A DNA stretch of 64,000 nt, taken from Enteroscipio rubneri (GTDB lineage Bacteria; Actinomycetota; Coriobacteriia; Coriobacteriales; Eggerthellaceae). Numbering within the stretch: position 1 is the first letter of the stretch; every line of letters begins with the position of its first letter. This document shows positions 1 to 64,000 of the stretch, piece by piece. The stretch covers positions 1 to 64,000 of the forward strand of contig NZ_PPEK01000011.1 of assembly GCF_002899715.1 (NCBI RefSeq). The letters run 5' to 3'. A program made the position numbers and the translations under genes. The notes under the pieces were generated by a model. The model did not search any database, was not told where the DNA came from, and saw only the letters and a list, made by a program, of their open reading frames with translations.

Positions 1-705
1 GGGCATGGCTCTCCTCCAATATGCTTCTTGTCTCGACAACTCGAATCATACCGGGGCGGGCCGTGCCCTCCTTCCTATCTGGACGCTATCCTGCTGTCAA
101 AGTGCGCAAAAAATTGTACGTTACCCCGCCTGCGAGTACGCCGGATTGCTGCGTGAGTACTGGCTGGCACCCGCCTGGCGCGCGTACGCTCTGTTGGCTG
201 CCGAGCCTTGGCTGCCGGACGTGTATGCAGGCCGATAGCCGTCCGCTGACGCGCCGTTTGCATGCGGGAACGAAGCGGCATCGCGGCGCGATGCGATGCG
301 CCCCGACTGGGCGGCGCGAGCGGAACGGACGGCACGAGCCGACAGAGGACTGCGGGACGAGCGTGCCGCAGGTCGGTTCGTTCGGGCGTTTCTCGGTGTC
401 ATATGGATCTCCTCGACAGCATCGCATGCAATACCGCACGGTGCTCGCATCAGCCCGTTGCTGCCTTCGATAAGGATGTTTGTTCTACGGTTTCGATGGC
501 TGAGCGCGAGCTTCCCCGATTCGACTGAGGCGGACGGTTTCGTCGCATGGCGCCTTCCCCATGAGGATGCAAGATCACACGTTTGATTTATTGTATCACC
601 GATCCATTGAGTCCGCGTAAACGGCAAAACTGCATCTGTCAAAATGCTTAAAAACGTATTTGTGCGGTTACACGTTTACACTCGCGAGACGCTACTCTGT
701 AACGT
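1..705. other. Left-edge region without a supportable gene
   Basis: Several overlapping short frames are open on both strands, but none has a convincing ribosome binding site, family signature or consistent codon use. The plus frame ending at 238 has a short protein-like stretch, so decayed coding sequence is possible. The last ~120 bases become AT-rich ahead of the regulator gene. A weak sigma70-like pair (TTTACA 675-680, TGTAAC 698-703, 17-bp spacer) lies there, but it sits so close to the ATG that it would give an almost leaderless transcript, so I do not call it. Confidence 0.4.
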
Positions 706-1035
706 ATGGATTTCATGCCTGAACATAGTTCGCTTGACGAAGACGATGCCATTCACACACGGTATGCTCCGATCTTAGCGGAGAACGTAAAACGTCTTCG
801 CAAACAGGCGAATATCAACAAGAAAAGATTCGCACTCATGGTGGAAATCGGACGCCCGTTTCTCAACAAGATCGAGAACGGCACCGCCAACCCGCGTCTA
901 TCGGTCATTGTGAAAATGGCGGACGCCCTAGAAACGACACCGGGCGATCTCTTGAAAGACTCGAGAGAGCGGTGTGGCAAGAGCGATAGGCGCGAGCCGC
1001 TTGACGGAGAGACACGTCACGCACAGTTGCGATAG
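706..1035 (+). CDS. XRE-family helix-turn-helix regulator
   Basis: This 109-aa protein carries a single Cro/C1-type helix-turn-helix over roughly residues 20-80. The region has the usual pattern of a basic first helix (ENVKRLRKQ), a recognition segment (GRPFLNKIENGTANPRLSVI) and a family-typical close (ADALETTPGDLL). The ~25-residue tail is charged and featureless. It probably binds DNA as a dimer, but its target is unknown. It stands alone on the plus strand and converges on the end of the polysaccharide operon. No clear Shine-Dalgarno precedes ATG 706, and ATG 715 is a possible alternative start. The fold is secure. Any role in controlling the neighbouring locus would be speculation. Confidence 0.85.
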   Translation: MDFMPEHSSLDEDDAIHTRYAPILAENVKRLRKQANINKKRFALMVEIGRPFLNKIENGTANPRLSVIVKMADALETTPGDLLKDSRERCGKSDRREPLDGETRHAQLR

Positions 1036-1373
1036 GACGGAAGCCTTATTGACTCGCTTTCATCTTTCTGACATTCTGCACTGTGCATTTCGCGAGCATA
1101 CGGAGCCGATGACCTGCAAGGTGAAAGCCGCGGCTTATGCGGTCGTACTTGCTGGGCTTGAATGTTCCAGTTTCAAGCACCTCTCTCCCTTCTATCGTGC
1201 AGAGCGGCAAACCCCATTTCTCCAGCCCTTAGTGACTGCATCGATAGAGCTTTCCGAAATGCGTTGAAATCATGTACTCAGTACCGCCGATTTCCTCGAT
1301 CGACTGAAACGCGCAGTTCGTTTTGCGGATGGGCGCGAAGCGATAGCAATCGATGAATTGAGCTGCACCTTGG
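1036..1373. other. Convergent intergenic region, nothing identified
   Basis: The 338 bases lie between the end of the XRE gene and the end of the flippase gene. A plus-strand frame running to 1267 is open, but it has no ribosome binding site and no recognisable product. I see no strong intrinsic terminator for either converging transcript. Confidence 0.4.
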
Positions 1374-2657
1374 CTAATGCGCCCTATACATCATGACAAA
1401 CGGAACGAAAACAGCGATAGCCATGAACGAATACACCATGATGGAAGTATAGGCCGCACCGTAAACGCCGAAGAGGGGAATAAGAATGAAGTTCAATACT
1501 ATCTGGCAAACCATGCCGCTGAACGAAACAAACATGTTCACGCGTATCTTGCCCATCGCAGCCAGCAAATTAGCTGTCGTATAGCGCAGTCCATTGGTAA
1601 CGAACGCAGTCACGAGAAGCAAATTCATCAGGGGGACGATGTTCAGGTACTGCTCGCCGTAGAAAAACCCTACCACCGGCTCGGCAACCAAACACACAAG
1701 AATCGCGGCCCCGCCAACAAGTACGGCAGTGCCAATAAATGTCTTCTTATAATTAGACCACACCCATGCCTTGTCGTTTTCTTGTTTGATGAAGTAGGGA
1801 GCTACAAAGATACCGACAGATGAGCTAAGTATCGCGATTACGGAGGGAATAGCGAAAGCGACCTTGTAGTCAGCAACCGCCGATGCATCACCGGTAAGCA
1901 AGCTTATCATCAACAGATCGTTCTGCAAAAACAAGGCCCACAGACTATTGGTAACCATGTACTGGAGCGAGTACGATCGAATTCCTCGCCGCTCTTCTTT
2001 TTCGGGGGCGATTGCGGGAACGCTGGAGAAAATGTTGTTTCGAAAGTACAGAAGAAGAACGAACGCAACGACGCAATATGCAATCGGCCACGAAGCCGCG
2101 ACGCCCTCCAAACCGGACAACGTTGCCCCTGCCGCTTTCGCGCCCCAAACTAACACAACGGTCAGAACAGCCGTAAAAGCAAAAGCCCGATTCCGGAACA
2201 AACCTCTGAGAGAAAAAGAGCATGTGTCTGACAAGAACTGAAGTGGAAGAGCAAGCAACATGAGGGGAAGGAGCAGATGGGCCGTCGAAAACTCTTCCGA
2301 ATGGGGAAACAGAAAAGCCAGCAAGGAAAGAACGGCAACATAGACTATGTTGAACTTCGTCCCTTGCGAAACAACGTAGTCGAAAATTCCCTTTTTTTCT
2401 GCTTCGGTTTCTTTCAGAACAAGGTATCTATATACGGCGTTGTTGAGGCCGTAGCCTGCGAAAAGACAAGCGTAAGTGTAGAGGTTTTCCATGTAACCAA
2501 GCACGCCGTACTCAGATTTCGACATGATCCGAACCAAGATCAACGATCCAAGAAACGCCGCGACTTTCGTTAGGAAAGCGCCGGAGAGAATAGCGAAGGC
2601 CCCTTTGGCTTTAAGAGAAGCGAAAACGTGTTTAATATCCTCGATTGCCAGCAGCAC
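1374..2657 (-). CDS. Polysaccharide flippase (Wzx/MATE-like, MVF superfamily)
   Basis: This 427-aa integral membrane protein has about 12 hydrophobic segments, the normal size and layout for oligosaccharide flippases. The N-terminus (LTKVAAFLGSLILVRIMSKSEYG) is typical: a first helix, then the R-x-(M/L)-(S/G)-x-x-E-(F/Y)-G motif. It should move undecaprenyl-linked repeat units across the membrane for assembly outside. It is the last gene of the locus. The start is a GTG 12 bases after the stop of the aminotransferase gene and in the same frame. There is no good Shine-Dalgarno, so translation probably depends on re-initiation. Base composition is more AT-rich than the nucleotide-sugar genes, which suggests separate acquisition. 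Confidence 0.9.
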   Translation of the reverse strand: MLLAIEDIKHVFASLKAKGAFAILSGAFLTKVAAFLGSLILVRIMSKSEYGVLGYMENLYTYACLFAGYGLNNAVYRYLVLKETEAEKKGIFDYVVSQGTKFNIVYVAVLSLLAFLFPHSEEFSTAHLLLPLMLLALPLQFLSDTCSFSLRGLFRNRAFAFTAVLTVVLVWGAKAAGATLSGLEGVAASWPIAYCVVAFVLLLYFRNNIFSSVPAIAPEKEERRGIRSYSLQYMVTNSLWALFLQNDLLMISLLTGDASAVADYKVAFAIPSVIAILSSSVGIFVAPYFIKQENDKAWVWSNYKKTFIGTAVLVGGAAILVCLVAEPVVGFFYGEQYLNIVPLMNLLLVTAFVTNGLRYTTANLLAAMGKIRVNMFVSFSGMVCQIVLNFILIPLFGVYGAAYTSIMVYSFMAIAVFVPFVMMYRAH

Positions 2658-2669
2658 AGCGGCGCAATC

Positions 2670-3797
2670 TTACAGTAAGCCCATCAAAGTTCGCGCGGAA
2701 AACTCTAAGTCTTCCCGTATCAGATACGGCCCCATCGGCAGACTGAGCACGGTATCGCACAAGCGCTTCACCACGGGGCAGCCGTCAGGACATAGATGTA
2801 CGCCCTCGAAAGCCTTCTGCTCGTGCATGGGCTTGGGGTAGTAAACCATGGTGGGAACCCCCTTCTCTTTGAGCGCACCCTGGAGCGCATCACGATCGGA
2901 GTCTTCCGGCAGCTGCACGGTGTACTGGGCCCATGAACTGCAAAAGCCCTCGGGGATCTTCGGTAGGACGAGGCCGCTTCCCGCGAGAGTCTCGTTGTAG
3001 AGTGACGCCGCCCTGTTCACAGCGCTGAATTCGTATTGCTCGAACGCGTCGAGCTTAGCGAGCAGTACAGCCGCCTGGATCGTGTCGAGGCGGCTATTGA
3101 CGCCAACGCGCACGTTGTCGTACTTCATCGACCCTTTGCCGTGCGCGGCAAAGCTTCGGACGAGCGCCGCCCATTCGTCGGAGTTGGTAAAAACCGCGCC
3201 CCCATCGCCGTAGCAGCCGAGCGGCTTGGCCGGAAAGAAACTTGTGGTGGAGACGTCCCCGAACGAGCACGCCCGCCTATCACTTGTGGAACCGCCAAAA
3301 CCTTGCGCGCCGTCTTCCAAGAGCAGCATGCCGTGGCGCTCGCAGACCTCGCGAATCGCCAGATAGTCAGCCGGCAACCCGAACAGGTCGACAGCCACAA
3401 CCGCCTTGGGGTTCAGGTTGGTCCGCTCCTCGATGAATCGCACAGCTTCCTCGAGCTTAACGGAATCGAGATTAAACGTGCGCCCGTCCACGTCCACGAA
3501 CACGGGCATAGCTCCGAGCAGCGCTGGAGCCTCTCCACTCGCGAAGAACGTAAAGTCGGGCACGAACACAGCATCGCCCGGCCCGATTCCCCACGCCATG
3601 AATGCGAGTTGCAAGGCATCGGTCCCGTTGCCGCACGTAATGCAATGCTTGACGCCGACGTACGAGGCGAGGCGTTCTTCGAGCTTTGAGACCTCCGGGC
3701 CGCTGATATAGCGCCCATGATCCAGAACGCGCGCGATTCTCTCGCCAATGTCGTCCTTCAGCATGGCGTACTGCGCGTTTAGATCCCTGAACTGCAT
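2670..3797 (-). CDS. DegT/DnrJ/EryC1/StrS sugar aminotransferase (WbpE-like)
   Basis: This PLP-dependent enzyme of 375 aa is full length for the family. The N-terminus (FRDLNAQYAMLKDDI) and the CGNGTDALQLAF phosphate-binding segment are classic. The Schiff-base lysine is in SFFPAKPLGCYGDGGA. It should transfer an amino group from glutamate to a keto-sugar nucleotide. Because a WlbA/WbpB-type dehydrogenase, a WbpD-like acyltransferase and a WbpA-like dehydrogenase sit in the same operon, the likely substrate is the 3-keto derivative of UDP-GlcNAcA, as for WbpE/WlbC. A GGGAGG ribosome binding site precedes ATG 3797. The start overlaps the formyltransferase gene by 19 bases. The exact sugar is inferred, not seen. 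Confidence 0.9.
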   Translation of the reverse strand: MQFRDLNAQYAMLKDDIGERIARVLDHGRYISGPEVSKLEERLASYVGVKHCITCGNGTDALQLAFMAWGIGPGDAVFVPDFTFFASGEAPALLGAMPVFVDVDGRTFNLDSVKLEEAVRFIEERTNLNPKAVVAVDLFGLPADYLAIREVCERHGMLLLEDGAQGFGGSTSDRRACSFGDVSTTSFFPAKPLGCYGDGGAVFTNSDEWAALVRSFAAHGKGSMKYDNVRVGVNSRLDTIQAAVLLAKLDAFEQYEFSAVNRAASLYNETLAGSGLVLPKIPEGFCSSWAQYTVQLPEDSDRDALQGALKEKGVPTMVYYPKPMHEQKAFEGVHLCPDGCPVVKRLCDTVLSLPMGPYLIREDLEFSARTLMGLL

Positions 3798-4468
3798 CGA
3801 TCCTCCCTCAGACTCGAAATGGCGACCTCGTATTCTCTCAACATTTCAAACTCCAGTTCTCCCGGCATTCGACGGTGCAGTACGGAGTCCCCTGCGGGAA
3901 CGTACTCATGTGGCTCGTTGAGCCTCTCCAGCGCCCCCACAAGCATGCTCACCTCGGTCCTATAGACTCTCATCGCCAGCTCGAAGAACGATTCCTCGGC
4001 GCGTAATTCTAGTTCCCTGCGCTCGATCACCTCGCCCGCATCGACCTCCGAACCGAGAAAATGGGTGGTCACCCCCACAGGCGCGCCTTCGAGGATAGCC
4101 CATTTGAGGGCGTCGAGCCCGCGCGCGAAGGGGATAAAGCCTGGATGCGCATTCACGATTCGATGAGTATCTACGAACTCTTGGGGAATGATCCCCGCAC
4201 CGCATACGAGATAGACGTCGGCTCCGTTGGCTTCACGAACATCCAACACTTCGCTATAGCCATAGTCGAACATACGGCAGGTCTCTTCCGTCGTCGGCAC
4301 GAGGTACCCCATGTCGGGACGATGCGCCACCAGCGGACGCACCTTCTTTTTATACGTCATGGGAGAAGAGAACACCTCAACGTTTTCATATCCTTTAGTC
4401 TTCAGAAGACAAAGGGTGTCGTAAGTTTTCTTGTGCGGGATGGTGTACGTTAAAATCGCCGCCCTCAT
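3779..4468 (-). CDS. Formyltransferase-family enzyme, probably sugar N-formyltransferase
   Basis: The 229-aa protein belongs to the methionyl-tRNA formyltransferase fold. The catalytic Asn-His-Asp set is visible as VNAHPGFIP and, about 40 residues later, SEVDAGEVIERRE. It is far shorter than Fmt (~310 aa) and lacks its C-terminal tRNA-binding domain, so a small-molecule role is expected: transfer of a formyl group from N10-formyl-tetrahydrofolate to an amino sugar. The neighbouring aminotransferase would supply that amine. The gene start overlaps the acyltransferase end by 74 bases, an unusually long overlap. Its ribosome binding site is weak, so translational coupling is likely. Whether the acetyl- and formyltransferases compete for one amine or act on two sugars is unknown. 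Confidence 0.75.
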   Translation of the reverse strand: MRAAILTYTIPHKKTYDTLCLLKTKGYENVEVFSSPMTYKKKVRPLVAHRPDMGYLVPTTEETCRMFDYGYSEVLDVREANGADVYLVCGAGIIPQEFVDTHRIVNAHPGFIPFARGLDALKWAILEGAPVGVTTHFLGSEVDAGEVIERRELELRAEESFFELAMRVYRTEVSMLVGALERLNEPHEYVPAGDSVLHRRMPGELEFEMLREYEVAISSLREDRCSSGI

Positions 4469-5030
4469 GAGCTAATGCCAGCCCTTCGTGACTTCGACGA
4501 TATCCACTCCCGCATGCCGGACAGAGTAGGTCGTCGCGAAGTTTCGCTCCGCATTGACAAACCCACCCCCCCCCGCTAGCCGGAATCCCCATGACGAGCG
4601 CATGGGCAGGAACATCGCGAGTCACCACGGCACCGGCAGCAACCATCGCCCATGCCCCTATTTCGACACCGCATACAATAGTGGCGTTTGCCCCGATCGA
4701 CGCTCCTTCGTGCACGATGGTATGCCTGTATCCAGCAGGGCCTTTGGGGTACTTCGCCCGAGGAGTCAGGTCGTTCGTGAACACACATGACGGCCCGCAG
4801 AACACAAAGTCCCGAAGTTCTACGCCCTCGTATATCGAAACGTTGTTCTGCACCTTTACTCCGTTGCCGATGCTCACATTCGATCCCACGTTGACGTTTT
4901 GACCGAGCGTGCACCCCTCCCCGATGACGGCCCCAGTTTGAACGTGGCAGAAATGCCAGATGCGGGTCCCATCGCCTATCAAGGCGCTCTCGTCGACGTA
5001 CGAACTTTCATGCACGAACGGAACGCTCAT
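4395..5030 (-). CDS. Left-handed beta-helix N-acyltransferase (WbpD/WlbB-like)
   Basis: The 211-aa protein has hexapeptide repeats through residues ~10-150 (IGDGTRIWHFCHVQTGAVIGEGCTLG and onward), with the FTNDLTPR active-site loop typical of WbpD/WlbB. It should acetylate the 3-amino group of a UDP-sugar using acetyl-CoA. A small zinc-ribbon-like tail follows (WVCQCG...CPACGSGY), as in many family members. The last ~35 residues run past the usual end into the formyltransferase gene. GGAGGAG precedes ATG 5030, which overlaps the WbqC stop as ATGA. A run of nine G bases on the coding strand falls just before the zinc ribbon, so slippage would remove only that tail. Confidence 0.88.
   Translation of the reverse strand: MSVPFVHESSYVDESALIGDGTRIWHFCHVQTGAVIGEGCTLGQNVNVGSNVSIGNGVKVQNNVSIYEGVELRDFVFCGPSCVFTNDLTPRAKYPKGPAGYRHTIVHEGASIGANATIVCGVEIGAWAMVAAGAVVTRDVPAHALVMGIPASGGGWVCQCGAKLRDDLLCPACGSGYRRSHEGLALAHEGGDFNVHHPAQENLRHPLSSED
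4566..4574 (-). repeat. G9 homopolymer inside the acyltransferase gene
   Basis: Nine C on the plus strand read as nine G on the coding strand, encoding Gly-Gly-Gly just after GIPAS. The full-length zinc-ribbon frame is intact in this copy. Gain or loss of one base would shift the frame behind the catalytic beta-helix. Confidence 0.8.
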
Positions 5031-5749
5031 CTGATCTCCTCCTTCTTCATATTGCTATAGAAGATATCACGGGCGCCATCGATACCGCACTGGAAGAGCA
5101 GGTCGAGCGCCGTGAGATTCGAGACAAACTTGTCCTGGCGGTACTGCGGGTATTCCGGATAGGAGAATACCTGGTACTGCACCGAGATACCCTTCTCAAA
5201 AAACGACCGGTCGTCCATGTACGCCCGCGCGCCCCGACCCGAAAGGTACACACTGGCTTCGCAGGCTTCGCAAAGTCCCAGCACCAGTTCGTTGTTTCTG
5301 GCTTCGAGATCATAGGAAAGCGAGCTTTGCATCACCAAAGAAGTTTCGATGCCGTATGCCGATCGAAGCATCCCGACGCTCGCCATGTCGAGATCAAGAA
5401 GAGTGTCATAATCCACTTCGAGCACTTCTGACACAAGCGGCATCACCTCGTCAAAATATGGAGTCTTTCCGTAGTTGCATTCGATAAAGCCACGGTGCTT
5501 CTTCCTGATTTTCGGCCAGTTGGAAAGCCTTACGTCTTTAGTCGACTTCTCGAGATAGCCTTTCTTCTGGACACTCACGGACAGCAGCTTCGCATCTCCG
5601 TTGATCTGCAGAAACCTATTCCTGTGCATGGGAGAGCCGTCAGTGAACTGCACCTCGTCAAGCACGACGAACTCGTCCGTCTTCACCATCTTGTCAAGGT
5701 ATCCGAGCCAGGGGAAATAGTGCGGCTGGTGCATGGCGACAACCTTCAT
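5027..5749 (-). CDS. WbqC-family protein
   Basis: The 240-aa protein matches the WbqC family of O-antigen/capsule loci. It has the N-terminal MHQPHYFPWLGYLDKM signature, the DEVQF(T)DGSPMHRNRF segment, and a C-terminal YPEYPQYRQDKFVSNLTALDLLFQCG block. The family accompanies modified-aminosugar pathways, and its reaction is not firmly known. It has been proposed to act in amino-sugar N-acylation. AAGGAGG lies at ideal spacing before ATG 5749. The start overlaps the preceding gene and the end overlaps the acyltransferase, so the two are tightly coupled. The product is cytosolic, with no signal peptide or membrane segment. Confidence 0.85.
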   Translation of the reverse strand: MKVVAMHQPHYFPWLGYLDKMVKTDEFVVLDEVQFTDGSPMHRNRFLQINGDAKLLSVSVQKKGYLEKSTKDVRLSNWPKIRKKHRGFIECNYGKTPYFDEVMPLVSEVLEVDYDTLLDLDMASVGMLRSAYGIETSLVMQSSLSYDLEARNNELVLGLCEACEASVYLSGRGARAYMDDRSFFEKGISVQYQVFSYPEYPQYRQDKFVSNLTALDLLFQCGIDGARDIFYSNMKKEEIR

Positions 5750-7035
5750 TGCAGCCTCCTTTTAAGGGAATAGGTATGCTGGAGGCGCTCTTCACCTTTG
5801 ATCGAGGTGAAGAAGTCTCCGCCGGATACCCTCTCCATGCCCAGGCGGCACGCCACATGCACCGAAGCAGCGTTTTCGCAGTCGATACAAGCAACGACCC
5901 TCTTTACGCCCACTGCTTCGAAGCAGGTGTCCACCAGGCACCGCAGCGCCTCTCCCATATAGCCGCATCCCTGGTAGAGAGGGTTGAGCGCGTAGGATAT
6001 CTCGCAAGAACTCGTAACGGCATCGAAGTGGTATGCGCGAACGGTGCCGATGAGCTTGGAGGATTCGCGCAGCTCCATCCCCAGCAGCAAGTCATCGACT
6101 TCCGCGCGGGCGAGCTTGGAGGCTATCCACGACTTCGCCTCCTCCGTCTCGCGGTGGGGATGCCAATTCAGAAACTGACTGACCTCTGGCTCCGAAGTGT
6201 ACTCAAACATATCGGGAGCGTCATCCAGCCTCAGAGAACGCAGGACGAGCCTGTCGGTTCGAAGCCGCGCACCTTGGAGTAAGGTGACGCGGGATACCAT
6301 GACGCACGCGGGATCGAGCGCCTCATCGAGATTGGTGAAGTTGCTATCAAGGAAGGTGACGCGTTCGGCTCGCGCGCGCTTTGAGAATCGATCGAGCGAT
6401 TCTTTAAGAGAGGCTTCTATCTCGCCATACCAGAAGGGATGCGTGAGGATGTGCAGGTGCGAACACTCGTTCGATCGGATAAGATCAAGGACGGGCTTGC
6501 GCCAGTGCCTGTGGCTGTCGGAAACGTACTCAAAACTATGGAATAGCTCTTTCGAGTAGCTGTTGACGATGCCGGGAACATCCCAATCCGCCTCGAGAGC
6601 GACGTTGCTCGGACGGTGCATGGAGACGCATCGCACGGGGACCTCGAGGATCCCGCTCAAAGCAGCCGCCTCACGTTCGATCGCCGCAGGCATGTTTTCT
6701 CCCTCGTCGTATTGGGTCTCATCAAAATGCAAGCCAACATCGTGACCAAGGCCTACAATCCTCCGCAGATGCTCCGTGCAGTTCCTCTCGAAAGGGTTGT
6801 AGAAGCCCGTTCGCAGCAGAGCGAAGTAGGTCGACTTGACCCCTTCCCGTACTTCAAGCTCGGCCATCTCGAGCGCAGCAGCCGTGTCGAAGTCGATGTC
6901 GTGACGCAATATGACGGACTTTTCGACATCCCTCCAATCCTCGTACCCACAGAACGCATATCCCTGCGTCTTCAAGGCTCTAAGCATATCCCGGTAGGCG
7001 CCGTAAGTGAAGGGCATCTGCATGCACGGCGCCAT
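5746..7035 (-). CDS. Polysaccharide-deacetylase-like / GNAT acetyltransferase fusion
   Basis: This two-domain protein has about 429 aa. Residues ~1-245 resemble WbmS/NodB-type deacetylase folds: SVILRHDIDFD near residue 45 gives the metal-binding His-Asp set, GHDVGLHFDE and SMHRPSN supply further motif residues, and HILTHPFW follows. Residues ~255-425 form a RimJ/RimL-type GNAT domain (RTDRLVLRSLRLDDAPDMFEYTSEPEV ... NPLYQGCGYMGEALR ... ENAASVHVACRLGMERV). A plausible role is swapping an acyl group on an amino sugar. I chose ATG 7035 because AAAGGTGA lies upstream. A GTG four codons earlier lacks this. The substrate is unknown. Confidence 0.8.
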   Translation of the reverse strand: MAPCMQMPFTYGAYRDMLRALKTQGYAFCGYEDWRDVEKSVILRHDIDFDTAAALEMAELEVREGVKSTYFALLRTGFYNPFERNCTEHLRRIVGLGHDVGLHFDETQYDEGENMPAAIEREAAALSGILEVPVRCVSMHRPSNVALEADWDVPGIVNSYSKELFHSFEYVSDSHRHWRKPVLDLIRSNECSHLHILTHPFWYGEIEASLKESLDRFSKRARAERVTFLDSNFTNLDEALDPACVMVSRVTLLQGARLRTDRLVLRSLRLDDAPDMFEYTSEPEVSQFLNWHPHRETEEAKSWIASKLARAEVDDLLLGMELRESSKLIGTVRAYHFDAVTSSCEISYALNPLYQGCGYMGEALRCLVDTCFEAVGVKRVVACIDCENAASVHVACRLGMERVSGGDFFTSIKGEERLQHTYSLKRRLQ

Positions 7036-7036
7036 A

Positions 7037-8110
7037 TTAAAACTCACCTTTCATGTCGGAGCTCGCGAAATTCTCGAGCGGAAGCTCAACAGGCAGGCTC
7101 GTCTTCTGGCTCTTGTAGATGGCGAGTACTATTTCGAGCGCGTCACGTCCAGCGCGCGCGTCCACGTAAGGCGCGCGGCTCTCGCGGATCGACTCGACCA
7201 CATCAGCATAAAGCGATGAGTGACCGTTGCCATAAACATTGGAAGTGGGCTCCTCAAGTCCCACAATCGCCTGGTCCTCCTCGCGCTCATCGGCGAATTC
7301 CCACACGTCGATATTGTTCGTCGAGGCGCCGCCAATCTTCACGGTGCCGTTTTCGCCGAAAAGGCAAAGCGTCTCCTCCAAGTTCTTGGGGAACACGTTT
7401 GCCGTCCCCTCGACGATAGCCACCGATCCGTCGGCGAACGAAAGTACGGCGACACCCACGTCCTCAGCCTCCAGGTACCTGTGGAAACGCTGGCGCGTCT
7501 GTGCGTAGACCGAGACGACCTCTCCGCCCATCATCCAGCGCAACAAGTCTACGCCGTGGATGCACTGGTTCATGAGACAGCCGCCGTCCTGAGCCCAGGT
7601 GCCTCGCCAGGGCGCCTGATCGTAGTAATCTTTACCGCGGTTCCACCGCACATGGATCGAGCCGTGTGACATACGCCCGAATCGACCTTCCTCCATGGCA
7701 CGTCGCGTATGCTGCACGGCAACATTAAAGCGGTTTTGATGACAAGCAGACACCTTCACTCCCCGCTCGTCGGCACGATGGATGATCTCGTTGGCATCGG
7801 TTATCGAAAGCGCGATGGGCTTCTCGACGATAAGGTTTTTGCCTGCATCGATGCAGTCGAGCGCAATGCGGGCGTGTTCGCCGCTCTCAGTCGCGATCGC
7901 TACGAGATCGATGTCCGGGTTTTCGACCAGCATTTCGCGATAGTCTGCGTACATTTTCGGTGCCGGCCTTTTCCGACCCGCCCGCTCAAGCAAACCCTCG
8001 GCTTTGCCAGGAACGATATCGCAGAGCGCCGCAAGCTCAAGCCCGTTAGTCTCGACAGCCTTGATGTGGTTGAGCGCTATACGACCGCATCCGATAATCG
8101 CACACTTCAT
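7037..8110 (-). CDS. Gfo/Idh/MocA sugar-nucleotide dehydrogenase (WlbA/WbpB-like)
   Basis: The 357-aa protein starts with a Rossmann fold (MKCAIIGCGRIALNH) and carries the family's EKPIAL lysine motif. It also has the stretch KDYYDQAPWRGTWAQDGGC followed by NQCIHGVDLLRW, characteristic of WlbA/WbpB enzymes. These oxidise the 3-OH of UDP-GlcNAcA with NAD, making the keto-sugar for the DegT aminotransferase. ATG 8110 is preferred over an upstream in-frame start: GAGGTG sits upstream, the previous stop lies one base before, and the protein begins directly at the Rossmann strand. It lies directly between the epimerase and the deacetylase/GNAT gene in one operon. Confidence 0.9.
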   Translation of the reverse strand: MKCAIIGCGRIALNHIKAVETNGLELAALCDIVPGKAEGLLERAGRKRPAPKMYADYREMLVENPDIDLVAIATESGEHARIALDCIDAGKNLIVEKPIALSITDANEIIHRADERGVKVSACHQNRFNVAVQHTRRAMEEGRFGRMSHGSIHVRWNRGKDYYDQAPWRGTWAQDGGCLMNQCIHGVDLLRWMMGGEVVSVYAQTRQRFHRYLEAEDVGVAVLSFADGSVAIVEGTANVFPKNLEETLCLFGENGTVKIGGASTNNIDVWEFADEREEDQAIVGLEEPTSNVYGNGHSSLYADVVESIRESRAPYVDARAGRDALEIVLAIYKSQKTSLPVELPLENFASSDMKGEF

Positions 8111-8123
8111 GCTACAGCACCTC
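8105..8123 (-). repeat. 19-bp junction repeat, copy 1 (SD-stop-start)
   Basis: On the minus strand this reads GAGGTGCTGTAGCATGAAG. It contains the ribosome binding site, the stop of the epimerase gene and the start of the oxidoreductase gene. An identical 19-mer occurs at 9204-9222. Confidence 0.85.
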
Positions 8124-9209
8124 TTCCGAGCAGCCCGAAAGGACATCTACGATCCTCCCTGCCGCCCTGCCGTCGCCGAATGGTAGGTAATCGTCATCTA
8201 TCCTCTGCGTCCTGTTCAGTACGCTTTCGATTTTCCCCCTTTCAGGGGGCACAAGAACGCAACGCCCGTCAACCATGATCTCGGGCCATACAAAAATCGT
8301 CATAGGCACCGTGCAAGGCACTTTTGCAAAGAAGGCTTCCCTCTGAACTCCACCTGAGTCGGTGATCACGTGAGCGGCGTGCTTGGTGAGAAAGATGCTT
8401 TCAAGGTAACCGACCGGCTCGGCAAGCACAATCGAATCCAGCTTACAGCAGGAGACGACATCGCGGGCGAGGTCGAGAGCGCGAGGATGCACGGGATAAA
8501 TTACGGGATAGGGAAGAGCCGACGCGGCGAGCAAAATCTCGGACAGTGCGTTCAAGTTCTCCGTGTTCTCGGATCGGTGGCACGTCAGATAGCAGTAATG
8601 AGGCGGGATCTCGATCGGATTTCCGTCAATCGAAACCAATACGGGTTGAAAGGTTTCGGAATCGACGACATCACTGTAATGTAGAAAGGCATCGTACATC
8701 AGGTCGCCCACGAGAAAGGCCCGCTCACCAAGCCCCTCCTCCGCAAGGTTCCGAAGCCCCGATTCCGTCGCAGCAAACAGCACCGAACCGAGATGATCCG
8801 TGCATACGCGGTTCGCCTCTTCTGCATTTTTCAGCGATCGCGAACGAGGGCCTGCCTCGACGTGCGCTATCGGGATCCGCATTTTCACGGCAGTGAGCGC
8901 TGCAGCAAGGGTGGAGTTAGTGTCTCCGAAAAGAAGTACTAAGTCGGGGCTTTCCTCTTGGATAACCGTCTCGAGGCCGAGCATCATCCTGGCAGTCATG
9001 ACCGTATGGCTTCCACCCGAAACGCCCAGGTTGTATCTAGGTCGAGGGATGGTCATCTGCTCGAAAAAAAGCTCTGACATATTGCGATCGAAATGCTGGC
9101 CGGTGTGAACCAGAATCTCTTCTATGTCGTCTCGTTGCTGGAATTCATGGGAAACCATGGCCGCCTTTATAAACTGCGGCCTCGCTCCGACCACGGTAAG
9201 CACCTTCAT
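8112..9209 (-). CDS. Non-hydrolysing UDP-N-acetylglucosamine 2-epimerase (WbpI-like)
   Basis: The 365-aa protein is full length for the WecB/WbpI family. It has MKVLTVVGARPQFIKAA at the N-terminus, VHTGQHFD, FGDTNSTLA, AHVEAG, CHRSENTEN and the late TDSGGVQREAFF loop. The enzyme inverts C2 of a UDP-GlcNAc-type sugar. With the adjacent WbpA/B/D/E-like genes, the probable substrate is UDP-2,3-diacetamido-glucuronic acid, giving the manno isomer as WbpI does. One detail: HVEAGPRS replaces the usual HVEAGLRS. ATG 9209 is chosen for its GAGGTG site and family-standard N-terminus. It is one of two epimerase genes in the operon; the other at 21491 is WecB-like. Confidence 0.9.
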   Translation of the reverse strand: MKVLTVVGARPQFIKAAMVSHEFQQRDDIEEILVHTGQHFDRNMSELFFEQMTIPRPRYNLGVSGGSHTVMTARMMLGLETVIQEESPDLVLLFGDTNSTLAAALTAVKMRIPIAHVEAGPRSRSLKNAEEANRVCTDHLGSVLFAATESGLRNLAEEGLGERAFLVGDLMYDAFLHYSDVVDSETFQPVLVSIDGNPIEIPPHYCYLTCHRSENTENLNALSEILLAASALPYPVIYPVHPRALDLARDVVSCCKLDSIVLAEPVGYLESIFLTKHAAHVITDSGGVQREAFFAKVPCTVPMTIFVWPEIMVDGRCVLVPPERGKIESVLNRTQRIDDDYLPFGDGRAAGRIVDVLSGCSEEVL

Positions 9210-9222
9210 GCTACAGCACCTC
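9204..9222 (-). repeat. 19-bp junction repeat, copy 2 (SD-stop-start)
   Basis: Identical to 8105-8123. It joins the dehydrogenase stop (…VEVL) to the epimerase start. The two upstream proteins share only this C-terminal EVL, so the match is local to the junction. Confidence 0.85.
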
Positions 9223-10527
9223 CACATTCTCGCGATTAGCCACACCTTTCATGGCGTTCTTCGTGTCAAGCACGGCCTTCGCATGCTTCTGCACAAAGGC
9301 GTAGTTGACATTCGTGTGCGCGCAGGCAACCAGAATCAAGTCGGCCGAGGCGATCGCCTCGGCCGACAGTTCCGGGATGGACTCTTTTTCCGTACCTTTG
9401 TACCAGCAGCGCCGCACCCAGGGATCATAATACGATACCTCCGCTCCCCGCTCCTCCAGCCGTTCGATCACGCGCAATGCGGGCGATTCGCGGTAGTCGT
9501 CGATATCTTGCTTGTATGCCACGCCGAGCACAAGCACCTTGGCTCCCATCATCGCTTTACCCGCTCGGTTAAGGATACGCGCAGCGCGCGAGGCCACCCA
9601 TTCCGGCATGCCATCGTTCACGGTCATCGATGCTTCAATCATGGACGTATGAAAGCCGTACTCACGCGCCTTCCACGATAAGTAGTAGGGGTCGAGCGGA
9701 ATGCAGTGACCGCCGAGGCCAGGACCGGGGTAGAAGGGCGTAAAGCCATAAGGCTTGGTTTTCGCGGCGTCAATGACCTCCCATACGTCGATGCCCATGC
9801 GGTCGCATAGCATCGCCAACTCGTTGACAAGGCCAATGTTGACGTTGCGATAGGTGTTCTCGAGTATCTTCTCCATCTCGGCGACAGCCGGACTCGACAC
9901 CCGCGTGACACCGCCCTCTAGCACGGCCTCGTAGAGTGCTGAGATACACTCGAGCGCATCGGCTCCGACAGCGCCGACAACCTTCGGGGTATTTTTTGTC
10001 TTGTAAATGAGATTGCCCGGGTCGACCCGCTCAGGCGAGAACCCGAGATAGAAACCTTCACCGCACTTCAAGCCCGAGCCTTCCTCCAGGATAGGCAGGA
10101 TGAGCTCCTCAGTGGTGCCGGGGTAAGTGGTGGACTCGAGCACCACCATGACGCCAGTCTTGAGATGCGGAGCTATTTCGCGCGTGGAAGCCTCCATGTA
10201 AGAGGTGTCGGGCATCTGATGAACATCGAGCGGTGTCGGCACACAAATGGCAACAAAGTCGCACTCGGACACACGAGAAAAGTCGGTCGTCGCTTCGAGC
10301 ATGCCGGCTTCCACAAGCGCGGCGAGATCCTCCTGGACCACATCGCCAATGTAGTTCTCACCACGGTTGACCATGTCCGCCCTTTCCACTTGCACGTCGA
10401 AGCCGACAGTCTTGAAGCCCGCCTTTGCCTTCTCAACTGCAAGCGGCAACCCCACGTACCCAAGACCAACCGTGCCACAGACAAGGTTGTGATCAGCAAT
10501 TCGTTCTTTGAGCCTATTGCTATTCAT
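9211..10527 (-). CDS. UDP-N-acetyl-hexosamine 6-dehydrogenase (WbpA/WecC family)
   Basis: The 438-aa NAD-dependent dehydrogenase has the N-terminal GTVGLGYVGLPLAVEKAK Rossmann motif, VPTPLD, ESTTYPGTTEE, FSPERVDPGN and the catalytic-cysteine loop in PGPGLGGHCIPLDPYYLSW. It oxidises C6 of a UDP-amino sugar twice to a uronate. The sequence style (VPTPLDVHQMPDTSY, YKTKNTPKVVG) is that of WbpA-type UDP-GlcNAc dehydrogenases rather than the WecC-like copy at 22629. It would provide the first step toward a di-N-acetyl-uronic acid. The next gene, an epimerase, begins one base after its stop through the repeated junction. Confidence 0.92.
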   Translation of the reverse strand: MNSNRLKERIADHNLVCGTVGLGYVGLPLAVEKAKAGFKTVGFDVQVERADMVNRGENYIGDVVQEDLAALVEAGMLEATTDFSRVSECDFVAICVPTPLDVHQMPDTSYMEASTREIAPHLKTGVMVVLESTTYPGTTEELILPILEEGSGLKCGEGFYLGFSPERVDPGNLIYKTKNTPKVVGAVGADALECISALYEAVLEGGVTRVSSPAVAEMEKILENTYRNVNIGLVNELAMLCDRMGIDVWEVIDAAKTKPYGFTPFYPGPGLGGHCIPLDPYYLSWKAREYGFHTSMIEASMTVNDGMPEWVASRAARILNRAGKAMMGAKVLVLGVAYKQDIDDYRESPALRVIERLEERGAEVSYYDPWVRRCWYKGTEKESIPELSAEAIASADLILVACAHTNVNYAFVQKHAKAVLDTKNAMKGVANRENVEVL

Positions 10528-10582
10528 ACGTTAGAGATCCTTCCCGCCATTACTGGATGCAAGATACGTTTGAGAGCGTCCA

Positions 10583-11830
10583 TCAGCTACCGTCAGAGCG
10601 CCTTAGTATTGGAAGAGAAGAGCGCAACGACTCCATATCGGGGTAGACATACGAATCAATAAGATCGAGTTCCATTTGGACCCGCTCCTCCCACGTTCGA
10701 ACGACATTTCTGGTATTTTTTCGAGCGTTTTCTCGGATCGTGTCCGAATGAGCTTCGTCAGCCAACAGCCACTCGATCCTGTCAGCCGCCTCGAAAACCC
10801 CTTCAACACGAAAACCTGTTATTTCATCAATGATCAAATCGTCTATCCACTTATCCGCCCGGGGCGCAATCATGACCGCACCAGACGCGAGAGCTTCGAT
10901 GGTTGCATTACCGCGGTTTGAATAGGGATTGAAAGTCAACGAAGCTAAGGAATTGACAGCCCAACGCCCGACTAGTTCTTGTGGCACGGAACCAAGAAAA
11001 TGAACTCTTTCATCCAAACTGTAATTGATTGCGTCTTTCCGAAGTTCATCGTCGAAACCCGGTTCGCTAACTCGCCCCGCAAAAACAAGATGAATATCTC
11101 GATACCCACGCAAGTCCAATTCGTGCAGCACTTCGATGCAGGTTTTCTGCCCCTTCATCCGTTCCAGGCGCGAACCGCAAAACAAATAGGTATCAGGAGC
11201 GCCAAGAATCGGCTCCGCGGACGCTTCTGACGGAAAGTCAACTCCATTTGTCCATTGGTAAGCATCAAAATGTGTCCTTTTTATATCGAGCAGAGCGAGT
11301 GTCTTCTCCATATCCGAACCGTCTTCGGTCATAAGAAGAAACTTTTTTGGCGCATAGAAAGGGATCATTCGTGGGTAGTGTCGAATAAAACACCATGATT
11401 TGCTATGACGCTCGAGCATCCACGTTGCATAGCTGCCAAATAACCGTTGGCCACATGGAACCCCTTCAAGTCGTGCATATCGCGCGCCCAGAGCACAGGC
11501 ATCTCCCACTAGATACACAAAATCATAGTTTCCTTCTGAAAGATACCGTTTGACAATTGCGTTCATTCTATTAATAAATGAAAGCTTTCCCATCAACCCT
11601 TGCTTCCGAAATACCGTTTTGATGGTTTTGATTCCTTTGAGCCAATCGCATACAATGTTTAGTTGTCGAACTTCCCCATCGCTATGGATAATCATGTCGA
11701 TCTCGTCTCCACGTTCGACGAGAGCCTTTAATACTTTTGTTTGCGGAGGCAATCCGTCAATTTTGGTAGCACTGTTGAACAGCAATGAATCCAGTCCTGC
11801 ATATGCCGTTGCCACGTAAAGAATCTTCAC
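10583..11830 (-). CDS. Glycosyltransferase family 4-like
   Basis: The 415-aa protein has the GT-B two-Rossmann layout. The C-terminal half contains YLFCGSRLERMKGQKTCIEVL, VHFLGSVPQELVGRWAV and a donor-binding block ending NATIEALASGAVMIAP. It should add one sugar to the lipid-linked repeat unit on the cytosolic face. The start is GTG 11830 with AGGAG seven bases upstream. Base composition is clearly more AT-rich than the nucleotide-sugar genes that follow, as for the other genes between 10.6 and 16 kb. Donor and acceptor cannot be read from sequence. Confidence 0.85.
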   Translation of the reverse strand: MKILYVATAYAGLDSLLFNSATKIDGLPPQTKVLKALVERGDEIDMIIHSDGEVRQLNIVCDWLKGIKTIKTVFRKQGLMGKLSFINRMNAIVKRYLSEGNYDFVYLVGDACALGARYARLEGVPCGQRLFGSYATWMLERHSKSWCFIRHYPRMIPFYAPKKFLLMTEDGSDMEKTLALLDIKRTHFDAYQWTNGVDFPSEASAEPILGAPDTYLFCGSRLERMKGQKTCIEVLHELDLRGYRDIHLVFAGRVSEPGFDDELRKDAINYSLDERVHFLGSVPQELVGRWAVNSLASLTFNPYSNRGNATIEALASGAVMIAPRADKWIDDLIIDEITGFRVEGVFEAADRIEWLLADEAHSDTIRENARKNTRNVVRTWEERVQMELDLIDSYVYPDMESLRSSLPILRRSDGS

Positions 11831-11839
11831 AGAGTACTC

Positions 11840-12379
11840 CTATTTCGCATTGAAGCCATGCGCTTGCCCTTCAAGCAGTTCTTTGTTGCTGTGATTAACG
11901 ACAATACGATTTGCACCGACAACCGTAACATCTGAAGCGATGTTCTTTGTAACCACTGCGTTGGCACCGATAACCACATTATTTCCTACAGAAATGGGTC
12001 CTATGACCTTCGCTCCTGCGTAAACCACCACGTTGTCACCCAAGCATGGCGCTCCGAACGTCTCGTCCTTTTCGCCTGCACCAATTGTTACCTGATGATA
12101 GATAGCGCATCCGGATCCTAACCTTGCACTTGGATTGATGAATATTCCATTCAGATGGGGTATGAGCACTCCTCCCCCACAAAACGCGGACGCAGGCAGT
12201 TCGCAACCACTACCGAAGAGCAATATTTTCTTGCATGCAGCGAACAGGCGGCGGGGTATTACGTGCACACAACTCTGTTCGCTGCGCAAGCAGAATAGGA
12301 TCCACCACTTTTTCTTCAAGGGAGAACACTTGTTACGTTTTATGTCGTACTTAAATTTCTTGCGTTCAACTGCGCGCAT
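11840..12379 (-). CDS. Serine-O-acetyltransferase-like hexapeptide acetyltransferase
   Basis: The 179-aa protein has left-handed beta-helix repeats over residues ~70-160 (GVLIPHLNGIFINPSARLGSGCAIYHQVTIGAG, then CLGDNVVVYAGAKVIGPISVG). The basic N-terminus resembles short CysE-like enzymes found in capsule clusters, which O-acetylate sugars rather than serine. The active-site His is expected in AIYHQVTIG. It lies between the polymerase and a glycosyltransferase, so acetylation of a repeat-unit sugar is the best guess. The fold is certain and the substrate unknown. Confidence 0.82.
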   Translation of the reverse strand: MRAVERKKFKYDIKRNKCSPLKKKWWILFCLRSEQSCVHVIPRRLFAACKKILLFGSGCELPASAFCGGGVLIPHLNGIFINPSARLGSGCAIYHQVTIGAGEKDETFGAPCLGDNVVVYAGAKVIGPISVGNNVVIGANAVVTKNIASDVTVVGANRIVVNHSNKELLEGQAHGFNAK

Positions 12380-12401
12380 AGAGTCTGTCCTTCATCTATC
12401 C

Positions 12402-13910
12402 TTATCGCCGCGGTGCAGCGGATGCCGTATGCACCAACTCGACATCGAAGCTGCATTTTTCTCTTTTCGGGCTTTTCGGTCGAAGTCGCTTTGATGTGCC
12501 TCGTTTTTCGAGTTCGTTACGATTGATGCAAGCCGACCGTAAGCAATAAGAACTCAAGGGCGCAATTAGCAACAGCGCGAAAGAATACATCGATCCCTCT
12601 TGTCCCAAAAAAAGCATCGTACCTGCCACAACAAACACAAGCATCAAATAGGAGAAACGAGCTGGCGCACGGCCTTGCAACGAGCGTAGATATACCAACC
12701 ATGCAGCAAATCCAACTATCCCGGTATTTGCAAGTTGTGCGAACACGCCGCTAAATGGGTTGATAGAGCCTACGCCTATACCGAGTAGAGGCGCTCCAGC
12801 CCAAGTACGAATGGATTCGACCACGCTGATTAGACGAGGAGAACCCATAGTTGCGCGCAAAGCGAAATAATCACCACGAAAAGCGCTCTCGATAGAAACG
12901 AAAACACCATGGGCTTTCTCAAAATATGGTAGAGATTGACCGAGCTCTGTACCAGCGAAAACATACACGCCTGCTGCAAGCACAACAAGAACGATGCAGA
13001 TAGGCAGCCAACGAACGAAACCTCTACGTTTTATCTGGAACAAGGCAAGAGCAAAAAGAGCAAGTATAGGCAATAACACGACTGTCGAAGATGCAGCGGA
13101 AACGCACATGAGCCCAACTGCAAGTGCCGGCCAAACCATCTTCTCGCTTGGTGCTCGACCAGAAACTTTAAGAAGCAGAAACACGATGACGAAGAAACCA
13201 AGCGCCAAAACAAAATGAGAAGGCTCGCGCGTGAGACCCCAGAGTGCGACCAAAGAGTCTCTCATAATGTAAGTAGTATATACATGGCTATCAGCAAAAA
13301 GAAGCGAAGTTAACTGCGAGGCGATGTTCGAACCGAAGAAGGCCTTAGTGAAAAGTTCGAACAGCGCATAGCAAATGTGCAGCTTGCCTACCGTAACCGC
13401 CCATCGACCAACCCTTATAAAATCATCCCCCTTAAACAGGGAGACTGCAAGAACTCCAGAAAAAGCAAACAGTGTGTAGCGAGCAAGCACCAGTAGGTTG
13501 CGCTCGCCAATAACCTGTGCAGATTGTGTAGCCCATCCAAGCACGAACATGTCCCACGAGGTTCCGGAGGCGATGATGGCTTTACCGTAGGGGAAGAAGA
13601 AATTGAATAACAACGAACCTATAAACACGATTACTAAAACGAGGGCCGTTAAGAGGGCCAGCTTATTGAGCGCAACTCGATCCCTTGCGGCTGCACTGAG
13701 CGCAAACAGCACGAAAAGTACAAGGACGATGTCAGAACAAGATATTTCCTGACCGCTTATGGTAACTAGCGGCGCAGAAATCATATTCATATCCATGATG
13801 CACACGATGGCAAACAGAGCAAGCGCGAAATCTGTATGCTTACGGGAACGCGCAAAAATCAGCGCGAGAATCACTAAGAATACGATAGCGAACGGAGATA
13901 CGAAATCCAT
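12402..13910 (-). CDS. O-antigen/capsule polymerase-like membrane protein (Wzy-like)
   Basis: The ~502-aa protein is strongly hydrophobic, with roughly 11-12 predicted membrane segments. A large extracytoplasmic loop lies around residues 330-390, followed by GAPLLGIGVGSINPFSG, a motif common in O-antigen ligase/polymerase proteins. A basic tail follows. It probably polymerises repeat units outside the membrane after flipping. ATG 13910 overlaps the preceding stop as ATGA. An ATG nine codons upstream also lacks a clear ribosome binding site. Wzy proteins are poorly conserved, so the call rests on topology, the Wzy-type motif and being the only such protein in the locus. The gene is AT-rich relative to its flanks. 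Confidence 0.8.
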   Translation of the reverse strand: MDFVSPFAIVFLVILALIFARSRKHTDFALALFAIVCIMDMNMISAPLVTISGQEISCSDIVLVLFVLFALSAAARDRVALNKLALLTALVLVIVFIGSLLFNFFFPYGKAIIASGTSWDMFVLGWATQSAQVIGERNLLVLARYTLFAFSGVLAVSLFKGDDFIRVGRWAVTVGKLHICYALFELFTKAFFGSNIASQLTSLLFADSHVYTTYIMRDSLVALWGLTREPSHFVLALGFFVIVFLLLKVSGRAPSEKMVWPALAVGLMCVSAASSTVVLLPILALFALALFQIKRRGFVRWLPICIVLVVLAAGVYVFAGTELGQSLPYFEKAHGVFVSIESAFRGDYFALRATMGSPRLISVVESIRTWAGAPLLGIGVGSINPFSGVFAQLANTGIVGFAAWLVYLRSLQGRAPARFSYLMLVFVVAGTMLFLGQEGSMYSFALLLIAPLSSYCLRSACINRNELEKRGTSKRLRPKSPKREKCSFDVELVHTASAAPRR

Positions 13911-15046
13911 CACGATGATTTGCCACCGTTCATGCAACGGTCTGTCAAATACGATGCGACAAGCTCTGCGTCTGCCGGTAAAGCAATGCCAGTTTCGGCG
14001 CTAATGATTTCCTCTCCAGGTGTTCGCGTGCATACAATGGCGAACGCTCCACACGAAATGGCCTCCAATGTGGTCATTCCGAAAGTCTCCTCAATACTGG
14101 CATTCCAAAAAAAATCTGCAGCCGTGTAAATCTTCGCTAGTTTAATACCGTCGGCAATAACCGGCAGGGGGATGAGGGTTGCATCTGTAACGGCCATCTT
14201 CTTAATTGCCGCTCGTTGCTTGCCATCCAGGCCAACCAACACCAAAGCAAATCTATCATCCAGCAGTTGAGCGAGATTCAAAAAAAGGCTGAGTCCTTTT
14301 TGTTCGTTCCATGGGGAGGCAACACCCAGCACCATAATCTTGTCCTCGATACCATGATTCTTTTTAAAATTATTGCACGTCGGCTTGAACACATTCTCGT
14401 CCACTTTATTGGGAACAACGGAGATCGGATATTTTGCCAGATAAGATTGGCTCACCAAATCGGCAAGCCACTGGGAAGGAACGATGAGATTCACATCCTG
14501 CAACGAAGAGAAAAGCTGCTTCTTATCGGCAAAGTTTCGCTCACTTGAATCGAATAGCGACCAGGGAACAACCTTTTGCATAGGGCAGCGCATGGAACGT
14601 CCGCAATGCTTCTTCCACTGCGAACAGCCTACTGCAGTAAAATGCCCGCAATGACCTGTAAATGACCAGCAATCATGCAAGGTCCATTCTATCCGCGCAG
14701 AAGTCTCTTCAAGATAGCCAAATAAAGTTGGCAGGTGAAACGAGTATCCATGCAAATTGTGCAAATGAATGGAGTCGGGTTCAATGTGCCGTAGCTGCTG
14801 TACCATTTTCTCAGTTGCGCGTTTCGAACCGCAAAATCCAACTCGCCCTGTAACATGCGCGCACGCTGCATGAACGTATACATCAAATATCGTTCCGACT
14901 CTAATTGCATTTGCATAGTGCGGTTCATCGCCTCGAGCCCAAAACACATACGAATCATCGCCACGAGACAGCGCATCCATATGCTCTTTTTGCATCAATT
15001 TTCCTGTTGACCCAGCCGAGTAAGCGTTGATCTGGGCTAACTTCAT
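13910..15046 (-). CDS. Glycosyltransferase family 4 (capsule/colanic-acid type)
   Basis: The 378-aa GT-B enzyme begins MKLAQINAYSAGSTGKLM. It contains the WTLHDCWSFTGHCGHF region with a nearby Cys cluster (CSQWKKHCGRSMRCP) typical of a GT4 subgroup in capsule loci. The C-terminal half has MVLGVASPWNEQKGLSLF, and FWNASIEETFGMTTLEAISCGA carries the E-x7-E donor motif. It transfers a sugar to the lipid-linked intermediate. It overlaps the DUF362 gene by four bases (ATGA) and the polymerase by three. An A8 run at ~14107-14114 lies within the coding region. AT-rich codon use marks it as recently acquired. Confidence 0.88.
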   Translation of the reverse strand: MKLAQINAYSAGSTGKLMQKEHMDALSRGDDSYVFWARGDEPHYANAIRVGTIFDVYVHAACAHVTGRVGFCGSKRATEKMVQQLRHIEPDSIHLHNLHGYSFHLPTLFGYLEETSARIEWTLHDCWSFTGHCGHFTAVGCSQWKKHCGRSMRCPMQKVVPWSLFDSSERNFADKKQLFSSLQDVNLIVPSQWLADLVSQSYLAKYPISVVPNKVDENVFKPTCNNFKKNHGIEDKIMVLGVASPWNEQKGLSLFLNLAQLLDDRFALVLVGLDGKQRAAIKKMAVTDATLIPLPVIADGIKLAKIYTAADFFWNASIEETFGMTTLEAISCGAFAIVCTRTPGEEIISAETGIALPADAELVASYLTDRCMNGGKSS

Positions 15047-16410
15047 TCCCGATTCTCCATTTCGATGTGGCCCAGCCAGCCAAAATGCGGTTTAAACGAT
15101 AAAGTACTATCGAGTGCAATGTTGCCAAGAGCTCCATTCCAGTTCGCTTTATTGCTTTTGATCCTTATGTCATCTGGAGTATCTCGAGTCAAAGGCCAGC
15201 GCATCATGGCAAAGCTTTGAATTACTGTGGGAATTTTGCGGTAATCAAAACCTATGAGCGTCGAGGCCACTGCATCAATGGCGACGGGATCGCTCCCCGC
15301 AATGAGAATGCCAGCTTCTTTTGCATCGACGTCCATCGGACCGTCTCCTTCACCGGCAACCACACCATCTACTATCGCATAGTACTTTCGCTGAGGTGTA
15401 TTTTTCATAGTCCCTTGTTTGTCTGCGTAAAATAGGATTCTATTTAGATCAAGTATCGTTCGCCAGATAGTGTCGTTGCCATACCATGATCCATTTCGAA
15501 CTGTCGCTGATGTCTGTTCACCAAGTATGTTTCCCGTAGCTTTTTTCGCCAATCCTATTGGATAGCTAATAAGAGGATTCTTGTATTTAAGTAAACTTGC
15601 GGCTATCTTCTTCAAGGTACCCTCAGCCTGAGTTCTTCCAGACATGAGAGGAAATTGATCCCCGAATGCTTCGGGCGAACCTGTCGTATGATGCGGAAGT
15701 GAGTTTTTAACAACGCACGTTCCGACAATGTTCTTTAAACAACAGGTAATCCCTCCAAGTTTATGGGGTTTGAGCTTGGGAAGATTGATAAAAGTGTCGC
15801 AAGACAGAACGGTGTTAGACATAACATAAATGTTATCCGCGTCATTATGATATCGAGACGTCTCTTTCTGATCGTAATCAGCACCGTAGTAATGCTTATT
15901 CTTTTTTGAGGCGAAAACGCTTTCCGTCCCAAGGTTCACTTCTCTGTACCCCAATGGGTCACCTCTAAGCTTTTTTTTGCCGACGGTAACCCCTTCTCGC
16001 GTTATCCATTGCTCCTCCCGCAAGTCGTAGTGCTCGATTTCAACCGTGGTACCACGCGAACATCTTTCAACGATTCCGTCAAGATCAATACGTTTGGCAA
16101 TTTTTTCGTAATCAGAATCTGTTTGAGGCGCATCGACGATGAGCACCTTACCCTTGCCCTGTAATCCGAGAACGGCCTCCTGAACCGCGCGTTCGATAAT
16201 CGCCCCATTCGTAATTACTTGCACCCATTCGTCAGAAGAGCCTATGCGCGAGTCGGCAACAAGATTCGGTTTTATCACTACTGTTTCACCTGGTTTGACT
16301 AAATGCCGAATGGGAGAAAAAACATCGGCTAGACCCACAGCTATCTCTTGCGAAGGACGGAGGATGCAACCATACTGCGCGATGCCGTTGAGTGCGGTCA
16401 CTTCAGTCAT
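15043..16410 (-). CDS. DUF362 domain protein
   Basis: The ~455-aa protein carries a DUF362 region: an early KPGETVVIKPNLVADSR block, IVDAPQTDSDY, and a long middle section. VMSNTVLSCDTFINLPKLKPHKLGGITCCLKN follows and ends in the GSDPVAIDAVASTLIGFDYR-type closing motif. I see no tandem 4Fe-4S ferredoxin cluster such as some DUF362 proteins carry. The function is not established, and capsule-locus members recur beside CapK-like proteins as here. I set the start at ATG 16410, preceded by GGAGGGG and overlapping the CapK stop as TAATG. An upstream in-frame start would add 33 atypical residues. Confidence 0.8.
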   Translation of the reverse strand: MTEVTALNGIAQYGCILRPSQEIAVGLADVFSPIRHLVKPGETVVIKPNLVADSRIGSSDEWVQVITNGAIIERAVQEAVLGLQGKGKVLIVDAPQTDSDYEKIAKRIDLDGIVERCSRGTTVEIEHYDLREEQWITREGVTVGKKKLRGDPLGYREVNLGTESVFASKKNKHYYGADYDQKETSRYHNDADNIYVMSNTVLSCDTFINLPKLKPHKLGGITCCLKNIVGTCVVKNSLPHHTTGSPEAFGDQFPLMSGRTQAEGTLKKIAASLLKYKNPLISYPIGLAKKATGNILGEQTSATVRNGSWYGNDTIWRTILDLNRILFYADKQGTMKNTPQRKYYAIVDGVVAGEGDGPMDVDAKEAGILIAGSDPVAIDAVASTLIGFDYRKIPTVIQSFAMMRWPLTRDTPDDIRIKSNKANWNGALGNIALDSTLSFKPHFGWLGHIEMENRE

Positions 16411-17750
16411 TAGCAACCCCTCCGGGCCTCTGAGACAACAAAGCGTAGCTTGCCCGAATTCGCTCGCGGTATCTCGGCAACATACTTGAAGTTGATAGGA
16501 ACAGCGCACGTAAAGCTCGCTTCAAATTGCTGGAGAGCTTTTCGTTCGTCTGCGGAAACGTCCTCTTGGGTTTTAACTGCGTACACCGTGATACTGAGGT
16601 CGGAATTTTGATGGATCTGAGCTTCTGCTATATGAACGGTATCTTTGAACACGTGATCTAGCTTTCCCACTGTCGTGCCGTCTGGAAGCAGCACGCTGTC
16701 TTCGGTCCGCCCATCCAGCGAAACGATTTCACGTTTGCCATCGGGAAGTGTTTTCACTTCGGCTACGTCTCCAGTATCCCACCGAAGCAGGGGCATGGCC
16801 ATGTTCGTTAAAGTTGTTCCGACAACTCTTCTTTCGTCGATGAATTCAACAGCCGCGTAGTCTTCGTCAACGAACATCCGGTATTTGTCGTCTTGAGAGA
16901 AATTCGCAACACCTTCGCACATTCCATAGTGCTGATGCGGACGAATTCCAAAAGCGCGCTCGATAAGCTCAGCTTGATGCTCGTAGAGGTTTTCCGCCCC
17001 GGTGGTTACGAAACGGATATCGGGGAAGAGCATGCCGTTTTTTTCAGCAAAAGAAGCCAACGGTGTAAGTAATGATGGATAGCCATGAATCCAGGGAATG
17101 TGCCTTCTTTGGATTTCCCTACAGTATTCTGCGAGGTTTTCTTCACGTTCATGAAAAGCGCTGAAGTACACCTGACTGCTCGGCTTGTTCTCTCGCCAGT
17201 ACGGCGGTGTCGTTTGTGTAATTGGCACAACTTTCTGGGTACCAAACATTGCCTGAGGAGTACCGAATTCGATACCCAATGATCTTCTAAATCTCCACCA
17301 ACAAGCCCATTGTTCGCTAATTGCTTCAGGGCTAGTGTAAAAGACAAAACCCGAGCCCGTTGTTCCGCTTGTGTGGTGTTTTATCCTCTTGCCGACGTAA
17401 GCAGAAGATAGAAATTGATCCGGGGCTCTGTTTACTTCTTTTTTTGTGAGCAATGGGAGCTTAGGTAAATCTTCAAGACCTTTAATGGAGACGGGGTTAA
17501 TCCCTCCTTCATCGAACACGTTTTTGTAATAAGGAACAGTCTCGTAGCAATGTTTAACCATAATGCGAAGTCGCTCATCGCGGTATGCCGCAATCTGTTC
17601 GGGACTCCACCGGACTCTCATCTCATAATCCTGTAATAACCTGCGAAATGAGGATCCGAATCTCGTCGTGACAATATGCGCGCCCTCTAAAGAGCATGCC
17701 CAATTCTGCATGAAAATCGGCAGCCGGTTGTAGATGGCCATTTTATCCAT
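16410..17750 (-). CDS. Phenylacetate-CoA-ligase-like / CapK-like adenylate-forming protein
   Basis: The ~446-aa protein belongs to the ANL-type CapK/PaaK group found in capsule clusters. It has the ATP-binding P-loop HHTSGTTGSGF, IHGYPSLLTPL, VTTGAENLYEHQ, HYGMCEGVANFSQ (the aromatic-G-x-x-E adenylation motif), LLRWDTGDVAEV and a C-terminal IPRANSGKLRFVV lysine segment. It should activate a carboxylate with ATP. In capsule loci this may prepare an acyl group for attachment to the polymer or activate a uronic acid. ATG 17750 follows GAGG and overlaps the previous stop by eight bases. The actual substrate is unknown. Confidence 0.82.
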   Translation of the reverse strand: MDKMAIYNRLPIFMQNWACSLEGAHIVTTRFGSSFRRLLQDYEMRVRWSPEQIAAYRDERLRIMVKHCYETVPYYKNVFDEGGINPVSIKGLEDLPKLPLLTKKEVNRAPDQFLSSAYVGKRIKHHTSGTTGSGFVFYTSPEAISEQWACWWRFRRSLGIEFGTPQAMFGTQKVVPITQTTPPYWRENKPSSQVYFSAFHEREENLAEYCREIQRRHIPWIHGYPSLLTPLASFAEKNGMLFPDIRFVTTGAENLYEHQAELIERAFGIRPHQHYGMCEGVANFSQDDKYRMFVDEDYAAVEFIDERRVVGTTLTNMAMPLLRWDTGDVAEVKTLPDGKREIVSLDGRTEDSVLLPDGTTVGKLDHVFKDTVHIAEAQIHQNSDLSITVYAVKTQEDVSADERKALQQFEASFTCAVPINFKYVAEIPRANSGKLRFVVSEARRGC

Positions 17751-19854
17751 GCAATGCCTCAAGCAGCATCCGGTGACCCTCGAAAGCATCTTCAATGGCT
17801 TTGTTTTCGACTTCTCCTCGCAGCACTTTCAACATGAAGTCATACTCGTTAGCGAAGCCCTTGTCCTGTTTGATCTTCGGGGAGCTTTTCTTCGCGTTGC
17901 TGTAGCGCGTCAGTCCAACATAGTTGTTCATCTCGTAGACGTTGCCCGCGCTGAACACGCGCAACTGTTCTTTGGGATACTTCTTCGAACCTGCAGACGT
18001 ATATACGATATTTGCGATCGCCCCCGAACGCATCCTCATAGTGATGAGGGCATTGTCTCCGCATGGATGGACGGGGACGTTCGCAAAGGTCACGTCAAGC
18101 GATTCGATCCCGCTCTCGTCGAGGCTTTGCACTACGTCTACCATATGGCAGGCTTCTCCGATTATGCGCCCGCCGCCGATAGCGGGGTCTTGAGTCCAAT
18201 GGTCCGCAGGTATATCGCCAGCGTTAACAATGTAGTCGTACACCGCAGGAAGCTTATCGGTATGCAGGTCTTCTCGAATCTGGACGATGCACGGGGCGTG
18301 CCGGCGGTTCATCCCGCAGAACAACTGCCCCTCGCTCTCGCGGTAAGCACGCTCGACGGCTTCAAGTTCATCGAGCGTGAGGCACAACGGCTTCTCGCAA
18401 TACACGCTCTTCCCCACCTCTAGGGCCTCAACGACGATGCGGGCATGAGAGCTGTGGCTGGTGGAAACAATCACGAGATCGATCTCAGAATCTTCAATGA
18501 TCTCGTGGTAATCACTTGTAATGTAGGAGAACTCGGCTTCTGCGGCGGTCTGCCCCGTGCTCACGCCTCCTGTTGTGGCCAAGGCTTTGATGGCGTATCG
18601 GCCATCGCTTTTCATGCCCGGTATGATTGTGCTGCGCGCAAAACTCCCTCCACCGATGAGCCCCACATTCACCGTTCCATCTACAGGCTTCTTCCCTGCA
18701 AGGCAGGCGCGAGCAGTAGCGTCGAGCTTCCCTTCCCGCTCGGCATACCCGAGGAGTATCCCAATGTAGCGCTCGTTTGTCTTGTTGGTCGTGATCATCT
18801 CGTAAGCGATCCGGGCATCCTCGAACGGAACCTCGTGCGTAACGAGATCGGAAAGATTGAGTCTCCCGGCATGCAAGAGCCGTATGAATTCCTCGATATT
18901 GCGCCCTTCAGTGAAGCGAACGTAGCCTATTGGATAGTCCACACCCTGTTCTTCGTACGTCGAATCGTAGCGACCGGCGCCGTAGGACCGGGCTATCGTG
19001 AACGTAAGCTCCTTTTGATAGTAGAGGCGCCTGTCGATATCCATCTTTGTGACGCCTATCATGCAGATGGTCGCCCTGTCGCGAGCTATGGCAGCGGCGA
19101 GGTCCATGGGGGCGTTCGAATCAGTCGCGGCAGTGATGATAACCTTGTCGGCTCCTCGGCCCTGCGTCTGCCCCAGGGTCAGTTCGGCAGCATTGTCATC
19201 AAGTGAGTTGATGAACGCCTTGAGCCGGGTGCCCTCTATCGATTTGTCGACCACGTCGTATCCGAGGACGTCACATCCATACGCATCGAGGATCCGAGCG
19301 CAGATGTGTCCAATGAGCCCCAAGCCGATGACAGCCACTGTCTCACCCGGTCGCACGTCCGCCTGATGTATGCCTTGGAGCGCAATGCCGCCGAGCGCGC
19401 AAAACGCCGCCTGACGCGGGTCGGCGAAGCCTTCCGGCAGTTTCGCCACAAGATTCCGGTTAACGCGGTTTACTTCAGCATGGTACGCCTGCCCGGCCAT
19501 TGCGACTAAGTCGCCGGGAAGTAGGTCCGAGACCCCTTTGCCACACGACAGCACGCGGCCTACCGCGGAATACCCCATGGGCATAGGCTCTCCAAGCTTG
19601 TTGAAGGCGGCTTCCATCGTGGCGACAAGACCGTCCGTCGACAATTTTTCGAGTACTTTCTTAACTTGATCAGGTCTTTCAAGTGCCTTCGATAGCAGAT
19701 TCTTGCTCCCGAACGAGGCGAGCGTACGCTCAGTGCCGGCACTTACCACCGACCAGAGTGTCTCGACGATCACGTAACCGTGCTTGGGGGTTGGCGCGGG
19801 CACGTCCACCAATCTCACGCTGCCGTCGTCGACCATTAAGAACAGTTGTTTCAC
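17743..19854 (-). CDS. Bi-domain oxidoreductase (zinc-alcohol-dehydrogenase-like + Gfo/Idh)
   Basis: The ~703-aa fusion has a GroES/alcohol-dehydrogenase-like half at residues ~1-370 (SVVSAGTERTLASFG, VAVIGLGLIGHICARILDAYG) and a Gfo/Idh/MocA half at ~390-703 (VGLIGGGSFARSTIIPGMK, VYCEKPLCLTLDEL, GGGRIIGEACHMVDVVQSL). Such fusions are a recognised family of exopolysaccharide clusters, usually beside a heparinase-like gene. They are thought to modify a nucleotide sugar. The start is GTG 19854, preceded by AAAGGAGG and overlapping the heparinase stop as GTGA. The frame stays open far upstream inside the heparinase gene, but that extension is basic and not protein-like. Confidence 0.88.
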   Translation of the reverse strand: MKQLFLMVDDGSVRLVDVPAPTPKHGYVIVETLWSVVSAGTERTLASFGSKNLLSKALERPDQVKKVLEKLSTDGLVATMEAAFNKLGEPMPMGYSAVGRVLSCGKGVSDLLPGDLVAMAGQAYHAEVNRVNRNLVAKLPEGFADPRQAAFCALGGIALQGIHQADVRPGETVAVIGLGLIGHICARILDAYGCDVLGYDVVDKSIEGTRLKAFINSLDDNAAELTLGQTQGRGADKVIITAATDSNAPMDLAAAIARDRATICMIGVTKMDIDRRLYYQKELTFTIARSYGAGRYDSTYEEQGVDYPIGYVRFTEGRNIEEFIRLLHAGRLNLSDLVTHEVPFEDARIAYEMITTNKTNERYIGILLGYAEREGKLDATARACLAGKKPVDGTVNVGLIGGGSFARSTIIPGMKSDGRYAIKALATTGGVSTGQTAAEAEFSYITSDYHEIIEDSEIDLVIVSTSHSSHARIVVEALEVGKSVYCEKPLCLTLDELEAVERAYRESEGQLFCGMNRRHAPCIVQIREDLHTDKLPAVYDYIVNAGDIPADHWTQDPAIGGGRIIGEACHMVDVVQSLDESGIESLDVTFANVPVHPCGDNALITMRMRSGAIANIVYTSAGSKKYPKEQLRVFSAGNVYEMNNYVGLTRYSNAKKSSPKIKQDKGFANEYDFMLKVLRGEVENKAIEDAFEGHRMLLEALHG

Positions 19855-21503
19855 GATTCCTCCTTTGAAAACACTTTCGGAGTTGGCACCAACCATTGGG
19901 AGGTCAACGTTCCCGATCCTCGATATGAACAACTTTCGATCTCGGCCAAGCATCCGAAATCTGGGGAATAATTCGACAAAGAGGACCTTGCCTTCGCTTG
20001 GGCCCCATCGCCAATGCTCGGAGGCTCGCCGAATGCGAAATGCCAGAAGCAGTCCAAATCTTTTCCGCTTGCAACCTTGTCGACTACGCAGAGAATCTCG
20101 CCGTCGAGTGAAACGGATCGCGAGACGGTCCATCCTCGTGCATCGACTATCGAGCCGGAAAGGATACCATCCTCTCGGGCTGCGAAGACCGAAGAAGAAC
20201 GTCTGCCCACCCTGAAAGATGCCCAGCATTCCGACTGCTCGCATCCGTCGACCATGACAGTATTGTGCGAAGCCGTACGCTTGAGTTCGAGCCTAAGTGG
20301 ATCTTGATACGCATAGGTTCCGCAGTTAACTATCCACGGTTCGCCATCGATGAACACTTCAAAGGAAAGCGCATCGCAATGCGCATGCCCCATCGCATAC
20401 TCAGGCCCAGGGTTCCCGGCATCGAACACCATCTTGACAACACGGCCTCCGCAATCGCGCTCCATAAGATAATAGCCGGCATCCGGAAAGTCCTCACGAT
20501 ACCGGGGGATCGTTCCGAAGCGCTCTTTCGCACAGGCGAGGAGAGCATCCTTGTGCTTTGCGACATTGTCGCCTGAATCGTTGAACAGGGGGGTACGATT
20601 CGTATTACGTTCGAGCGAGTAAAGGCAGTCGCACATCCGCTGGACGCAGATCCCCAGCTCTCCCAAGTCGTTTCCATTCTTCTCGAGCGACGCGACAACC
20701 CGCAGCACGTCTTCGAGAATGATCTTGTGGTACATCGGACTTAACTCGAAATGCATACCATCAGGGAGCACTTGTTCACATACTTGACTCTCGAGGAGCG
20801 GGAAAGCTATTGCAAGGGTGTCCTCATCGCCGAAGTATAGCGCGCCCAAGACAAGGGCCTTAAGGTTTTCGAAGTAGTGGTTCGCGAGAAGGTCCTTCTC
20901 AAGATGACGTGCCAGATAAGAGTACTGACTTGCCAAAGACGCATTCATGCCCTCCACAAATGCGCGATCCTCACCCAAAACATCCTCGAGCTCTCCGTAG
21001 AACGCGAGCCAGTTCACAAGTCTCATGGAGATAGTGTAGGGATCCCAACCTATCCCGTCTCCCGGCTTCGCATTGGCGCACATCCACGATTCCATAATGG
21101 CCATCGCCTTGCGTAGGTAGCGATCGCCGTCACCGTCAAGGTAGCGCTTCGCAAGAGGAAGAAGGTATTCATGATAATGCAGGTTGAAGCGCCAGAGTGG
21201 GGTCGACAGATCGGCACTCCAGCATGTCTTCCAATCAATTGATTCTGTGTGATGAAGTAGCGTCAGCTCGTCACACAAGATTGCCTCGCAGTCAAAACGG
21301 GCTAGGAACACCGGGTCGAAATCGAGTTCCGGGAGAAGGGCTATCCGAGAGATATCGGCATCTCCCGCCTTGGTACGTGGAATATATCCAAGTTTCAAAG
21401 GGGTGACGCCGCCAGCTTTCCTCCACATTCTGTAGAGCATCTGGCTCAGCTTGAGGTGCCGAGCTGTGTCGAGATAGAGCCGTGCTTTCGTCAAAGCAGG
21501 CAC
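19851..21503 (-). CDS. Heparinase II/III-family protein
   Basis: The 550-aa protein has the alpha/alpha-toroid plus beta-sheet layout of polysaccharide lyase family 8/12/15/21-like proteins. WRFNLHYHEYLLPLAKRY is near residue 105, WDPYTISMRLVNW near 150 and LLANHYFENLKAL near 205. PLFNDSGDNVA precedes the beta domain, which holds the GHAHCDALSFEVFIDGEPWIVNCGTY catalytic-type segment. Homologues in biosynthetic loci may trim or edit polymer rather than degrade external glycans. There is no signal peptide, so the site of action is unclear. The start is GTG 21503 with AAGGAG upstream, overlapping wecB by 13 bases. The direct partner is the bi-domain oxidoreductase. Confidence 0.87.
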   Translation of the reverse strand: MPALTKARLYLDTARHLKLSQMLYRMWRKAGGVTPLKLGYIPRTKAGDADISRIALLPELDFDPVFLARFDCEAILCDELTLLHHTESIDWKTCWSADLSTPLWRFNLHYHEYLLPLAKRYLDGDGDRYLRKAMAIMESWMCANAKPGDGIGWDPYTISMRLVNWLAFYGELEDVLGEDRAFVEGMNASLASQYSYLARHLEKDLLANHYFENLKALVLGALYFGDEDTLAIAFPLLESQVCEQVLPDGMHFELSPMYHKIILEDVLRVVASLEKNGNDLGELGICVQRMCDCLYSLERNTNRTPLFNDSGDNVAKHKDALLACAKERFGTIPRYREDFPDAGYYLMERDCGGRVVKMVFDAGNPGPEYAMGHAHCDALSFEVFIDGEPWIVNCGTYAYQDPLRLELKRTASHNTVMVDGCEQSECWASFRVGRRSSSVFAAREDGILSGSIVDARGWTVSRSVSLDGEILCVVDKVASGKDLDCFWHFAFGEPPSIGDGAQAKARSSLSNYSPDFGCLAEIESCSYRGSGTLTSQWLVPTPKVFSKEES

Positions 21504-22645
21504 GCCGGCTCCTTCCCTCCCAGCACGTCGGCTATGCGCTCGCTTGCATGCCCGTCCCCATACGGATTCGAGGCTCGTGACATCGATCGGTAGGCCTTGT
21601 CCGAGTCAAGTAGCTCGCTAAAACTCGAATAGACCGCCTGCTCCTCGGTCCCGACGAGCTTTAGAGTGCCACAGACCACTCCTTCAGGCCTTTCAGTGGT
21701 ATCGCGCATGACAAGCACAGGCTTGCCGAGACTCGGAGCCTCTTCCTGTATCCCGCCCGAGTCCGTAAGCACGAGATAGCTCGCCGCGATGAAATTATGA
21801 AAATCTACGACCTCCAGTGGATCGATGATTCTAATGCGATCCTCGCCCGATAGCTCCCTTTCGGCGACTTCCCGCACTTGAGGATTCATGTGGATAGGGT
21901 AGATGGCCTTCACGTCAGGGTGCTCGTCCATGACGCGCCTGATGGCCCGGAACATCCGCGCCATCGGCTCGCCCAGGTTCTCGCGTCGATGCGCGGTGAT
22001 CAGAATGAGGCGGGAGCCGTGCGCCCAGTCGAGGTGTTCGTTTCGATATCCGTCTCGCACCGTTGTTCGAAGCGCGTCTATCCCAGTGTTCCCTGTCACA
22101 AAGATCTTTTCTGAAGGCTTTCCTTCATCGATCAAGTTCTGCTTAGACCGGTAGGTCGGAGCGAAATAATATTCGGCCAGAACATCGACCGCCTGACGGT
22201 TGAATTCCTCGGGCCAGGGGGACAGCAGATTACGTGTGCGAAGTCCCGCCTCGACGTGGCCGACGGGAATGCGGAGATAGAAGCATGCGAGCGCTGCCGC
22301 AAACGAGGTCGTCGTATCGCCATGGACGAGCACTACATCGGGACGCTCCTTCTCGAGCACCGCCCTTATGTCGAGCAGTACGTCGCACGTAATATCGAAA
22401 AGTGTTTGCCCTGGTCTCATGATGGCGAGGTCGTGATCCGGCTCGACCGAGAATGCGCGAAGGACCTGGTCGAGCATCTCACGATGCTGGCCCGTGACGC
22501 ACACGACAGCTTCGAACTCGTCAGGCCGGCTTTTCAACTCATTTGCGAGTGGACACATCTTGATCGCCTCCGGACGCGTACCGAAGACGAGCATAACCTT
22601 CTTTTTGAATTCGTTCGAGACGGTCATGCTATAGCTTGTGCACAT
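21491..22645 (-). CDS. wecB: UDP-N-acetylglucosamine 2-epimerase, non-hydrolysing
   Basis: The protein of ~384 aa has all WecB landmarks: KKVMLVFGTRPEAIKMCPL, VTGQHREMLDQVL, VHGDTTTSFAAALA, HVEAGLRTRN, WPEEFNRQ, ITAHRRENLGEP and LTDSGGIQEEAPSLGKPVLVMRDTTERPE. It interconverts UDP-GlcNAc and UDP-ManNAc in the cytosol. The WecC-like dehydrogenase just upstream then makes UDP-ManNAcA, so this pair forms a complete two-step module. The listed start (22645) has GGAGAGA upstream. ATG 22627, one base after the wecC stop, is nearer the family N-terminus but lacks a ribosome binding site. The two-step module is well supported by sequence; that ManNAcA enters this polymer is inferred. Confidence 0.93.
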   Translation of the reverse strand: MCTSYSMTVSNEFKKKVMLVFGTRPEAIKMCPLANELKSRPDEFEAVVCVTGQHREMLDQVLRAFSVEPDHDLAIMRPGQTLFDITCDVLLDIRAVLEKERPDVVLVHGDTTTSFAAALACFYLRIPVGHVEAGLRTRNLLSPWPEEFNRQAVDVLAEYYFAPTYRSKQNLIDEGKPSEKIFVTGNTGIDALRTTVRDGYRNEHLDWAHGSRLILITAHRRENLGEPMARMFRAIRRVMDEHPDVKAIYPIHMNPQVREVAERELSGEDRIRIIDPLEVVDFHNFIAASYLVLTDSGGIQEEAPSLGKPVLVMRDTTERPEGVVCGTLKLVGTEEQAVYSSFSELLDSDKAYRSMSRASNPYGDGHASERIADVLGGKEPACLL

Positions 22646-23855
22646 TCTCTCCGTCTCCGCACACGTTGCGCGTATCGAGCACTATAAGTCCATCGAAGAC
22701 AGAGAGGTCGCGTTTCAGCTGTGAGTGCCCAACCATGACGATCACCATCCTGAGGTTCTCAAGGAAGACGTCCATTGAATGCACCTGATTGGGCACGATG
22801 TCGTTCTCGACCCACGGATCGTAGACCTTGCAGGGTTCGCTGGAAAGGTGGCGCTTCATGCTGTCGACCATCTGCAGAGTGGGCGACTCCCTCACGTCGT
22901 TGACATCCTCTTTGTAAGTGAGACCGTAGACTCCAACCTCGGAGGGTTCTATGTCGTTTTCCTTCATAATCTCGCTTGCGCGCGCGAGTACGAACTCGGG
23001 CATCGAGTCGTTAGTCTCGCGCGCGTTGCGAATGAGACGCGCGAGCTCCGGATAGTCCCCGACAAGAAACCAGGGGTCGACGCTGATGCAGTGCCCGCCC
23101 ACGCCTGGCCCTGGCGATAAGATGTTCACCCGGGGGTGTTTGTTGGCTATTCGGATGATCTCATGGACGTCCATGCCGTCCGAATGGCAAATCTTGGCGA
23201 GTTCGTTCGCGAATGCAATGTTGATGTCACGGAACGTATTTTCAACCACTTTGGTCATCTCGGCCGTCCGTATGTCGGTAATCGCGATTTCCCCCACACA
23301 GAAAGACGAATACAGCTCCTTCACCCGTTCACCTATCTGCGGATCGTCTGCCCCGATCGTACGGTTGTTGCTCGTGAGTTCGTGGATCATGTTGCCCGGT
23401 ATGATGCGCTCGGGGGCATGGGCGAGATGGACGTCCTTGCCAATAGCAAACCCTTTGCCAACTATCGCCGGGCGCACGTACTTGTCGATTGTGCCCGGAG
23501 AGACGGTTGATTCGACAACGATGATCGATCCTTGTCGGCATACGTCGAGAGCCGATTCGACTGCAGCAACTACATAAGCCGGATCGATCTTTTTTGAGCA
23601 TTTGTCATAAGGGGTGGGTACCGACACAATGTAGGTATCGCAGGTTTGGTACTCGGTCGTGAATGAGACTCCAGCCTTCATCGCATTGGAGAACAGATCG
23701 TCTAGACCCTCCTCCTTAAACGTCGTTTTTCCTTTATTAAGCGTAGTCACAAGGTTTTTGTCGTAATCGGTTCCAACGACCTCAACCCCATGAGCCGCAA
23801 ACATGAGTGCGGTTGGAAGGCCAATATAGCCGAGTCCTATAACGTTAATCATCAT
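22629..23855 (-). CDS. wecC: UDP-N-acetyl-D-mannosamine dehydrogenase
   Basis: The 408-aa protein has the Rossmann start MINVIGLGYIGLPTALMFAAHG. WecC-typical VPTPYDKCSKKIDPAYVV, ESTVSPGTIDKYVRP, APERIIPGNM and the cysteine loop GPGVGGHCISVDPWFLVGDYP follow. It oxidises UDP-ManNAc to UDP-ManNAcA with two NAD. It is distinct from the WbpA-like enzyme at 9211, which has different substrate-loop wording. It overlaps the glycosyltransferase before it by 11 bases and is followed immediately by wecB, so the pair is co-translated. The start could equally be the second Met. Confidence 0.92.
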   Translation of the reverse strand: MMINVIGLGYIGLPTALMFAAHGVEVVGTDYDKNLVTTLNKGKTTFKEEGLDDLFSNAMKAGVSFTTEYQTCDTYIVSVPTPYDKCSKKIDPAYVVAAVESALDVCRQGSIIVVESTVSPGTIDKYVRPAIVGKGFAIGKDVHLAHAPERIIPGNMIHELTSNNRTIGADDPQIGERVKELYSSFCVGEIAITDIRTAEMTKVVENTFRDINIAFANELAKICHSDGMDVHEIIRIANKHPRVNILSPGPGVGGHCISVDPWFLVGDYPELARLIRNARETNDSMPEFVLARASEIMKENDIEPSEVGVYGLTYKEDVNDVRESPTLQMVDSMKRHLSSEPCKVYDPWVENDIVPNQVHSMDVFLENLRMVIVMVGHSQLKRDLSVFDGLIVLDTRNVCGDGENVHKL

Positions 23856-25116
23856 GCCGATTTCCCCTGTCCGCAGCGCTTTTTAAAATGTCGAGCATTT
23901 GGCTGGCCAGCTTCTTTCGCGAGAAACGACACTCTATGGTTCTGACAGCCCGATCTCCCATTGCACGCAATTCGTCGCGATAATCAGGATTGGAGAAGAA
24001 TATTCTTAGAGTAGCGATATTTTCTTCATCGCTTCCTGTAAGGGCTATACCCGCGCCACTCTCCCTCACAAGCTCCGCCGCTTCTCCTTCGGGCCCGATG
24101 AAGAGTACAGGAATCCCGCGAGCGAACGATTCGAGAATCTTCGAAGGTAGCGTCGCATTGAACGAAGCGCTCGGCTGGAGCGATACGACGCATACGTCGG
24201 TCACCTGGTAATAATGTTCGAGCTCTTTTTTTGGCATGCCTCTCAGCAGCCGAGCGAAGGGATATTCATTCGTGGCTATAGCCTTCTCGACATCGGAGCG
24301 CGTAGCACCTTCGCCGACGATAACGTATCGCAGGGGTATGCCCAGTCGTTTGACCGCTTCGGCGTATTTTAGCGTTCTCGGCACATCTTGAGATATTCCC
24401 ATGGTGCCGTAGTAGCCTAAAACCAGTTCATCTGAAACGTCGCTGCTGGCACAAACAGCCGCATCGGCACCGTTCGGCACCACAGAAACAGAGTTGCCAT
24501 CGACCCCACTCTCGCAGAGAAGCCTCTTGAACCCCTTCGTGAGCACGACGACGTGCGCGGAGGATCTCGCAAGATAAAGCTCGATAGTCCGCATTATCTT
24601 GACCTTCCAGCTATCTTCCGACGTCCCCGTAGCTACCATCTGCTCGAACGTGATGTCTCTGAATTCGATGACGAAGGGTAAGTCGTGAGTTTTGGCGTAA
24701 AGCAGCCCTAGACATCCGGCGAATACGGTGCCAGATGAAGCTAAAACGATATCATAGTTTTTGCCGATCCTCTTTCCGTTGAGCACGATGTTGATCGCAC
24801 CGCACACAAGGAAGCTCATGCCGTTCATAATACGTCGCGCGATGTTCGTGTTAGGCTTTGCGACGAGCTTGCTGCGAAGGACGCGAACGCCGTAGCGACG
24901 TTCCTCTGCGAGCATTTCGACCTTATAGCCAGGAAACACCGAGCCGGTAGGATAATTGGGCCATCCGGTGAACACCGTCACATCAGATCCATCCTCGACC
25001 CATGCTCTCGAGTGCTCGTCAGCCCTGAACGCACTGGCGATGTTTTCTGGAGGATAGAATTGAGAGAAATAGAGAATGCTCAAGCTACCCCTATCTCGTA
25101 CTTTAGGGGACTGCAT
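23845..25116 (-). CDS. Glycosyltransferase family 4, WbuB-like
   Basis: The 423-aa protein has a WbuB-type N-terminus (LSILYFSQFYPPENIASAFRADEHSRAW, TVFTGWPNYPTG) and the VIEFRDITFEQMVATG block. The second domain contains GYYGTMGISQDVPRTL and the donor-binding run NATLPSKILESFARGIPVLF. WbuB enzymes transfer an aminodeoxyhexose in O-antigen repeat units. Here the donor could be a GlcNAc- or ManNAc-derived sugar. It directly follows the initiating transferase, so it may add the second sugar of the repeat unit. Confidence 0.87.
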   Translation of the reverse strand: MQSPKVRDRGSLSILYFSQFYPPENIASAFRADEHSRAWVEDGSDVTVFTGWPNYPTGSVFPGYKVEMLAEERRYGVRVLRSKLVAKPNTNIARRIMNGMSFLVCGAINIVLNGKRIGKNYDIVLASSGTVFAGCLGLLYAKTHDLPFVIEFRDITFEQMVATGTSEDSWKVKIMRTIELYLARSSAHVVVLTKGFKRLLCESGVDGNSVSVVPNGADAAVCASSDVSDELVLGYYGTMGISQDVPRTLKYAEAVKRLGIPLRYVIVGEGATRSDVEKAIATNEYPFARLLRGMPKKELEHYYQVTDVCVVSLQPSASFNATLPSKILESFARGIPVLFIGPEGEAAELVRESGAGIALTGSDEENIATLRIFFSNPDYRDELRAMGDRAVRTIECRFSRKKLASQMLDILKSAADRGNRHDD

Positions 25117-25119
25117 TCG

Positions 25120-26013
25120 CTAACAAGCTCCTTTGCCGGACATCATCACACTTGTTGTCTCCACGATCACCCGCAGGTCAGTGGCGAACGAGCGCTCTTC
25201 GATATAAGCGAGGTCCATGGCTACCATGTCGTCGAACCCGGTGTCGCTGCGACCCCACACCTGCCAGTAACCGGTGAGGCCAGGTTTGACGGATAGCCTC
25301 TGCATGGCGCGCTCATCATACTGGGCGACCTCGGAAGGAAGCGGTGGACGCGGACCTACGCACGAAAGCTGACCCGCGAGGCAATTCAGGAACTGCGGGA
25401 GCTCGTCGATCGAGTGTTTACGGATGAAGCGGCCGATGCGCGTGACGCGCGGATCATCCTTGATCTTGAAAAGCGGGCCATCGGCTTCGTTAAGTTCTTG
25501 AAGTTCGGCCAGACGCTCATCGGCATCTTTATGCATGGAACGAAACTTGTACATGTCGAAAGTGCACACCTCGCCATTACGTCCGATCCGACCCACTCGT
25601 TTTTGGGAATACAGGGGGTTTCCTGGACTCTCGATACGAATTGCAATGCACAAAAAGATCGATGGAACCAGCAGTATCGTGATCGCGCACAGCGAGAATA
25701 CGATATCGAAAATTCTTTTAACAAAACGATAAACGACTCGATCATTAAGCCGCACAGGAACAGGCACGGGGCCCTCGACTTCGGAAACAAGTTCGGGAAC
25801 CAAGAACGCCACATCGGACGCGAGCATGGCTGCCGTCTCGCAGCCCTCCTCGAGCGTTTTCTCAAACCCATCCTTGCCAAGCATCGGATATGCAAAAGTC
25901 TCAGCGCCGTCCGCCGAAACGCTTTCCCCTGCTCCCGCAAAATCGTCGTCAATCAGCGCGCCAGCACCTGTAGCGGTCATGTCTATTGTGTTGTCAGGGT
26001 CTTTTCCGAACAA
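25120..26013 (-). CDS. Undecaprenyl-phosphate sugar phosphotransferase (bacterial sugar transferase)
   Basis: The ~297-aa protein has a variable acidic N-terminus of ~85 residues, then one membrane helix (FDIVFSLCAITILLVPSIFL). The catalytic bacterial sugar transferase domain follows with VGRIGRNGEVCTFDMYKFRSM, DDPRVTRIGRFIRKHSIDELPQF, SCVGPRPPLPSEV and KPGLTGYWQVWGRS. It starts each repeat unit by moving a sugar-1-phosphate onto undecaprenyl phosphate at the inner membrane face. It lacks the large N-terminal multi-helix domain of WbaP-type proteins. The start is uncertain: TTG 26013 overlaps loaP by 20 bases, while ATG 25980 lacks a clear ribosome binding site. Confidence 0.9.
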   Translation of the reverse strand: MFGKDPDNTIDMTATGAGALIDDDFAGAGESVSADGAETFAYPMLGKDGFEKTLEEGCETAAMLASDVAFLVPELVSEVEGPVPVPVRLNDRVVYRFVKRIFDIVFSLCAITILLVPSIFLCIAIRIESPGNPLYSQKRVGRIGRNGEVCTFDMYKFRSMHKDADERLAELQELNEADGPLFKIKDDPRVTRIGRFIRKHSIDELPQFLNCLAGQLSCVGPRPPLPSEVAQYDERAMQRLSVKPGLTGYWQVWGRSDTGFDDMVAMDLAYIEERSFATDLRVIVETTSVMMSGKGAC

Positions 26014-26506
26014 TCTCTAATCCGATTTTGACGGTTTTCTTACGGCCAAGAATCTCCATCTCCAGATACGCAAGGCGCTTGTGGCGATCGAGCTTCTTGA
26101 TGAGGCCCGTCTGATTCATAAGCGGGCCGTTGAGGATCACGATCTCGTCCCCTTCCATCACACCGTTCGAAAACTCGACCACGCGATGGCCGGGTTTTGT
26201 GAACGCGTTGACGAAGGCGGCTTCTTGATCGTCAAGAGGGATGAACACATCGTTGTTGCCCAAAAGTCTGGTGAACTTCGGGACGCTTCGCAGCGCCTCT
26301 TGCAGCCTCCCAGGATGTTCGGTGATCACGAATATATAACCGGGCAGCAGCACCTCGGTGCATATGGTCCACACGCCCCGGATACGTTTTTTTACCTCGT
26401 ATTGGGGGATGAAGCACTCTTGGATCAGTTCTTCGTCGACAAGCTTATAGATCAGATCAAGCACGTGCTTTTCCTGACCGCCGACTGTTTGCACGACGTA
26501 CCACAT
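25994..26506 (-). CDS. loaP: LoaP-family transcription antiterminator (NusG paralogue)
   Basis: The 170-aa protein has an N-terminal NGN domain (MWYVVQTVGGQEKHVLDLI, VLLPGYIFVITEHPGRLQEAL) and a C-terminal KOW domain (GVMEGDEIVILNGPLMNQTGLIKKLDRHKRLAYLEMEILGR). Length and wording fit LoaP rather than housekeeping NusG. LoaP proteins are known to load onto RNA polymerase at specific RNA hairpins and let it read through terminators in long polysaccharide or antibiotic operons. That suits the ~25 kb of genes downstream. GGGAGGTGAT gives a near-perfect ribosome binding site before ATG 26506. A structured, non-coding 290-base stretch precedes it. Action on this operon is inference from position. 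Confidence 0.88.
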   Translation of the reverse strand: MWYVVQTVGGQEKHVLDLIYKLVDEELIQECFIPQYEVKKRIRGVWTICTEVLLPGYIFVITEHPGRLQEALRSVPKFTRLLGNNDVFIPLDDQEAAFVNAFTKPGHRVVEFSNGVMEGDEIVILNGPLMNQTGLIKKLDRHKRLAYLEMEILGRKKTVKIGLEIVRKRP

Positions 26507-26510
26507 GCCA

Positions 26511-26774
26511 TCACCTCCCTAGTAAGACCAATGGGAATATGGCTTCGCTTGAGCCATTCGGCCAAAACGCAACAACGATATAGTCCTCTTGATCGATCCG
26601 GAACGCGCACCCAGCGACGATCCCGCTTTCCTCAAGATATGCGTACGCTTCGACGGCCTACTGCAAGAGAGTCAGCCGCATTTGCGCAACAGGTGCAGTT
26701 TCCTGCCGCTTGGTCACAGCGCTTCTGCTGCGATCAAGCGGCAAAAAGCTTGCCGTCGCGCGGGCAGCCAGCGT
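26511..26774 (-). pseudogene. Possible small gene remnant in the loaP leader
   Basis: In one minus frame the bases before loaP read as protein-like sequence (…ESGIVAGCAFRIDQEDY, VVAFWPNGSSEAIF) ending at TGA 26513-26511. A TAG at 26660-26658 interrupts the frame, and a second stop lies upstream near 26777. No start with a ribosome binding site serves the lower segment. It may be the decayed end of a gene, or coincidence within a structured leader. The family is not recognised. Confidence 0.35.
26705..26755 (-). promoter_or_regulatory. Two overlapping RNA hairpins upstream of loaP
   Basis: Bases 26705-26742 form a near-perfect 38-nt hairpin: about 17 paired positions with one mismatch and two G-U pairs, and a 4-nt loop. 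A second hairpin, CGGCAA-N5-TTGCCG at 26739-26755, shares its last four bases with the first, so the two are mutually exclusive. Neither is followed by a U-run, so they are not ordinary terminators. They could be a LoaP-recognition element or an attenuation switch; this is inference from position. Confidence 0.5.
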
Positions 26775-26796
26775 TCAGCCGACCCATCGTTCACTC

Positions 26797-27450
26797 TCAC
26801 ATACGCGCATGCGCTCCTCGGCATCGGTATGTCCTCCGCGCCTCAGCGAAGCAGTCGTAATGCTCCACTCGATGCGCGTCGCTTGCAATGTAGCTGTACA
26901 GGTTCTCCTCGAACAGCTTCTTTGCCGGCTTTCGTTCCTTGCCCATGCGCCCGCCTACCACGAAATCGGCCGAGGCCTGCAGCTTGCAGCCCATGCGCAC
27001 TAGCTCGCGCGCCACCTCCACGTCCTCCTGCACCGCAAGGTAGCGCTCGGGATGCGCGATGATCACCGTATAGCCTTTGCCCTGCAGTTCGAAGATCGTT
27101 CGCTCGTACACGTCGAAATCGTGCTTATGACAGCGCGTCGACAGCTCCAAAAGGAATTCGTTCGTGCCATCGAAGTGCAACCGATCAGCCCACTCCATTC
27201 CGAGCTCCATAAGCTTCGCGTGGTTGACCTCCCAGCCCATCGTCAGAGGAAACCCGTCGGCATGTGCTCGCAACAACTCGAACGCTTCTCGCATCGCTCT
27301 ATAATCGAAATATGGATCGCGTACGTGCGGCGTGCATACGATAGACGTAATGCCCGCGCCCTTCGCAGCCTCAAGCATCGCAAGCGATGCCGCCAGGTCG
27401 GGGGCACCATCGTCGACGCCCGGCACTATATGGCAATGGAGATCGCGCAT
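26797..27450 (-). CDS. CpsB/YwqE-like PHP-family tyrosine phosphatase
   Basis: The 217-aa PHP-domain metallo-phosphatase shows the CpsB signature DLHCHIVPGVDDGAPDL at the N-terminus, CTPHVRDPYFDY, MGWEVNHAKL, IIAHPERYLAVQ and SDAHRVEHYDCF. The His/Asp/Glu residues of these motifs bind the metal cluster. It should dephosphorylate the CpsD-like kinase encoded immediately upstream (three bases apart), resetting the length-control cycle of polymer export. A GGAG site precedes ATG 27450. It ends the regulatory block of the operon, before the 290-base leader of loaP. Confidence 0.9.
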   Translation of the reverse strand: MRDLHCHIVPGVDDGAPDLAASLAMLEAAKGAGITSIVCTPHVRDPYFDYRAMREAFELLRAHADGFPLTMGWEVNHAKLMELGMEWADRLHFDGTNEFLLELSTRCHKHDFDVYERTIFELQGKGYTVIIAHPERYLAVQEDVEVARELVRMGCKLQASADFVVGGRMGKERKPAKKLFEENLYSYIASDAHRVEHYDCFAEARRTYRCRGAHARM

Positions 27451-27453
27451 CGG

Positions 27454-28266
27454 CTATCTCCTCGAACCCCGTTTCGGCGGCACGACGCTCGCCGTCGTCG
27501 GATGCGGATTCGAGCGATACGCCTGCTGTTTCGACATGGACGCATGCGAGGCAGACGTCGCAGGAGCAACGTTCTGAGAAACCTCGGGCTTCACCCGTTC
27601 GCCCGAATTGGTGTAGTACGCGTAATAGTATTCGGATCCAGAACCCTCAACGAACGTGGCGCATACGCCGATCACCTTAGCGTTGGCCTTCTGCAGCTGC
27701 TCGTAAGCCTCCATTAGCTCAGAACGCTTCGTCAGATTCGGTCGAACGACCATAATCGTCGCATCAACGAGCGTCGAAAGGATGGCAGCATCCACGAACG
27801 TGCCAACCGGCGGCATGTCGAAGATCACATAGTCGTAGCCTCTTTCCAGCTGACTCACCAGACGGCTGAAGCGCTTCGATGAGATCAAGTCGGCTGGATT
27901 CGGAATATTCGGCTCGGTATCGAGAAACTGCAGGTTAGCTGTCGTCGTGCTTACCACGGCAGCATCCAGCGGCGCAGCATCGGACAACACCGCGTACAGA
28001 CCCGACGAAGCACGCACCTTCAGCATCGAAGCTAAGCTGCGCCGTCGCATATCCGCCTCGACGAGCAGCACGCGCTTTCCGGCCGTCGCCATCGCTTGCG
28101 CTAGATTGACTGAAACGGTCGACTTCCCCTCGTTTGGCACCGAACTCGTAATGACGATGGATTTGATGGGCTCGTCAACTGACATGAACCGGATGTTCGC
28201 GAACAGCGTCTTCGCCGCGTTCTGTATCTCGAGTTGGTTTGAAGACTGCTTTTTCTTCTTGGCCAT
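27454..28266 (-). CDS. CpsD/YwqD-like tyrosine-protein kinase
   Basis: The 270-aa BY-kinase has a Walker A motif (VPNEGKSTVSVNLAQ), Walker A' (VLLVEADMRRRSLA) and Walker B (YDYVIFDMPPVG). A Tyr cluster for autophosphorylation (SEYYYAYY) is followed by an unusually long Ser/Ala/Pro-rich tail of ~50 residues. It works with the separate Wzz-like membrane protein at 28276 as its activator, the Gram-positive split arrangement. AGGAGGGG precedes ATG 28266. The tail beyond the Tyr cluster is atypical; most family members end soon after it. Confidence 0.92.
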   Translation of the reverse strand: MAKKKKQSSNQLEIQNAAKTLFANIRFMSVDEPIKSIVITSSVPNEGKSTVSVNLAQAMATAGKRVLLVEADMRRRSLASMLKVRASSGLYAVLSDAAPLDAAVVSTTTANLQFLDTEPNIPNPADLISSKRFSRLVSQLERGYDYVIFDMPPVGTFVDAAILSTLVDATIMVVRPNLTKRSELMEAYEQLQKANAKVIGVCATFVEGSGSEYYYAYYTNSGERVKPEVSQNVAPATSASHASMSKQQAYRSNPHPTTASVVPPKRGSRR

Positions 28267-28275
28267 GATCCCCTC

Positions 28276-28929
28276 CTAGCCCTTGATGGTTGGAATCCGG
28301 CCGATAATCGGCAATCCGAGCAGTTCTTCCGCTTCCTCCGCACTGCGCACGCGCGTATTCACCATATCGATGAGCACAACGATGGCAACAGCCAAGAAAA
28401 TGCCCGCGAGGAACGCGACGGCGGTGTACATCGCGCGTGGAGGGCCGGAAGGAGCGGCGGGCTCTACCGCCTTGTCGATGGCGTTGACCGCGCGCACGTC
28501 CATAGCTTCCTGCGCGACGTTGTCAGTGGTCGCGGCCAGCTGGTTCGCGACGATGGCGACGGACTGCGCCGACTCCCCCGTGACGGTGAGCGTGAGCACG
28601 CGCGTCGTGGTCGCGCTCGTGACCTTGATGTCATATCCGGCGAGCGAGTCCATATGCAGCGCCGACGCGGCGTCGCTGAGCACGCGATCGCGCTCGATAA
28701 GGGCCGCCACGTCGTTCGTGAGCATCTGGCTGGCCGTCAAGTCAGTGTTCGACACGCCGCTCGACTCGCTGTCCGATTTCGTCAGCACATACATCGAAAC
28801 GCTGGCTGAATACTGGTTCGGCAAAAACAGCCATGCGAAGGCCGCCATCGCTATTGCGCACGCAATGGGAAGCGCGATAACGAGCTTCAGATGCTTTCGC
28901 AGAAGCTTTATCAATTCCAGAAGAGTCAT
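28276..28929 (-). CDS. Wzz/CapA-like chain-length determinant membrane protein
   Basis: The 217-aa protein has two membrane helices (residues ~17-37 and ~173-193) flanking an extracytoplasmic domain, the normal CapA/Wzz layout. The N-terminal MTLLELIKLLRKHLKLVIAL and the PxxP-like SGPPRAMYTAVAF before the second helix are family features. It regulates polymer length and activates the kinase encoded next, nine bases downstream. Without an outer membrane, the partners would be the polymerase and the LCP ligase. Confidence 0.9.
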   Translation of the reverse strand: MTLLELIKLLRKHLKLVIALPIACAIAMAAFAWLFLPNQYSASVSMYVLTKSDSESSGVSNTDLTASQMLTNDVAALIERDRVLSDAASALHMDSLAGYDIKVTSATTTRVLTLTVTGESAQSVAIVANQLAATTDNVAQEAMDVRAVNAIDKAVEPAAPSGPPRAMYTAVAFLAGIFLAVAIVVLIDMVNTRVRSAEEAEELLGLPIIGRIPTIKG

Positions 28930-28978
28930 GAACGTCCTTTACGCATGGTTACCTGCCTGAGCTTGACCGCAGAAGCCA

Positions 28979-30244
28979 TCACAATGACTCCGTCGCATTT
29001 GAAGCTGGCCCGTCGCCCTCTTGGGGTTCGCCCGACGTGCTTGCTGTATCGGTCGTATCGGAGGACTCGGCGCCTGCAGTGGGTGCGGCGTTCGGATCCT
29101 CGCCCGCATCAACCCGCTGCATCATCTCCGTCCAGCCCGGATACTCCGTCACTACGTAGCTTATGCCGTCGATCGTGGTTGTGGACGAGGGCACGAGCCC
29201 CGAATAGAACGTCACGGCCCCGGCTGTTTGGAATTTCTGAGCCAGTTCGATAATCTCGTTGAGACCATAGTCAGTGCTCACACATTCAGCAAGCTGCTGG
29301 ACGGTGCCGGGAAGATCGAGCGGCGATACATCGAGCACCTTCTTGACGATGGCCTGGGCCAGTATCCGCTGGTTGTCGGCGCGTTGGAAATCGCCGCGCG
29401 TGTATCCGTAGCGTTCACGCGCAAACGCGAGCGCCTGTTCGCCGTTGAGCAGCTGCTCTCCGGCTTCGATGCGCTTTCCGGTATTGCTTGAGCCGGTTTC
29501 ATCGTTGGTGACGGGTACGTTCACCCACACCCCGCCTAGCGTATCGACGAGTGTCTCGAGTTCCTGAAAGTGTATTTCCGCATAGTGGGTGATGGGCACG
29601 CCGGCAAATTTCGACACCGCATCCACCGCCCCAGCCGCACCGTCGAAGGCATACGCCGCATTGATCTTCTGTCGGCCGTGACCAGGTAGCTCGACCATCG
29701 TGTCGCGCGGAATGGAGACCATGGTGATAGTGCCGTTCTGCGGATCGACGCGCGTGAGGATGATGACATCGGAGCGAGAGGCCTCGTCGCTCTCGCGCGC
29801 GTCCGAACCCAGCACGAGCATGTAGAACGGCTTATCCTTCGTCTCGGCGGTCACCGGCTGAAGAGCGGCCTTCAGATTATCGGCCTCCTGCTTGTTGTCG
29901 AAGGAAAGCGCCTGATTGATGGAATTGAGGTACAAAGCCGCCGCGCCGCCCACCAGTCCGAACACGCACACGATAGCCGCGAGCGTGATAAGAACGGCTT
30001 TGCGCGCCGAATGCTTTTTGCGCTTCTTGCGAACGCGGAGGATCTCTTCGGAACGCGAGAGATCGGGAGCAGCCATAAGGCGTGAATCGGTAGGCGCAGA
30101 TGCGGCTCGTCGAGCGCTGGAACGTTGATTCGGCGGCGGCACCACAGGACGAAATGCCGCAGGCTGCGATTCAGGCGGTATTACATCATGCTGTTGATGG
30201 TGTCTTGCAGGCTCGGGACCGGGAATTCGGGAGTTCTCTCTCAT
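28979..30244 (-). CDS. LytR-CpsA-Psr (LCP) family glycopolymer ligase
   Basis: The 421-aa protein has a ~75-residue cytosolic N-terminus rich in Pro/Arg, one membrane helix (AVLITLAAIVCVFGLVGGAA) and an LCP domain. Key residues are in LVLGSDARESDEASRSDVIIL, MVSIPRDTMVELPGHGRQKINAAYA and EQALAFARERYGYTRGDFQRADNQ, with the conserved Asp/Arg residues that bind pyrophosphate. A Ser/Thr/Gly-rich tail follows. It should move finished polymer from the lipid carrier to peptidoglycan. It is first in the operon, ~245 bases after the promoter. The only Shine-Dalgarno-like stretch is a G9 run eight bases before the ATG. Confidence 0.92.
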   Translation of the reverse strand: MRENSRIPGPEPARHHQQHDVIPPESQPAAFRPVVPPPNQRSSARRAASAPTDSRLMAAPDLSRSEEILRVRKKRKKHSARKAVLITLAAIVCVFGLVGGAAALYLNSINQALSFDNKQEADNLKAALQPVTAETKDKPFYMLVLGSDARESDEASRSDVIILTRVDPQNGTITMVSIPRDTMVELPGHGRQKINAAYAFDGAAGAVDAVSKFAGVPITHYAEIHFQELETLVDTLGGVWVNVPVTNDETGSSNTGKRIEAGEQLLNGEQALAFARERYGYTRGDFQRADNQRILAQAIVKKVLDVSPLDLPGTVQQLAECVSTDYGLNEIIELAQKFQTAGAVTFYSGLVPSSTTTIDGISYVVTEYPGWTEMMQRVDAGEDPNAAPTAGAESSDTTDTASTSGEPQEGDGPASNATESL

Positions 30245-30252
30245 TTAGAGGA

Positions 30253-30261
30253 CCCCCCCCC
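30253..30261 (-). repeat. G9 tract at the LCP ribosome-binding position
   Basis: Nine G on the coding strand end eight bases before ATG 30244. No AGGAGG-like alternative is present, so the tract probably serves as the ribosome binding site and its length would affect initiation. Confidence 0.75.
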
Positions 30262-30339
30262 GACTGTCCGGTCGTACGGGCGCTATCGCGCGAACCGGAG
30301 CGGCCGCAGCAAAACAAACCGATTCCGAGCACAGGCAAA

Positions 30340-30366
30340 CCGCTCGGGCAGCAAAAGCTCGAGCGG
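30340..30366 (-). promoter_or_regulatory. Leader hairpin of the polysaccharide operon
   Basis: On the minus strand CCGCTCGAGC-TTTT-GCT, a 3-nt bulge and CGAGCGG form a strong stem-loop followed by TTTGCC. It lies in the ~245-nt leader between the promoter and the LCP start. It could be an attenuator with a weak U-run or a protein-recognised element; the sequence does not decide which. Confidence 0.45.
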
Positions 30367-30499
30367 TACTTAGATCGTTTATCCGCGTGATGCAGCACAT
30401 GAGAATAAAAAAGGCTCCGTTTTTCTCTATCGTAACGTCAGCCAATAAGGCACACGCATCAAGCGCGCCAATGGCGGTACGTTATTCACCCGTTTAAAT

Positions 30500-30528
30500 A
30501 TCATACTGGGTAGACTACGGTTTGACAA
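30500..30528 (-). promoter_or_regulatory. Sigma70-like promoter of the polysaccharide operon
   Basis: The minus strand has TTGTCA (30528-30523), a 17-base spacer and TATGAT (30505-30500), a near-consensus pair in an AT-rich pocket. Transcription would start near 30493 and run into the LCP gene. No later internal promoter is this strong. Confidence 0.7.
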
Positions 30529-30549
30529 CGAAAAAGCGCTGAATGGAGT

Positions 30550-30560
30550 CCCCCCCCCCC
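30550..30560 (-). repeat. G11 tract upstream of the operon promoter
   Basis: Eleven C on the plus strand (G on the operon strand) lie 21 bases upstream of the -35 box, where a length change could alter spacing to any upstream activator. Confidence 0.75.
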
Positions 30561-30601
30561 GCACTTCATTCACGTTTTATACATACTTGTCAGTCTTATA
30601 A

Positions 30602-31285
30602 TTACCCTGTGTAATCATATTCCGGTGCGAACCGAAGGAGCTCCCGCGGGTCCTCGATCACCGCATCCGCACCGGCCTTCCGCAGGCCCGCAGCACCATG
30701 GTAGCCCCATGCAGCTCCGAGTGAAAACACGCCCGCATTGCGCGAAACCGCGACATCGGTACCCGAGTCCCCCACATACACCGTCTGAGCGGGCGTCGAA
30801 TCCAACTCTGCAATCGTGCGCAGCAGGCCGGTCGGATCAGGCTTGCGCGGAATCTCCTCGCTCTCGCCGTGCATCACATCGAAAATGTCCGGGAGATACA
30901 GGTTGATGACATCATGCACGCCCGCGTCGAACTTGTTGGACAGCACGCCGAGGCGGACACCGCGCCCTTTCAGCTCCTGAAGCGTCTCGACCATATGCGG
31001 GTAGGCCCGAGTTAGTTTATTGCCGATGATCGGGTACAGCTCCTTCCAGCGGCGCATGGTGGCGTCAGCCTGCTCGGATGTTGCTGTGGCGGGAACAGCC
31101 AGGCGAATAAGCGCTTCGGCCCCGGCACCGACGAAGCTGTGGATCTCGTCACGCGTACGGCTGGGGAACCCTTGCTCGCGCAACGCCTCGTTCGTGAGTT
31201 CTACGAGGTCGGGTAGTGTGTCGAGCAGCGTGCCGTCCAGATCGAAAACGAACGTATTGTATACGGGTATGGTTTGCTGGCTCAT
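30602..31285 (-). CDS. HAD-family phosphatase, phosphoglycolate-phosphatase type
   Basis: The 227-aa protein is a HAD subfamily IA hydrolase. It has FVFDLDGTLLDTLPDLVELTNEAL (nucleophile Asp and general-acid Asp), a helical cap at residues ~25-95, GVLSNKFD (motif II), the motif III lysine in RKPDPTGLL, and VYVGDSGTDVAVSRNAGV (motif IV acids). Length and cap type match Gph/PpaX-like enzymes that hydrolyse phosphoglycolate or related small phosphates. AAAGGCAG precedes ATG 31285. It lies between the tRNA-Gly terminator and the polysaccharide promoter and looks monocistronic. The exact substrate cannot be assigned from sequence. Confidence 0.9.
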   Translation of the reverse strand: MSQQTIPVYNTFVFDLDGTLLDTLPDLVELTNEALREQGFPSRTRDEIHSFVGAGAEALIRLAVPATATSEQADATMRRWKELYPIIGNKLTRAYPHMVETLQELKGRGVRLGVLSNKFDAGVHDVINLYLPDIFDVMHGESEEIPRKPDPTGLLRTIAELDSTPAQTVYVGDSGTDVAVSRNAGVFSLGAAWGYHGAAGLRKAGADAVIEDPRELLRFAPEYDYTG

Positions 31286-31346
31286 TGTCTACTGCCTTTC
31301 ATTGGATGTGAAGTGCGCACTCGAGGATGCGTCGGCATATACTACA

Positions 31347-31366
31347 AAACCCGCCGCAGCGGGTTT
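31347..31366 (-). terminator. Intrinsic terminator of the tRNA-Gly gene
   Basis: A perfect 8-bp stem (AAACCCGC/GCGGGTTT) with a CGCA-complement loop is followed on the minus strand by a short T-run (GGGTTTTGT). It lies 12 bases beyond the tRNA 3' end. Confidence 0.7.
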
Positions 31367-31378
31367 CGTGAATGTCGA

Positions 31379-31453
31379 TGGAGCGGGTGACGGGACTCGA
31401 ACCCGCGAATACAAGCTTGGGAAGCTTGGGCCTTACCACTTGGCGACACCCGC
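31379..31453 (-). tRNA. tRNA-Gly (anticodon CCC)
   Basis: The cloverleaf is complete: acceptor stem GCGGGTG/CACCCGC, D-arm GCCAAGTGGTAAGGC, anticodon arm CAAGC-TTCCCAA-GCTTG with anticodon CCC, and T-arm with GGTTCGAGTCCC-type sequence. The 3' TCCA is encoded. The 75-nt length is typical for tRNA-Gly. The minus-strand terminator hairpin follows directly. Confidence 0.95.
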
Positions 31454-31465
31454 ATTGTCGATGAA

Positions 31466-31711
31466 TTATAACCTTACCTTGCCCTTTCTTGGAACAATTT
31501 CAGCGAATAATCCATCTATAACGAATCCGACAGCCAGCAACTCAGCCTCGTGGAGGAACCGTGCGGCATCGTCAGCCATAAGCAGGTCGATGAGCGGCTT
31601 GTTCTTCTTGAACACCCGCGTGAGGAACTTCGCCTTCGCCACGTTCTTCGCGATGTCGTCTTTTTCGAGGACGTAGTTTATGACCTCGCGCGGGAACTTG
31701 AAGATCCGTGC
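31466..31711 (-). pseudogene. Truncated gene, C-terminal fragment of unknown protein
   Basis: A minus frame of ~82 codons ends in TAA 31468-31466 and reads as convincing protein (e.g. KFPREVINYVLEKDDIAKNV, LIDLLMADDAARFLHEAELL). It begins directly after an in-frame TGA at 31714-31712 and has no usable start or ribosome binding site. The piece therefore looks like the 3' end of a gene whose front was lost. The break coincides with the base of a long hairpin at 31720-31762. I do not recognise the family. Confidence 0.6.
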
Positions 31712-31719
31712 TCAACCTC

Positions 31720-31762
31720 GGCCAGAGGGGCTGCATCACTTTTGATACAGCCCCTCTGGCCC
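31720..31762. terminator. Long perfect hairpin, terminator or element end
   Basis: GGCCAGAGGGGCTG (31720-31733) pairs perfectly with CAGCCCCTCTGGCC (31749-31762). ATCA/TGAT extends the stem toward the loop, giving ~18 bp. U-runs are weak on both sides. It may be a bidirectional terminator or the end of a vanished insertion. Confidence 0.5.
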
Positions 31763-31885
31763 TGCTTAGATTTTACTTTCGACCGTCCAACATTTTGGGA
31801 TCTCGTTCAGTTCGAGACGAGCGGGGGCGCTCATTTTGTCCTAAAAGTGCCTGTCCCCTTTTAGAACAGGGTGGTACTGACGGGG
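31763..31885. other. Non-coding stretch with a mobile-element-like motif
   Basis: No gene is present. AAAAGTGCCTGTCCCCTTTT at 31843-31862 resembles a motif I associate, from memory, with REP/insertion-element ends in many bacteria. It lies between two strong hairpins and next to a truncated gene. Confidence 0.35.
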
Positions 31886-31917
31886 AGGCCCGGCGCCGCG
31901 GGGGCGGCGCCGGGCCT
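31886..31917 (-). terminator. Hairpin after the giant adhesin gene
   Basis: A perfect 14-bp GC stem (AGGCCCGGCGCCGC / GCGGCGCCGGGCCT) with a 4-nt loop lies 13 bases past the adhesin stop. There is no U-run, but its stability and position fit a transcription end. Confidence 0.6.
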
Positions 31918-31930
31918 TGGGCGGTACTGG

Positions 31931-34900
31931 TTAGCGACGGCGGCGCAGGCGGACCGCTGCAATCGCTGCAAACGCCGCGCAGACGGCTCCGAGGACACCT
32001 GCGGCGCCCACAGCGTTGCCCAGCGGGTCGCCGGTGGGAGCCAGCGGCTTGGCGCCGGCACCGCCGGCTCCGCTATCGTCGCCGTCCGTTCCGCTCGTGT
32101 TGTTGCCGTCACCTGGCGGGGGCGGCGTCGGCTTGTCGGCCTCGGCAACGGTGAACGTCGTTTCGGCCGTCCCGTCGGTGTACGTCGCGACCAGCGTATG
32201 CGTGCCCGCCGAAAGCGTGGCCAGGTAGTCGTTCGAGAGTGTGATGATCGTGCTGCCCGAAATCGCCGTGTAGTCCTTGTCGCGCTTAAGCTCCGCGCCA
32301 TCGACCGCCAGCGACACGAACTTGTCGAGTTCGCCGTTGATGGTGAACGCCAGACCCGCCTGCCCCGGCTGCCACGTGCCGTTGGCACCGGCCGTCACCC
32401 GGTAGGTTTTCATCGTTTGCGTGGTGAAGGAATCGCCGTACGCCCACTCCGTCTTCAAAGCATCGTCGCCCTTGCCCACGACCGCTTGCACGCGCCACTC
32501 GTAGGAGGAACCCTGGGCGAGGCCGCCCAAGTCGTACTCGGGAGCGGTCAAACCCGGAACCTCCGTCCAATCCTGGCTACCGGCAACACGGTACGCCAGC
32601 GTGAACGTGACGCCGTCCACATCGGCGGGCGCCCACGAAAGCGCGGCGTTCGTGTAGCCGGCCGCCGCCGTGAGCCCGCTCGGAACGCTGGGCGTCACGC
32701 GCACGCGCGCCTGGTTGCTGATCGCGACCGGCGCCGACGCTGCGAAAGTCTCGACAACCTCGGATACCTCAGATGTCGCAGACGCCTCGCCTGCCTCGTT
32801 CGCCGCAGGCGTCTCGCCCGCCTCGTTCGTCTCGGAACCATCGTTCGCCCCAAGCGTTTCGTTCGACGCGCCAGCCTCGGCCGCGTCGGCCACATCGGCC
32901 ACATCGGGCCCCTCGGGTGTCTCGGCCCCCTCGGCCACGTCGGCCCCCTCAGGCGTCTCAGGCGTTTCAGCCGCCTCGGCAACCTCAGACACCTCGGCGC
33001 CCTCGGCCGCCCCGGCGCTTGGAGCCGTCTGCGTGGCCACGCAGCGTATGTAGCCGGTGGTGTTGGCGGCGAGCGTCAAGATCTTATCCGTCGCGTTCGG
33101 GATAGTCTCCCACGAATCGTCGGCATCCTCGGAATCGAGCGCGCGGCGCTGCCACTCGTACGAAACGTCTGCGGCATTCCCGCGGTTCGTGAATACCACA
33201 AACCTGGCTTGTTCGTCCTTCGCAAGCACCACGTCGGACGGCCATATGCGCGCAACCTTGAGCGGCCCGTCCGCCAGCGTGACGAACCCGCTGGCGACCC
33301 AGGCGCTCGTCTGACCACCTCGCACGGCTTGCACCTGCCACTCGTAGGACGTGCCGGACGCAAGAACCTTGATGATGCAGGTCATGCTTACAGGATCGAC
33401 GCTGTCCGCGGGAGCGGTTGCCCAATCAGCATCCGAGGCGCCTTCCTCGCGATACCGGACATTGAACGAATCGACCGCACCCGGCCCCGCCCACGTCCAC
33501 GCAAGCGTCGCCGCATCCCTCGTCACCTCTCGCACGTCAAGGCCGCTCGGCGTTGCCGGCGACAGCACCAGCGTCACCGCGTTGCTCTCGACCGTCTTCG
33601 TCTTGCCGCCCGGCGCCGTCGCCGTCACGAGGCAGCGCACGGAGTGCTCGCCCGCTTCCAAGGTGGCAACCGACAGATGGGTGCGCTCGCCCGTCTCGCC
33701 GGGCAGGTTCGTCCACCCGCCGGACAGCAGGACCTGCCACTGGTACGCCAGCGACTGGCCCTCGGCGGTGCCGGTAACCGTGGCGAAGAAGTCCTCGACC
33801 AGCGCGCTATCGCCCGCCACCGCCTCCGCACGCTCGGGAGCCACGACCACGCTGCCGAGCACGCCGTCCGGCGACGTCGTGGCGAACGCAGGACCGTCAA
33901 CCCATTCGGAGGCCACCCCGTCGGCCGACACCGAGCACATGCGCCACTCGTATGTCGTGCCGGGAGCAAGGCCTTCTACGGTATAGGGCGATGCGGTGAG
34001 CTTCGGCACCGTGGTCCATCCGTCCTCGCCAGCCGGCCGGTACAGCAGCGTGAAGGAGCCGCCGGACGGCAGCGTGCCGCCCCATGCGAATGTCGCCGTC
34101 GTGTCGCCGATATCCTTCACGTTCAGGTCGGTCGGAACAGCATCAGGCTGCACGCGCACGGACACCTCGTTGCTGACAACCGGGTCGCCCACGGCAGAGC
34201 CGTTGACTGTATACGTCACCGTGCAACGTACGTAGCCGCTCGTCTTGACGGGAAGCGTCACGCTGCTGCCCGTTTGGCCCGCGATCTCCGTCCATGCATC
34301 AGAAGCGTTGGGATCGGAATCGAGCGCGCGCTTCTCCCACGCGTACGTAAGCTCGCCCGGATCCACCATCCCGTCCAGGTTCGTGGTCGCCGTCACCGTG
34401 ACCTGCGCCTCCGGCTTCACCGTCTGGTCGCTCGGATCCACCAGCACCGACTCCAGCTTCAAGGCAGGATGCTCCGACGCCGTGACGAACAGGTTCGCGA
34501 ACGACGGCAGCGACTCCACGCCGTTCTGCACGGCCCGCACGCGCCACTCGTAGATCGTTTCGGGCTTCAAGTCCTTGAGCACAAACTCGCAGGCACGGTC
34601 TGCAGCCGTGGCGGTCTCCCATACCTTCGCACCGCTTTCGCGATAGAGAATCTCGAACTTGTCGGCCTTCTGCAAACCTCCCTTCTCCCACGTCCAGGAA
34701 AGCGTGGCTTCGTCGGACGAGATGTCCGATACCGTCAAGTTGGTCGGAGCGGCGGGCGCAAGCGTGCAGGTGACCTCGTTGCTTGTCGTGACGATACGAG
34801 TGTACTCACTGCCCTCTAACGTCACCGTGCAGCGATACCTGCTCGCTCCAGCCGTGGCCGCCTCGTTCGCCTTGATGCTGAGCGTCGCGTTCGTTTCGCC

Positions 34901-37900
34901 CGGCACAGACACCCATTTCGTGCCCTCATAACGCTCCCACTGGTACTCCTTATTGCGCTCGTGGCTCATTATGGAGGCATTGGGAATGGCGGTGAACGTC
35001 AGGGTGCGGCCGTTGCCGATGACCGCCGCCGCCCTCGTCGGGGTGACCTCGACCTTCGGCGCGGTGAACACGGGGCCGTCCACCCACTCGGAATGCGGGC
35101 CGCCCTTATCCACCGTAGGATTATAACCTCCCTCCCCTTTCATATTATTGCTCAATATCGTACGCACGCGCCACTCGTACGTTGCGTCAAACTCCAAGGA
35201 AGTCAGCCGGCAGCTCTTTTCGTTGCAAATCTCTTCAGACCACTCGCTTTCACCGATCTTGCGGTAGTTCACTTCATAGCCTATGACTGTTTTCTGCGCA
35301 TCATTTTGCGCACGCGGATCATCGCACTCCCAGCGCAGGCCGATGCACGAGGTAGAGTCGTAAGTGCCGACACGGGCCGCCTTCGCGGAAGTCTCCTTCG
35401 GTGCCATGGGCTCGGTGCGCACGCGTGCCGGATTGCTGGACGCGGTCTTGGTCGTCCCGCCAACAGTCTGCTTCACCGTGCAGCGCACGTAGCGGTTCCT
35501 TTCATCCCCGGAAAGCGTTATCTCCTTCGATGTTTTGTCGTCCATTGATGTCCAAACGGTTTCGCTTTTGCGCGGATCCTCCGTTGTAAGCTTGCACCAT
35601 TCCCACGCGTACGTGAGAGCGACGTCATCAGTCACGTTCGTGGATGCCGTGAGGGTGACCGTGGCCACCTCATCGTTGCTCACCAAGCTGTCAGAGGGCG
35701 TTACCTGAACGGAGCTGAGCACCTCGGCCGGCTCGTCCTGCGCAGTGATGAACGTGTCGATCTCCGACCACGGCGATGTCACGCCGTTCTGCACGACCCG
35801 CACGCGCCACTGGTACGTGATATTCCTCGCTTCCAGCACAGCCTGGCACGTCCTGGCCGCGTCGTCTATCTCAAGACCTTCGGACAGCCACTCGTCATTG
35901 ATGGCACCAGCTCCTGCGAGCTTTCGGTAGCTCACCTCGAACCGAGTGCCCTCCGGCAAAGCGCCGTTGCCCCACGTCCAGCTGAGCACGGCACTCACCT
36001 GGCCACTTTGGTTATCAGGGTCAACATACGGAAAATCATCACCGACGGTAAGATCGGTCGGCGCAGCGGGCATCGCCGTCACGACGGACTCGTTGCTGTC
36101 GAACGTCTTTGTGCTGCTGCCGCGCGTAGCCGTGACCTCGCAGCGGTAGGGGTGCTCGCCGACCGGCAGGTCCTTCGCGGAAACCTGCAGCGTGGCAGCC
36201 GTCTCACCATCCACGGACTTCCATGCGGTGCCGTCGAAGCGCTGCCACTGGTAGGTCAGGGTTTCGTTGGCGGTGTCGGCGTCGGTATTCGCCGTCAGCG
36301 TGACGGAGCCCTCGGCGCCAGCCAGAACGCTCGTCGCGCTCGGCGTGACCCAGGCCCGCGAGAACACGATCTCTTCCGGCTGCGTGGTGAACAGAGGACC
36401 CGCCACCCAGTCGCTGTACAACGGATCGCCGCTTGCGTCGTAGGCAACGGAGCGCACGTTCCACTCGTACACCGTGCCCGGATTCAAGTCAGCCAAATTG
36501 GTGGAGGCCGAATTCAGTCTCGGTACGCTGGCCCACTCGCTCGAACCGACCGCGCGATACACGAGGTCGAACGTAGCCCCGCTCGCGTCGCCAGTCCAGC
36601 TGATATCAGCGGTCGTTTTGCCCACGGCGTTAACCGTCAAGCCGCTCGGCGCTCCAGGCATGACGCGCACGCGCGCTTCGTTGGTGCTGGTAACCGAGGC
36701 ATTGGCCAGCGACTGCACAAGCGCGCTGGTGGGCGGCGTATACGTCACCGTGCAGCGCACGTAGCCGTCCGCGCCCGGATCAAGCTTTATCTCGCGCGTC
36801 GTCTTGCCCTCGAGCGTCTTCCACTCATCCGAATCCAGATCCCGCATCTCCCACTTGTAGGCCCTTGTCTCGTCCGGCATGTCGTCCACGTTCGTGTACG
36901 CCGTGAACGTTGCCCGCTCGCCTGCGCTGGGCGTTTGATCCAGCGGGCCCACCACCACACGCGTGAGCTGGGGGATCGGCGACAACGATTGCGTCACGAA
37001 CAGCGACGTGACCGAGCGCACCGACGGCTCGCCGTTGTCCATCACCTGCACGTACCACTCGTAGGTGGTAGCGGGCATGAGGCTCTTCAGCGTGTACTTC
37101 GCTTCCGTCAGGTCGGACGTGCTGATCCATGCATCGGCTCCCGATGCGCGCCAGAACACGCGGTAGGACAGCCCCTCAACGAGGGAGCCCTTCCACGACA
37201 GATTCGCCGTGGCTGCCGTAATGCTCTCCGCCACCAAGTCGGTGGGAGGCGTCGCCGTAGTCCTAAAGTTGACCGACTCGCTTGTTATGGTTTTCAGCGG
37301 GGCGCCGTCCTTGCTGGCCGTTACGACGCAGCGGTACTGGCACGAGCGCGGTTTCGCATTCGCCGCATCCGCAACGTACGTTACCTCCGTTGCGCCTTGC
37401 ACATCGCTCCACTCGACACCGGTCGCGCTTTCCTGCCACTGGTAGGACAGCGTTTCCCCGTTAAGGGCATTGTCAATATTCGTCACCGCCGTGTACGTGA
37501 CGCCCTTGCTGCTGCCCGCCACGGCCGCTCCCCAGCGCGGCGTCACCAACACCGTAGCCAGCGCGCTGGGCTCTTCAAGCGTGATGAACGTATCGGCCTG
37601 AGCCCACTCGGACCACAGTTGATCGCGCACCACGGCCTGAACGCGCCACGAGTACACCGTGTTCGCCTTCAAGCCCTCCACGTCGCACGACGTGCTGGAG
37701 CCCACGTTGTCGACGGTTTGCCAAGCGTCATCATTCGGCGTGGAGCCCTCCGCGTACTGGACCTGGTAGGTGACATCGCGCGGGTCGCCGCTTGCCCACG
37801 TCAGATGCACCGAGGTAGTACCCGGCTCGGCCGCAAGCTGCACGGGCGGCGCCACGGGAACGCTCGTCAGCAGCAAGCCGACGGAGCTGGTCACGCTCTT

Positions 37901-40900
37901 CGTGTCGGTGCCCACGCCAGTCGTCGTCCTGGTGGACGTCACGATACAGCGATAACTCTCGACCGATCCGCCCTCGGGCGCCACGATGGAAAGCTCCTTC
38001 TTCGTACCGGCTTCGCCTTCGACGTCGAACCAAAACTCACCGGACGAATTGCGCTGCCAACGGTACTCCAACCGCTCCGGCAGCAGGCCGTCCACGTTCG
38101 TTTCAACCTTGAACGTCACCGTTTCGCCGGGCTTTACCAGCGTCTTGTCCGAGGACACCGTGGCCGAATCGAGCGCGCTTGCAGCCGGCGTATAGAGCGA
38201 TGCGCTCACTTTCTCCGACCGGAAGCCGGCTTCCGGCGCGGCATACACAGCCACCTCGTAGCTCGCCTCGGGCAGCAGCCCCTCGAGTTGGCAGCTGCCT
38301 TGCGTTTCATCGTTGGGGATGGTGACGACCTTGGAGTATTCGGACCCCTTATAACCGTCCTCGTCGAACTGTCGCCACGTCACTGCGAAGCGATGGATTG
38401 CACCGCTCGCCTTCCAGGTAACCTCGCCCGTAGTCGCGCTGGTCGCCTGCGCCTGCACGTCCGTCGGCGCAACGGGAGCCACCGTCAGGTAGGCCGCCGT
38501 GCTGGCAGCGTTCGCCGTCTGATTGTCTTTGCTGTTCGTGGCCACGCAGCGGAACGCCGCAGCCACATCGTCCGCGCCCACCTTGTTCACCGTGAGCGTC
38601 GCCACGCCGGCATTCTCGCTCATGGCGTACTTGTCGCTCTGCGCAATCGGGGTGAAGTCCTGCTCGCCTGCGCCCTTGCGCTGCCAGGCGTACGCGATCG
38701 CGCCGCCGTCGCTCACGCTGGCCTGCGCCGTGAACGTTGCATCATCGCCAGCTTCCACCCATGCCGTCTTGGGCACCTGCTGGAATACGGGCGTCTCGAT
38801 GGTGGGCTCCGCCAACGTCGTCGCGTCGAGCGCAGCCGAGAACTTGCCGGTCACGCCGCGCACGAACGCGGCAACGCTCACCTGATAGGTCGTGCTCGGC
38901 TGAAGGTTCAGCACCTCGTAGCACAGCTTGCCGCCGGCATCCGGCTTCAAGCCGTCCGCAGTCACCGAGTACGTGGTCGCGTTTTCCGGATTGCCGTCGG
39001 TATCCAGCTTCACGCACTTGATCTGGTACCCCTCCGCGTCCTCAACCGGCTTCCACGAAACCGGGAGGCTCGTGGGCGTCGGCGCGCCGCACGCGACGTT
39101 CGTCGGCGTGGGCGGCATGATGGCCACCGTCACGACGTTCGAGCTGCCCGTGACCGACGCGTCGGGCGAGGTCGCCTTCACGCCCAGCTTCCACTGCCGC
39201 CCGTAATCTTCGGAGGTCACCTCATGTATCAGGGTCGTCGTGTAATCCTTGCTAGCATCGTTAAGCGTAACCGCTTCGCCTTCGGGCTGCCAATCCGGGT
39301 CGCCCTCGCACCAGGAGTACCACTGCAACTCGGCAGCCGTCGGGAACTTCCCGCTGTTCGCTACATAGGAGGCCGAAAGCGTAACCTTGTCGCCCAGGTC
39401 GGCAGCAGTCTTGTCGGCCGTGACCGTCCAAGTGCCCACCTCGGGGCTGGGCAGCGTATGGACTTCGACCGTTTCCGGCGTTGTGGCGATCGTGCTGTTT
39501 CTCTTGCGGGAGTCGACCGTGCTCACGGACGCGCTGTAGTACGTAGAGGGGGACAGGTTTATCGTCGCCTCATAGCTCGTCTTGCCCGCTTCCACCGGGA
39601 CGATTTGCTTGTAGCTCCCCGCCTTCACCTCGTATTCGCGCACCGTGCCCTCGGCAGGCGCGTCCCAGCAAACCGTTGCATGGTACGACCCCACATCCTT
39701 CACCTTCAGGTTCTGCGGCGCGGTGGTGTTGTGGACAACGGGAAGGGGCGATGACGTCTTTGCTGTACCAGTGACGACGTAGTCCAGTTCTCCCTCGTCG
39801 GTAAGGGCCCACACCCGGGCCTCCACCTTCACCCACCACGCTTTCATCGGATCCCATTGCTTCTCGGTCACGAAGTCCTCCGGGAAGTTCATCGAGTCGG
39901 ATTCCGTGGTGGCGAAGTGCGAGTACCCCCCTTTGCTGTCCTTGTTCTCATTGAGATACCACGAGTACTGGACGGCATGCTTGCCGTCGTTGTAGTTCGC
40001 CCAATCGTAATCCACGGAAATTTTGTCGTTCCGCTGTTCGGAGGGGAGGTAGGCCGTGCAATAGGCATCGTTCCACGTAAGCCCTGTCGCGCCCGTCGTT
40101 TTGAAGGTACGGTAATTCGAGTAATCGCTCTTCAAACCCGCCGTTTCGGCACGCACGCACGCGCGATACTCCACCTGAGGATCAAGGGTGGTTTCGTAGG
40201 AGTACTCGGTCGTCCAATCGGTTTTCTCCTCTACCCAGTCCCCTCCTCCCGGTTCTTTGCGCTCAATGCTCACGGCAAAGCCCTCGGATGTCATGAGACT
40301 CCCGCCGCCGTCTAACCACGTCCACTCAAGTTTCACGTGCGTATCGTCTGTCACCCTCGGCTGTGCCATCTCCGGCTCGGCAAGGTACACCGACAGTTCT
40401 TTCGAGTTATTGCCTATCACACTGTCGGGTGACGGCGGCGAGGACAGCCTCACCCGGAAGATCGCTTCATCAAACGCTATATCGGCATTCAGCGTGGTAT
40501 ACAGGCGCGCGGTCTTGCGGTCGTCGCTCCACGCAACACGGGTGTCCACGGGCAGGTCGGCCCAATTCACGCCGTCCCAGCTGTCACTATACTGCCATCG
40601 GACCTGCACCGGACGGCTTTCGGGCTGCGGCTGCTCGTACTTCGCGTCCACGACCAGGTTGAACGGCTTGTTAAGGGGTATCTTGCTGAAGGTCTCAAAA
40701 GAGCACGGTTTATTGTCGAGCGTCACCACGTCATCGACCGTCATCTTCGGCACCGTGATGCTGACCGGCACGCTATCTGCGTAGGGAACTACGAACGGTA
40801 TGCGGTACGGCTCGCTTTCCCCCTCGTAGGTGTCTTTCCCGTAGGAACGATAGAACGTGCGGGCCACGCACAGCTGGTAGGTTTGCCCCTCCTTCAAATG

Positions 40901-43375
40901 CTGGTCCGCCAAATTGAAGGAGCGCATGTCCGCAACGTACTCCTTCTTTGACACGGTATCGTCGCCCTCGATCCACACGTTATAGGCGTAGTCGTTCGGA
41001 ATGAGATTGCTCTCGGGCGACGGGGCGTCGCCTATGAGCAACGGGATGTCGCCCTGTATGATCCCGGATACGTCGTAGGTTCTCGTACCCAAGATCTCAT
41101 CTGTTTCACTGTTGTTGCTGGACTCGTCGTCTTTGACCAGCCCGACGACTGTCACGTTCGCTTCCGATTGCGGAATTTGCAGCACGATGTTCGCAGAACT
41201 GGTATAGAGGGTGCCCATAAGGTTGTCCAGCTCGTAGTAGTCTATCTTGAGGCGGTAGTCGCCTATGGCCTGCTTTGGGGATTCGAGCAAGAAATAAACT
41301 CGGCTCCTGTAGTCAGAATGGAGGAGGTCGGTAACCTCTTTGTAGCTATCGTCCGAGTCCTCCCTGTACTGCAGCTGCACCGAATAGCGGTAGCAATTGT
41401 CGAACGGGTAGAGGGTGGCGAAACCAAAGGAAATCCGCTGATTCACGTCCTTGGCAAGAGCGGAAGCCAAGAAATCTTCGGGCTGGATGGTAATATCGAA
41501 CGGCAGGCTCGTATCGGCCCACTGCGCGTACAGCGTGACGGTCCCGCTCTTTACGAAGTCGTACAGGTTATCGGAGCTTTCGCTGATCCACTCGGCCTTC
41601 GAGTCGTTCCCATCGGGCATGGTCGCCCAGCCCAAAAACGCGCGCGTGTCGTTTTTGTCCTCGCTGTTGACGCACGTAGCCGTGGGCAGCGCGCCTACCG
41701 GTTCGCCTTTCACGAAGGTCTTGGTCACGTCTTTCGGATCCATGGAGCAGGTATTACCGGCAGGTTCGTTCAGGTTGAACTTCACAGTAGCCGAGGAGGG
41801 CACGCAGTAGGCGTAGAAAATGGGGTCGCCGCCGTAGATGCGATCGTGTATATCGTCCGGATTGGCCTTGTATTCCTTCGGCGGCTTGCTCCACGTGCCG
41901 CTCGCGTCAGGCGCTTCGAGCGTCCAATAGGCCAGGCTGTAGCCCTTGGGCGCATCGGCATTCTTGCTGGAAAAAACCGTGTTCCAGTAGGCGTAGCCGT
42001 ACGCGTCCCTCGCGCGCTCGCTGTTCATGGGGTTTATCAACGTAATCTTGATGTCCTTGCCGACGCCGACGCCCTCAAGTACCCTGCCGCCATCGCCTAT
42101 GCACATTTCAGGATCGCTATTGGTATACCCGTGGGTAATGTCGAGAGTAATCATGCTGACGATGCTGCCGTTGCACGCGCTACCGCCGATGGCGTCCGCC
42201 GGCACGCTGCCCTCTAGAGTCTCGCAGCTGGTAATCTTAAATGACGAGGGCACCGCGTACCCGAAAAGGCCGCCGGCATGCCCGGCTTCTGCGGCGTCGG
42301 TTTTGATAGCGCCTGAGTTGTAGCAGGACGAAACAGAACGCGCATAACCGTCGAGGGTGTCGGCGAATCCCACCAAACCGCCGGAGTATCCGATACTGCT
42401 CGAGCTATAGATTTCCCCTTGGTTGTAGTCGTGATGAATGCTAAAAGTGGTCACTATATACGACAGATACCCCACCAAGCCTCCGGCGCATCCCCCGATT
42501 GTTTCTGGCTTGCCTTGATTATTGTTGTCATAGACCGTGGGGAAGCTGCCGCCCATCGACTTGACCTCGCCGTTGTTCGAGCAGTACTCCAAACCACTTG
42601 CCTTAGGCTGGGCCGGGATCCTATCGCTGCACTTCACAAGGCTGCCCACCATGCCGCCAGCGTGCCCCTCCAAGGACAGGATTTCGCCGAAGTTCGAGCA
42701 GCGCTCGATGACGATACCGCCTTTGTCGTTGTTATTGTCGAAATACGAGCCTATGAAGCCGCCGGCACTCGGACCGCCCTGCACGTTCGCCTGGTTCGTG
42801 CAATCCCTTATCTCGATTCGGCGGTCATCGGAAGAGTCGCCCTTCGTGCCGATGCTCCCGAACAGCGTGCCTGCGTTGCCGCTGTAACTCACCGAGCCGA
42901 TGACGTGGAGGTCCTTGATCGTTGTGACGCCCGTGTCGCCAGCCTTGCCGCCGGTCTGGAAGAGGGCGCTGTGGCTGGTAAGCTGGAGCTCGATCAAGTG
43001 CCCGTTGCCGTCGAGCTTGGCCACTTGCAAGTCGGGATGGTTCATTCTGTCGACGACGGCGTCGTCGACGACCCCGCCGTATTCCGCACCATCGGGGCCA
43101 GGGGCGGTGAGGTCATTCATGAGGCGCGCGTACTGCTGGCGCTCTTGGTCCTTGCTCATGCCGTTCAGGCTGTTGCACCACGCAATGAGGTCTTCGGTGC
43201 TGTAGATAAGCGTGGGCTCGTCGGCCGTGCCTTTTCCTTGCAGCTGGGCCGCGTAGGCGGGCGAGGGAGCCGCAAGCGCGGCGAACGCGAGGATCGCGGC
43301 GATCATGCCCGTCGTGAGCAGCGCGGCGAACGCCAGCCGCTTGTCTTCATGTTCACGCCTCAGTACCCGGCCCAT
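31931..43375 (-). CDS. Giant wall-anchored Ig-like/FN3 repeat surface protein
   Basis: This product is about 3,814 aa. A signal peptide (FAALLTTGMIAAILAFAALAAPSPAYA) comes first, then a beta-helix/GLUG-type region (~40-430; e.g. SAGGFIGSYFDN, HAGGMVGSLV). A Listeria-Bacteroides (InlB B-type) repeat ending VTLYAQWA lies near 530-620. From ~1,000 to ~3,650 there are tandem Ig-like (LTYQWQ-type) and fibronectin-III (TYEWRVRAV-type) pairs, at least nine. Next come a C-terminal X2-like domain, a Gly/Pro linker, LAPTGD, a hydrophobic helix and RLRRRR, i.e. a sortase signal. It is probably an adhesin. ATG 43375 replaces a TTG 13 codons earlier. A LytTR two-component system lies divergent, with paired direct repeats at the promoter. 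Confidence 0.9.
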   Translation of the reverse strand: MGRVLRREHEDKRLAFAALLTTGMIAAILAFAALAAPSPAYAAQLQGKGTADEPTLIYSTEDLIAWCNSLNGMSKDQERQQYARLMNDLTAPGPDGAEYGGVVDDAVVDRMNHPDLQVAKLDGNGHLIELQLTSHSALFQTGGKAGDTGVTTIKDLHVIGSVSYSGNAGTLFGSIGTKGDSSDDRRIEIRDCTNQANVQGGPSAGGFIGSYFDNNNDKGGIVIERCSNFGEILSLEGHAGGMVGSLVKCSDRIPAQPKASGLEYCSNNGEVKSMGGSFPTVYDNNNQGKPETIGGCAGGLVGYLSYIVTTFSIHHDYNQGEIYSSSSIGYSGGLVGFADTLDGYARSVSSCYNSGAIKTDAAEAGHAGGLFGYAVPSSFKITSCETLEGSVPADAIGGSACNGSIVSMITLDITHGYTNSDPEMCIGDGGRVLEGVGVGKDIKITLINPMNSERARDAYGYAYWNTVFSSKNADAPKGYSLAYWTLEAPDASGTWSKPPKEYKANPDDIHDRIYGGDPIFYAYCVPSSATVKFNLNEPAGNTCSMDPKDVTKTFVKGEPVGALPTATCVNSEDKNDTRAFLGWATMPDGNDSKAEWISESSDNLYDFVKSGTVTLYAQWADTSLPFDITIQPEDFLASALAKDVNQRISFGFATLYPFDNCYRYSVQLQYREDSDDSYKEVTDLLHSDYRSRVYFLLESPKQAIGDYRLKIDYYELDNLMGTLYTSSANIVLQIPQSEANVTVVGLVKDDESSNNSETDEILGTRTYDVSGIIQGDIPLLIGDAPSPESNLIPNDYAYNVWIEGDDTVSKKEYVADMRSFNLADQHLKEGQTYQLCVARTFYRSYGKDTYEGESEPYRIPFVVPYADSVPVSITVPKMTVDDVVTLDNKPCSFETFSKIPLNKPFNLVVDAKYEQPQPESRPVQVRWQYSDSWDGVNWADLPVDTRVAWSDDRKTARLYTTLNADIAFDEAIFRVRLSSPPSPDSVIGNNSKELSVYLAEPEMAQPRVTDDTHVKLEWTWLDGGGSLMTSEGFAVSIERKEPGGGDWVEEKTDWTTEYSYETTLDPQVEYRACVRAETAGLKSDYSNYRTFKTTGATGLTWNDAYCTAYLPSEQRNDKISVDYDWANYNDGKHAVQYSWYLNENKDSKGGYSHFATTESDSMNFPEDFVTEKQWDPMKAWWVKVEARVWALTDEGELDYVVTGTAKTSSPLPVVHNTTAPQNLKVKDVGSYHATVCWDAPAEGTVREYEVKAGSYKQIVPVEAGKTSYEATINLSPSTYYSASVSTVDSRKRNSTIATTPETVEVHTLPSPEVGTWTVTADKTAADLGDKVTLSASYVANSGKFPTAAELQWYSWCEGDPDWQPEGEAVTLNDASKDYTTTLIHEVTSEDYGRQWKLGVKATSPDASVTGSSNVVTVAIMPPTPTNVACGAPTPTSLPVSWKPVEDAEGYQIKCVKLDTDGNPENATTYSVTADGLKPDAGGKLCYEVLNLQPSTTYQVSVAAFVRGVTGKFSAALDATTLAEPTIETPVFQQVPKTAWVEAGDDATFTAQASVSDGGAIAYAWQRKGAGEQDFTPIAQSDKYAMSENAGVATLTVNKVGADDVAAAFRCVATNSKDNQTANAASTAAYLTVAPVAPTDVQAQATSATTGEVTWKASGAIHRFAVTWRQFDEDGYKGSEYSKVVTIPNDETQGSCQLEGLLPEASYEVAVYAAPEAGFRSEKVSASLYTPAASALDSATVSSDKTLVKPGETVTFKVETNVDGLLPERLEYRWQRNSSGEFWFDVEGEAGTKKELSIVAPEGGSVESYRCIVTSTRTTTGVGTDTKSVTSSVGLLLTSVPVAPPVQLAAEPGTTSVHLTWASGDPRDVTYQVQYAEGSTPNDDAWQTVDNVGSSTSCDVEGLKANTVYSWRVQAVVRDQLWSEWAQADTFITLEEPSALATVLVTPRWGAAVAGSSKGVTYTAVTNIDNALNGETLSYQWQESATGVEWSDVQGATEVTYVADAANAKPRSCQYRCVVTASKDGAPLKTITSESVNFRTTATPPTDLVAESITAATANLSWKGSLVEGLSYRVFWRASGADAWISTSDLTEAKYTLKSLMPATTYEWYVQVMDNGEPSVRSVTSLFVTQSLSPIPQLTRVVVGPLDQTPSAGERATFTAYTNVDDMPDETRAYKWEMRDLDSDEWKTLEGKTTREIKLDPGADGYVRCTVTYTPPTSALVQSLANASVTSTNEARVRVMPGAPSGLTVNAVGKTTADISWTGDASGATFDLVYRAVGSSEWASVPRLNSASTNLADLNPGTVYEWNVRSVAYDASGDPLYSDWVAGPLFTTQPEEIVFSRAWVTPSATSVLAGAEGSVTLTANTDADTANETLTYQWQRFDGTAWKSVDGETAATLQVSAKDLPVGEHPYRCEVTATRGSSTKTFDSNESVVTAMPAAPTDLTVGDDFPYVDPDNQSGQVSAVLSWTWGNGALPEGTRFEVSYRKLAGAGAINDEWLSEGLEIDDAARTCQAVLEARNITYQWRVRVVQNGVTSPWSEIDTFITAQDEPAEVLSSVQVTPSDSLVSNDEVATVTLTASTNVTDDVALTYAWEWCKLTTEDPRKSETVWTSMDDKTSKEITLSGDERNRYVRCTVKQTVGGTTKTASSNPARVRTEPMAPKETSAKAARVGTYDSTSCIGLRWECDDPRAQNDAQKTVIGYEVNYRKIGESEWSEEICNEKSCRLTSLEFDATYEWRVRTILSNNMKGEGGYNPTVDKGGPHSEWVDGPVFTAPKVEVTPTRAAAVIGNGRTLTFTAIPNASIMSHERNKEYQWERYEGTKWVSVPGETNATLSIKANEAATAGASRYRCTVTLEGSEYTRIVTTSNEVTCTLAPAAPTNLTVSDISSDEATLSWTWEKGGLQKADKFEILYRESGAKVWETATAADRACEFVLKDLKPETIYEWRVRAVQNGVESLPSFANLFVTASEHPALKLESVLVDPSDQTVKPEAQVTVTATTNLDGMVDPGELTYAWEKRALDSDPNASDAWTEIAGQTGSSVTLPVKTSGYVRCTVTYTVNGSAVGDPVVSNEVSVRVQPDAVPTDLNVKDIGDTTATFAWGGTLPSGGSFTLLYRPAGEDGWTTVPKLTASPYTVEGLAPGTTYEWRMCSVSADGVASEWVDGPAFATTSPDGVLGSVVVAPERAEAVAGDSALVEDFFATVTGTAEGQSLAYQWQVLLSGGWTNLPGETGERTHLSVATLEAGEHSVRCLVTATAPGGKTKTVESNAVTLVLSPATPSGLDVREVTRDAATLAWTWAGPGAVDSFNVRYREEGASDADWATAPADSVDPVSMTCIIKVLASGTSYEWQVQAVRGGQTSAWVASGFVTLADGPLKVARIWPSDVVLAKDEQARFVVFTNRGNAADVSYEWQRRALDSEDADDSWETIPNATDKILTLAANTTGYIRCVATQTAPSAGAAEGAEVSEVAEAAETPETPEGADVAEGAETPEGPDVADVADAAEAGASNETLGANDGSETNEAGETPAANEAGEASATSEVSEVVETFAASAPVAISNQARVRVTPSVPSGLTAAAGYTNAALSWAPADVDGVTFTLAYRVAGSQDWTEVPGLTAPEYDLGGLAQGSSYEWRVQAVVGKGDDALKTEWAYGDSFTTQTMKTYRVTAGANGTWQPGQAGLAFTINGELDKFVSLAVDGAELKRDKDYTAISGSTIITLSNDYLATLSAGTHTLVATYTDGTAETTFTVAEADKPTPPPPGDGNNTSGTDGDDSGAGGAGAKPLAPTGDPLGNAVGAAGVLGAVCAAFAAIAAVRLRRRR
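32716..33016 (-). repeat. Acidic low-complexity repeat inside the adhesin
   Basis: About 100 residues of Ala/Glu/Thr/Pro/Val repeats (AEAAETPETPEGADV, DVADVADAAEAG, NEAGE) interrupt the last-but-one Ig-like domain between TAPSAG and SNQARVRV. The DNA shows matching short repeats (GCCTCGGCCACGTCGGCC-like), a likely site of length variation. Confidence 0.7.
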
Positions 43376-43414
43376 ACCGTACCCCGTTCTCGCAGGAAAG
43401 CACACTTCAAGCAA

Positions 43415-43480
43415 AGTTTACCGAGGTACAAGGCCGAAAACTGCCTTCTGGCACGAAACGAATCCTCCTGGCATGAAACG
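43415..43480 (-). promoter_or_regulatory. Adhesin promoter region with paired direct repeats
   Basis: CTGGCACGAAACG at 43448-43460 and CTGGCATGAAACG at 43468-43480 repeat with exactly 20-bp spacing. TAAACT (43420-43415, minus strand) is a candidate -10 box. The nearer repeat edge then falls near -40, a usual place for an activator. No good -35 box is present. Confidence 0.6.
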
Positions 43481-43724
43481 CATCCGCCGCCATCCTCGAG
43501 CGGCGGGAGAAGACAGGGACGCTGCCACCCTGAACGAAGGCCACAGGCCGGGGCTGAAGGACCTGCAATAGGAAGCGCCGCGAGGTGCGCCGCCGTTCTC
43601 CCGCCCGCTCAAGATGGCGATGGCTGGCCTGTTGAACATCGGCGGCGGTTTCGCGAAGAGGCGCGGTATACTGGGGGACGAGCGGCGCTTGGGGTCGCGC
43701 AGCACGCTCGGCTCGGCATTCGGG

Positions 43725-43757
43725 CTGGCACGAAACGCGCCGATCTGGCACGAAAAC
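43725..43757 (+). promoter_or_regulatory. Paired direct repeats upstream of the LytTR regulator
   Basis: CTGGCACGAAACG (43725-43737) and CTGGCACGAAAAC (43745-43757) have the same motif, orientation and 20-bp spacing as the pair at 43448-43480. The pair lies 46 bases before the regulator's start codon, which fits autoregulation. Confidence 0.6.
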
Positions 43758-43802
43758 ATCCGTCGCTTTTCAACGATACCGCCAAAATGGAAAGGAGGTT
43801 CC

Positions 43803-44597
43803 ATGACGCGCCGCATAACCGATATGCGCCGTTCAGGCGAACCCCTCCCTGCCGGCATGTATCGAAGAAAGAGACCGATGAGAATCGCCATCGTTGACGA
43901 CTGCGCACCCGATGCCAAAACCCTCGAAGACGCGATCCGCTCCCACCTGGACAAGCGAGGACGCACCTGCGAGATATGCCGCTTCCGCGGCGGCGACGAC
44001 CTGTTCGAGACAGCCGACGCGCTCGCCTTCGACCTCGTGTTCCTGGATGTGTTCCTGGACGGCGCCAACGGCATCGACATCGCCGAACGGCTGCGGCGCG
44101 AGAACTACCCCGGCCTCATCATCTTCACCACCGTGTCCAGCGAACACGCCGTGGACGGGTTCCGTGTGCGCGCGTTCCACTACCTGACCAAGCCGTTCAC
44201 GCCCGACGACATCGCCGCCGCCCTGGACGAGGCAATCGAGCGCCTCGCCGGAGACGAGACCATGCTGCGCATCCACGACGGATCGGCCGTGATCAACGTG
44301 CCGCTGTCGCAGGTGCGCTCCATCACCGCCGACGGGCACTACTTGAACCTCAACACCGCGAACGGGCCGCTGCGCTGGCGCCAGTCGTTCGGCCGGCTCG
44401 CGGACATGGTGGCGCCATATCCGCAGCTGTTCGCCTGCAACCGCGGCATCATGGCGAACCTCGCCCACGTAGACGACCTCACCGACGACGGCTGCTTCCT
44501 TATGGACGACGGCTCAAAGCTGCCCGTGCGCCGCTCGTCGCGCGCCGAGGCACGCAGCCGCTATTTCGACTATCTGTTCACCCACGTGCGGAGGTAG
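43803..44597 (+). CDS. LytTR-family response regulator
   Basis: This ~264-aa regulator has a CheY-like receiver at residues ~26-145: acidic pair in IVDDC, phospho-acceptor Asp in DLVFLDVFLDGANG, Thr/Ser in IIFTTVSS, and Lys in YLTKPFTPDD. A LytTR DNA-binding domain lies at ~165-262 (VINVPLSQVRSITADGHYLNL, FACNRGIMANLAHVDDL). I chose ATG 43803 because AAAGGAGG sits five bases upstream. It adds 25 basic residues before the usual MRIAIVDD start at 43878, which has only a weak site. The kinase gene follows by six bases. Likely targets are the paired repeats beside the adhesin and its own gene. Confidence 0.9.
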   Translation: MTRRITDMRRSGEPLPAGMYRRKRPMRIAIVDDCAPDAKTLEDAIRSHLDKRGRTCEICRFRGGDDLFETADALAFDLVFLDVFLDGANGIDIAERLRRENYPGLIIFTTVSSEHAVDGFRVRAFHYLTKPFTPDDIAAALDEAIERLAGDETMLRIHDGSAVINVPLSQVRSITADGHYLNLNTANGPLRWRQSFGRLADMVAPYPQLFACNRGIMANLAHVDDLTDDGCFLMDDGSKLPVRRSSRAEARSRYFDYLFTHVRR

Positions 44598-44603
44598 GCT
44601 TCC

Positions 44604-46034
44604 ATGGGAGAGGACGTTGCCGGAGGGCTTCTGTGGTACGTCGTGCGCAATGCACCTACGTTCCTGGCGATGTTCTTTCTCATGCTGCTGGCAGTGCGCG
44701 GGCGGCTGCGCTTTTCTCTCAAGGCAACCGTGGGCATGGCGCTGGGCATCGTCGTCGCCGTCAGCCTGGCCTGCGGCATCGGCGTGGCTGCCTTCGCCGG
44801 CGAGGAAGGGGTCTGGGCGACGGTTCCCGTGCTGGCCGTGTCGCTGCTGTCGCTGGCCGCGCTGACGAAGCTGCCGTGGGGCAAGCGCCTGTTCGTGTTC
44901 TTCAGCGCTGCGACCGCCGCCGCCATCGCCATCCTCACCTACGACGTGCTGCTGCGCACGGTGGCGCTGGAATGGAGCTTCGGGGTGCGGCGCGTGCTGG
45001 ACGCCGTCGTGTGCTCCGCGGGCCCGCTCGTGCTGGCGCCGCTGTTCGCGCGAACCATCCGCTGGGGCGTCGAGCAGGTGGACGACCCCGCGCTCTGGCG
45101 GCGCTTGGCCGCCGTGCCCGCGGGGTTCTTTGTGGCGGCGAACGCGCTGTATATGTTCGCCTACGCGGTGGAGTTCCTCTCGAGCGGCGCCAACGCGTTG
45201 TACGCGCTGGCGGTGGGCGTGCTGGCGTTTCTGATGGTGGCGTCGTACCTCATGCTGTTCTCGGCTCTGCGCACCGTCATGGAGAACGCGCGCCTGCGCG
45301 AGGCGGCTCAGCTGGAAGAGCTGCAGCATGAGCGCTACGAGAACCTGCGGCGCACCCTGCGCGAAACCGCCAAGGCGCGCCATGACTTCCGCCATCAGCT
45401 GCTGGTCATTCGGTCGTTCGCCGAAAAGGACGACGTGCGAGGCCTGCGCGCATACCTCGACGAGGAAGGGGCTGGCCAGGCGCAACGCGAGTCGGGCGCC
45501 TACGCGCTCAACTTTGCTTTAGACTCCGTGGCCGCGCATTTCGCCGAGCGGGCTCGAGCCTGCGGTGCCGATGTCTCGCTCGCCTTCGCGCTGCCCGAAC
45601 GCCTGCCGCTGCCCGAAGCCGATTTCTGCATGGCGATGGCGAACCTACTGGAGAACGCCGTGGAGGCCTGCGAGCGCGCGGCGACGGAGGGCGCGCAGGG
45701 TTCGGGGAGCGCGCGGGCGGGGACGGACGGCCGATCGGCGTTGCCGGACGGGGCGCGCACGCTCTTCATGGACGCCGAAGTGCGGGTCGAGGGCAGCGCC
45801 GTGCTGGTTTCCGTGCGCAACAACTGCTCGTCCACCGATGCCCGCGCGTTGGCCGCCGCGGCGCCAAACGGCGTGCTGTCGAGCGGCGCACGCTCGGCCA
45901 AGCGGGAGGGCGACGGCATCGGGCTGGCCTCGGTAGCCACGATGGCGAAGCGCTATCGGGGAGAAGTACGGGTTGAAACCGACGAGCACGCGGCGACGAT
46001 CCGCGTGCTGCTGCGCGCAGGCGGGGCGCGCTAG
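44604..46034 (+). CDS. GHKL-type sensor histidine kinase (AgrC/HPK10-like)
   Basis: The 476-aa protein has six or seven membrane helices in residues ~10-230. A coiled linker (AQLEELQHERYENLRRTLRETAKARHDFRHQLL) holds the phospho-acceptor His in RHDFRHQL. The ATPase domain has an N-box NLLENAVEACERA and a G-box GDGIGLASVATMAKRY. An Ala/Gly/Ser-rich insertion separates these boxes. It has no classical periplasmic sensor domain, so the signal is probably membrane-embedded or peptide-like. GGAGG precedes ATG 44604. It should phosphorylate the adjacent LytTR regulator, with which it forms one operon. Confidence 0.9.
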   Translation: MGEDVAGGLLWYVVRNAPTFLAMFFLMLLAVRGRLRFSLKATVGMALGIVVAVSLACGIGVAAFAGEEGVWATVPVLAVSLLSLAALTKLPWGKRLFVFFSAATAAAIAILTYDVLLRTVALEWSFGVRRVLDAVVCSAGPLVLAPLFARTIRWGVEQVDDPALWRRLAAVPAGFFVAANALYMFAYAVEFLSSGANALYALAVGVLAFLMVASYLMLFSALRTVMENARLREAAQLEELQHERYENLRRTLRETAKARHDFRHQLLVIRSFAEKDDVRGLRAYLDEEGAGQAQRESGAYALNFALDSVAAHFAERARACGADVSLAFALPERLPLPEADFCMAMANLLENAVEACERAATEGAQGSGSARAGTDGRSALPDGARTLFMDAEVRVEGSAVLVSVRNNCSSTDARALAAAAPNGVLSSGARSAKREGDGIGLASVATMAKRYRGEVRVETDEHAATIRVLLRAGGAR

Positions 46035-46184
46035 CGTCTCAGGGCGTGTTTGAGCGTGTCAAATCGCTCGGCGTACCGCCGCCGGCCATGCGCACGGTCC
46101 AGCCGATGGGGTCGGACATGTCGATTTCCGCGCAGGTCACGCACGCCTCTGCGACGGAAGAGATCTCGACAATGATTCGCCACA

Positions 46185-46200
46185 TGTTTCACGTGAAACA
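46185..46200. other. parS-type centromere site 1
   Basis: TGTTTCACGTGAAACA is a perfect 16-bp palindrome identical to the widely conserved chromosomal ParB-binding parS consensus. It lies in the 493-base gap after the kinase gene, outside any supported gene. Confidence 0.85.
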
Positions 46201-46392
46201 TCGCGTTGCCCATCGCGCGGAGGCTTCCGGCTTCGATGCGCCAATAGCGCCCCGTTCGTTCGCATCCGATTGCCGGTTGGGGCAGGTGCTTTCGATACTC
46301 GACGGAAAAGCCGCCTGGACGCGGCCGTCGGGCTTGCCCCTCCCATCCTCGCAGAGCTCGGAGACGGCGTTCGTGACTTGAAAAGCCGCACT

Positions 46393-46444
46393 CGTTTCGT
46401 GCACACGATTGCGCGGGTTATGCGGGCGCGCCGGAGACTATGAT
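46393..46444 (+). promoter_or_regulatory. Candidate promoter region of the Hint/LamG operon
   Basis: CGTTTCGTGC (46393-46402) matches ten bases of the complement of the LytTR repeat motif seen at 43448. TATGAT (46439-46444) is a good -10 box without a recognisable -35. A second clean repeat at 20-bp spacing is missing, so regulator control is only a possibility. Confidence 0.35.
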
Positions 46445-46527
46445 GATGAACACGCATATCTATGCGCGTTCGCCAAGCGGTCGCAATGCGAGGCCCGCGT
46501 TCGCGGCCGAGAAAGGAGGCGGTACGC

Positions 46528-48153
46528 ATGACCGCTCTCGACGCTCTCCGTTCCCGCAGAAACCTCGATGACAGCGTGATGCTCGATGCTTCGGACCTCG
46601 CGTTCTACCGTGACGGCGTGCTCGCCCTGTACGGCGGAGAGGACGAAGCGCGCGAGCGCTTTCCCCAGCTGTACCGGGCTTTGCAGGAAGCCTGCGAGAA
46701 CCTGCCTGCCCCCAACCGGCTCGGCGAGCCCACCGACTTCGTCGACGGCGCGCTCATCGATGCCGTGACGTGGAATCGCGAGGACAACAGGCTCACGGTG
46801 CGCGCCGTCACCTCGTTGGTAGAGCCAGCCTACTTCATCGACGAGCACATGGAGGTGCGCACGGGCGCCGGTGAAATCGTGGGCGGTTTCGCGCAGTCCA
46901 CGACGGACACGTGCCACAGCGAGCTGGTGTTCGAGACGGATTTCGATCCGGCCGAGTTCTCATCCACCGTGCTGGAGATCGATTACGTCTCCAACTGGGT
47001 GACCGCCGGCAATCGCCGCCTGAACACCATGCTCACCAGCAAAGACGCGCATGAAGAAGCGTATCTTTCCACGCGGGTCAAAGCCGTGCACGTGCTGAGC
47101 CCTGTCAAGAGGGTGCAGGGCAAGGCCGCGCCGATCAACATCTGCTACAACCGTTTTCCGCTGGGCGAAGAGGACGTCGACTACCTGTACCAGGGCAAGG
47201 TGTTCGATCCCTACAACGGCCAGCAGCGCCTGTTCGCTCCCGTGTCCGCCTGGGTCGAGTTCGAGCTGGACGAGCAAGGGCGCCAGGATTCGTTCAAACG
47301 CATCGACATCACCACGTTCAAGTTGAAGATGGACTGCCAGAACGGCATCTCCCGCTACGAAATCAGAGGGCGTGAGACGAATGTGGAGCACCATTTCGTC
47401 GCGCAGCCTGACGCGGCCAAGACCTATGCCAGTGGCTTCAGCTTCGATCTCGATCCCGACTGGAAAGCGAACGTGCCCTCGCGGCGCTGGCCTGCACGCG
47501 ACCGCGTGGACATGCTGATGGAAGTGAAGTTCGAGCACGAGAGCGGCGACCCTGGGACGATCGAGCTCACGACGATGGCCGATCGGTCGCAGGCGAACGT
47601 CGGCAAGGTGGACTGGATGAATCTGCTGTGGGGCTGCCTGCGCAAGGACACGCGCGTGCTCATGGCCGACGGCTCGCAGCGTCCGGTGGAAAGCGTGCGT
47701 GTGGGCGATCTCGTGCAACGCGACGCTCAGGGAGGCGTTGCCGCAGTGAGCGACGTGGTGAGGGGCTTCGAGGAGAACCTCGTGGCGTTCAGCACGGTGG
47801 ACGGGCGCCAGCTCGTGTGCTCGCGCAACCATCCCCTGGTCACAAGCGAGGGAACGCTGCCGGCCGAGCAGGTGCGCGGCAACTGCCGCCTGTACGGCCC
47901 GGGCGGCGAGGCGCTCGTGCTGAACGGCATTTGGGACGTGCCGGGCGACGAGGTGTACAACCTGTGCCTCGACGAGGCGGCGGACGGCTCCGGGCGCGAA
48001 GGCGGCACGTTCTTCGCCGAGAACATCCTCGTGGGCGACAACAACATGCAGGCGTTCCTCGCCTGGGGGCAGAGCAAGGAGGCGCTTGCCGACAACCCCT
48101 TCCTCGCGGAGTGCGAGGAGAAGAACCGCCGCTGGAACGGGGGGCGCTCATGA
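46528..48153 (+). CDS. Hint (intein/hedgehog-like) domain protein
   Basis: The 541-aa protein has no signal peptide. Residues ~1-369 are of unknown family and look globular. Residues ~370-506 form a Hint domain: Cys370 in WGCLRKDTRVLMADGSQRPV, VRVGDLVQRD, CSRNHPLVTSEG with the block-B histidine, and a C-terminal FFAENILVGDNN. A 35-residue tail follows. Hint domains can self-cleave or splice. Here the usual penultimate His before the final Asn is Asp, so full splicing is doubtful. AAAGGAGG precedes ATG 46528. An earlier in-frame ATG lacks such a site. The stop overlaps the LamG gene as ATGA. Confidence 0.85.
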   Translation: MTALDALRSRRNLDDSVMLDASDLAFYRDGVLALYGGEDEARERFPQLYRALQEACENLPAPNRLGEPTDFVDGALIDAVTWNREDNRLTVRAVTSLVEPAYFIDEHMEVRTGAGEIVGGFAQSTTDTCHSELVFETDFDPAEFSSTVLEIDYVSNWVTAGNRRLNTMLTSKDAHEEAYLSTRVKAVHVLSPVKRVQGKAAPINICYNRFPLGEEDVDYLYQGKVFDPYNGQQRLFAPVSAWVEFELDEQGRQDSFKRIDITTFKLKMDCQNGISRYEIRGRETNVEHHFVAQPDAAKTYASGFSFDLDPDWKANVPSRRWPARDRVDMLMEVKFEHESGDPGTIELTTMADRSQANVGKVDWMNLLWGCLRKDTRVLMADGSQRPVESVRVGDLVQRDAQGGVAAVSDVVRGFEENLVAFSTVDGRQLVCSRNHPLVTSEGTLPAEQVRGNCRLYGPGGEALVLNGIWDVPGDEVYNLCLDEAADGSGREGGTFFAENILVGDNNMQAFLAWGQSKEALADNPFLAECEEKNRRWNGGRS

Positions 48154-51100
48154 GCACGCAACGCCGGAGCTTCTTCGCCCTGAAGTGCGCCCCTCCCGAC
48201 TTGGCTTTCTGCGCCGCAGTGCCCGATCGTTCGCTTTCGGGCGGCGACGCGTTCTCGCTCGGCGCCACGGTGTTCGTGCCGCACAATGGCAGCGACAAGA
48301 CCGTCGTCGAGCAGCCGGGCTCGTTCCGGTTCGGCTACGACGGGGGCGCCGTGCTGTTCGAGTCGAAGAACCTGGGGCGGCATCGCAGCGATCCGGCCGG
48401 TGTGCACCTGCTCGAGAACGAGTGGAACCGCATCGACGCCGTGTACGATGGGGAGGTGTTGCGCCTGTACATCCAGGGTATCCCCGTCTACGAGGCGAAC
48501 GCGACGGGCGAGCGCTTCGTGGATGGGGAGACGCGTTGGCAGATGGGAGACCTGGACGGTTACGTGCAGGAAGTCACGCTGGCGGCGCGCTCCTTCACCG
48601 ACGACGAGGTGCGGTTCAACCAGATAGAGCACGTGGTGCCCGACGGCGAACTGGAGCTTTGCGCCGACTTCGACGCGTTCGACCCGCGAGACGCAGGGCG
48701 TCACGCGTTGCCGCTGCAGCTGGTGGGCCACTGCGACGTGGTCAACCTCGTGCCGGCGCTGCGAACGGGAACGGCCGGCTCGGTGCTGGCGCCGCGCACG
48801 ACGGCGAACCCGGGCGCGTTTTCAACGGGCGCTTTCACGGTTCTGGCGAAGGTGTTTCCCACCGTCTCGCCCGAGATGGGCGACGGCTACGTGTTCGCGA
48901 ACGGCGCGCTTGGCGATGCGCAGGGGTTCGCCTTGGGCGTGACGGAGCAGCAGACGAAGCCGTTTTGCCTCATCGGCGGAGAGCGATTCGCGTTCGATGC
49001 CACATTGCCCGTCAACGAGTGGAGCGACCTCGCCGTCAGCGTATCGGGCGCGCAGGCCGCGTTCTTCGTCGACGGCGTTCCGACGGGCACCGCGACGTTG
49101 GCGGCGCCGTTTGCGCGCACGGAGCCTGCCGACGTGATGATTGGCAACGCGCCCGACGCTGCCGGCGTTGCGGTCATGGGTTTCCCCGGGTTCATCGATG
49201 CGGTGACGGTGTTCGATCGGGCGCTCGACGCCGATCGGCTGGCCGGCTATGCCGACGTGGCGCCGTATCGCTTCGACGATGGCGTGGCGGCGTCGTGGCT
49301 GTTTTCCGACGAAGCGCCGCGCGAAGTCGTGCTCGATGGCCAGATGCTCTACGCGGGCGGCGCGGCCGTGGCGCTGCGCGAGAACACGGTGCTCGATCCG
49401 AATCCGCCCACGCTCGCATTCGCCCTGCCCGACGTAGCCACCGGCATGACCGACGTGGAGGAATGGGAGAGCCGCGCGGCCGCCACCGTGCTGCTGGAAA
49501 CCGTGAAGGCGCTCACCGGCCAAGAGGCGGTGTCGGGGTTCAGCGGCGGCGGCCAGGGCAAGCTGAACGGCTCGATGGCGAAGGCGCTCTACGTGACGCT
49601 TGCCGCCGATGCGCGCATGAAATCCATCGAGGACGAGGGCTCCGTGACTCGCGACGTGCTGATAGGGATATTCGCCTCAGTGTCGGGCGTGGCGGCCCTG
49701 TGGCCCGTTTTCGAGGCTTTCTACCTATCGGGCGCGCGCTGGCAGAACCCGTACCGGATCGCGCGTTTTCTCAGATACGTGCGCATATTGTCGCCCGTCG
49801 CAAAAAGCAAGGTATCGAAAGCGATCGCCGCAGCGGCCGCGATCGCCACTATTACCCTTGCCGCCCGGCCTTCTCCCGACCCCCGGGAGAGCAAGACGAA
49901 AGGGGCCACGATCGCGCTGAAGTCGCTCGCCTTCTACTCGGACGCCTCCAAGGATTGCGGCGCGGTGTGCATCCGCCCGGACTTCGATGCCTCGCCCGTG
50001 CTACCCGAGTGGACGGAGGGCTGCACCGCATCGCAGTCGGCGTACTGGCGCGTCGGCGCGGATGCCCGACCGGTGCTGCGCCTGACGCTTGCCGTCTCGG
50101 CGCTCGATGCTCCGACGACGGTGCAGGTGAAGGCGACGGCCCAGGGCGACGGGCTGTTGGGGTCGCTCGATGCGCAGAACGTGACCCTTGCAGCCGTGGG
50201 CGACGTGACGGTCGATTTCCCCCTGGCGCACCATGCCCTGGGAGCCGCCGACCTCGGGTCCCACAACGTGCTTTTCCAATGGCGCGCGGGCGACAAGCTG
50301 CTGGGCTCCACCAAGCACGAGGTGCACGTGCTGGCCGCGCGCCCGTTGCCGCGGTGGTCGAACGAGCCGGGGAAAGGCGAATTGCCGACCCTTCCCGCCA
50401 TCCGGATGGCCGAGGCGGTGCAGGCGCAGGAAAGCACTGAGGAGGAGGCAAGCCGGCGGTTCTGCGGCCAGTTCGTCGCATGGGTACGCGCAGAAGCTGC
50501 TGCAGGGAAGCTGGTCGGGCGGCCTTGGACCGACGGCCCGGCGTTCGTGCACTGGGACAAGCAGCATCGCAACCTGCTGTTCGACATTGCTTCCTTCTTC
50601 GAGGCATACGCCGCGCCCCCGGTTGCCGTGGGAGCGCTCGATTTGGCGGGCCTGACGCTGGCGCTCGCACGCATGGAAGGGCTCGCCGAGGTGCGCCTGG
50701 CCGAGTTGAGCGGCTTGGCCGGCACGGGGGGCCTGATGGTTCGCGCGGCATACCGGCTTGGGGAGACGGCGGTCGAACGTTCGCTGACCGCAGCAACCTA
50801 CCCGGTGACCTGCGTGAAAGACGGCTCGCATGATCGCATCTACGACGCGTACCTCGAGCCGGTCGATGCTTCCGGAGCGCGGGTTTCCGCCACCGGCCTG
50901 CCGTTCTCCCTCGGGTCGGAGAAGACCGACGCGGTGGCGGGAGTGAGCGCTTCCACGTACCGCACGTTGTTGTGCGCGCCGGGCACGACGGGTTGCGTGG
51001 CGCTGAGAACCGCCGTCCTCGGGTTCGGGACGCTACCGCTCCAGGGCATCAGCCCGGGTGAGCCGGTGGTCGTGCAGACGAGGGGTGGGCGCCCGTCGTT

Positions 51101-51914
51101 CGACAGGTGCGTCATCGAAGCGCTCACGCTCCCGCCGACCGAAGCCCGTTGCCACTCTCTCAGTTTCGTCGATATCGAGCGTTTGGTGGTCAACGCGATA
51201 AACCTCTACGTGGGCGGAAGCCCCGACCCCGAGGTTCCAGCCGACCCCGCCCAGCTGAACAGCGTGATGTTCGACCTATGGCGCGCGGTCACGCACAACG
51301 AGGAGGAAGGCAGGAGCGGTCTGCCCGTTCCCCAGTCGGAGATGCAGGTAGCTTCTCTCGCGCGTCTCACCAGAGTCTTCGAGGGGGAGTTTCCCGAGAA
51401 AAAGGAGGGCTGGTCGCAATTCGGAAACGACATGGTGAGCCTTTTGAACAGCGAGGTGGAGAACCTTCGCCGGGGCATGTCCGACTGGAACTCGTCGATA
51501 GGGAGCAGGTTCGATCCCCAGGACTGGTGCCATCTTGTCGAGAGCGACGAGTCGCTGTATTGCGACTGCTCGATGGGCGATCCTGAATTGTACGAGCCAT
51601 GCGACACGATACTGGACTGTCCCTGCATGGGGCCGGGCTTCTACCTGGCCAATCCCGACGATTGCCAATGCCTCACGCGATTGAGGTGCGGCGAGCCCGC
51701 CGTGGACGTCTCGAGCATCGTGACGTGCGCGCAGGGCGTATTCGTTGATTTGGAGTACGGTCCGAACCTTGCTTCGGATACGCGCAGGCGGTTCCTCTAT
51801 TCTTCGACCAACAGCTGGGGGCTCAACGACATCGCGCACGTGTACCCGGCGGTCAATGACCCCGTCTATTACTTGAACGTTCTTGCAGACAGCCCCGATT
51901 GGGTGGAGCTATAG
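48150..51914 (+). CDS. Large protein with two LamG/concanavalin-like domains
   Basis: The 1,254-aa protein appears to carry two laminin-G/ConA-like modules. The first spans ~30-170 (ENEWNRIDAVYDGEVLRLYIQG, WQMGDLDGYVQEVTL). The second spans ~225-395 (LPVNEWSDLAVSVSGAQAAFFVDG, GFPGFIDAVTVFDRAL). Hydrophobic stretches near 510-540 and 560-575 could be membrane segments. Residues ~1,130-1,190 are Cys-rich (CHLVESDESLYCDCSMGD, CDTILDCPCMG, CQCLTRLRC). No signal peptide or sorting motif is visible. It overlaps the Hint gene by four bases, so the two products very likely work together. I do not recognise the overall family. Its stop shares the palindrome CTATAG with the stop of the opposing gene. 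Confidence 0.82.
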   Translation: MSTQRRSFFALKCAPPDLAFCAAVPDRSLSGGDAFSLGATVFVPHNGSDKTVVEQPGSFRFGYDGGAVLFESKNLGRHRSDPAGVHLLENEWNRIDAVYDGEVLRLYIQGIPVYEANATGERFVDGETRWQMGDLDGYVQEVTLAARSFTDDEVRFNQIEHVVPDGELELCADFDAFDPRDAGRHALPLQLVGHCDVVNLVPALRTGTAGSVLAPRTTANPGAFSTGAFTVLAKVFPTVSPEMGDGYVFANGALGDAQGFALGVTEQQTKPFCLIGGERFAFDATLPVNEWSDLAVSVSGAQAAFFVDGVPTGTATLAAPFARTEPADVMIGNAPDAAGVAVMGFPGFIDAVTVFDRALDADRLAGYADVAPYRFDDGVAASWLFSDEAPREVVLDGQMLYAGGAAVALRENTVLDPNPPTLAFALPDVATGMTDVEEWESRAAATVLLETVKALTGQEAVSGFSGGGQGKLNGSMAKALYVTLAADARMKSIEDEGSVTRDVLIGIFASVSGVAALWPVFEAFYLSGARWQNPYRIARFLRYVRILSPVAKSKVSKAIAAAAAIATITLAARPSPDPRESKTKGATIALKSLAFYSDASKDCGAVCIRPDFDASPVLPEWTEGCTASQSAYWRVGADARPVLRLTLAVSALDAPTTVQVKATAQGDGLLGSLDAQNVTLAAVGDVTVDFPLAHHALGAADLGSHNVLFQWRAGDKLLGSTKHEVHVLAARPLPRWSNEPGKGELPTLPAIRMAEAVQAQESTEEEASRRFCGQFVAWVRAEAAAGKLVGRPWTDGPAFVHWDKQHRNLLFDIASFFEAYAAPPVAVGALDLAGLTLALARMEGLAEVRLAELSGLAGTGGLMVRAAYRLGETAVERSLTAATYPVTCVKDGSHDRIYDAYLEPVDASGARVSATGLPFSLGSEKTDAVAGVSASTYRTLLCAPGTTGCVALRTAVLGFGTLPLQGISPGEPVVVQTRGGRPSFDRCVIEALTLPPTEARCHSLSFVDIERLVVNAINLYVGGSPDPEVPADPAQLNSVMFDLWRAVTHNEEEGRSGLPVPQSEMQVASLARLTRVFEGEFPEKKEGWSQFGNDMVSLLNSEVENLRRGMSDWNSSIGSRFDPQDWCHLVESDESLYCDCSMGDPELYEPCDTILDCPCMGPGFYLANPDDCQCLTRLRCGEPAVDVSSIVTCAQGVFVDLEYGPNLASDTRRRFLYSSTNSWGLNDIAHVYPAVNDPVYYLNVLADSPDWVEL

Positions 51915-54900
51915 GGTTTCGGCTGCTGTGCGACGCCGGCGCCGCACAGCACGTGTCGCGATGGCGGCGCACGTCAAGGCCGACAGCGCCAGGGCGCTTG
52001 TCGCCGCCGCCGTCGGCGCTGCGGTGTCGCCCGTGCGTGCGAGGGGCTTCGGCGTGGCGCCCCCTTCTGTGGCGTTGGGCGTCGGTTGGGGTTGCGGGAT
52101 GGGCTCGGGCTCGACTGCCGCCCCCGTTTTCACCAGAATGCGGCCGGTGCCGTTTTCGTCGGCGTAGATGGAATCGGCCCGTATCACGCCGCTCAGATCG
52201 TCCTTGATGAAGGAGATGAGCGCCTCGTAATCCAAGCCCTGCTCGGAGACGAGCACCTTCGCATCCTTGAACATGGAGAACCCGTCACCGCTGTCTTGCA
52301 GCAGGTAGGTGATGGACGAGACGGTGTAGGTTTTGCCCAGATCGATGGGTTCGCCGCCCACGCGCACGTTTTGCACGCGCCGCGCGCCCTCGATGCCCAC
52401 GAACACACCCTTTTCGTCCAGCTTCACGGGCGAGGGGATATCGGAACGTATCTCGTAGGTGAGCCCCGAGGTTTGCAGCAGCCCGCCGTTGGGCTCGGGG
52501 TAGAGGCGCGCGCCCATTTCCAGCGCGTCGACGATGGTCTGGCCGGTGGCTTCCACCTTGCAGAGCGTGTTGCCGAACGGCAGCACCGCGATGGCGTCGC
52601 CGTACGTGATGTCGCCCACGGCCACGTCGGAGCGGATGCCGCCTCCGTTCATGAAGCCGATGTCGGCGCCGAGCGATGCGCGCACGGCGTCGGCTGCAAG
52701 GTCGCCCAGGTTCGTCTCGCGCATGCGCACGGCCCAGCTATGCTGCGTGTCGCTCTCCACGGCCACCAGCTTGACCTCGGTGCGGGCGACCACCTTGTCC
52801 AGCGTTTTGCTCAGCCTGTCCTCGATGTCCTTGATGAAGGCGGCGGTGTCGGGGTCCTGCGCCACGGGAGGCTTCACTAGACGCGTTTCGATCTTCCCCG
52901 TCGTGGGATGGATGATCACCTCGCCGTAGGTTTGCAGCTGTGTGCCGGTTTGCGCCAGAAGCACGTCCCTGCCCGCCTTGTTGGCGACGCGCTGTTCGTA
53001 CTGCTCGTGGGAGTGGCCGTCGATGAACACGTCGATGCCCGTGGTGTTCGCGATGACGGTGTCCGAGCGCCAACGGGCGGCGACGCCCGACTGGCCCAAA
53101 TGTCCGAGGGCCACCACGTAGTCGGCTCCGTTCGCGTGGGCCTCGTCGACGGTTTGCTGGACGCGGTCGTAGAGCATCTGCCCCGTCTCGTCTTCGCAGA
53201 AGCCGTAGACGTCGGTCCCGCTCGCGTCCTTGAAGTGCGCCGGGTTCGACTTGGTCAGCGACTCGGGCGTGGAGATGCCCACGTAGGCCACGCGCACGTT
53301 GCCGTACGTTTCGATCGTGTAAGGCGAGAACTCGGTTGCGCCCGTTTCCAGGTTGTCGAAGTTGCACGACAGGTAGGTGGCGTTCGAACGGTCGACGAGC
53401 CTGCGCAGCTGATCCATCCCGTAGTCGAACTCGTGGTTGCCGGGTATGGCCAGGTCGTAGCCGACCTGGTTCATGATATCCACCAGGTCGGCACCCTGCG
53501 AGAGCGTTCCCAGGGGCTTGCCCTGCACGGCGTCGCCCGCGTCCACGAGGGTGACGTTGTCGGCGCCGTAGGCCGCTTCCGCGTCCTTGAGCGCCTGGGA
53601 AACCCCGGCGTAGCCGATGCTCGTAGCCGTGCCGTCCTCGTCGAAGGTCTGGTCGACGCCGCAGTGCACGTCGTTGGTGTGCAGGATGGCGATGGGCGTG
53701 TCGGGCCCGGCGGGCGTTTCGGTGGTGTACGCCTTCAGCAGGGCGTTTCCCGCCGTGTAGCCGGCCCCGTCTTCGAACAGGTTCTCGCGGGCCATGTCGT
53801 GCCAGTCGGACGTCCCCTCGGTGTAGTAGGTTTGGCCGGCCGCGCAGTCGATGGCGGCATACTCTTGGCTCGCATCGTCGACTTCGGCGAGCATGAGGTA
53901 GTTCCCGTTGGGCTCCTGTGCGGAAGCGACCACCGAGAAGGTGTCGCCCGCGATGACGGGAAACGCATCGCTGCCCAGGTCGATGGTGGTGTAGCCTGCG
54001 TTGGCCCCGGTAAGCGTCGTATGCCACTTCAGGGTGCCGCTTTGCGGGTTCAGCGTCCCGCCGTCGGTCAGGCCGGTGGGGTTGCGATAGACGGTGATGT
54101 CCACTTGGGAGCAGGCCGTTGGTAGAAACACGCTGACTGCCTGCACGGTCTCGCTGCCGCGCGCCTCGAATACGTTGGCGAACTGGATGCGCTGGGTGTT
54201 GCTGAACCCCGTCTCGCCGACGCCCACCCCGTCGTACTGGTAGATGCCGTCGTAGGCGTGGTCGGTGCCGTCGGCGTCGTAGGTTGCCTGTTCTGCTTGG
54301 TAAGACGTGGGATTCGAGAAGCTGGTGTCGTAGTAGGACAGGTAGAAGCAGCCGTCCTGGTGGCCGCTCGTCCCGGAGCCCCAGCTGTTCTTGACGATCC
54401 AAGCGCCGTCGCCTTCCGGTTGGGTGGAAAACTTCTCCTTCGGGAAGCTGTCGTCCCACCCGATGATGCTCACCTCGTGATTCGCCAGCATCTCGGCGTT
54501 GTCGGCCGTCTTGCTGTAGAAGTAGGCGCTCGTTGCGGGGTTCCACGTGCCCCGCCCCGTCATATTATTCGTGATCGCGTTGTCGGCGTAGAACGACACG
54601 TCCACGACGCCGTTTTCCATGAGGCACGTCTTGATGGCGTCGACGGCGCTGGGATCGCGACGGTGCTCCAAGGTGGGCGACCCGCCTTCGTGCTCCTGCC
54701 AGGTGTACACGTTGGGCTCGGGAAGAAACATGACGTTCTGCACGTGCACGTCGGACTGGTTGCGCAGGGCGGCGTCCGGTGCGCCCATGCTGGCATCGTT
54801 GATGTACGGGGCCTTCTGCTCGTCCACGGCGCCGTACCAGCGCATGAGCGTGGCGGCGGACAGGTTTCGAGCCCCGCCCGCGTCGTAGTCGGATCGGCCG

Positions 54901-55427
54901 GTGGTGTTGAGGAACGTGTCGCCGCCCGCCCACCGGCTGTCGTCGGCGCTGTCGTCCGCGCCGTTGTACGCGAACCATGCCAGATGGCGCTCGGCCAGGT
55001 CGGGGCTGCTGGGAGCGCCTGTGGCATGGTCCGTGACCAGCAGGTTCGACTCGAGCGACGACAGTGCGCCAAACGACCAGCAGTCGCCGAAGGGGTACTG
55101 GTCTTTGACGCTGGTCGAGAGGCTCGCCCCACCCGCTCCCGCCGTGCGCAGGTCGTAGGAGTCGGGGAGGGCCGCAAGCGCGTTGGCCCCCGATGCGGGG
55201 TTCAGCAGGGAGGGGTCGTTGAGGCTGAACACAGGCCCGCGCTCGGTTTCCACCATGCGGCCGAGCGGCTGGAGCGTGCCGACACTGGCGCTCGAGCCGG
55301 TGCCGGCGGGATCGGCGGCGCTGTCGGGCTCGGCGAAGGCGGGAACGGGGAGCAGTGTCGCCGCGAACGCGAGGGCGAGCGCGGCGCGTCCAAGAGCGCC
55401 GAACGGGTTGCAGGAGGGCTTCTTCAT
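51909..55427 (-). CDS. Wall-anchored papain-like protease / 5'-nucleotidase fusion
   Basis: The 1,172-aa surface protein starts with a signal peptide (to ~residue 32). A C1-family protease domain follows (~90-370): oxyanion Gln110, Cys116 in GDCWSFGA, His317 in NHEVSIIGWDD and Asn347 in VKNSWG. A lectin-like domain of the kind seen with C1 proteases spans ~400-565. A UshA-type metallophosphatase is next (HTNDVH 583, GDAVQGKP 631, GNHEFDYG 663, GHSHEQ 804). It ends in a 5'-nucleotidase C-terminal domain (NGGGIRSD 927), LARTGD at 1129, a hydrophobic helix and RRRRR. All catalytic residues appear intact. It could release peptides and nucleosides at the cell surface. Confidence 0.9.
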   Translation of the reverse strand: MKKPSCNPFGALGRAALALAFAATLLPVPAFAEPDSAADPAGTGSSASVGTLQPLGRMVETERGPVFSLNDPSLLNPASGANALAALPDSYDLRTAGAGGASLSTSVKDQYPFGDCWSFGALSSLESNLLVTDHATGAPSSPDLAERHLAWFAYNGADDSADDSRWAGGDTFLNTTGRSDYDAGGARNLSAATLMRWYGAVDEQKAPYINDASMGAPDAALRNQSDVHVQNVMFLPEPNVYTWQEHEGGSPTLEHRRDPSAVDAIKTCLMENGVVDVSFYADNAITNNMTGRGTWNPATSAYFYSKTADNAEMLANHEVSIIGWDDSFPKEKFSTQPEGDGAWIVKNSWGSGTSGHQDGCFYLSYYDTSFSNPTSYQAEQATYDADGTDHAYDGIYQYDGVGVGETGFSNTQRIQFANVFEARGSETVQAVSVFLPTACSQVDITVYRNPTGLTDGGTLNPQSGTLKWHTTLTGANAGYTTIDLGSDAFPVIAGDTFSVVASAQEPNGNYLMLAEVDDASQEYAAIDCAAGQTYYTEGTSDWHDMARENLFEDGAGYTAGNALLKAYTTETPAGPDTPIAILHTNDVHCGVDQTFDEDGTATSIGYAGVSQALKDAEAAYGADNVTLVDAGDAVQGKPLGTLSQGADLVDIMNQVGYDLAIPGNHEFDYGMDQLRRLVDRSNATYLSCNFDNLETGATEFSPYTIETYGNVRVAYVGISTPESLTKSNPAHFKDASGTDVYGFCEDETGQMLYDRVQQTVDEAHANGADYVVALGHLGQSGVAARWRSDTVIANTTGIDVFIDGHSHEQYEQRVANKAGRDVLLAQTGTQLQTYGEVIIHPTTGKIETRLVKPPVAQDPDTAAFIKDIEDRLSKTLDKVVARTEVKLVAVESDTQHSWAVRMRETNLGDLAADAVRASLGADIGFMNGGGIRSDVAVGDITYGDAIAVLPFGNTLCKVEATGQTIVDALEMGARLYPEPNGGLLQTSGLTYEIRSDIPSPVKLDEKGVFVGIEGARRVQNVRVGGEPIDLGKTYTVSSITYLLQDSGDGFSMFKDAKVLVSEQGLDYEALISFIKDDLSGVIRADSIYADENGTGRILVKTGAAVEPEPIPQPQPTPNATEGGATPKPLARTGDTAAPTAAATSALALSALTCAAIATRAVRRRRRTAAETL

Positions 55428-55725
55428 GAGCGATTCCTTCTTCGCGCACTTGCTTCACCGCTTCGAGACGAGCGGCTCGACCATGCGGTCCAGTATAGAA
55501 GGGCAACGTGTTCGAGCGACCTTTGTCTTGATGCCGGCAACACGAACGCCCCGCCTTGCGAAACGAACGCGGTGCTCCCTGCATGAGACGCGCGGTGCTC
55601 GCATGCTCGACGCGGTCATTCGTTGCGCCTCGGCGGGTGTTCGTTCGCGCAAGCAGATCCGCTACGGTATCACGGCCGAGTGCCGCTGTCGACCGGAGAC
55701 GACAGGCGGGGAGGGGCCGTGCTTT
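55428..55725. other. Intergenic region with a 22-bp-spaced direct repeat
   Basis: No gene is visible between the protease/nucleotidase gene and the LytTR regulator gene, both minus strand. CGCGGTGCTC occurs at 55568-55577 and 55590-55599. CCTGCATGAGACG (55578-55590) resembles the LytTR repeat motif at 10 of 13 positions. This may be the regulatory region of the surface protein. Confidence 0.4.
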
Positions 55726-56565
55726 CTAGCACTGCGCACGCGGCGCGGCGAGCGCTTGCTTGACGCTTCGATAGCGCCGCTCGGCGATGGGGTACTCCGA
55801 ACCGTCGTCGAGCTTGGCCCGATAGCCCTCGATGCTGACGATGCGGCCCCGGTGCACGAGGCAGCTGCGGTGAAGCCGCAGGAAGTCTCGCGCGGGCAGC
55901 TCCTCTTCGATGTCCGCCAACGCCGCGCGCACGGTGAACTCGCCGTGGGCGTGCTTGACGACGCATCGAGGGCCTTCGGACTCGACGGCGTGCAGCTCGT
56001 TGGGGTGCAGGACATGGAGGTCTCCGCCGATGTCGCGAAAGCTGATTTTCCCCGTGCCCGATCCTTGGTCATCGAAATGCTCGTAGAGGAACTCGATGGC
56101 GTTCTTCCCCGTGTCGAGCGACGGCAGAAGCGTGTTCGCATCGGTGGTGTTCGAGACGTGCAGATGCACGATGCGCGGTCCGTCCGGCGTCGGGGCCCAA
56201 ACGTAGGTCGCGCGTTGCTCGAACGGAATGCTCCGCTCTCCGTCGGTCGACACGACCAGTAGCGTGTAGCAGGCCGAAACAATCCACGTGCCCGCCCGCT
56301 TGCGTGCGCGCCATCGCTCGTCGGCCAAGGCCAGGCGGATGCCGTATTCGGGGCGGAGAATGTCCTGCATGGCCTTCTTGCTGGAGGCAGTCTGGCAAGC
56401 GAACGGTCCCAGCCATTCGACATCGTCGGCCATGTGCGCCAATGCGACGTCCATGTTTCGCGTCACGAAATGGTTGACGAGGGACTGCCTCGACAGCTTG
56501 ATGATGGCGTGCTCCTTGGGAAGCTGCTCGGCGGCTTGTTCTTGATTGCCGTTCGTCTCAACCAT
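55726..56565 (-). CDS. SnoaL/NTF2-like sensor + LytTR one-component regulator
   Basis: The ~279-aa protein begins with an NTF2/SnoaL-like cone (~20-155; LSRQSLVNHFVTRNMDVALAHMADDVEWLGPF). A LytTR DNA-binding domain follows at ~175-275 (KISFRDIGGDLHVLHPNELHAV, DFLRLHRSCLVHRGRIVSIEG). There is no receiver or membrane helix, so a small ligand is probably sensed directly. ATG 56565 is preferred because GGAAGGAAG precedes it. An earlier in-frame Met lacks this. The gene lies upstream of the wall-anchored protease/nucleotidase in the same direction, so that gene is the natural candidate target. Confidence 0.83.
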   Translation of the reverse strand: MVETNGNQEQAAEQLPKEHAIIKLSRQSLVNHFVTRNMDVALAHMADDVEWLGPFACQTASSKKAMQDILRPEYGIRLALADERWRARKRAGTWIVSACYTLLVVSTDGERSIPFEQRATYVWAPTPDGPRIVHLHVSNTTDANTLLPSLDTGKNAIEFLYEHFDDQGSGTGKISFRDIGGDLHVLHPNELHAVESEGPRCVVKHAHGEFTVRAALADIEEELPARDFLRLHRSCLVHRGRIVSIEGYRAKLDDGSEYPIAERRYRSVKQALAAPRAQC

Positions 56566-56625
56566 AGGCCCGCTTCCTTCCAAGGTGCTGAAAAGAAGAG
56601 GATGGCACAAACGCCGCGGGCGAGC

Positions 56626-56652
56626 AAGGGCGCCGCTCGTGAGCGCGCCCTT
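56626..56652 (-). terminator. Hairpin after the TetR gene
   Basis: AAGGGCGC/GCGCCCTT forms an 8-bp stem with an 11-nt loop just beyond the tetR-family stop. There is no U-run, so it is a weak terminator call. Confidence 0.4.
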
Positions 56653-56658
56653 CGACGC

Positions 56659-57261
56659 CTAAGATGATACTTCAGCGTCCTTCAATATGAGGCTCACGGC
56701 TTTCTGGATGGTTTCGCGGTCGTAGGGTACCCCCATGAAGCAGGAGTTGATGATGGCGCCTTCCATGAACGCACAGAGGATCTTCGCGCGCTGCTCGTCC
56801 ATGAACGGCGCGCACCTGCGCAAAAACGACTCGAAGGCGCTCCTTGTTATGTCCTCCACCTCGGGATCCTCGATCGCCGCAGCATAGAGGGCGGCGTCGG
56901 CGTGCACCCGCTGCTGGTCCGAGAGATACTCGTTGATGAAATCGGCAAGCGCCGTCGCGTTCTGGATTCCCTGCTCGGTGACGCGGAACGCCTCGTCGTA
57001 CTCGTGCTCGATCCTGCGGGCGACCTCGGCTAAGCCCTCGCGGCGCAACTCGTCGATGCTCTTGAAATACTGGGTGGTCGAGCCCAAGGGCACGCCGGCC
57101 TCTTCCGCCACCCGCCTGTTGGTGATTTTACTGCTCCCCTCGCGTGCTATGAGGTTGGCAGCGGCGTCGATGATGGCCTGCCGTCGACCGGCAGGGTCTC
57201 GCGGCGCGCGCTTCTTCGGCTTCTTCCCGGACCTCTCTGTCTTCGTCGTGTCTTCTTCCAC
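56659..57261 (-). CDS. TetR/AcrR-family repressor
   Basis: The ~200-aa protein has a basic N-terminus and a TetR helix-turn-helix at ~25-70 (GRRQAIIDAAANLIAREGSSKITNRRVAEEAGVPLGSTTQYFKS). A ligand-binding helical domain follows. I set the start at GTG 57261: AGGAGG is six bases upstream, whereas the TTG two codons earlier abuts that site. It is divergent from the lipoprotein/MFS operon. The intergenic region holds two matching palindromes overlapping the -35 box and start point of the opposite promoter, so repression of that operon is the clear expectation. Inducers are probably exporter substrates. Confidence 0.9.
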   Translation of the reverse strand: MEEDTTKTERSGKKPKKRAPRDPAGRRQAIIDAAANLIAREGSSKITNRRVAEEAGVPLGSTTQYFKSIDELRREGLAEVARRIEHEYDEAFRVTEQGIQNATALADFINEYLSDQQRVHADAALYAAAIEDPEVEDITRSAFESFLRRCAPFMDEQRAKILCAFMEGAIINSCFMGVPYDRETIQKAVSLILKDAEVSS

Positions 57262-57328
57262 GGGCAACCTCCTGTGCCGTCCGCTGTCTTACTGCTGTCT
57301 CCGTGATCCCATTCTAATCGAAATTTTT

Positions 57329-57350
57329 CTTAATGTACACTTGAACATTA
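57329..57350. promoter_or_regulatory. TetR operator 1
   Basis: A 22-bp near-palindrome has outer arms TTAATGT/ACATTAA and core TGTAC-ACTT-GAACA. It overlaps the -35 box of the lipoprotein/MFS promoter. It shares the TGTAC-N4-GWACA core and the flanking TTAATGTAC arm with operator 2. Confidence 0.7.
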
Positions 57351-57368
57351 ACTCTCCAGCTGCTATGC
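57340..57368 (+). promoter_or_regulatory. Promoter of the lipoprotein-MFS operon
   Basis: TTGAAC (57340-57345), a 17-base spacer and TATGCT (57363-57368) match a sigma70-type promoter. The predicted start near 57375 falls inside operator 2. Confidence 0.7.
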
Positions 57369-57372
57369 TTTG

Positions 57373-57394
57373 TAGTGTACATAAGTACATTAAC
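57373..57394. promoter_or_regulatory. TetR operator 2
   Basis: A second copy has core TGTAC-ATAA-GTACA and a TTAA arm. Its centre is 44 bp from operator 1, about four helical turns, and it covers the predicted transcription start. Confidence 0.7.
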
Positions 57395-57429
57395 TAAGTT
57401 CCAAGGGTTTTCGAAGGGAGAAGAGGTCG

Positions 57430-58077
57430 ATGAACATGAAGAGGATAGGCACCCTGGCAGCCGCTTTCGCCTTGACCGCGTTTGCCGCCTGCGCGCTCGC
57501 CGGCTGCGGAGCGAGTCTGGACCGCGAAGTGACCGTGCAGGACATAACGTTCAAGGTCCCGAAAACGTGGCTGGAAAGCCCGGGCGGCAACGGCTCGAGC
57601 GGAGCGGTCGTGTTCACGGAGGACAACGAGGACTTGGATGAGGACGAGACGGGCAACAGCCTGACTATCAGCTACGAGAAGCTTGGCGCGCCGACGGCCG
57701 CCGTTGTCGAGGAACAGGTCGGGGCCGCCGAGCAAGAGGGCAAGGTCATCGAGGAAGAGGGTGCCATGCCGGCTGAGAAGGCCGAGAGCGCCAAGCCCGT
57801 CGCCCGCACGGCAGCCGAGGCCATCGCGGCCAAGCAGGCCGATCTGGAGAAGAAGTATGGAATTACCGCGTGGAGCATCGACAAGGAGAAGTCCAAGGTG
57901 ATCGATGGTGCCCAGGTTACGGTGTACGAGTACAGCTTCGTCAAGGACATTGAGGGTCAGAAGCGTAAGTACGAGAGCAAGGCGGCCTACGTCGTCACTA
58001 CCGACACGCTCTACGAGATCGCGGTCGTGGGCGACAAGGCGGACATCAACGGCGTCGTGGACAGCATAGAGCTGTAA
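57430..58077 (+). CDS. Predicted lipoprotein, TetR-operon member
   Basis: The 215-aa protein has a lipoprotein signal: MKRIGTLAAAFALTAFAACALAGC with lipobox LAGC and acylated Cys at ~26. The mature part has a PsbP/DUF-like feel (VTVQDITFKVPKTWLES, ending TTDTLYEIAVVGDKADINGV). A Glu/Ala-rich insertion occupies its middle (~95-140). It is therefore anchored outside the cytoplasmic membrane. It is the first gene after the TetR operators, 57 bases before the MFS gene. It may be an extracytoplasmic helper or sensor for the exporter. The function is unknown. Confidence 0.85.
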   Translation: MNMKRIGTLAAAFALTAFAACALAGCGASLDREVTVQDITFKVPKTWLESPGGNGSSGAVVFTEDNEDLDEDETGNSLTISYEKLGAPTAAVVEEQVGAAEQEGKVIEEEGAMPAEKAESAKPVARTAAEAIAAKQADLEKKYGITAWSIDKEKSKVIDGAQVTVYEYSFVKDIEGQKRKYESKAAYVVTTDTLYEIAVVGDKADINGVVDSIEL

Positions 58078-58134
58078 GCGCCAAGAAGGAGAGCAACGTA
58101 TCTGAGAGAACACCGGTAGGAAGGTACACCTATT

Positions 58135-60429
58135 ATGGATGATTCTATTGTTATCAAGCCGCAAACGCTCTCGAAGGGCCGTTTGTGGACAGCTCTCATC
58201 GCGATATTGTTGGGACAGTTCGTGGTCGCCATCGACCTCACCGTTCTCAACATCGCGCTGCCCGAGCTCACCCGGGACCTCAGTCCCTCGTCAGACCAGC
58301 TTCTCTGGGTGGTCGACGTCTACTCGCTCGTCTTGGCGGGCTTCCTCGTTGCCACCAGCTCGCTTTCGGATAGGTTCGGCAGGAAGAAGATGCTCCTCGC
58401 AGGCTTCCTGATCTTTGGCATAGGATCGGTGCTGGTCGTGTTCATAAACGACGCGAGCCAGCTGATTGCCATCCGGGCCTTCTTGGGCATCGGCGGTGCG
58501 ATGATCATGCCCATCACCATATCTATGATCCGAAGCATCTTCACGGATTCGAAGGAGCGCGCGATAGCCGTGGCCGCTTGGTCGGCCATCAGCGCCATCG
58601 GCATGGCGGCCGGCCCGCTCATCGGCGGCTTTCTGCTGGAACACTTCAATTGGCACTCGGCGTTCCTCGTGAACGTGCCCATCGTGGGCGTCGCCTTCCT
58701 GCTCGGCATGTTCGCCATGCCGGAGGTGAAGCTCAAGAACCCCGGGCGCTTCGACGTTCTGGGGTCGGTGCTTGCCCTCGCCGGCATGGTAGCGCTTCTG
58801 TGGGGCATCAAGCACCTTGCGGCCGAACTCGCGTTCGACGTTCCCGGCGCGGCGGCAACCCTCGGCGGCCTGGCGCTCATGGCCCTGTTCGTCTTCCGAT
58901 GCCTGAAATCGCCGCATCCCATCGTCGATCTTTCCCTGTTCCGCAGCCGGACGTTCTCGGCCGGCGTCATCGCCACCATGGCGTGCACGTTCGCCCTGGC
59001 CGTGCTCTTGTACATGCTGGCCCAGTGGCTGCAGCTGGTCAACGGCGACGGCACGCTCGAATCGGGCATCCACCTCATTCCCATGTCAGTGGCCACGCTG
59101 ATCTCGAGCTTGGGCGCGGCCGCCCTTGCCATGCGCTATCAGGCGCGGCACGTGGTGGCGGCCGGCCTGGGACTCGCTTCGGTGGCCATGCTCATGATGT
59201 TCTTCTTCCAGGACGACCTCTCCCTCACCGTCGTCATCGTGTCCACCTGCCTGGTGGGCCTGGGAACCGGCGCCCTGGCAATCGGCGCATCGCTCATCAT
59301 GGCCGAGACGCCCGTTGAGAAGGCGTCGAGCGCGGGCAGCCTCCAGGAGATATCCTACGACCTGGGCAACGTGCTGGGTGTGGCCATCCTGGGAAGCCTC
59401 GCCTCCATCATCTACCGCTCGGAGCTCGGCACCGGCGCCCTGCGCGCCATGGGCCTGGACGGGCAGCTGATCAACGCCGCGAAGCAGTCGTTCGCGGCGA
59501 CCACCGAGATCGGCAACATGCTCGGAATGCCCGAGCTGATCCAACGAGGTGCGGACGCGTTCAACCAGTCCCTGGTCGTGACGTGCCTCGCGGGCGGCAT
59601 CATCATCTTGGTGACGGCCATCGTCGTGTGGAAGCTCATCCCCAAAGGGCTGAAGATCACCGAGGAAAGCAATGCGGAAGTCCCGTCAGACGATCGCTCG
59701 CTGCCCGCATCAGGCGAAGGCCCGTCGGTTGACGGCGGCGATGCTGGCGCCGCTCAGCCTGAGCCTGCCGGGGGCGCGTCCTCTGCGAACCTGGACGACG
59801 CGAAGATGCTGCCCGGGGCCTTCCCCGTGCCTGCCGCGACCCTGTCCCGCGGGGGAGGCGCCCTGGCGCAGTCTGCGGCGATTGCCAAGATCATTGAGGA
59901 TGCGGGTATCGGCGTGGTGAACGTGCCCCTCGACATCGCCACCTTGGATCGGATGGGGGAGATGTGCAACGACCTGGGGATCGACGTGACCACGGCGTTC
60001 ATCGTGCTCGCCAAGAAGGCGGTGGAGGAAGGCCGGCTCCCGCTCGGCCTGCCCGCCGACGCGGGGTGCAGCGCCGAGGATCTGGCTCGCATCGAACGCA
60101 ACGTGGAGGCCCTTGACGAGGGACGCGGGGTAATGCACGAGTCAGACGACCGGATGAGGACGTGGGCCCCCGAGGCATGGGCGGACTACCGCTCGTGGAA
60201 GAGCCAGGACGAGGATGTCCACCGCTTGGTCAAGACGCTCGTCGCGAGCATCGAGTCCGACGGAGCGGGTGCGGGGGTCGGCGATCCCCGGCCGCTGAAG
60301 GCAGGCGAGACGTCGCTCTGGACGCGCCGCATAGCCGACGACCACCTGCTGGTGTACCGCATGGACGGCGACGACCTGCAGATCATCGCCTGCAAGAGCC
60401 ACAGCACCATGGCAGCGAGGCCGTTGTAA
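58135..60429 (+). CDS. MFS (DHA2/EmrB-like) exporter fused to RelB/DinJ-like and YoeB-like domains
   Basis: This 764-aa protein has three parts. Residues 1-505 are a 14-helix drug:H+ antiporter (motif A SLSDRFGRKKMLLAG, motif C-like GMAAGPLIGGFLLEHFNWHSAF). Residues ~506-575 are a Pro/Ser/Gly/Asp linker. Residues ~585-672 match the RelB/DinJ antitoxin family (VNVPLDIATLDRMGEMC, LGIDVTTAFIVLAKKAVEEG, NVEALDEGRG). Residues 674-764 match YoeB toxins (TWAPEAWADYRSW, DPRPLK, WTRRIADDHLLVYRM, IIACKSH). Compared with E. coli YoeB, Glu46 is Arg719 and Arg65 is Leu738, while His83 is kept as His756. The toxin may thus be inactive. The frame is uninterrupted, and a terminator follows. The TetR operators lie upstream of the preceding lipoprotein gene. 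Confidence 0.9.
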   Translation: MDDSIVIKPQTLSKGRLWTALIAILLGQFVVAIDLTVLNIALPELTRDLSPSSDQLLWVVDVYSLVLAGFLVATSSLSDRFGRKKMLLAGFLIFGIGSVLVVFINDASQLIAIRAFLGIGGAMIMPITISMIRSIFTDSKERAIAVAAWSAISAIGMAAGPLIGGFLLEHFNWHSAFLVNVPIVGVAFLLGMFAMPEVKLKNPGRFDVLGSVLALAGMVALLWGIKHLAAELAFDVPGAAATLGGLALMALFVFRCLKSPHPIVDLSLFRSRTFSAGVIATMACTFALAVLLYMLAQWLQLVNGDGTLESGIHLIPMSVATLISSLGAAALAMRYQARHVVAAGLGLASVAMLMMFFFQDDLSLTVVIVSTCLVGLGTGALAIGASLIMAETPVEKASSAGSLQEISYDLGNVLGVAILGSLASIIYRSELGTGALRAMGLDGQLINAAKQSFAATTEIGNMLGMPELIQRGADAFNQSLVVTCLAGGIIILVTAIVVWKLIPKGLKITEESNAEVPSDDRSLPASGEGPSVDGGDAGAAQPEPAGGASSANLDDAKMLPGAFPVPAATLSRGGGALAQSAAIAKIIEDAGIGVVNVPLDIATLDRMGEMCNDLGIDVTTAFIVLAKKAVEEGRLPLGLPADAGCSAEDLARIERNVEALDEGRGVMHESDDRMRTWAPEAWADYRSWKSQDEDVHRLVKTLVASIESDGAGAGVGDPRPLKAGETSLWTRRIADDHLLVYRMDGDDLQIIACKSHSTMAARPL

Positions 60430-60459
60430 GAATCTTCCTTCCCTCTCAGCTTGCATGCA

Positions 60460-60486
60460 GCGGCCCTTTCCGAATGGAAGGGCCGC
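60460..60486 (+). terminator. Terminator after the MFS fusion gene
   Basis: GCGGCCCTTTCC and GGAAGGGCCGC form an 11-bp stem with one bulge and a GAAT loop, followed by CTTGTT. It lies 30 bases past the stop codon. Confidence 0.7.
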
Positions 60487-60506
60487 CTTGTTGGCGAACG
60501 CCCGAA

Positions 60507-60522
60507 TGTTTCACGTGAAACA
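60507..60522. other. parS-type centromere site 2
   Basis: TGTTTCACGTGAAACA occurs again, here inside a longer 24-bp palindrome (CGAAT…ATTCG arms). It is identical to the site at 46185-46200. Confidence 0.85.
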
Positions 60523-60743
60523 TTCGGCATCCAGACGAAGTGCGCGTCGCGCCGATCATACAGCGCCGATTCGCACCCACGGGTTTCCTCGCGAGCGCAG
60601 GGGAACCGGGCACCGACCGCAGCCGGATCATGTGGCAGTGGTCATACAACACCGATCATGTAGCACCCATCGAGGAGAAGAGGGTGATGTCGGAGCATTG
60701 GCGCGAGAGCCGAAGGCCGAACTGCGCCAAGCTCAGAGAATAC
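60523..60743. other. Intergenic region, nothing identified
   Basis: No supportable gene or RNA is seen between the parS site and the zinc-ribbon gene's terminator. The open plus-strand frames across it lack ribosome binding sites. Confidence 0.4.
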
Positions 60744-60778
60744 AACGAGGCCCCGGACGGTATGTCCGAGGCCTCGTT
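60744..60778 (-). terminator. Terminator of the zinc-ribbon gene
   Basis: AACGAGGCC/GGCCTCGTT encloses an inner GGAC/GTCC pairing. The minus strand continues TTGTATTC. It lies 20 bases past the small gene's stop and could act in both directions. Confidence 0.65.
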
Positions 60779-60798
60779 ATTTCGCTGATGAGTGCAGC

Positions 60799-60951
60799 CT
60801 ATTTCTTTGCGGCTCCGATGCGGCAGATCGTGGTTCCGCAATCGGGGCACTTGCCCTTGGTGATGGGCTTGCCGTTCTTCGTCGTGCCCTCGACGGGATC
60901 CGTCATGATCTTCTTGGCCTTGCACTTCACGCAGTACGCTTCGATAGCCAT
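60799..60951 (-). CDS. Small zinc-ribbon protein (DUF5679-like)
   Basis: The 50-aa protein has two Cys pairs (YCVKCKAKK and GKCPDCGTTIC) around a TKNGKPITKG turn. This is the pattern of DUF5679 zinc ribbons common in Actinobacteria and Coriobacteriia. It probably binds one zinc. The function is unknown, though similar ribbons occur in nucleic-acid-binding proteins. I chose ATG 60951, since the family starts at MAIEAYCVKC and the 28 upstream in-frame residues are unlike protein. GAGGTG lies 11 bases upstream. It is monocistronic with its own terminator. Confidence 0.8.
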   Translation of the reverse strand: MAIEAYCVKCKAKKIMTDPVEGTTKNGKPITKGKCPDCGTTICRIGAAKK

Positions 60952-61091
60952 GGCTGCAAAAACACCTCGCTGTTCTGTGGTTGAGCAGGATACCCTGTCC
61001 TGCATCTCTCGAATCCGTGCGTTAGATACGCGCACGTGCTATTTAGTATACGGTAAAGCCCACGCGCGCTTCCTGGCCTCTTTCGGTACGG

Positions 61092-64000
61092 TTATATATT
61101 CTTCAACAACTCCATAACAAAGTCGGCGTTGCTGCGCAGCGTCTCTTCGTCGATGTTTTCCATCATATCGTTGGCCTGGGCGTACAACGCCGGCTTTCCG
61201 CCTTCTATGCCCACGAGATGCATAGCTTGATGACCGTGTCGCACGGCGAAGGAAGCCGCGCTGTCCTCCCAGAGCAACTGCGCCGATCCAATGCTCACCC
61301 CGCTCGCCTGCGACGCCTTCTTTACATAGCGCTTCATGCGTGACGACGTTTTCACTGCACGCAGCGTGCCCTCCTTTTCGATCATGCACAGATCACCCGC
61401 GCCGAGCGCGTCAAGATCAATGATGATCGCACCGCGCAGATCCTGCTGATGCTCATCCAAGAATGCCCGCATACCAGCATTTTTAGACAGCTCGGAACCG
61501 AGTGCGACGAACCATACCTCGGTGTTGATATCCGGATTGCGGAACTGGTACACCTGCCTGAGCTCATCAGCGATTTCAGGATCTTCTTCATACCGACCAT
61601 ACGCGTCCGAACCGTCCAATCCGTCGAACTCGTCCGCTCCTGCGCCATGTTGCTCCACACGCGTTGACGAGAACGCGCCGCCGTTCCACGGCCGGCGATC
61701 ATCAGAATCGTAGTAGTCGGCGTCGTTTGGATCAAAATCGTCTTCGAACTGTCCAGTCGCGCTATCGAATGCGTCTTCTTCGTACACATCCGCATCCTCG
61801 TCGCGGAAACTTTCCCAGCCGCCGCGTTCGGCACCTGCAGAGCGCGCATCGAACGTCTCATCGACGTCGAGCCATTCCTGCGGGCTCGGCTCGATCTCCT
61901 TTTCTTTCTTGCGGAAGCGCCCGAAAAGCCGTTGGACGCGCGACTTGGGCATCTCCACGTAACCGGGACCGGCGTACGCTCCCGTTTCGGTAATGTTATC
62001 GTCGTACGCAGAGTCATCGGCGTCATCCACGTAAATGTCGTCGGGATCAACGTTGTCCAGCAGCTCGTCACCGATCGGGGCGAAGGCACCAGTCGCCCCG
62101 GCGGGAGCAAACGAGCCGGCCGCACTCACGTTTTTGGGCGAAGCGTCGTCGTCCTTCACACGAATAGCACCGGAAAGCGAAGGCAGCATCGAACGCAAAG
62201 CGGGCTTCTTTGTGGATTCGCCCGGGGCCGCTCCCCCTGCCTCCGGCACATCCCCATCCGGGGCGCCAGACCCGCCGAGGTTGATGGAAGGGAGCATGGT
62301 GAGCAAGCTCTTCGCTGCTGTTTTCGCAGAGCCTTCGACGTCGGCGAGCGGGGCACGTTGCTTGGGAAGCTCTGAAATAGGCGTGGGATTGGCAGCGGCC
62401 ATGCCGATGTCCGGCAGCTCGATGGGGCGGCGACCGTGTTCGGCGGGCGTGCCTATGTTCTCGTCACCATCCGCACTCGGCACGTCGAGCGGGGTGATAC
62501 GGCCGCTCGCATCGATCGGCACACCTGTCACATCCACGCGCTTGTCGGTACGCGGGCCGTCCATGAACTGCGCACGCGACTCCTCCTGCACCTTCTGCGG
62601 ATCAAGGAACGAAGGCATGGGCACGGCGCCCGCATCGGGCATATCGTCGAGGCGCAAATCGTTAACATCAATGGGGGCCATGGCGGTGGTGGCCGCCGGA
62701 TCGACTGGAGGCTGCGACGCGGAGGCATCGACCGAGTCCTGCGACACAGGCGCAGTCGGGGGCCGACCGCTCGGCTGGGAGGCGTCCTCGCGTGTAGGTT
62801 CCTGCGGTTCGGCCGTCGCGGCCCAGCGAGGTGCCTTCACTTCGCGAATAACGCCCGCATCGGATTCCAGTACCTGTTCGAGACGCTTCTCCACGACTTC
62901 GTTCGCTTCGGCGAAGTGCCCAGCGCTCTCGCTGACCGCGGCGTCGAGTGCGGAGGCGTAGCGGGAGCGCTGCACCGGCTTGTCCTCGTTGCGAGGCTTC
63001 TTGGCCTTCTCCTGAGCTTTCTTGAACCAGTCAGGCACACCGACGGAAGGTTCCTCGGCGCGCGATGACTGGATGACGGCGGACTGCGATATATCCGATG
63101 CGGAGGAGATGGTGTCTTCCGGATGCGCGGCTTCAGCGTTTGCTAGCGCAGCCTGCATGGTATCGGGCGGAATCGAGGTAAGGGCCTCGCGCGTCTCGTC
63201 GCGCAACTCGCGAAAGTCGTCACCGGACGGCTTCGCGATGGGAGGCTCCTTCACCTGCACGAGGTTTTCTGCAAGATCGGAGGAGTAGACGTTGGGCATC
63301 GGCTTTCCGGACAAGGCGGCGACGGCGGCCTTTGCAGCCGCAAGACGCGCTTCGGGCGTCTGGGGCGCCGGCTCGGGCGGCACCATACTCGCGGCTTCGT
63401 ACACAATTTGAGCGCCTTCAGGAACGAGGCCTTCCGCGCGCGCAGCCTCCTCTCCATGGATGAGAGCCGCCTCTCGTTCCGCAAGGTCGGCTTCGCTCAC
63501 GCGTCCGCGACCGACCCGGCGAGCCGTCTCAAGAAGCACAGCCGTTCCAGCGGCGTTGCAGTTGGCAGCTTCGTTGTACGCGGCCAACTTATGGACGAGC
63601 GCGAAGATAAGCACGATAGCAAGCGGCACCAGCGCAATCACAACGAGTACGTTCATCACGGTGACCGCCATCCCCGTATCGTTCGCGAACACGATGTTGC
63701 GAACGACAAGCAGAACGGGGAGCAGCACCATGGCGACGAGCTCCGCCCATTGCAGGACAGGCAGAAGCTTCAGCAGTGGCCTGTTCAGCTCGGCGCGCAC
63801 CTTCCCGCTGTCGTAATGCGCGACAAGGATCACCTTGCGGCGGCGCGAGCCGCCTGCTTCGGTCGAAAAGCCGGGCTCGTACTTGGCGACTACATTTTGG
63901 CTCACGCCGCGCGCGAACGCCTTTGAAAGCACCGGATGGTCGAACGCCTCAGCTGCGAACAGAAGCGCCGTGATAGCTGTGATCGCGATTGACGCGATAC
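61092..64000 (-). CDS. Membrane M28-peptidase-like protein, partial, with huge insertion
   Basis: The gene runs past the right edge, so its start is not seen. The visible ~969 residues begin in a membrane helix (ITAITALLFAAEAF). An M28 core follows (VILVAHYDSG), then a pair of helices and YNEAANCNAAGTAVLLE. About 650 low-complexity acidic/Ser/Pro residues intervene before the M28 second half (TEVWFVALGSELSKNAG, IIIDLDALGAG, GIEGGKPALYAQANDMMENI). Compared with active M28 enzymes, the bridging Asp of NDN-x-SG is Cys (NCNAAG) and the catalytic first Glu of EE is Ser, so peptidase activity is doubtful. The insertion is probably cytosolic and could be an interaction platform. Confidence 0.8.
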   Translation of the reverse strand, partial: IASIAITAITALLFAAEAFDHPVLSKAFARGVSQNVVAKYEPGFSTEAGGSRRRKVILVAHYDSGKVRAELNRPLLKLLPVLQWAELVAMVLLPVLLVVRNIVFANDTGMAVTVMNVLVVIALVPLAIVLIFALVHKLAAYNEAANCNAAGTAVLLETARRVGRGRVSEADLAEREAALIHGEEAARAEGLVPEGAQIVYEAASMVPPEPAPQTPEARLAAAKAAVAALSGKPMPNVYSSDLAENLVQVKEPPIAKPSGDDFRELRDETREALTSIPPDTMQAALANAEAAHPEDTISSASDISQSAVIQSSRAEEPSVGVPDWFKKAQEKAKKPRNEDKPVQRSRYASALDAAVSESAGHFAEANEVVEKRLEQVLESDAGVIREVKAPRWAATAEPQEPTREDASQPSGRPPTAPVSQDSVDASASQPPVDPAATTAMAPIDVNDLRLDDMPDAGAVPMPSFLDPQKVQEESRAQFMDGPRTDKRVDVTGVPIDASGRITPLDVPSADGDENIGTPAEHGRRPIELPDIGMAAANPTPISELPKQRAPLADVEGSAKTAAKSLLTMLPSINLGGSGAPDGDVPEAGGAAPGESTKKPALRSMLPSLSGAIRVKDDDASPKNVSAAGSFAPAGATGAFAPIGDELLDNVDPDDIYVDDADDSAYDDNITETGAYAGPGYVEMPKSRVQRLFGRFRKKEKEIEPSPQEWLDVDETFDARSAGAERGGWESFRDEDADVYEEDAFDSATGQFEDDFDPNDADYYDSDDRRPWNGGAFSSTRVEQHGAGADEFDGLDGSDAYGRYEEDPEIADELRQVYQFRNPDINTEVWFVALGSELSKNAGMRAFLDEHQQDLRGAIIIDLDALGAGDLCMIEKEGTLRAVKTSSRMKRYVKKASQASGVSIGSAQLLWEDSAASFAVRHGHQAMHLVGIEGGKPALYAQANDMMENIDEETLRSNADFVMELLKNI

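What the first reader, a model, noticed from the sequence alone, without database searches (positions are those of the whole stretch)
46528..51914. Two-gene system: Hint-domain protein coupled to a LamG/Cys-rich protein
A 541-aa protein with an unknown 370-residue N-domain and a C-terminal intein-like Hint domain overlaps by ATGA a 1,254-aa protein with two LamG-like modules, possible membrane segments and a Cys-rich end. Neither has a signal peptide or sorting motif. The pair could be a self-processing or polymorphic-effector-like system, or a protein-ligation machine. I recognise no described example.
Basis: partly seen in the sequence, partly recalled or inferred. Interest (0 to 1): 0.7.

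Follow-up and report, generated by a model that had tools for sequence, protein, structure and literature searches.

The report
Self-cleaving protein with LamG partner
A gut bacterium carries a two-gene unit, found in at least two bacterial phyla, in which a protein with an intein-like self-cleaving domain that looks able to cut only at its front end is made together with a large carbohydrate-binding-like protein; what the cut piece does is unknown but testable.

Summary
The two genes are real and translationally coupled (ATGA, 48150-48153). Gene 1 (P1, 541 aa) is a ~369-residue N-domain plus a genuine HINT domain (residues 370-504; predicted fold Z 19.8 to the Ssp DnaB intein). In 37 aligned relatives Cys370 is kept in 36, block-B His in 36 and Pro in 37, but the His-Asn end of inteins is replaced by Gly503-Asp504 (37/37 G, 36 D) followed by an invariant Gln508. 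Gene 2 (P2, 1254 aa) has two LamG modules, a hydrophobic stretch, an Ig-like and possibly transglutaminase-like region, and a modular C-terminal domain; its Cys-rich end is not conserved. Of six genomes with full-length P2, five have it directly behind P1, in Eggerthellaceae and Lachnospiraceae. In other phyla P1 sits beside other large uncharacterised proteins or RHS proteins. A bacterial Hint subgroup that P1 resembles was noted in 2008 (PMC2362128) without function; I found no report of the pair. Best reading: a hedgehog-like N-cleaving precursor with a dedicated LamG partner. No cleavage has been shown.

The parts
46512..46519 (+). Shine-Dalgarno-like AAAGGAGG ahead of P1
   Evidence: read in the sequence
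46528..48153 (+). P1: N-domain + HINT protein, 541 aa
46528..47634 (+). P1 N-domain (residues 1-369): helical head about 21-57, beta-rich from about 80; fold not assigned
   Evidence: AlphaFold2 model, mostly low confidence; homologous across phyla
47635..48039 (+). HINT domain (residues 370-504), Cys370 to Asp504
47635..47637 (+). Cys370 codon, predicted N-to-S acyl-shift nucleophile
   Evidence: C in 36 of 37 members; the other has a truncated start
47830..47835 (+). block-B His435-Pro436
   Evidence: H in 36 of 37, P in 37 of 37
48034..48051 (+). G503-D504-x-x-x-Q508 signature replacing the intein His-Asn end
   Evidence: G 37/37, D 36/37, Q 37/37; D504 at the last intein residue
48150..48153 (+). 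ATGA stop/start overlap of P1 and P2
48150..51914 (+). P2: LamG partner protein, 1254 aa
48207..49238 (+). two LamG-like modules (about residues 20-190 and 219-363)
   Evidence: Pfam Laminin_G_3, two stretches; borders of the first are approximate
49644..49712 (+). hydrophobic segment (residues 499-521)
   Evidence: hydropathy
49890..50384 (+). Ig-like beta region (about residues 581-745)
   Evidence: low-confidence model with one better-scored beta block; alignment
50385..50999 (+). possible transglutaminase-like region (about residues 746-950), catalytic Cys and His not kept here
   Evidence: motif in relatives, read by eye; profile test inconclusive
51000..51914 (+). modular C-terminal domain with RCHS and NLRxG..WNSSI motifs; the Cys cluster within it is specific to the window

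Best explanation
P1 is an autoprocessing precursor of hedgehog type. Its HINT domain turns the Gly369-Cys370 bond into a thioester and releases the N-domain, by hydrolysis or by transfer to an external nucleophile; it cannot splice because the C-terminal His-Asn and the +1 nucleophile are missing. P2 is its co-translated dedicated partner in this lineage: LamG modules for binding, a hydrophobic stretch, and a modular C-terminal domain; it is a plausible acceptor, carrier or surface anchor of the released N-domain. Shown by computation: the HINT fold, the conserved N-side active site, the lost C-side residues, the conserved gene pair. Inferred: that cleavage happens, what the nucleophile is, the role of P2, and where the proteins act.
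For: HINT fold with Cys370 at intein position 1 and Asp504 at the last intein position. Cys370 36/37, His435 36/37, Gly503 37/37, Gln508 37/37 over members from Actinomycetota, Bacillota, Pseudomonadota and Bacteroidota. A Gly precedes the Cys in most members. P2 directly behind P1 in 5 of the 6 genomes with full-length P2, overlapping by 4, 4, 8 and 4 nt in four and separated by 10 nt in one. The flanks differ: the 19-kb G041 stretch matches none of the other 9 window genes tested, and a same-genus genome keeps the surface protein/two-component block but lacks the pair there, so the two genes travel as a unit. In 348 Lachnospiraceae genomes the only 3 full-length P2 genes are the ones next to P1.
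Against: No biochemical evidence. P1 exists with other partners in other phyla, so P2 is not universally needed. G069 has P2 without an adjacent P1 (its neighbour is an unrelated 342-aa gene) and a solo HINT elsewhere. The block-F Asp of inteins (position recalled) is Asn478 in 35 of 37, which could weaken thioester chemistry. Neither protein has an export signal.
Confidence: 0.6

Rival explanations
1. A polymorphic-toxin-like unit: P2 (and the analogous large proteins in other lineages) delivers a C-terminal effector domain, and P1 processes or helps assemble it.
For: The P2 C-terminal domain is modular: present in 4 of 6 P2 proteins, absent in G792 and G069, and found in a stand-alone 282-aa ORF in G628. 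P1 relatives lie beside RHS proteins in L068 and L142, and in L061 beside gp19-like tube and sheath genes of a contractile injection system.
Against: HINT in polymorphic toxins lies just ahead of the toxin (PMC3482391, passages seen); here only a 33-residue tail follows it. No shared small gene follows P2 in the five pairs (ORF lists, by eye). No leader. The C-terminal domain matches no Pfam family up to E 10.
Confidence: 0.2
2. A surface adhesin or matrix unit: the HINT only trims or tethers P1, and P2 binds glycans on host or bacterial surfaces.
For: LamG modules; large beta-rich, fn3 or LRR neighbours in other loci; surface proteins flank the pair in the window; exported relatives of P1 keep a Cys pair.
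Against: No signal peptide or sorting motif in either window protein, unlike the flanking gene at 51909-55427, which ends in a PLARTGD-like motif.
Confidence: 0.3
3. The HINT domain is catalytically dead and purely structural.
For: The terminal His-Asn is gone and the block-F Asp is Asn in 35 of 37.
Against: Cys370 and His435 would hardly stay in 36 of 37 diverse members if only the fold mattered.
Confidence: 0.12
4. A splicing intein or an A-type bacterial intein-like domain.
For: Closest solved structures are inteins and BIL domains.
Against: No His-Asn end, no +1 Cys/Ser/Thr, and only a 7-54-residue C-terminal tail in the family.
Confidence: 0.03

Closest known systems
Bacterial Hint-like subgroup of Buerglin 2008 (plu1731, MXAN_6253, Serratia, Reinekea, Yersinia; PMC2362128)
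   Same: Hint at the C-terminus, weakly conserved N-terminal region, some members with signal peptides, two upstream Cys, overlapping genera (Photorhabdus, Serratia).
   Different: The window lacks the second Cys (V217) and a signal peptide, and has the P2 partner.
B-type bacterial intein-like (BIL) domains
   Same: Described as keeping the intein motifs except the C-terminal one and as cleaving at the N-terminus (PMC7765530, passage).
   Different: The GD-xxx-Q end and the conserved N-domain; no B-type sequence was compared here.
Hedgehog / Hog autoprocessing domain
   Same: HINT fold (1at0 Z 18.0), a Cys nucleophile at the N-side and no C-terminal splicing.
   Different: No domain of sterol-recognition size follows (33-residue tail); unrelated N-domain.
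Polymorphic-toxin pretoxin HINT (PF07591)
   Same: HINT fold; one relative (L142) scores above its cut-off.
   Different: P1 has no toxin behind the HINT and no His-Asn end.

Membership tests
HINT superfamily | HINT fold | tested here: met
   residues 368-506, Z 19.8, rmsd 1.5, 131 aligned to 1mi8
HINT superfamily | Cys/Ser at position 1 and block-B His | tested here: met
   Cys370, S432-R-N-H435; 36 of 37 each
Intein | terminal His-Asn and +1 Cys/Ser/Thr | tested here: not met
   Gly503-Asp504, Asn505; same kind of change in the whole family
A-type BIL | conserved C-terminal His-Asn | tested here: not met
   definition from PMC7765530
B-type BIL | intein motifs without the canonical C-terminal motif | tested here: inconclusive
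   consistent, but no B-type sequence was aligned and block F is altered
B-type BIL | N-terminal self-cleavage | not testable with these tools
   needs biochemistry
Bacterial Hint subgroup of 2008 | C-terminal Hint with conserved N-terminal region, some with signal peptides | tested here: met
   feature from PMC2362128 section 12
Bacterial Hint subgroup of 2008 | two upstream Cys conserved in all | tested here: not met
   the window has C206 but V217; both Cys in 14 of 14 members with a hydrophobic N-terminus and 6 of 21 others, 2 truncated members left out
Polymorphic toxin | HINT directly ahead of a C-terminal toxin domain | tested here: not met
   33-residue tail in P1; no HINT in P2
Polymorphic toxin | immunity gene behind the toxin | tested here: inconclusive
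   ORF lists inspected by eye only
LamG (PF13385) | profile match over the curated cut-off | tested here: met
   93.6 bits against 27.6, two stretches
Transglutaminase-like (PF01841) | Cys-His-Asp core recognisable by profile | tested here: inconclusive
   no Pfam hit; hhalign score 25.9 against a maximum of 15.3 in 50 shuffles but probability 9%; the 3-row profile of proteins with an apparent triad scored 13.0, below its shuffle maximum of 21.7

The most novel reading that the evidence does not exclude
P1/P2 is a prokaryotic hedgehog-like ligation pair: the HINT domain makes a C-terminal thioester on the N-domain and passes it to a specific acceptor (P2, a surface amine, or a small molecule), and the invariant Gly-Asp-xxx-Gln end is the device that blocks C-terminal cleavage and positions the acceptor. 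Different lineages have paired the same ligating precursor with different giant partner proteins.
Probability: 0.2. Interest if true: 0.8.

Novelty: new variant of a known kind. Interest (0 to 1): 0.5.

Why it matters
As far as I know (recall, not a call), physiological substrates of bacterial HINT domains that only cleave at the N-side are largely unknown. A compact two-gene unit with an invariant, altered C-terminal motif, a conserved N-domain and a lineage-specific dedicated partner makes the question of what a bacterial Hedgehog-type domain attaches its cargo to directly testable with one purified protein and one point mutant.

Tried and rejected
Splicing intein and A-type BIL: rejected on missing C-side residues. 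Phage origin: P1 gave one weak Hint-only phage hit and a Photorhabdus P1 gave none; of three viral-contig scans two found nothing and one found a single contig, L147, which I did not study further. Plasmid searches with P2 of L138 and with the stand-alone C-domain: nothing. The P2 C-domain profile in 296 phylum genomes: only the window (G041 was not among the rows listed). Structure of P2 residues 581-1254: poor (mean pLDDT 37.7, 3 sequences), not used for fold search. N-domain fold: not assigned; the structural matches listed lie in or around the HINT part, so nothing is claimed about a new fold. Transglutaminase-like core: inconclusive (a first attempt, used wrongly oriented templates and is discarded). 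PADLOC: only E 0.036 or weaker for all proteins tried.

Rows left out: of 58 loci I used the 19 with a VGD...Q end and an N-domain and did not study the other 39. Of the 11 Lachnospiraceae genomes with a P1-profile match I studied 9 and left G634 and G825. In one search, 36 of the 39 matching genomes match only from profile position 403 on (the Hint part) and were not followed.

Literature: searches in an open-access library only. PMC2362128: section 12 and passages; PMC3482391: section 19 and passages; PMC7765530 and PMC5874633: passages; others: listings only. The BIL paper of 2004 is not held.

Full report
What is there. P1 (46528-48153, 541 aa) and P2 (48150-51914, 1254 aa) are two forward genes overlapping by ATGA. 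They have homologs of 73% and 67% identity, also adjacent, in G041, which the named-genome scan shows as Gordonibacter sp. Marseille-P2775. Among 149 related genomes (own included) P1 with its N-domain occurs in 2 and a solo Hint in 1; the same-genus genome G001 has neither P1 nor P2. G001 does keep the giant fn3-type surface protein, response regulator and kinase that lie upstream of the pair in the window, without P1 or P2 behind the kinase; in the 19-kb stretch around the G041 pair only P1 and P2 match out of 11 window genes tested. The two genes therefore behave as one sporadic module.

P1. Sequence profiles see only the front of a Hint domain. A model from 24 sequences is good for residues 370-504 and weak for the N-domain. 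The HINT part superposes on inteins, BIL domains and Hedgehog (Z up to 19.8), with Cys370 at position 1 and Asp504 at the final residue. I collected 37 members: 24 from the window and 19 genome loci, 4 from plasmids and 9 from Lachnospiraceae and G069, including two solo Hints. Conservation in these: Cys370 36 (one truncated), Ser/Thr432 37, His435 36, Pro436 37, Asn478 35, Gly503 37, Asp504 36 (one Glu), Gln508 37. Position 505 is N 27, Y 3, L 3, F 4. So the N-side of the intein active site is conserved and the C-side is replaced by a new invariant motif. Only N-terminal thioester chemistry is plausible.

The family and its history. The N-domain is homologous across phyla: a Bacteroidota member finds Tistrella over residues 18-516 at E 5e-30. 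Members with a strongly hydrophobic N-terminus (14 of 14) keep two Cys in the N-domain; 6 of 21 others do. The window belongs to the branch without a signal peptide, with C206 but V217. [quoted passage not shown] This is very probably the family P1 comes from, but I could not align those sequences, and the window lacks one of the two Cys. Searches for plu1731 and MXAN_6253 found only that paper.

P2. Pfam finds two LamG stretches. Six full-length relatives align: window, G041, L057, L138 (G604), L140 (G792), L017 (G069). They share LamG-LamG, a hydrophobic region and an Ig-like region; a following region in L138, L140 and L017 carries what looks by eye like a Cys-His-Asp transglutaminase-type triad, with the Cys replaced by Ala or Ser in the window, G041 and L057. 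A profile test of that idea was inconclusive. A final domain with RCHS and NLRxG..WNSSI motifs is present in four, absent in G792 and G069, and occurs alone in G628. The Cys cluster in this domain is specific to the window.

The pair. P2 lies directly behind P1 in the window, L056, L057, L138 and L140 and not in G069. In 348 Lachnospiraceae genomes, 29 match the P2 profile, but only 3 over its full length, and these 3 are next to P1. Elsewhere P1 is followed by other large proteins: two further families (c8, c11) in Tistrella, Magnetospirillum, Embleya and two Lachnospiraceae; a c8-like and an RHS protein in L068; unknown proteins without Pfam match in Serratia. An RHS protein lies upstream of the P1-like gene in L142. 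In Photorhabdus P1 stands near sucABCD-type genes, or in L061 beside tail-tube and sheath genes (L062 has similar ORF sizes).

How it most likely works. Step 1 (inferred from conserved residues): Cys370 attacks Gly369, forming a thioester with help of His435. Step 2 (inferred): since there is no terminal Asn, no +1 nucleophile and a Gly-Asp-xxx-Gln end, the thioester is resolved by water or an outside nucleophile, freeing or attaching the N-domain. Step 3 (speculative): in this lineage the co-translated P2 is the acceptor, carrier or anchor. I give about 0.75 to N-terminal processing, 0.8 to a functional link between P1 and P2, and 0.2 to true ligation.

Verdict. A real, conserved two-gene unit. 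The HINT class itself has been noted before; the altered C-terminal signature across 37 members and the P1-P2 pairing I did not find in print in the searches listed under Tried and rejected. It is a new variant of a known kind, worth one simple biochemical test.

Noticed in passing
window 31931-46034: A 3827-aa fn3-like surface protein (minus strand) with a divergent LytTR-type response regulator and kinase (types read by eye); the same block exists in the same-genus genome G001.
   Followed up: partly
window 51909-55427: A 1172-aa protein with a signal peptide, a papain-like part, a 5'-nucleotidase-like part and a PLARTGD sorting-like end (domains read by eye), convergent with P2.
   Followed up: no
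G000 contig C16 (L205): An open frame of 15,887 aa fills nearly the whole 48-kb contig; the part read looks like a GLUG-like repeat surface protein.
   Followed up: partly
L061 2531-10465, L062: In two Photorhabdus genomes a P1 relative stands divergently next to a contractile-injection-type cluster; tube and sheath were confirmed by Pfam in L061 only, L062 by ORF sizes.
   Followed up: partly
L169:9033-9878: A stand-alone ORF in G628 carries the P2 C-terminal domain motifs (RCHTVS, NLRYG..NSSI) with no Pfam match.
   Followed up: partly
L142, L143: P1 relatives fused to, or preceded by, a Gly-rich collagen-like segment.
   Followed up: no
L065, L066, L067, L069: Two P1 copies within a few kilobases in several Photorhabdus genomes.
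   Followed up: no

Follow-up and report, generated by a model that had tools for sequence, protein, structure and literature searches.

A QacA-type exporter of Enteroscipio rubneri with a degenerate antitoxin-toxin pair as its C-terminal tail

QacA, SmvA and LfrA are 14-transmembrane (14-TM) exporters of the DHA2 type that are paired with the TetR regulators QacR, SmvR and LfrR. Toxin-antitoxin systems in which both partners share one chain have also been described: ribbon-helix-helix (RHH)-YoeB and YefM-YoeB single-gene fusions are published, with an RHH antitoxin domain followed by YoeB and some of the modules presumed to be functional (PMC11980606). The same work describes ToxM, membrane BECR toxins in which a RelE/YoeB-fold domain is carried on a membrane protein (PMC11980606). 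The residues required for both activities of such pairs are known from Escherichia coli. In RelB, R7 contacts a base from the DNA-binding strand, and the substitutions R7A and K13A each abolish operator binding (PMC2812701). In YoeB, E46 acts as the base and H83 as the acid, R65 and Y84 are also used, and Y84A abolishes activity (PMC3814384).

Here we describe a gene in a 64,000-nucleotide stretch of the Enteroscipio rubneri genome (the window) in which an exporter, an antitoxin domain and a toxin domain are joined. A sequence-only reading of this gene started from the premise that toxin and antitoxin have to be separate genes, which is too strict in view of the published fusions (PMC11980606). 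Its remark that it knew of no described family with the three-part layout agrees with our literature searches, in which we found no description of a transporter that carries an RHH domain or a toxin-antitoxin pair as a fusion partner; transporters are unmentioned in the main text of PMC11980606.

The fused gene, its exporter domain and its neighbourhood

The fused gene lies on the forward strand at 58135-60429, where a frame of 764 codons runs from an ATG start with no interruption. The exporter domain (residues 1-505; 58135-59649) is followed by a disordered, low-complexity linker of variable length (residues 506-585; 59650-59889), an RHH domain of the RelB/DinJ type (residues about 586-640; 59890-60054), the toxin-wrapping segment of the antitoxin (residues 641-672; 60055-60150) and a YoeB-fold domain (residues 673-764; 60151-60429), the borders being approximate and the YoeB part proper spanning 673-756. 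The proposed succession of exporter, linker, RelB/DinJ-like and YoeB-like domains in one frame is borne out by the frame itself, by profiles and by relatives with the same architecture (loci L056, L057 and L058). Of the three kinds of profile, MFS_1 and YoeB_toxin were matched, and RelB_DinJ was matched weakly in the window and more clearly in relatives.

An assembly or frame artefact, for which the rarity of the layout is the only argument, has a negligible probability, given that the same protein occurs in independent genomes, in one of them on a single contig at 97% identity, and that the codon-position GC bias runs on through the tail. Indeed, the sequencing error that the sequence-only reading had asked to be considered is excluded by this independent, 97% identical protein of 764 residues and by two more distant genomes, where the same domain order lies in one frame and changes in linker length keep the frame.

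By its sequence, the exporter domain is a QacA-type 14-TM DHA2 exporter of the major facilitator superfamily (MFS). Pfam MFS_1 matches residues 24-415 (E 7e-46), and the NCBIfam QacA/B-like model matches residues 15-510 with 448 bits, below its naming cut-off of 900. QacA of known structure can be aligned with residues 13-511 from end to end (PDB; E about 1e-129), and it is from this homology that 14 TM segments are deduced, in agreement with the initial reading; hydropathy itself gives 13 peaks within residues 20-498. The domain retains D34, motif A (LSDRFGRKK), GPLIGG of motif C, E405 and D409, the last at the place of QacA D411. The QacA-specific D323 is not kept, and T321 stands at that place.

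A TetR-family repressor gene, identified by Pfam and by gene order in relatives, lies at 56659-57267 on the reverse strand, and a small lipoprotein gene at 57430-58077 on the forward strand precedes the exporter. The exporter had been proposed to be under TetR control; the repressor gene does adjoin, but it is divergent from the lipoprotein gene, and the exporter is only the second gene after it. Between the repressor and lipoprotein genes lie two palindromes, TTAATGTACACTTGAACATTAA (57330-57351) and TGTACATAAGTACATTAA (57376-57393), both likely TetR operators by their symmetry and by comparison with relatives. They are conserved in L056 and L057 and present in degenerate form in the tail-less L060; TetR control is therefore independent of the tail. 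Several genomes conserve the lipoprotein gene ahead of or close to these exporters, whether or not the exporter has the tail; its product has no Pfam or PHROG family and is possibly a partner of the pump.

Over the 3.7-kb block from the repressor gene to the exporter end, the window genome and G068 are 97.3% identical, compared with 92.7% for rpoB. On this sequence comparison, the cassette, tail included, has probably moved between genera recently. Farther out, the reverse strand encodes a surface protein of 1172 residues (51909-55427) with a papain-type peptidase, a lectin-like domain and a complete 5'-nucleotidase (metallophosphatase plus C-terminal domain), a LytTR DNA-binding regulator with a SnoaL-like N-terminal domain (55726-56610), and, beyond the exporter, a protein of 946 residues (61092-63932) with a C-terminal M28 peptidase domain and a long, apparently disordered middle.

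Catalytic and DNA-contact residues of the tail

The YoeB fold is recognised by Pfam YoeB_toxin (PF06769; residues 677-756, E 3e-19, above cut-off) and, with the domain searched alone, by NCBIfam Txe/YoeB (TIGR02116; 54.8 bits against a cut-off of 51.8). A structure model of the tail shows a confident YoeB fold, with 6l8e, 7bwf and 2a6r as the best structures (TM-score 0.85-0.88 by target). Structure prediction, which had been suggested as a check on the tail, thus supports its YoeB part, but the RHH part was modelled only at moderate confidence as a monomer. A model of the full-length protein, built on an alignment of two rows, was unusable (mean pLDDT 35).

Within this fold the catalytic residues have largely been replaced. 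R719 (codon 60289-60291) stands at the place of E46, L738 (60346-60348) at that of R65 and S757 (60403-60405) at that of Y84, so that the E46-R65-H83-Y84 positions read R-L-H-S. The fused domains of the window genome, G068 and G055 read R-L-H-S/A/P at these positions, and the Gordonibacter fusion (G065, locus L058) reads E-K-W-A, with R65 replaced by K, H83 by W and Y84 by A. All free YoeB proteins of the family have E46, R65 and Y84, and all but two of them have H83. The two fused branches have thus suffered different catalytic losses with the same probable outcome, inactivity. An active toxin is unlikely in the window because E46, R65 and Y84 are gone, and it is very improbable that the tail works as a single-gene toxin-antitoxin module or as an addiction device stabilising the exporter cassette. 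Such a device would fit the intact fold, the existence of single-gene antitoxin-toxin fusions (PMC11980606) and the apparent horizontal movement of the cassette; however, Y84A alone abolishes YoeB activity (PMC3814384), and an antitoxin in this chain is not degradable apart from its toxin.

The RHH domain is less well matched by profiles. RelB_DinJ (TIGR02384) gives E 5e-4 in the window; in G065, G086 and G055 the corresponding stretch gives E 3e-9 to 3e-7. All these matches stay under the curated cut-off, and Pfam RelB has no match to the window tail. The domain is nonetheless plain in an alignment with free antitoxins, and its helices are intact. The DNA-contact positions have changed: P598 (codon 59926-59928) occupies the place of RelB R7 and L604 (59944-59946) that of K13. 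Among 19 free antitoxins of the family, R is found in the R7 column in 18 and K in the K13 column in all, whereas none of the five fused members has either residue (P, P, P, P, V and L, L, L, L, M, respectively).

The membrane-bound DNA-binding domain or transporter-gated regulator envisaged in the sequence-only reading is therefore not borne out. In that scheme the RHH domain would bind a promoter, either that of the exporter or a different one, with substrate or the YoeB domain as the gate, in a PutA-like logic. The intact helices would allow this, and not all residues of the DNA-binding strand are known to be needed, but every fused member tested has hydrophobic residues at R7 and K13, and a separate tetR gene with its palindromes already serves the exporter, including where the tail is absent; we consider this scheme improbable. 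Together, the substitutions at R7 and K13 and at the catalytic positions point to the loss of both toxin activity and DNA binding, and the tail very probably acts neither as a toxin nor as a repressor tethered to the membrane. An annotation of this gene that took its YoeB match for a toxin or its RelB match for a repressor would be mistaken.

Distribution, origin and selection

Searches covered 138 genomes of the family and 397 of the order. The full three-part layout, sought in other Eggerthellaceae as the initial reading had suggested, was found in three further genomes of the family: G068 (97% identical, 764 residues, single contig), G055 (78%) and G065 (56%), the last locus also being found as Gordonibacter sp. 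Marseille-P2775 (LT827128). Among the matches listed, YoeB matches in frames longer than 300 codons came only from these three and the window genome. In G086 the protein consists of exporter and RHH domain and ends there, and in G355 the RHH domain is truncated partway. Most relatives are tail-less: in the remaining close exporters the chain stops near residue 515 or runs on into an unrelated lysine-rich tail, as in G030 (L062, 3631-5364), which suggests that the C-terminus of this exporter is prone to gaining extensions.

No copies beyond those known turned up in 396 genomes sampled across the phylum. A single-sequence scan of genome contigs found nothing, and an alignment-based scan found the Gordonibacter copy and ordinary Gardnerella pairs. 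In a plasmid collection the matches listed were only ordinary two-gene antitoxin-yoeB pairs, with no fusion; viral contigs gave nothing, and a search of a defence-system library gave no match. No convincing relB or yoeB remnants were seen downstream of the exporter in tail-less relatives.

In the exporter tree every tail-bearing member falls within one clade of ten (support 100/99), interspersed with tail-less members. In the tail tree the fused forms make up one clade (93/92) that adjoins free relB-yoeB operons of Eggerthellaceae. The simplest reading is one fusion and repeated loss thereafter, which would imply a single origin; two fusions are the alternative. A free operon of the Eggerthellaceae type would have been joined in frame, probably once, behind the TetR-regulated exporter gene in an ancestor of about ten known exporter lineages. 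At the joint, three of the four free operons that we examined have their two genes overlapping at ATGAATAA; in the window protein, M674 (60154-60156) is what remains of the toxin ATG, and the intervening stop is gone. In L057 and L058 the corresponding residue is Ile. A separate toxin start is therefore not conserved, and the tail is one frame, with neither the separately degradable antitoxin of a type II system nor a proven functional fusion. Nearly identical free relB-yoeB pairs (L016-L019) occur in four genera of the family, including that of the window, which points to a toxin-antitoxin operon that is mobile.

Between the window and L057, the RHH domain, toxin-wrapping segment and YoeB domain together show 60 amino-acid differences, compared with the 75-79 expected without selection from simulations with the same number of nucleotide changes under a simple mutation model, and none of 200 simulations gave so low a number. 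Pairwise dN/dS agrees with purifying selection on the tail domains. In the same comparison the toxin-wrapping segment is strongly conserved and the linker is close to neutral. The E46 and R65 losses are common to the window and L057 and so most simply predate the split between the two; purifying selection would thus have continued after these losses. The absence of in-frame stops was dropped as evidence of selection; neutral simulations of this GC-rich sequence often lack stops as well.

Possible role of the tail and comparison with known systems

We see an even chance that the tail is an antitoxin-toxin pair, fused once and disarmed in both its parts, that has been retained as a folded accessory of the exporter in the cytosol, serving dimerisation or stability, and that many relatives can dispense with. 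Of the repurposed modules that the sequence-only reading had offered, its third, an inert stabilising tail, fits best, as catalytic and DNA-contact residues are lost and the folds are still selected. After fusion, the antitoxin would have lost the residues that hold DNA and the toxin those that cut mRNA, and selection in the window lineage would still maintain the folded pair as a cytosolic domain. The RHH fold, whose relatives are obligate dimers, might pair two exporter chains or guard the C-terminus from proteolysis, although P598 in the ribbon strand could weaken the dimer. The dead YoeB domain may shield the protease-sensitive segment of the antitoxin, much as RelB, a Lon substrate, is protected by its toxin RelE (PMC2812701). 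A structural role, in dimerisation or stability, thus seems the most likely one. Export in general does not require the tail, since it is partly or wholly missing from many relatives.

The main rival, which we regard as unlikely, is an inert relic: a read-through fusion without function, slowly being lost and folding just well enough to spare the exporter. The loss of part or all of the tail in most relatives, the loss of both activities and the near-neutral linker suit this account, and purifying selection may just reflect the harm of a misfolded tail. Against it, selection acts on all tail domains and continues after the shared E46 and R65 losses, and the full tail is kept in four genomes and has probably moved intact with the cassette between genera. 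It is rather improbable that the tail is a decoy that neutralises free YoeB or RelE toxins, or that the dead YoeB domain tethers the exporter to ribosomes. The strong conservation of residues 641-672 between the window and L057 would agree with such a module, but a search of the window genome yielded no YoeB match apart from this gene and a single RelB-type gene at another place, the YoeB domain of the same chain probably already fills the antitoxin segment, and the mRNA-contact residues R65 and Y84 are lost.

Beyond a folded accessory, we put forward tentatively, at somewhat less than an even chance, that the pair has been domesticated as a working exporter domain, without DNA binding or RNA cleavage, that controls dimerisation, turnover or activity, for which we found no earlier description. 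If the tail controls the exporter, this would represent a new mode of regulation for a QacA-type multidrug pump of gut bacteria. The locus offers a traceable case of a selfish toxin-antitoxin operon becoming a harmless protein part, in which the joint, both losses and the selection on the folds can be read from the sequence.

Like QacA/QacR, SmvA/SmvR and LfrA/LfrR, the locus combines an exporter with end-to-end homology, D34 and D409 with an adjacent tetR gene and palindromes; unlike them, it adds a cytosolic tail of 250 residues, it lacks D323 of QacA, and a lipoprotein gene stands between tetR and exporter. The tail has the domain order of the RHH-YoeB and YefM-YoeB modules, to which no transporter is described as joined (PMC11980606), and it differs in being an exporter tail and in lacking catalytic and DNA-contact residues. 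ToxM shares a RelE/YoeB-fold domain on a membrane protein, but there the toxin is N-terminal, followed by a central TM region and a periplasmic domain, with no transporter (PMC11980606). The closest relatives of the tail are the free RelB/DinJ-YoeB operons of Eggerthellaceae (L013, L014 and L038), which have the same domain order and a matching joint, whereas they consist of two overlapping genes and keep R7, K13, E46, R65, H83 and Y84.
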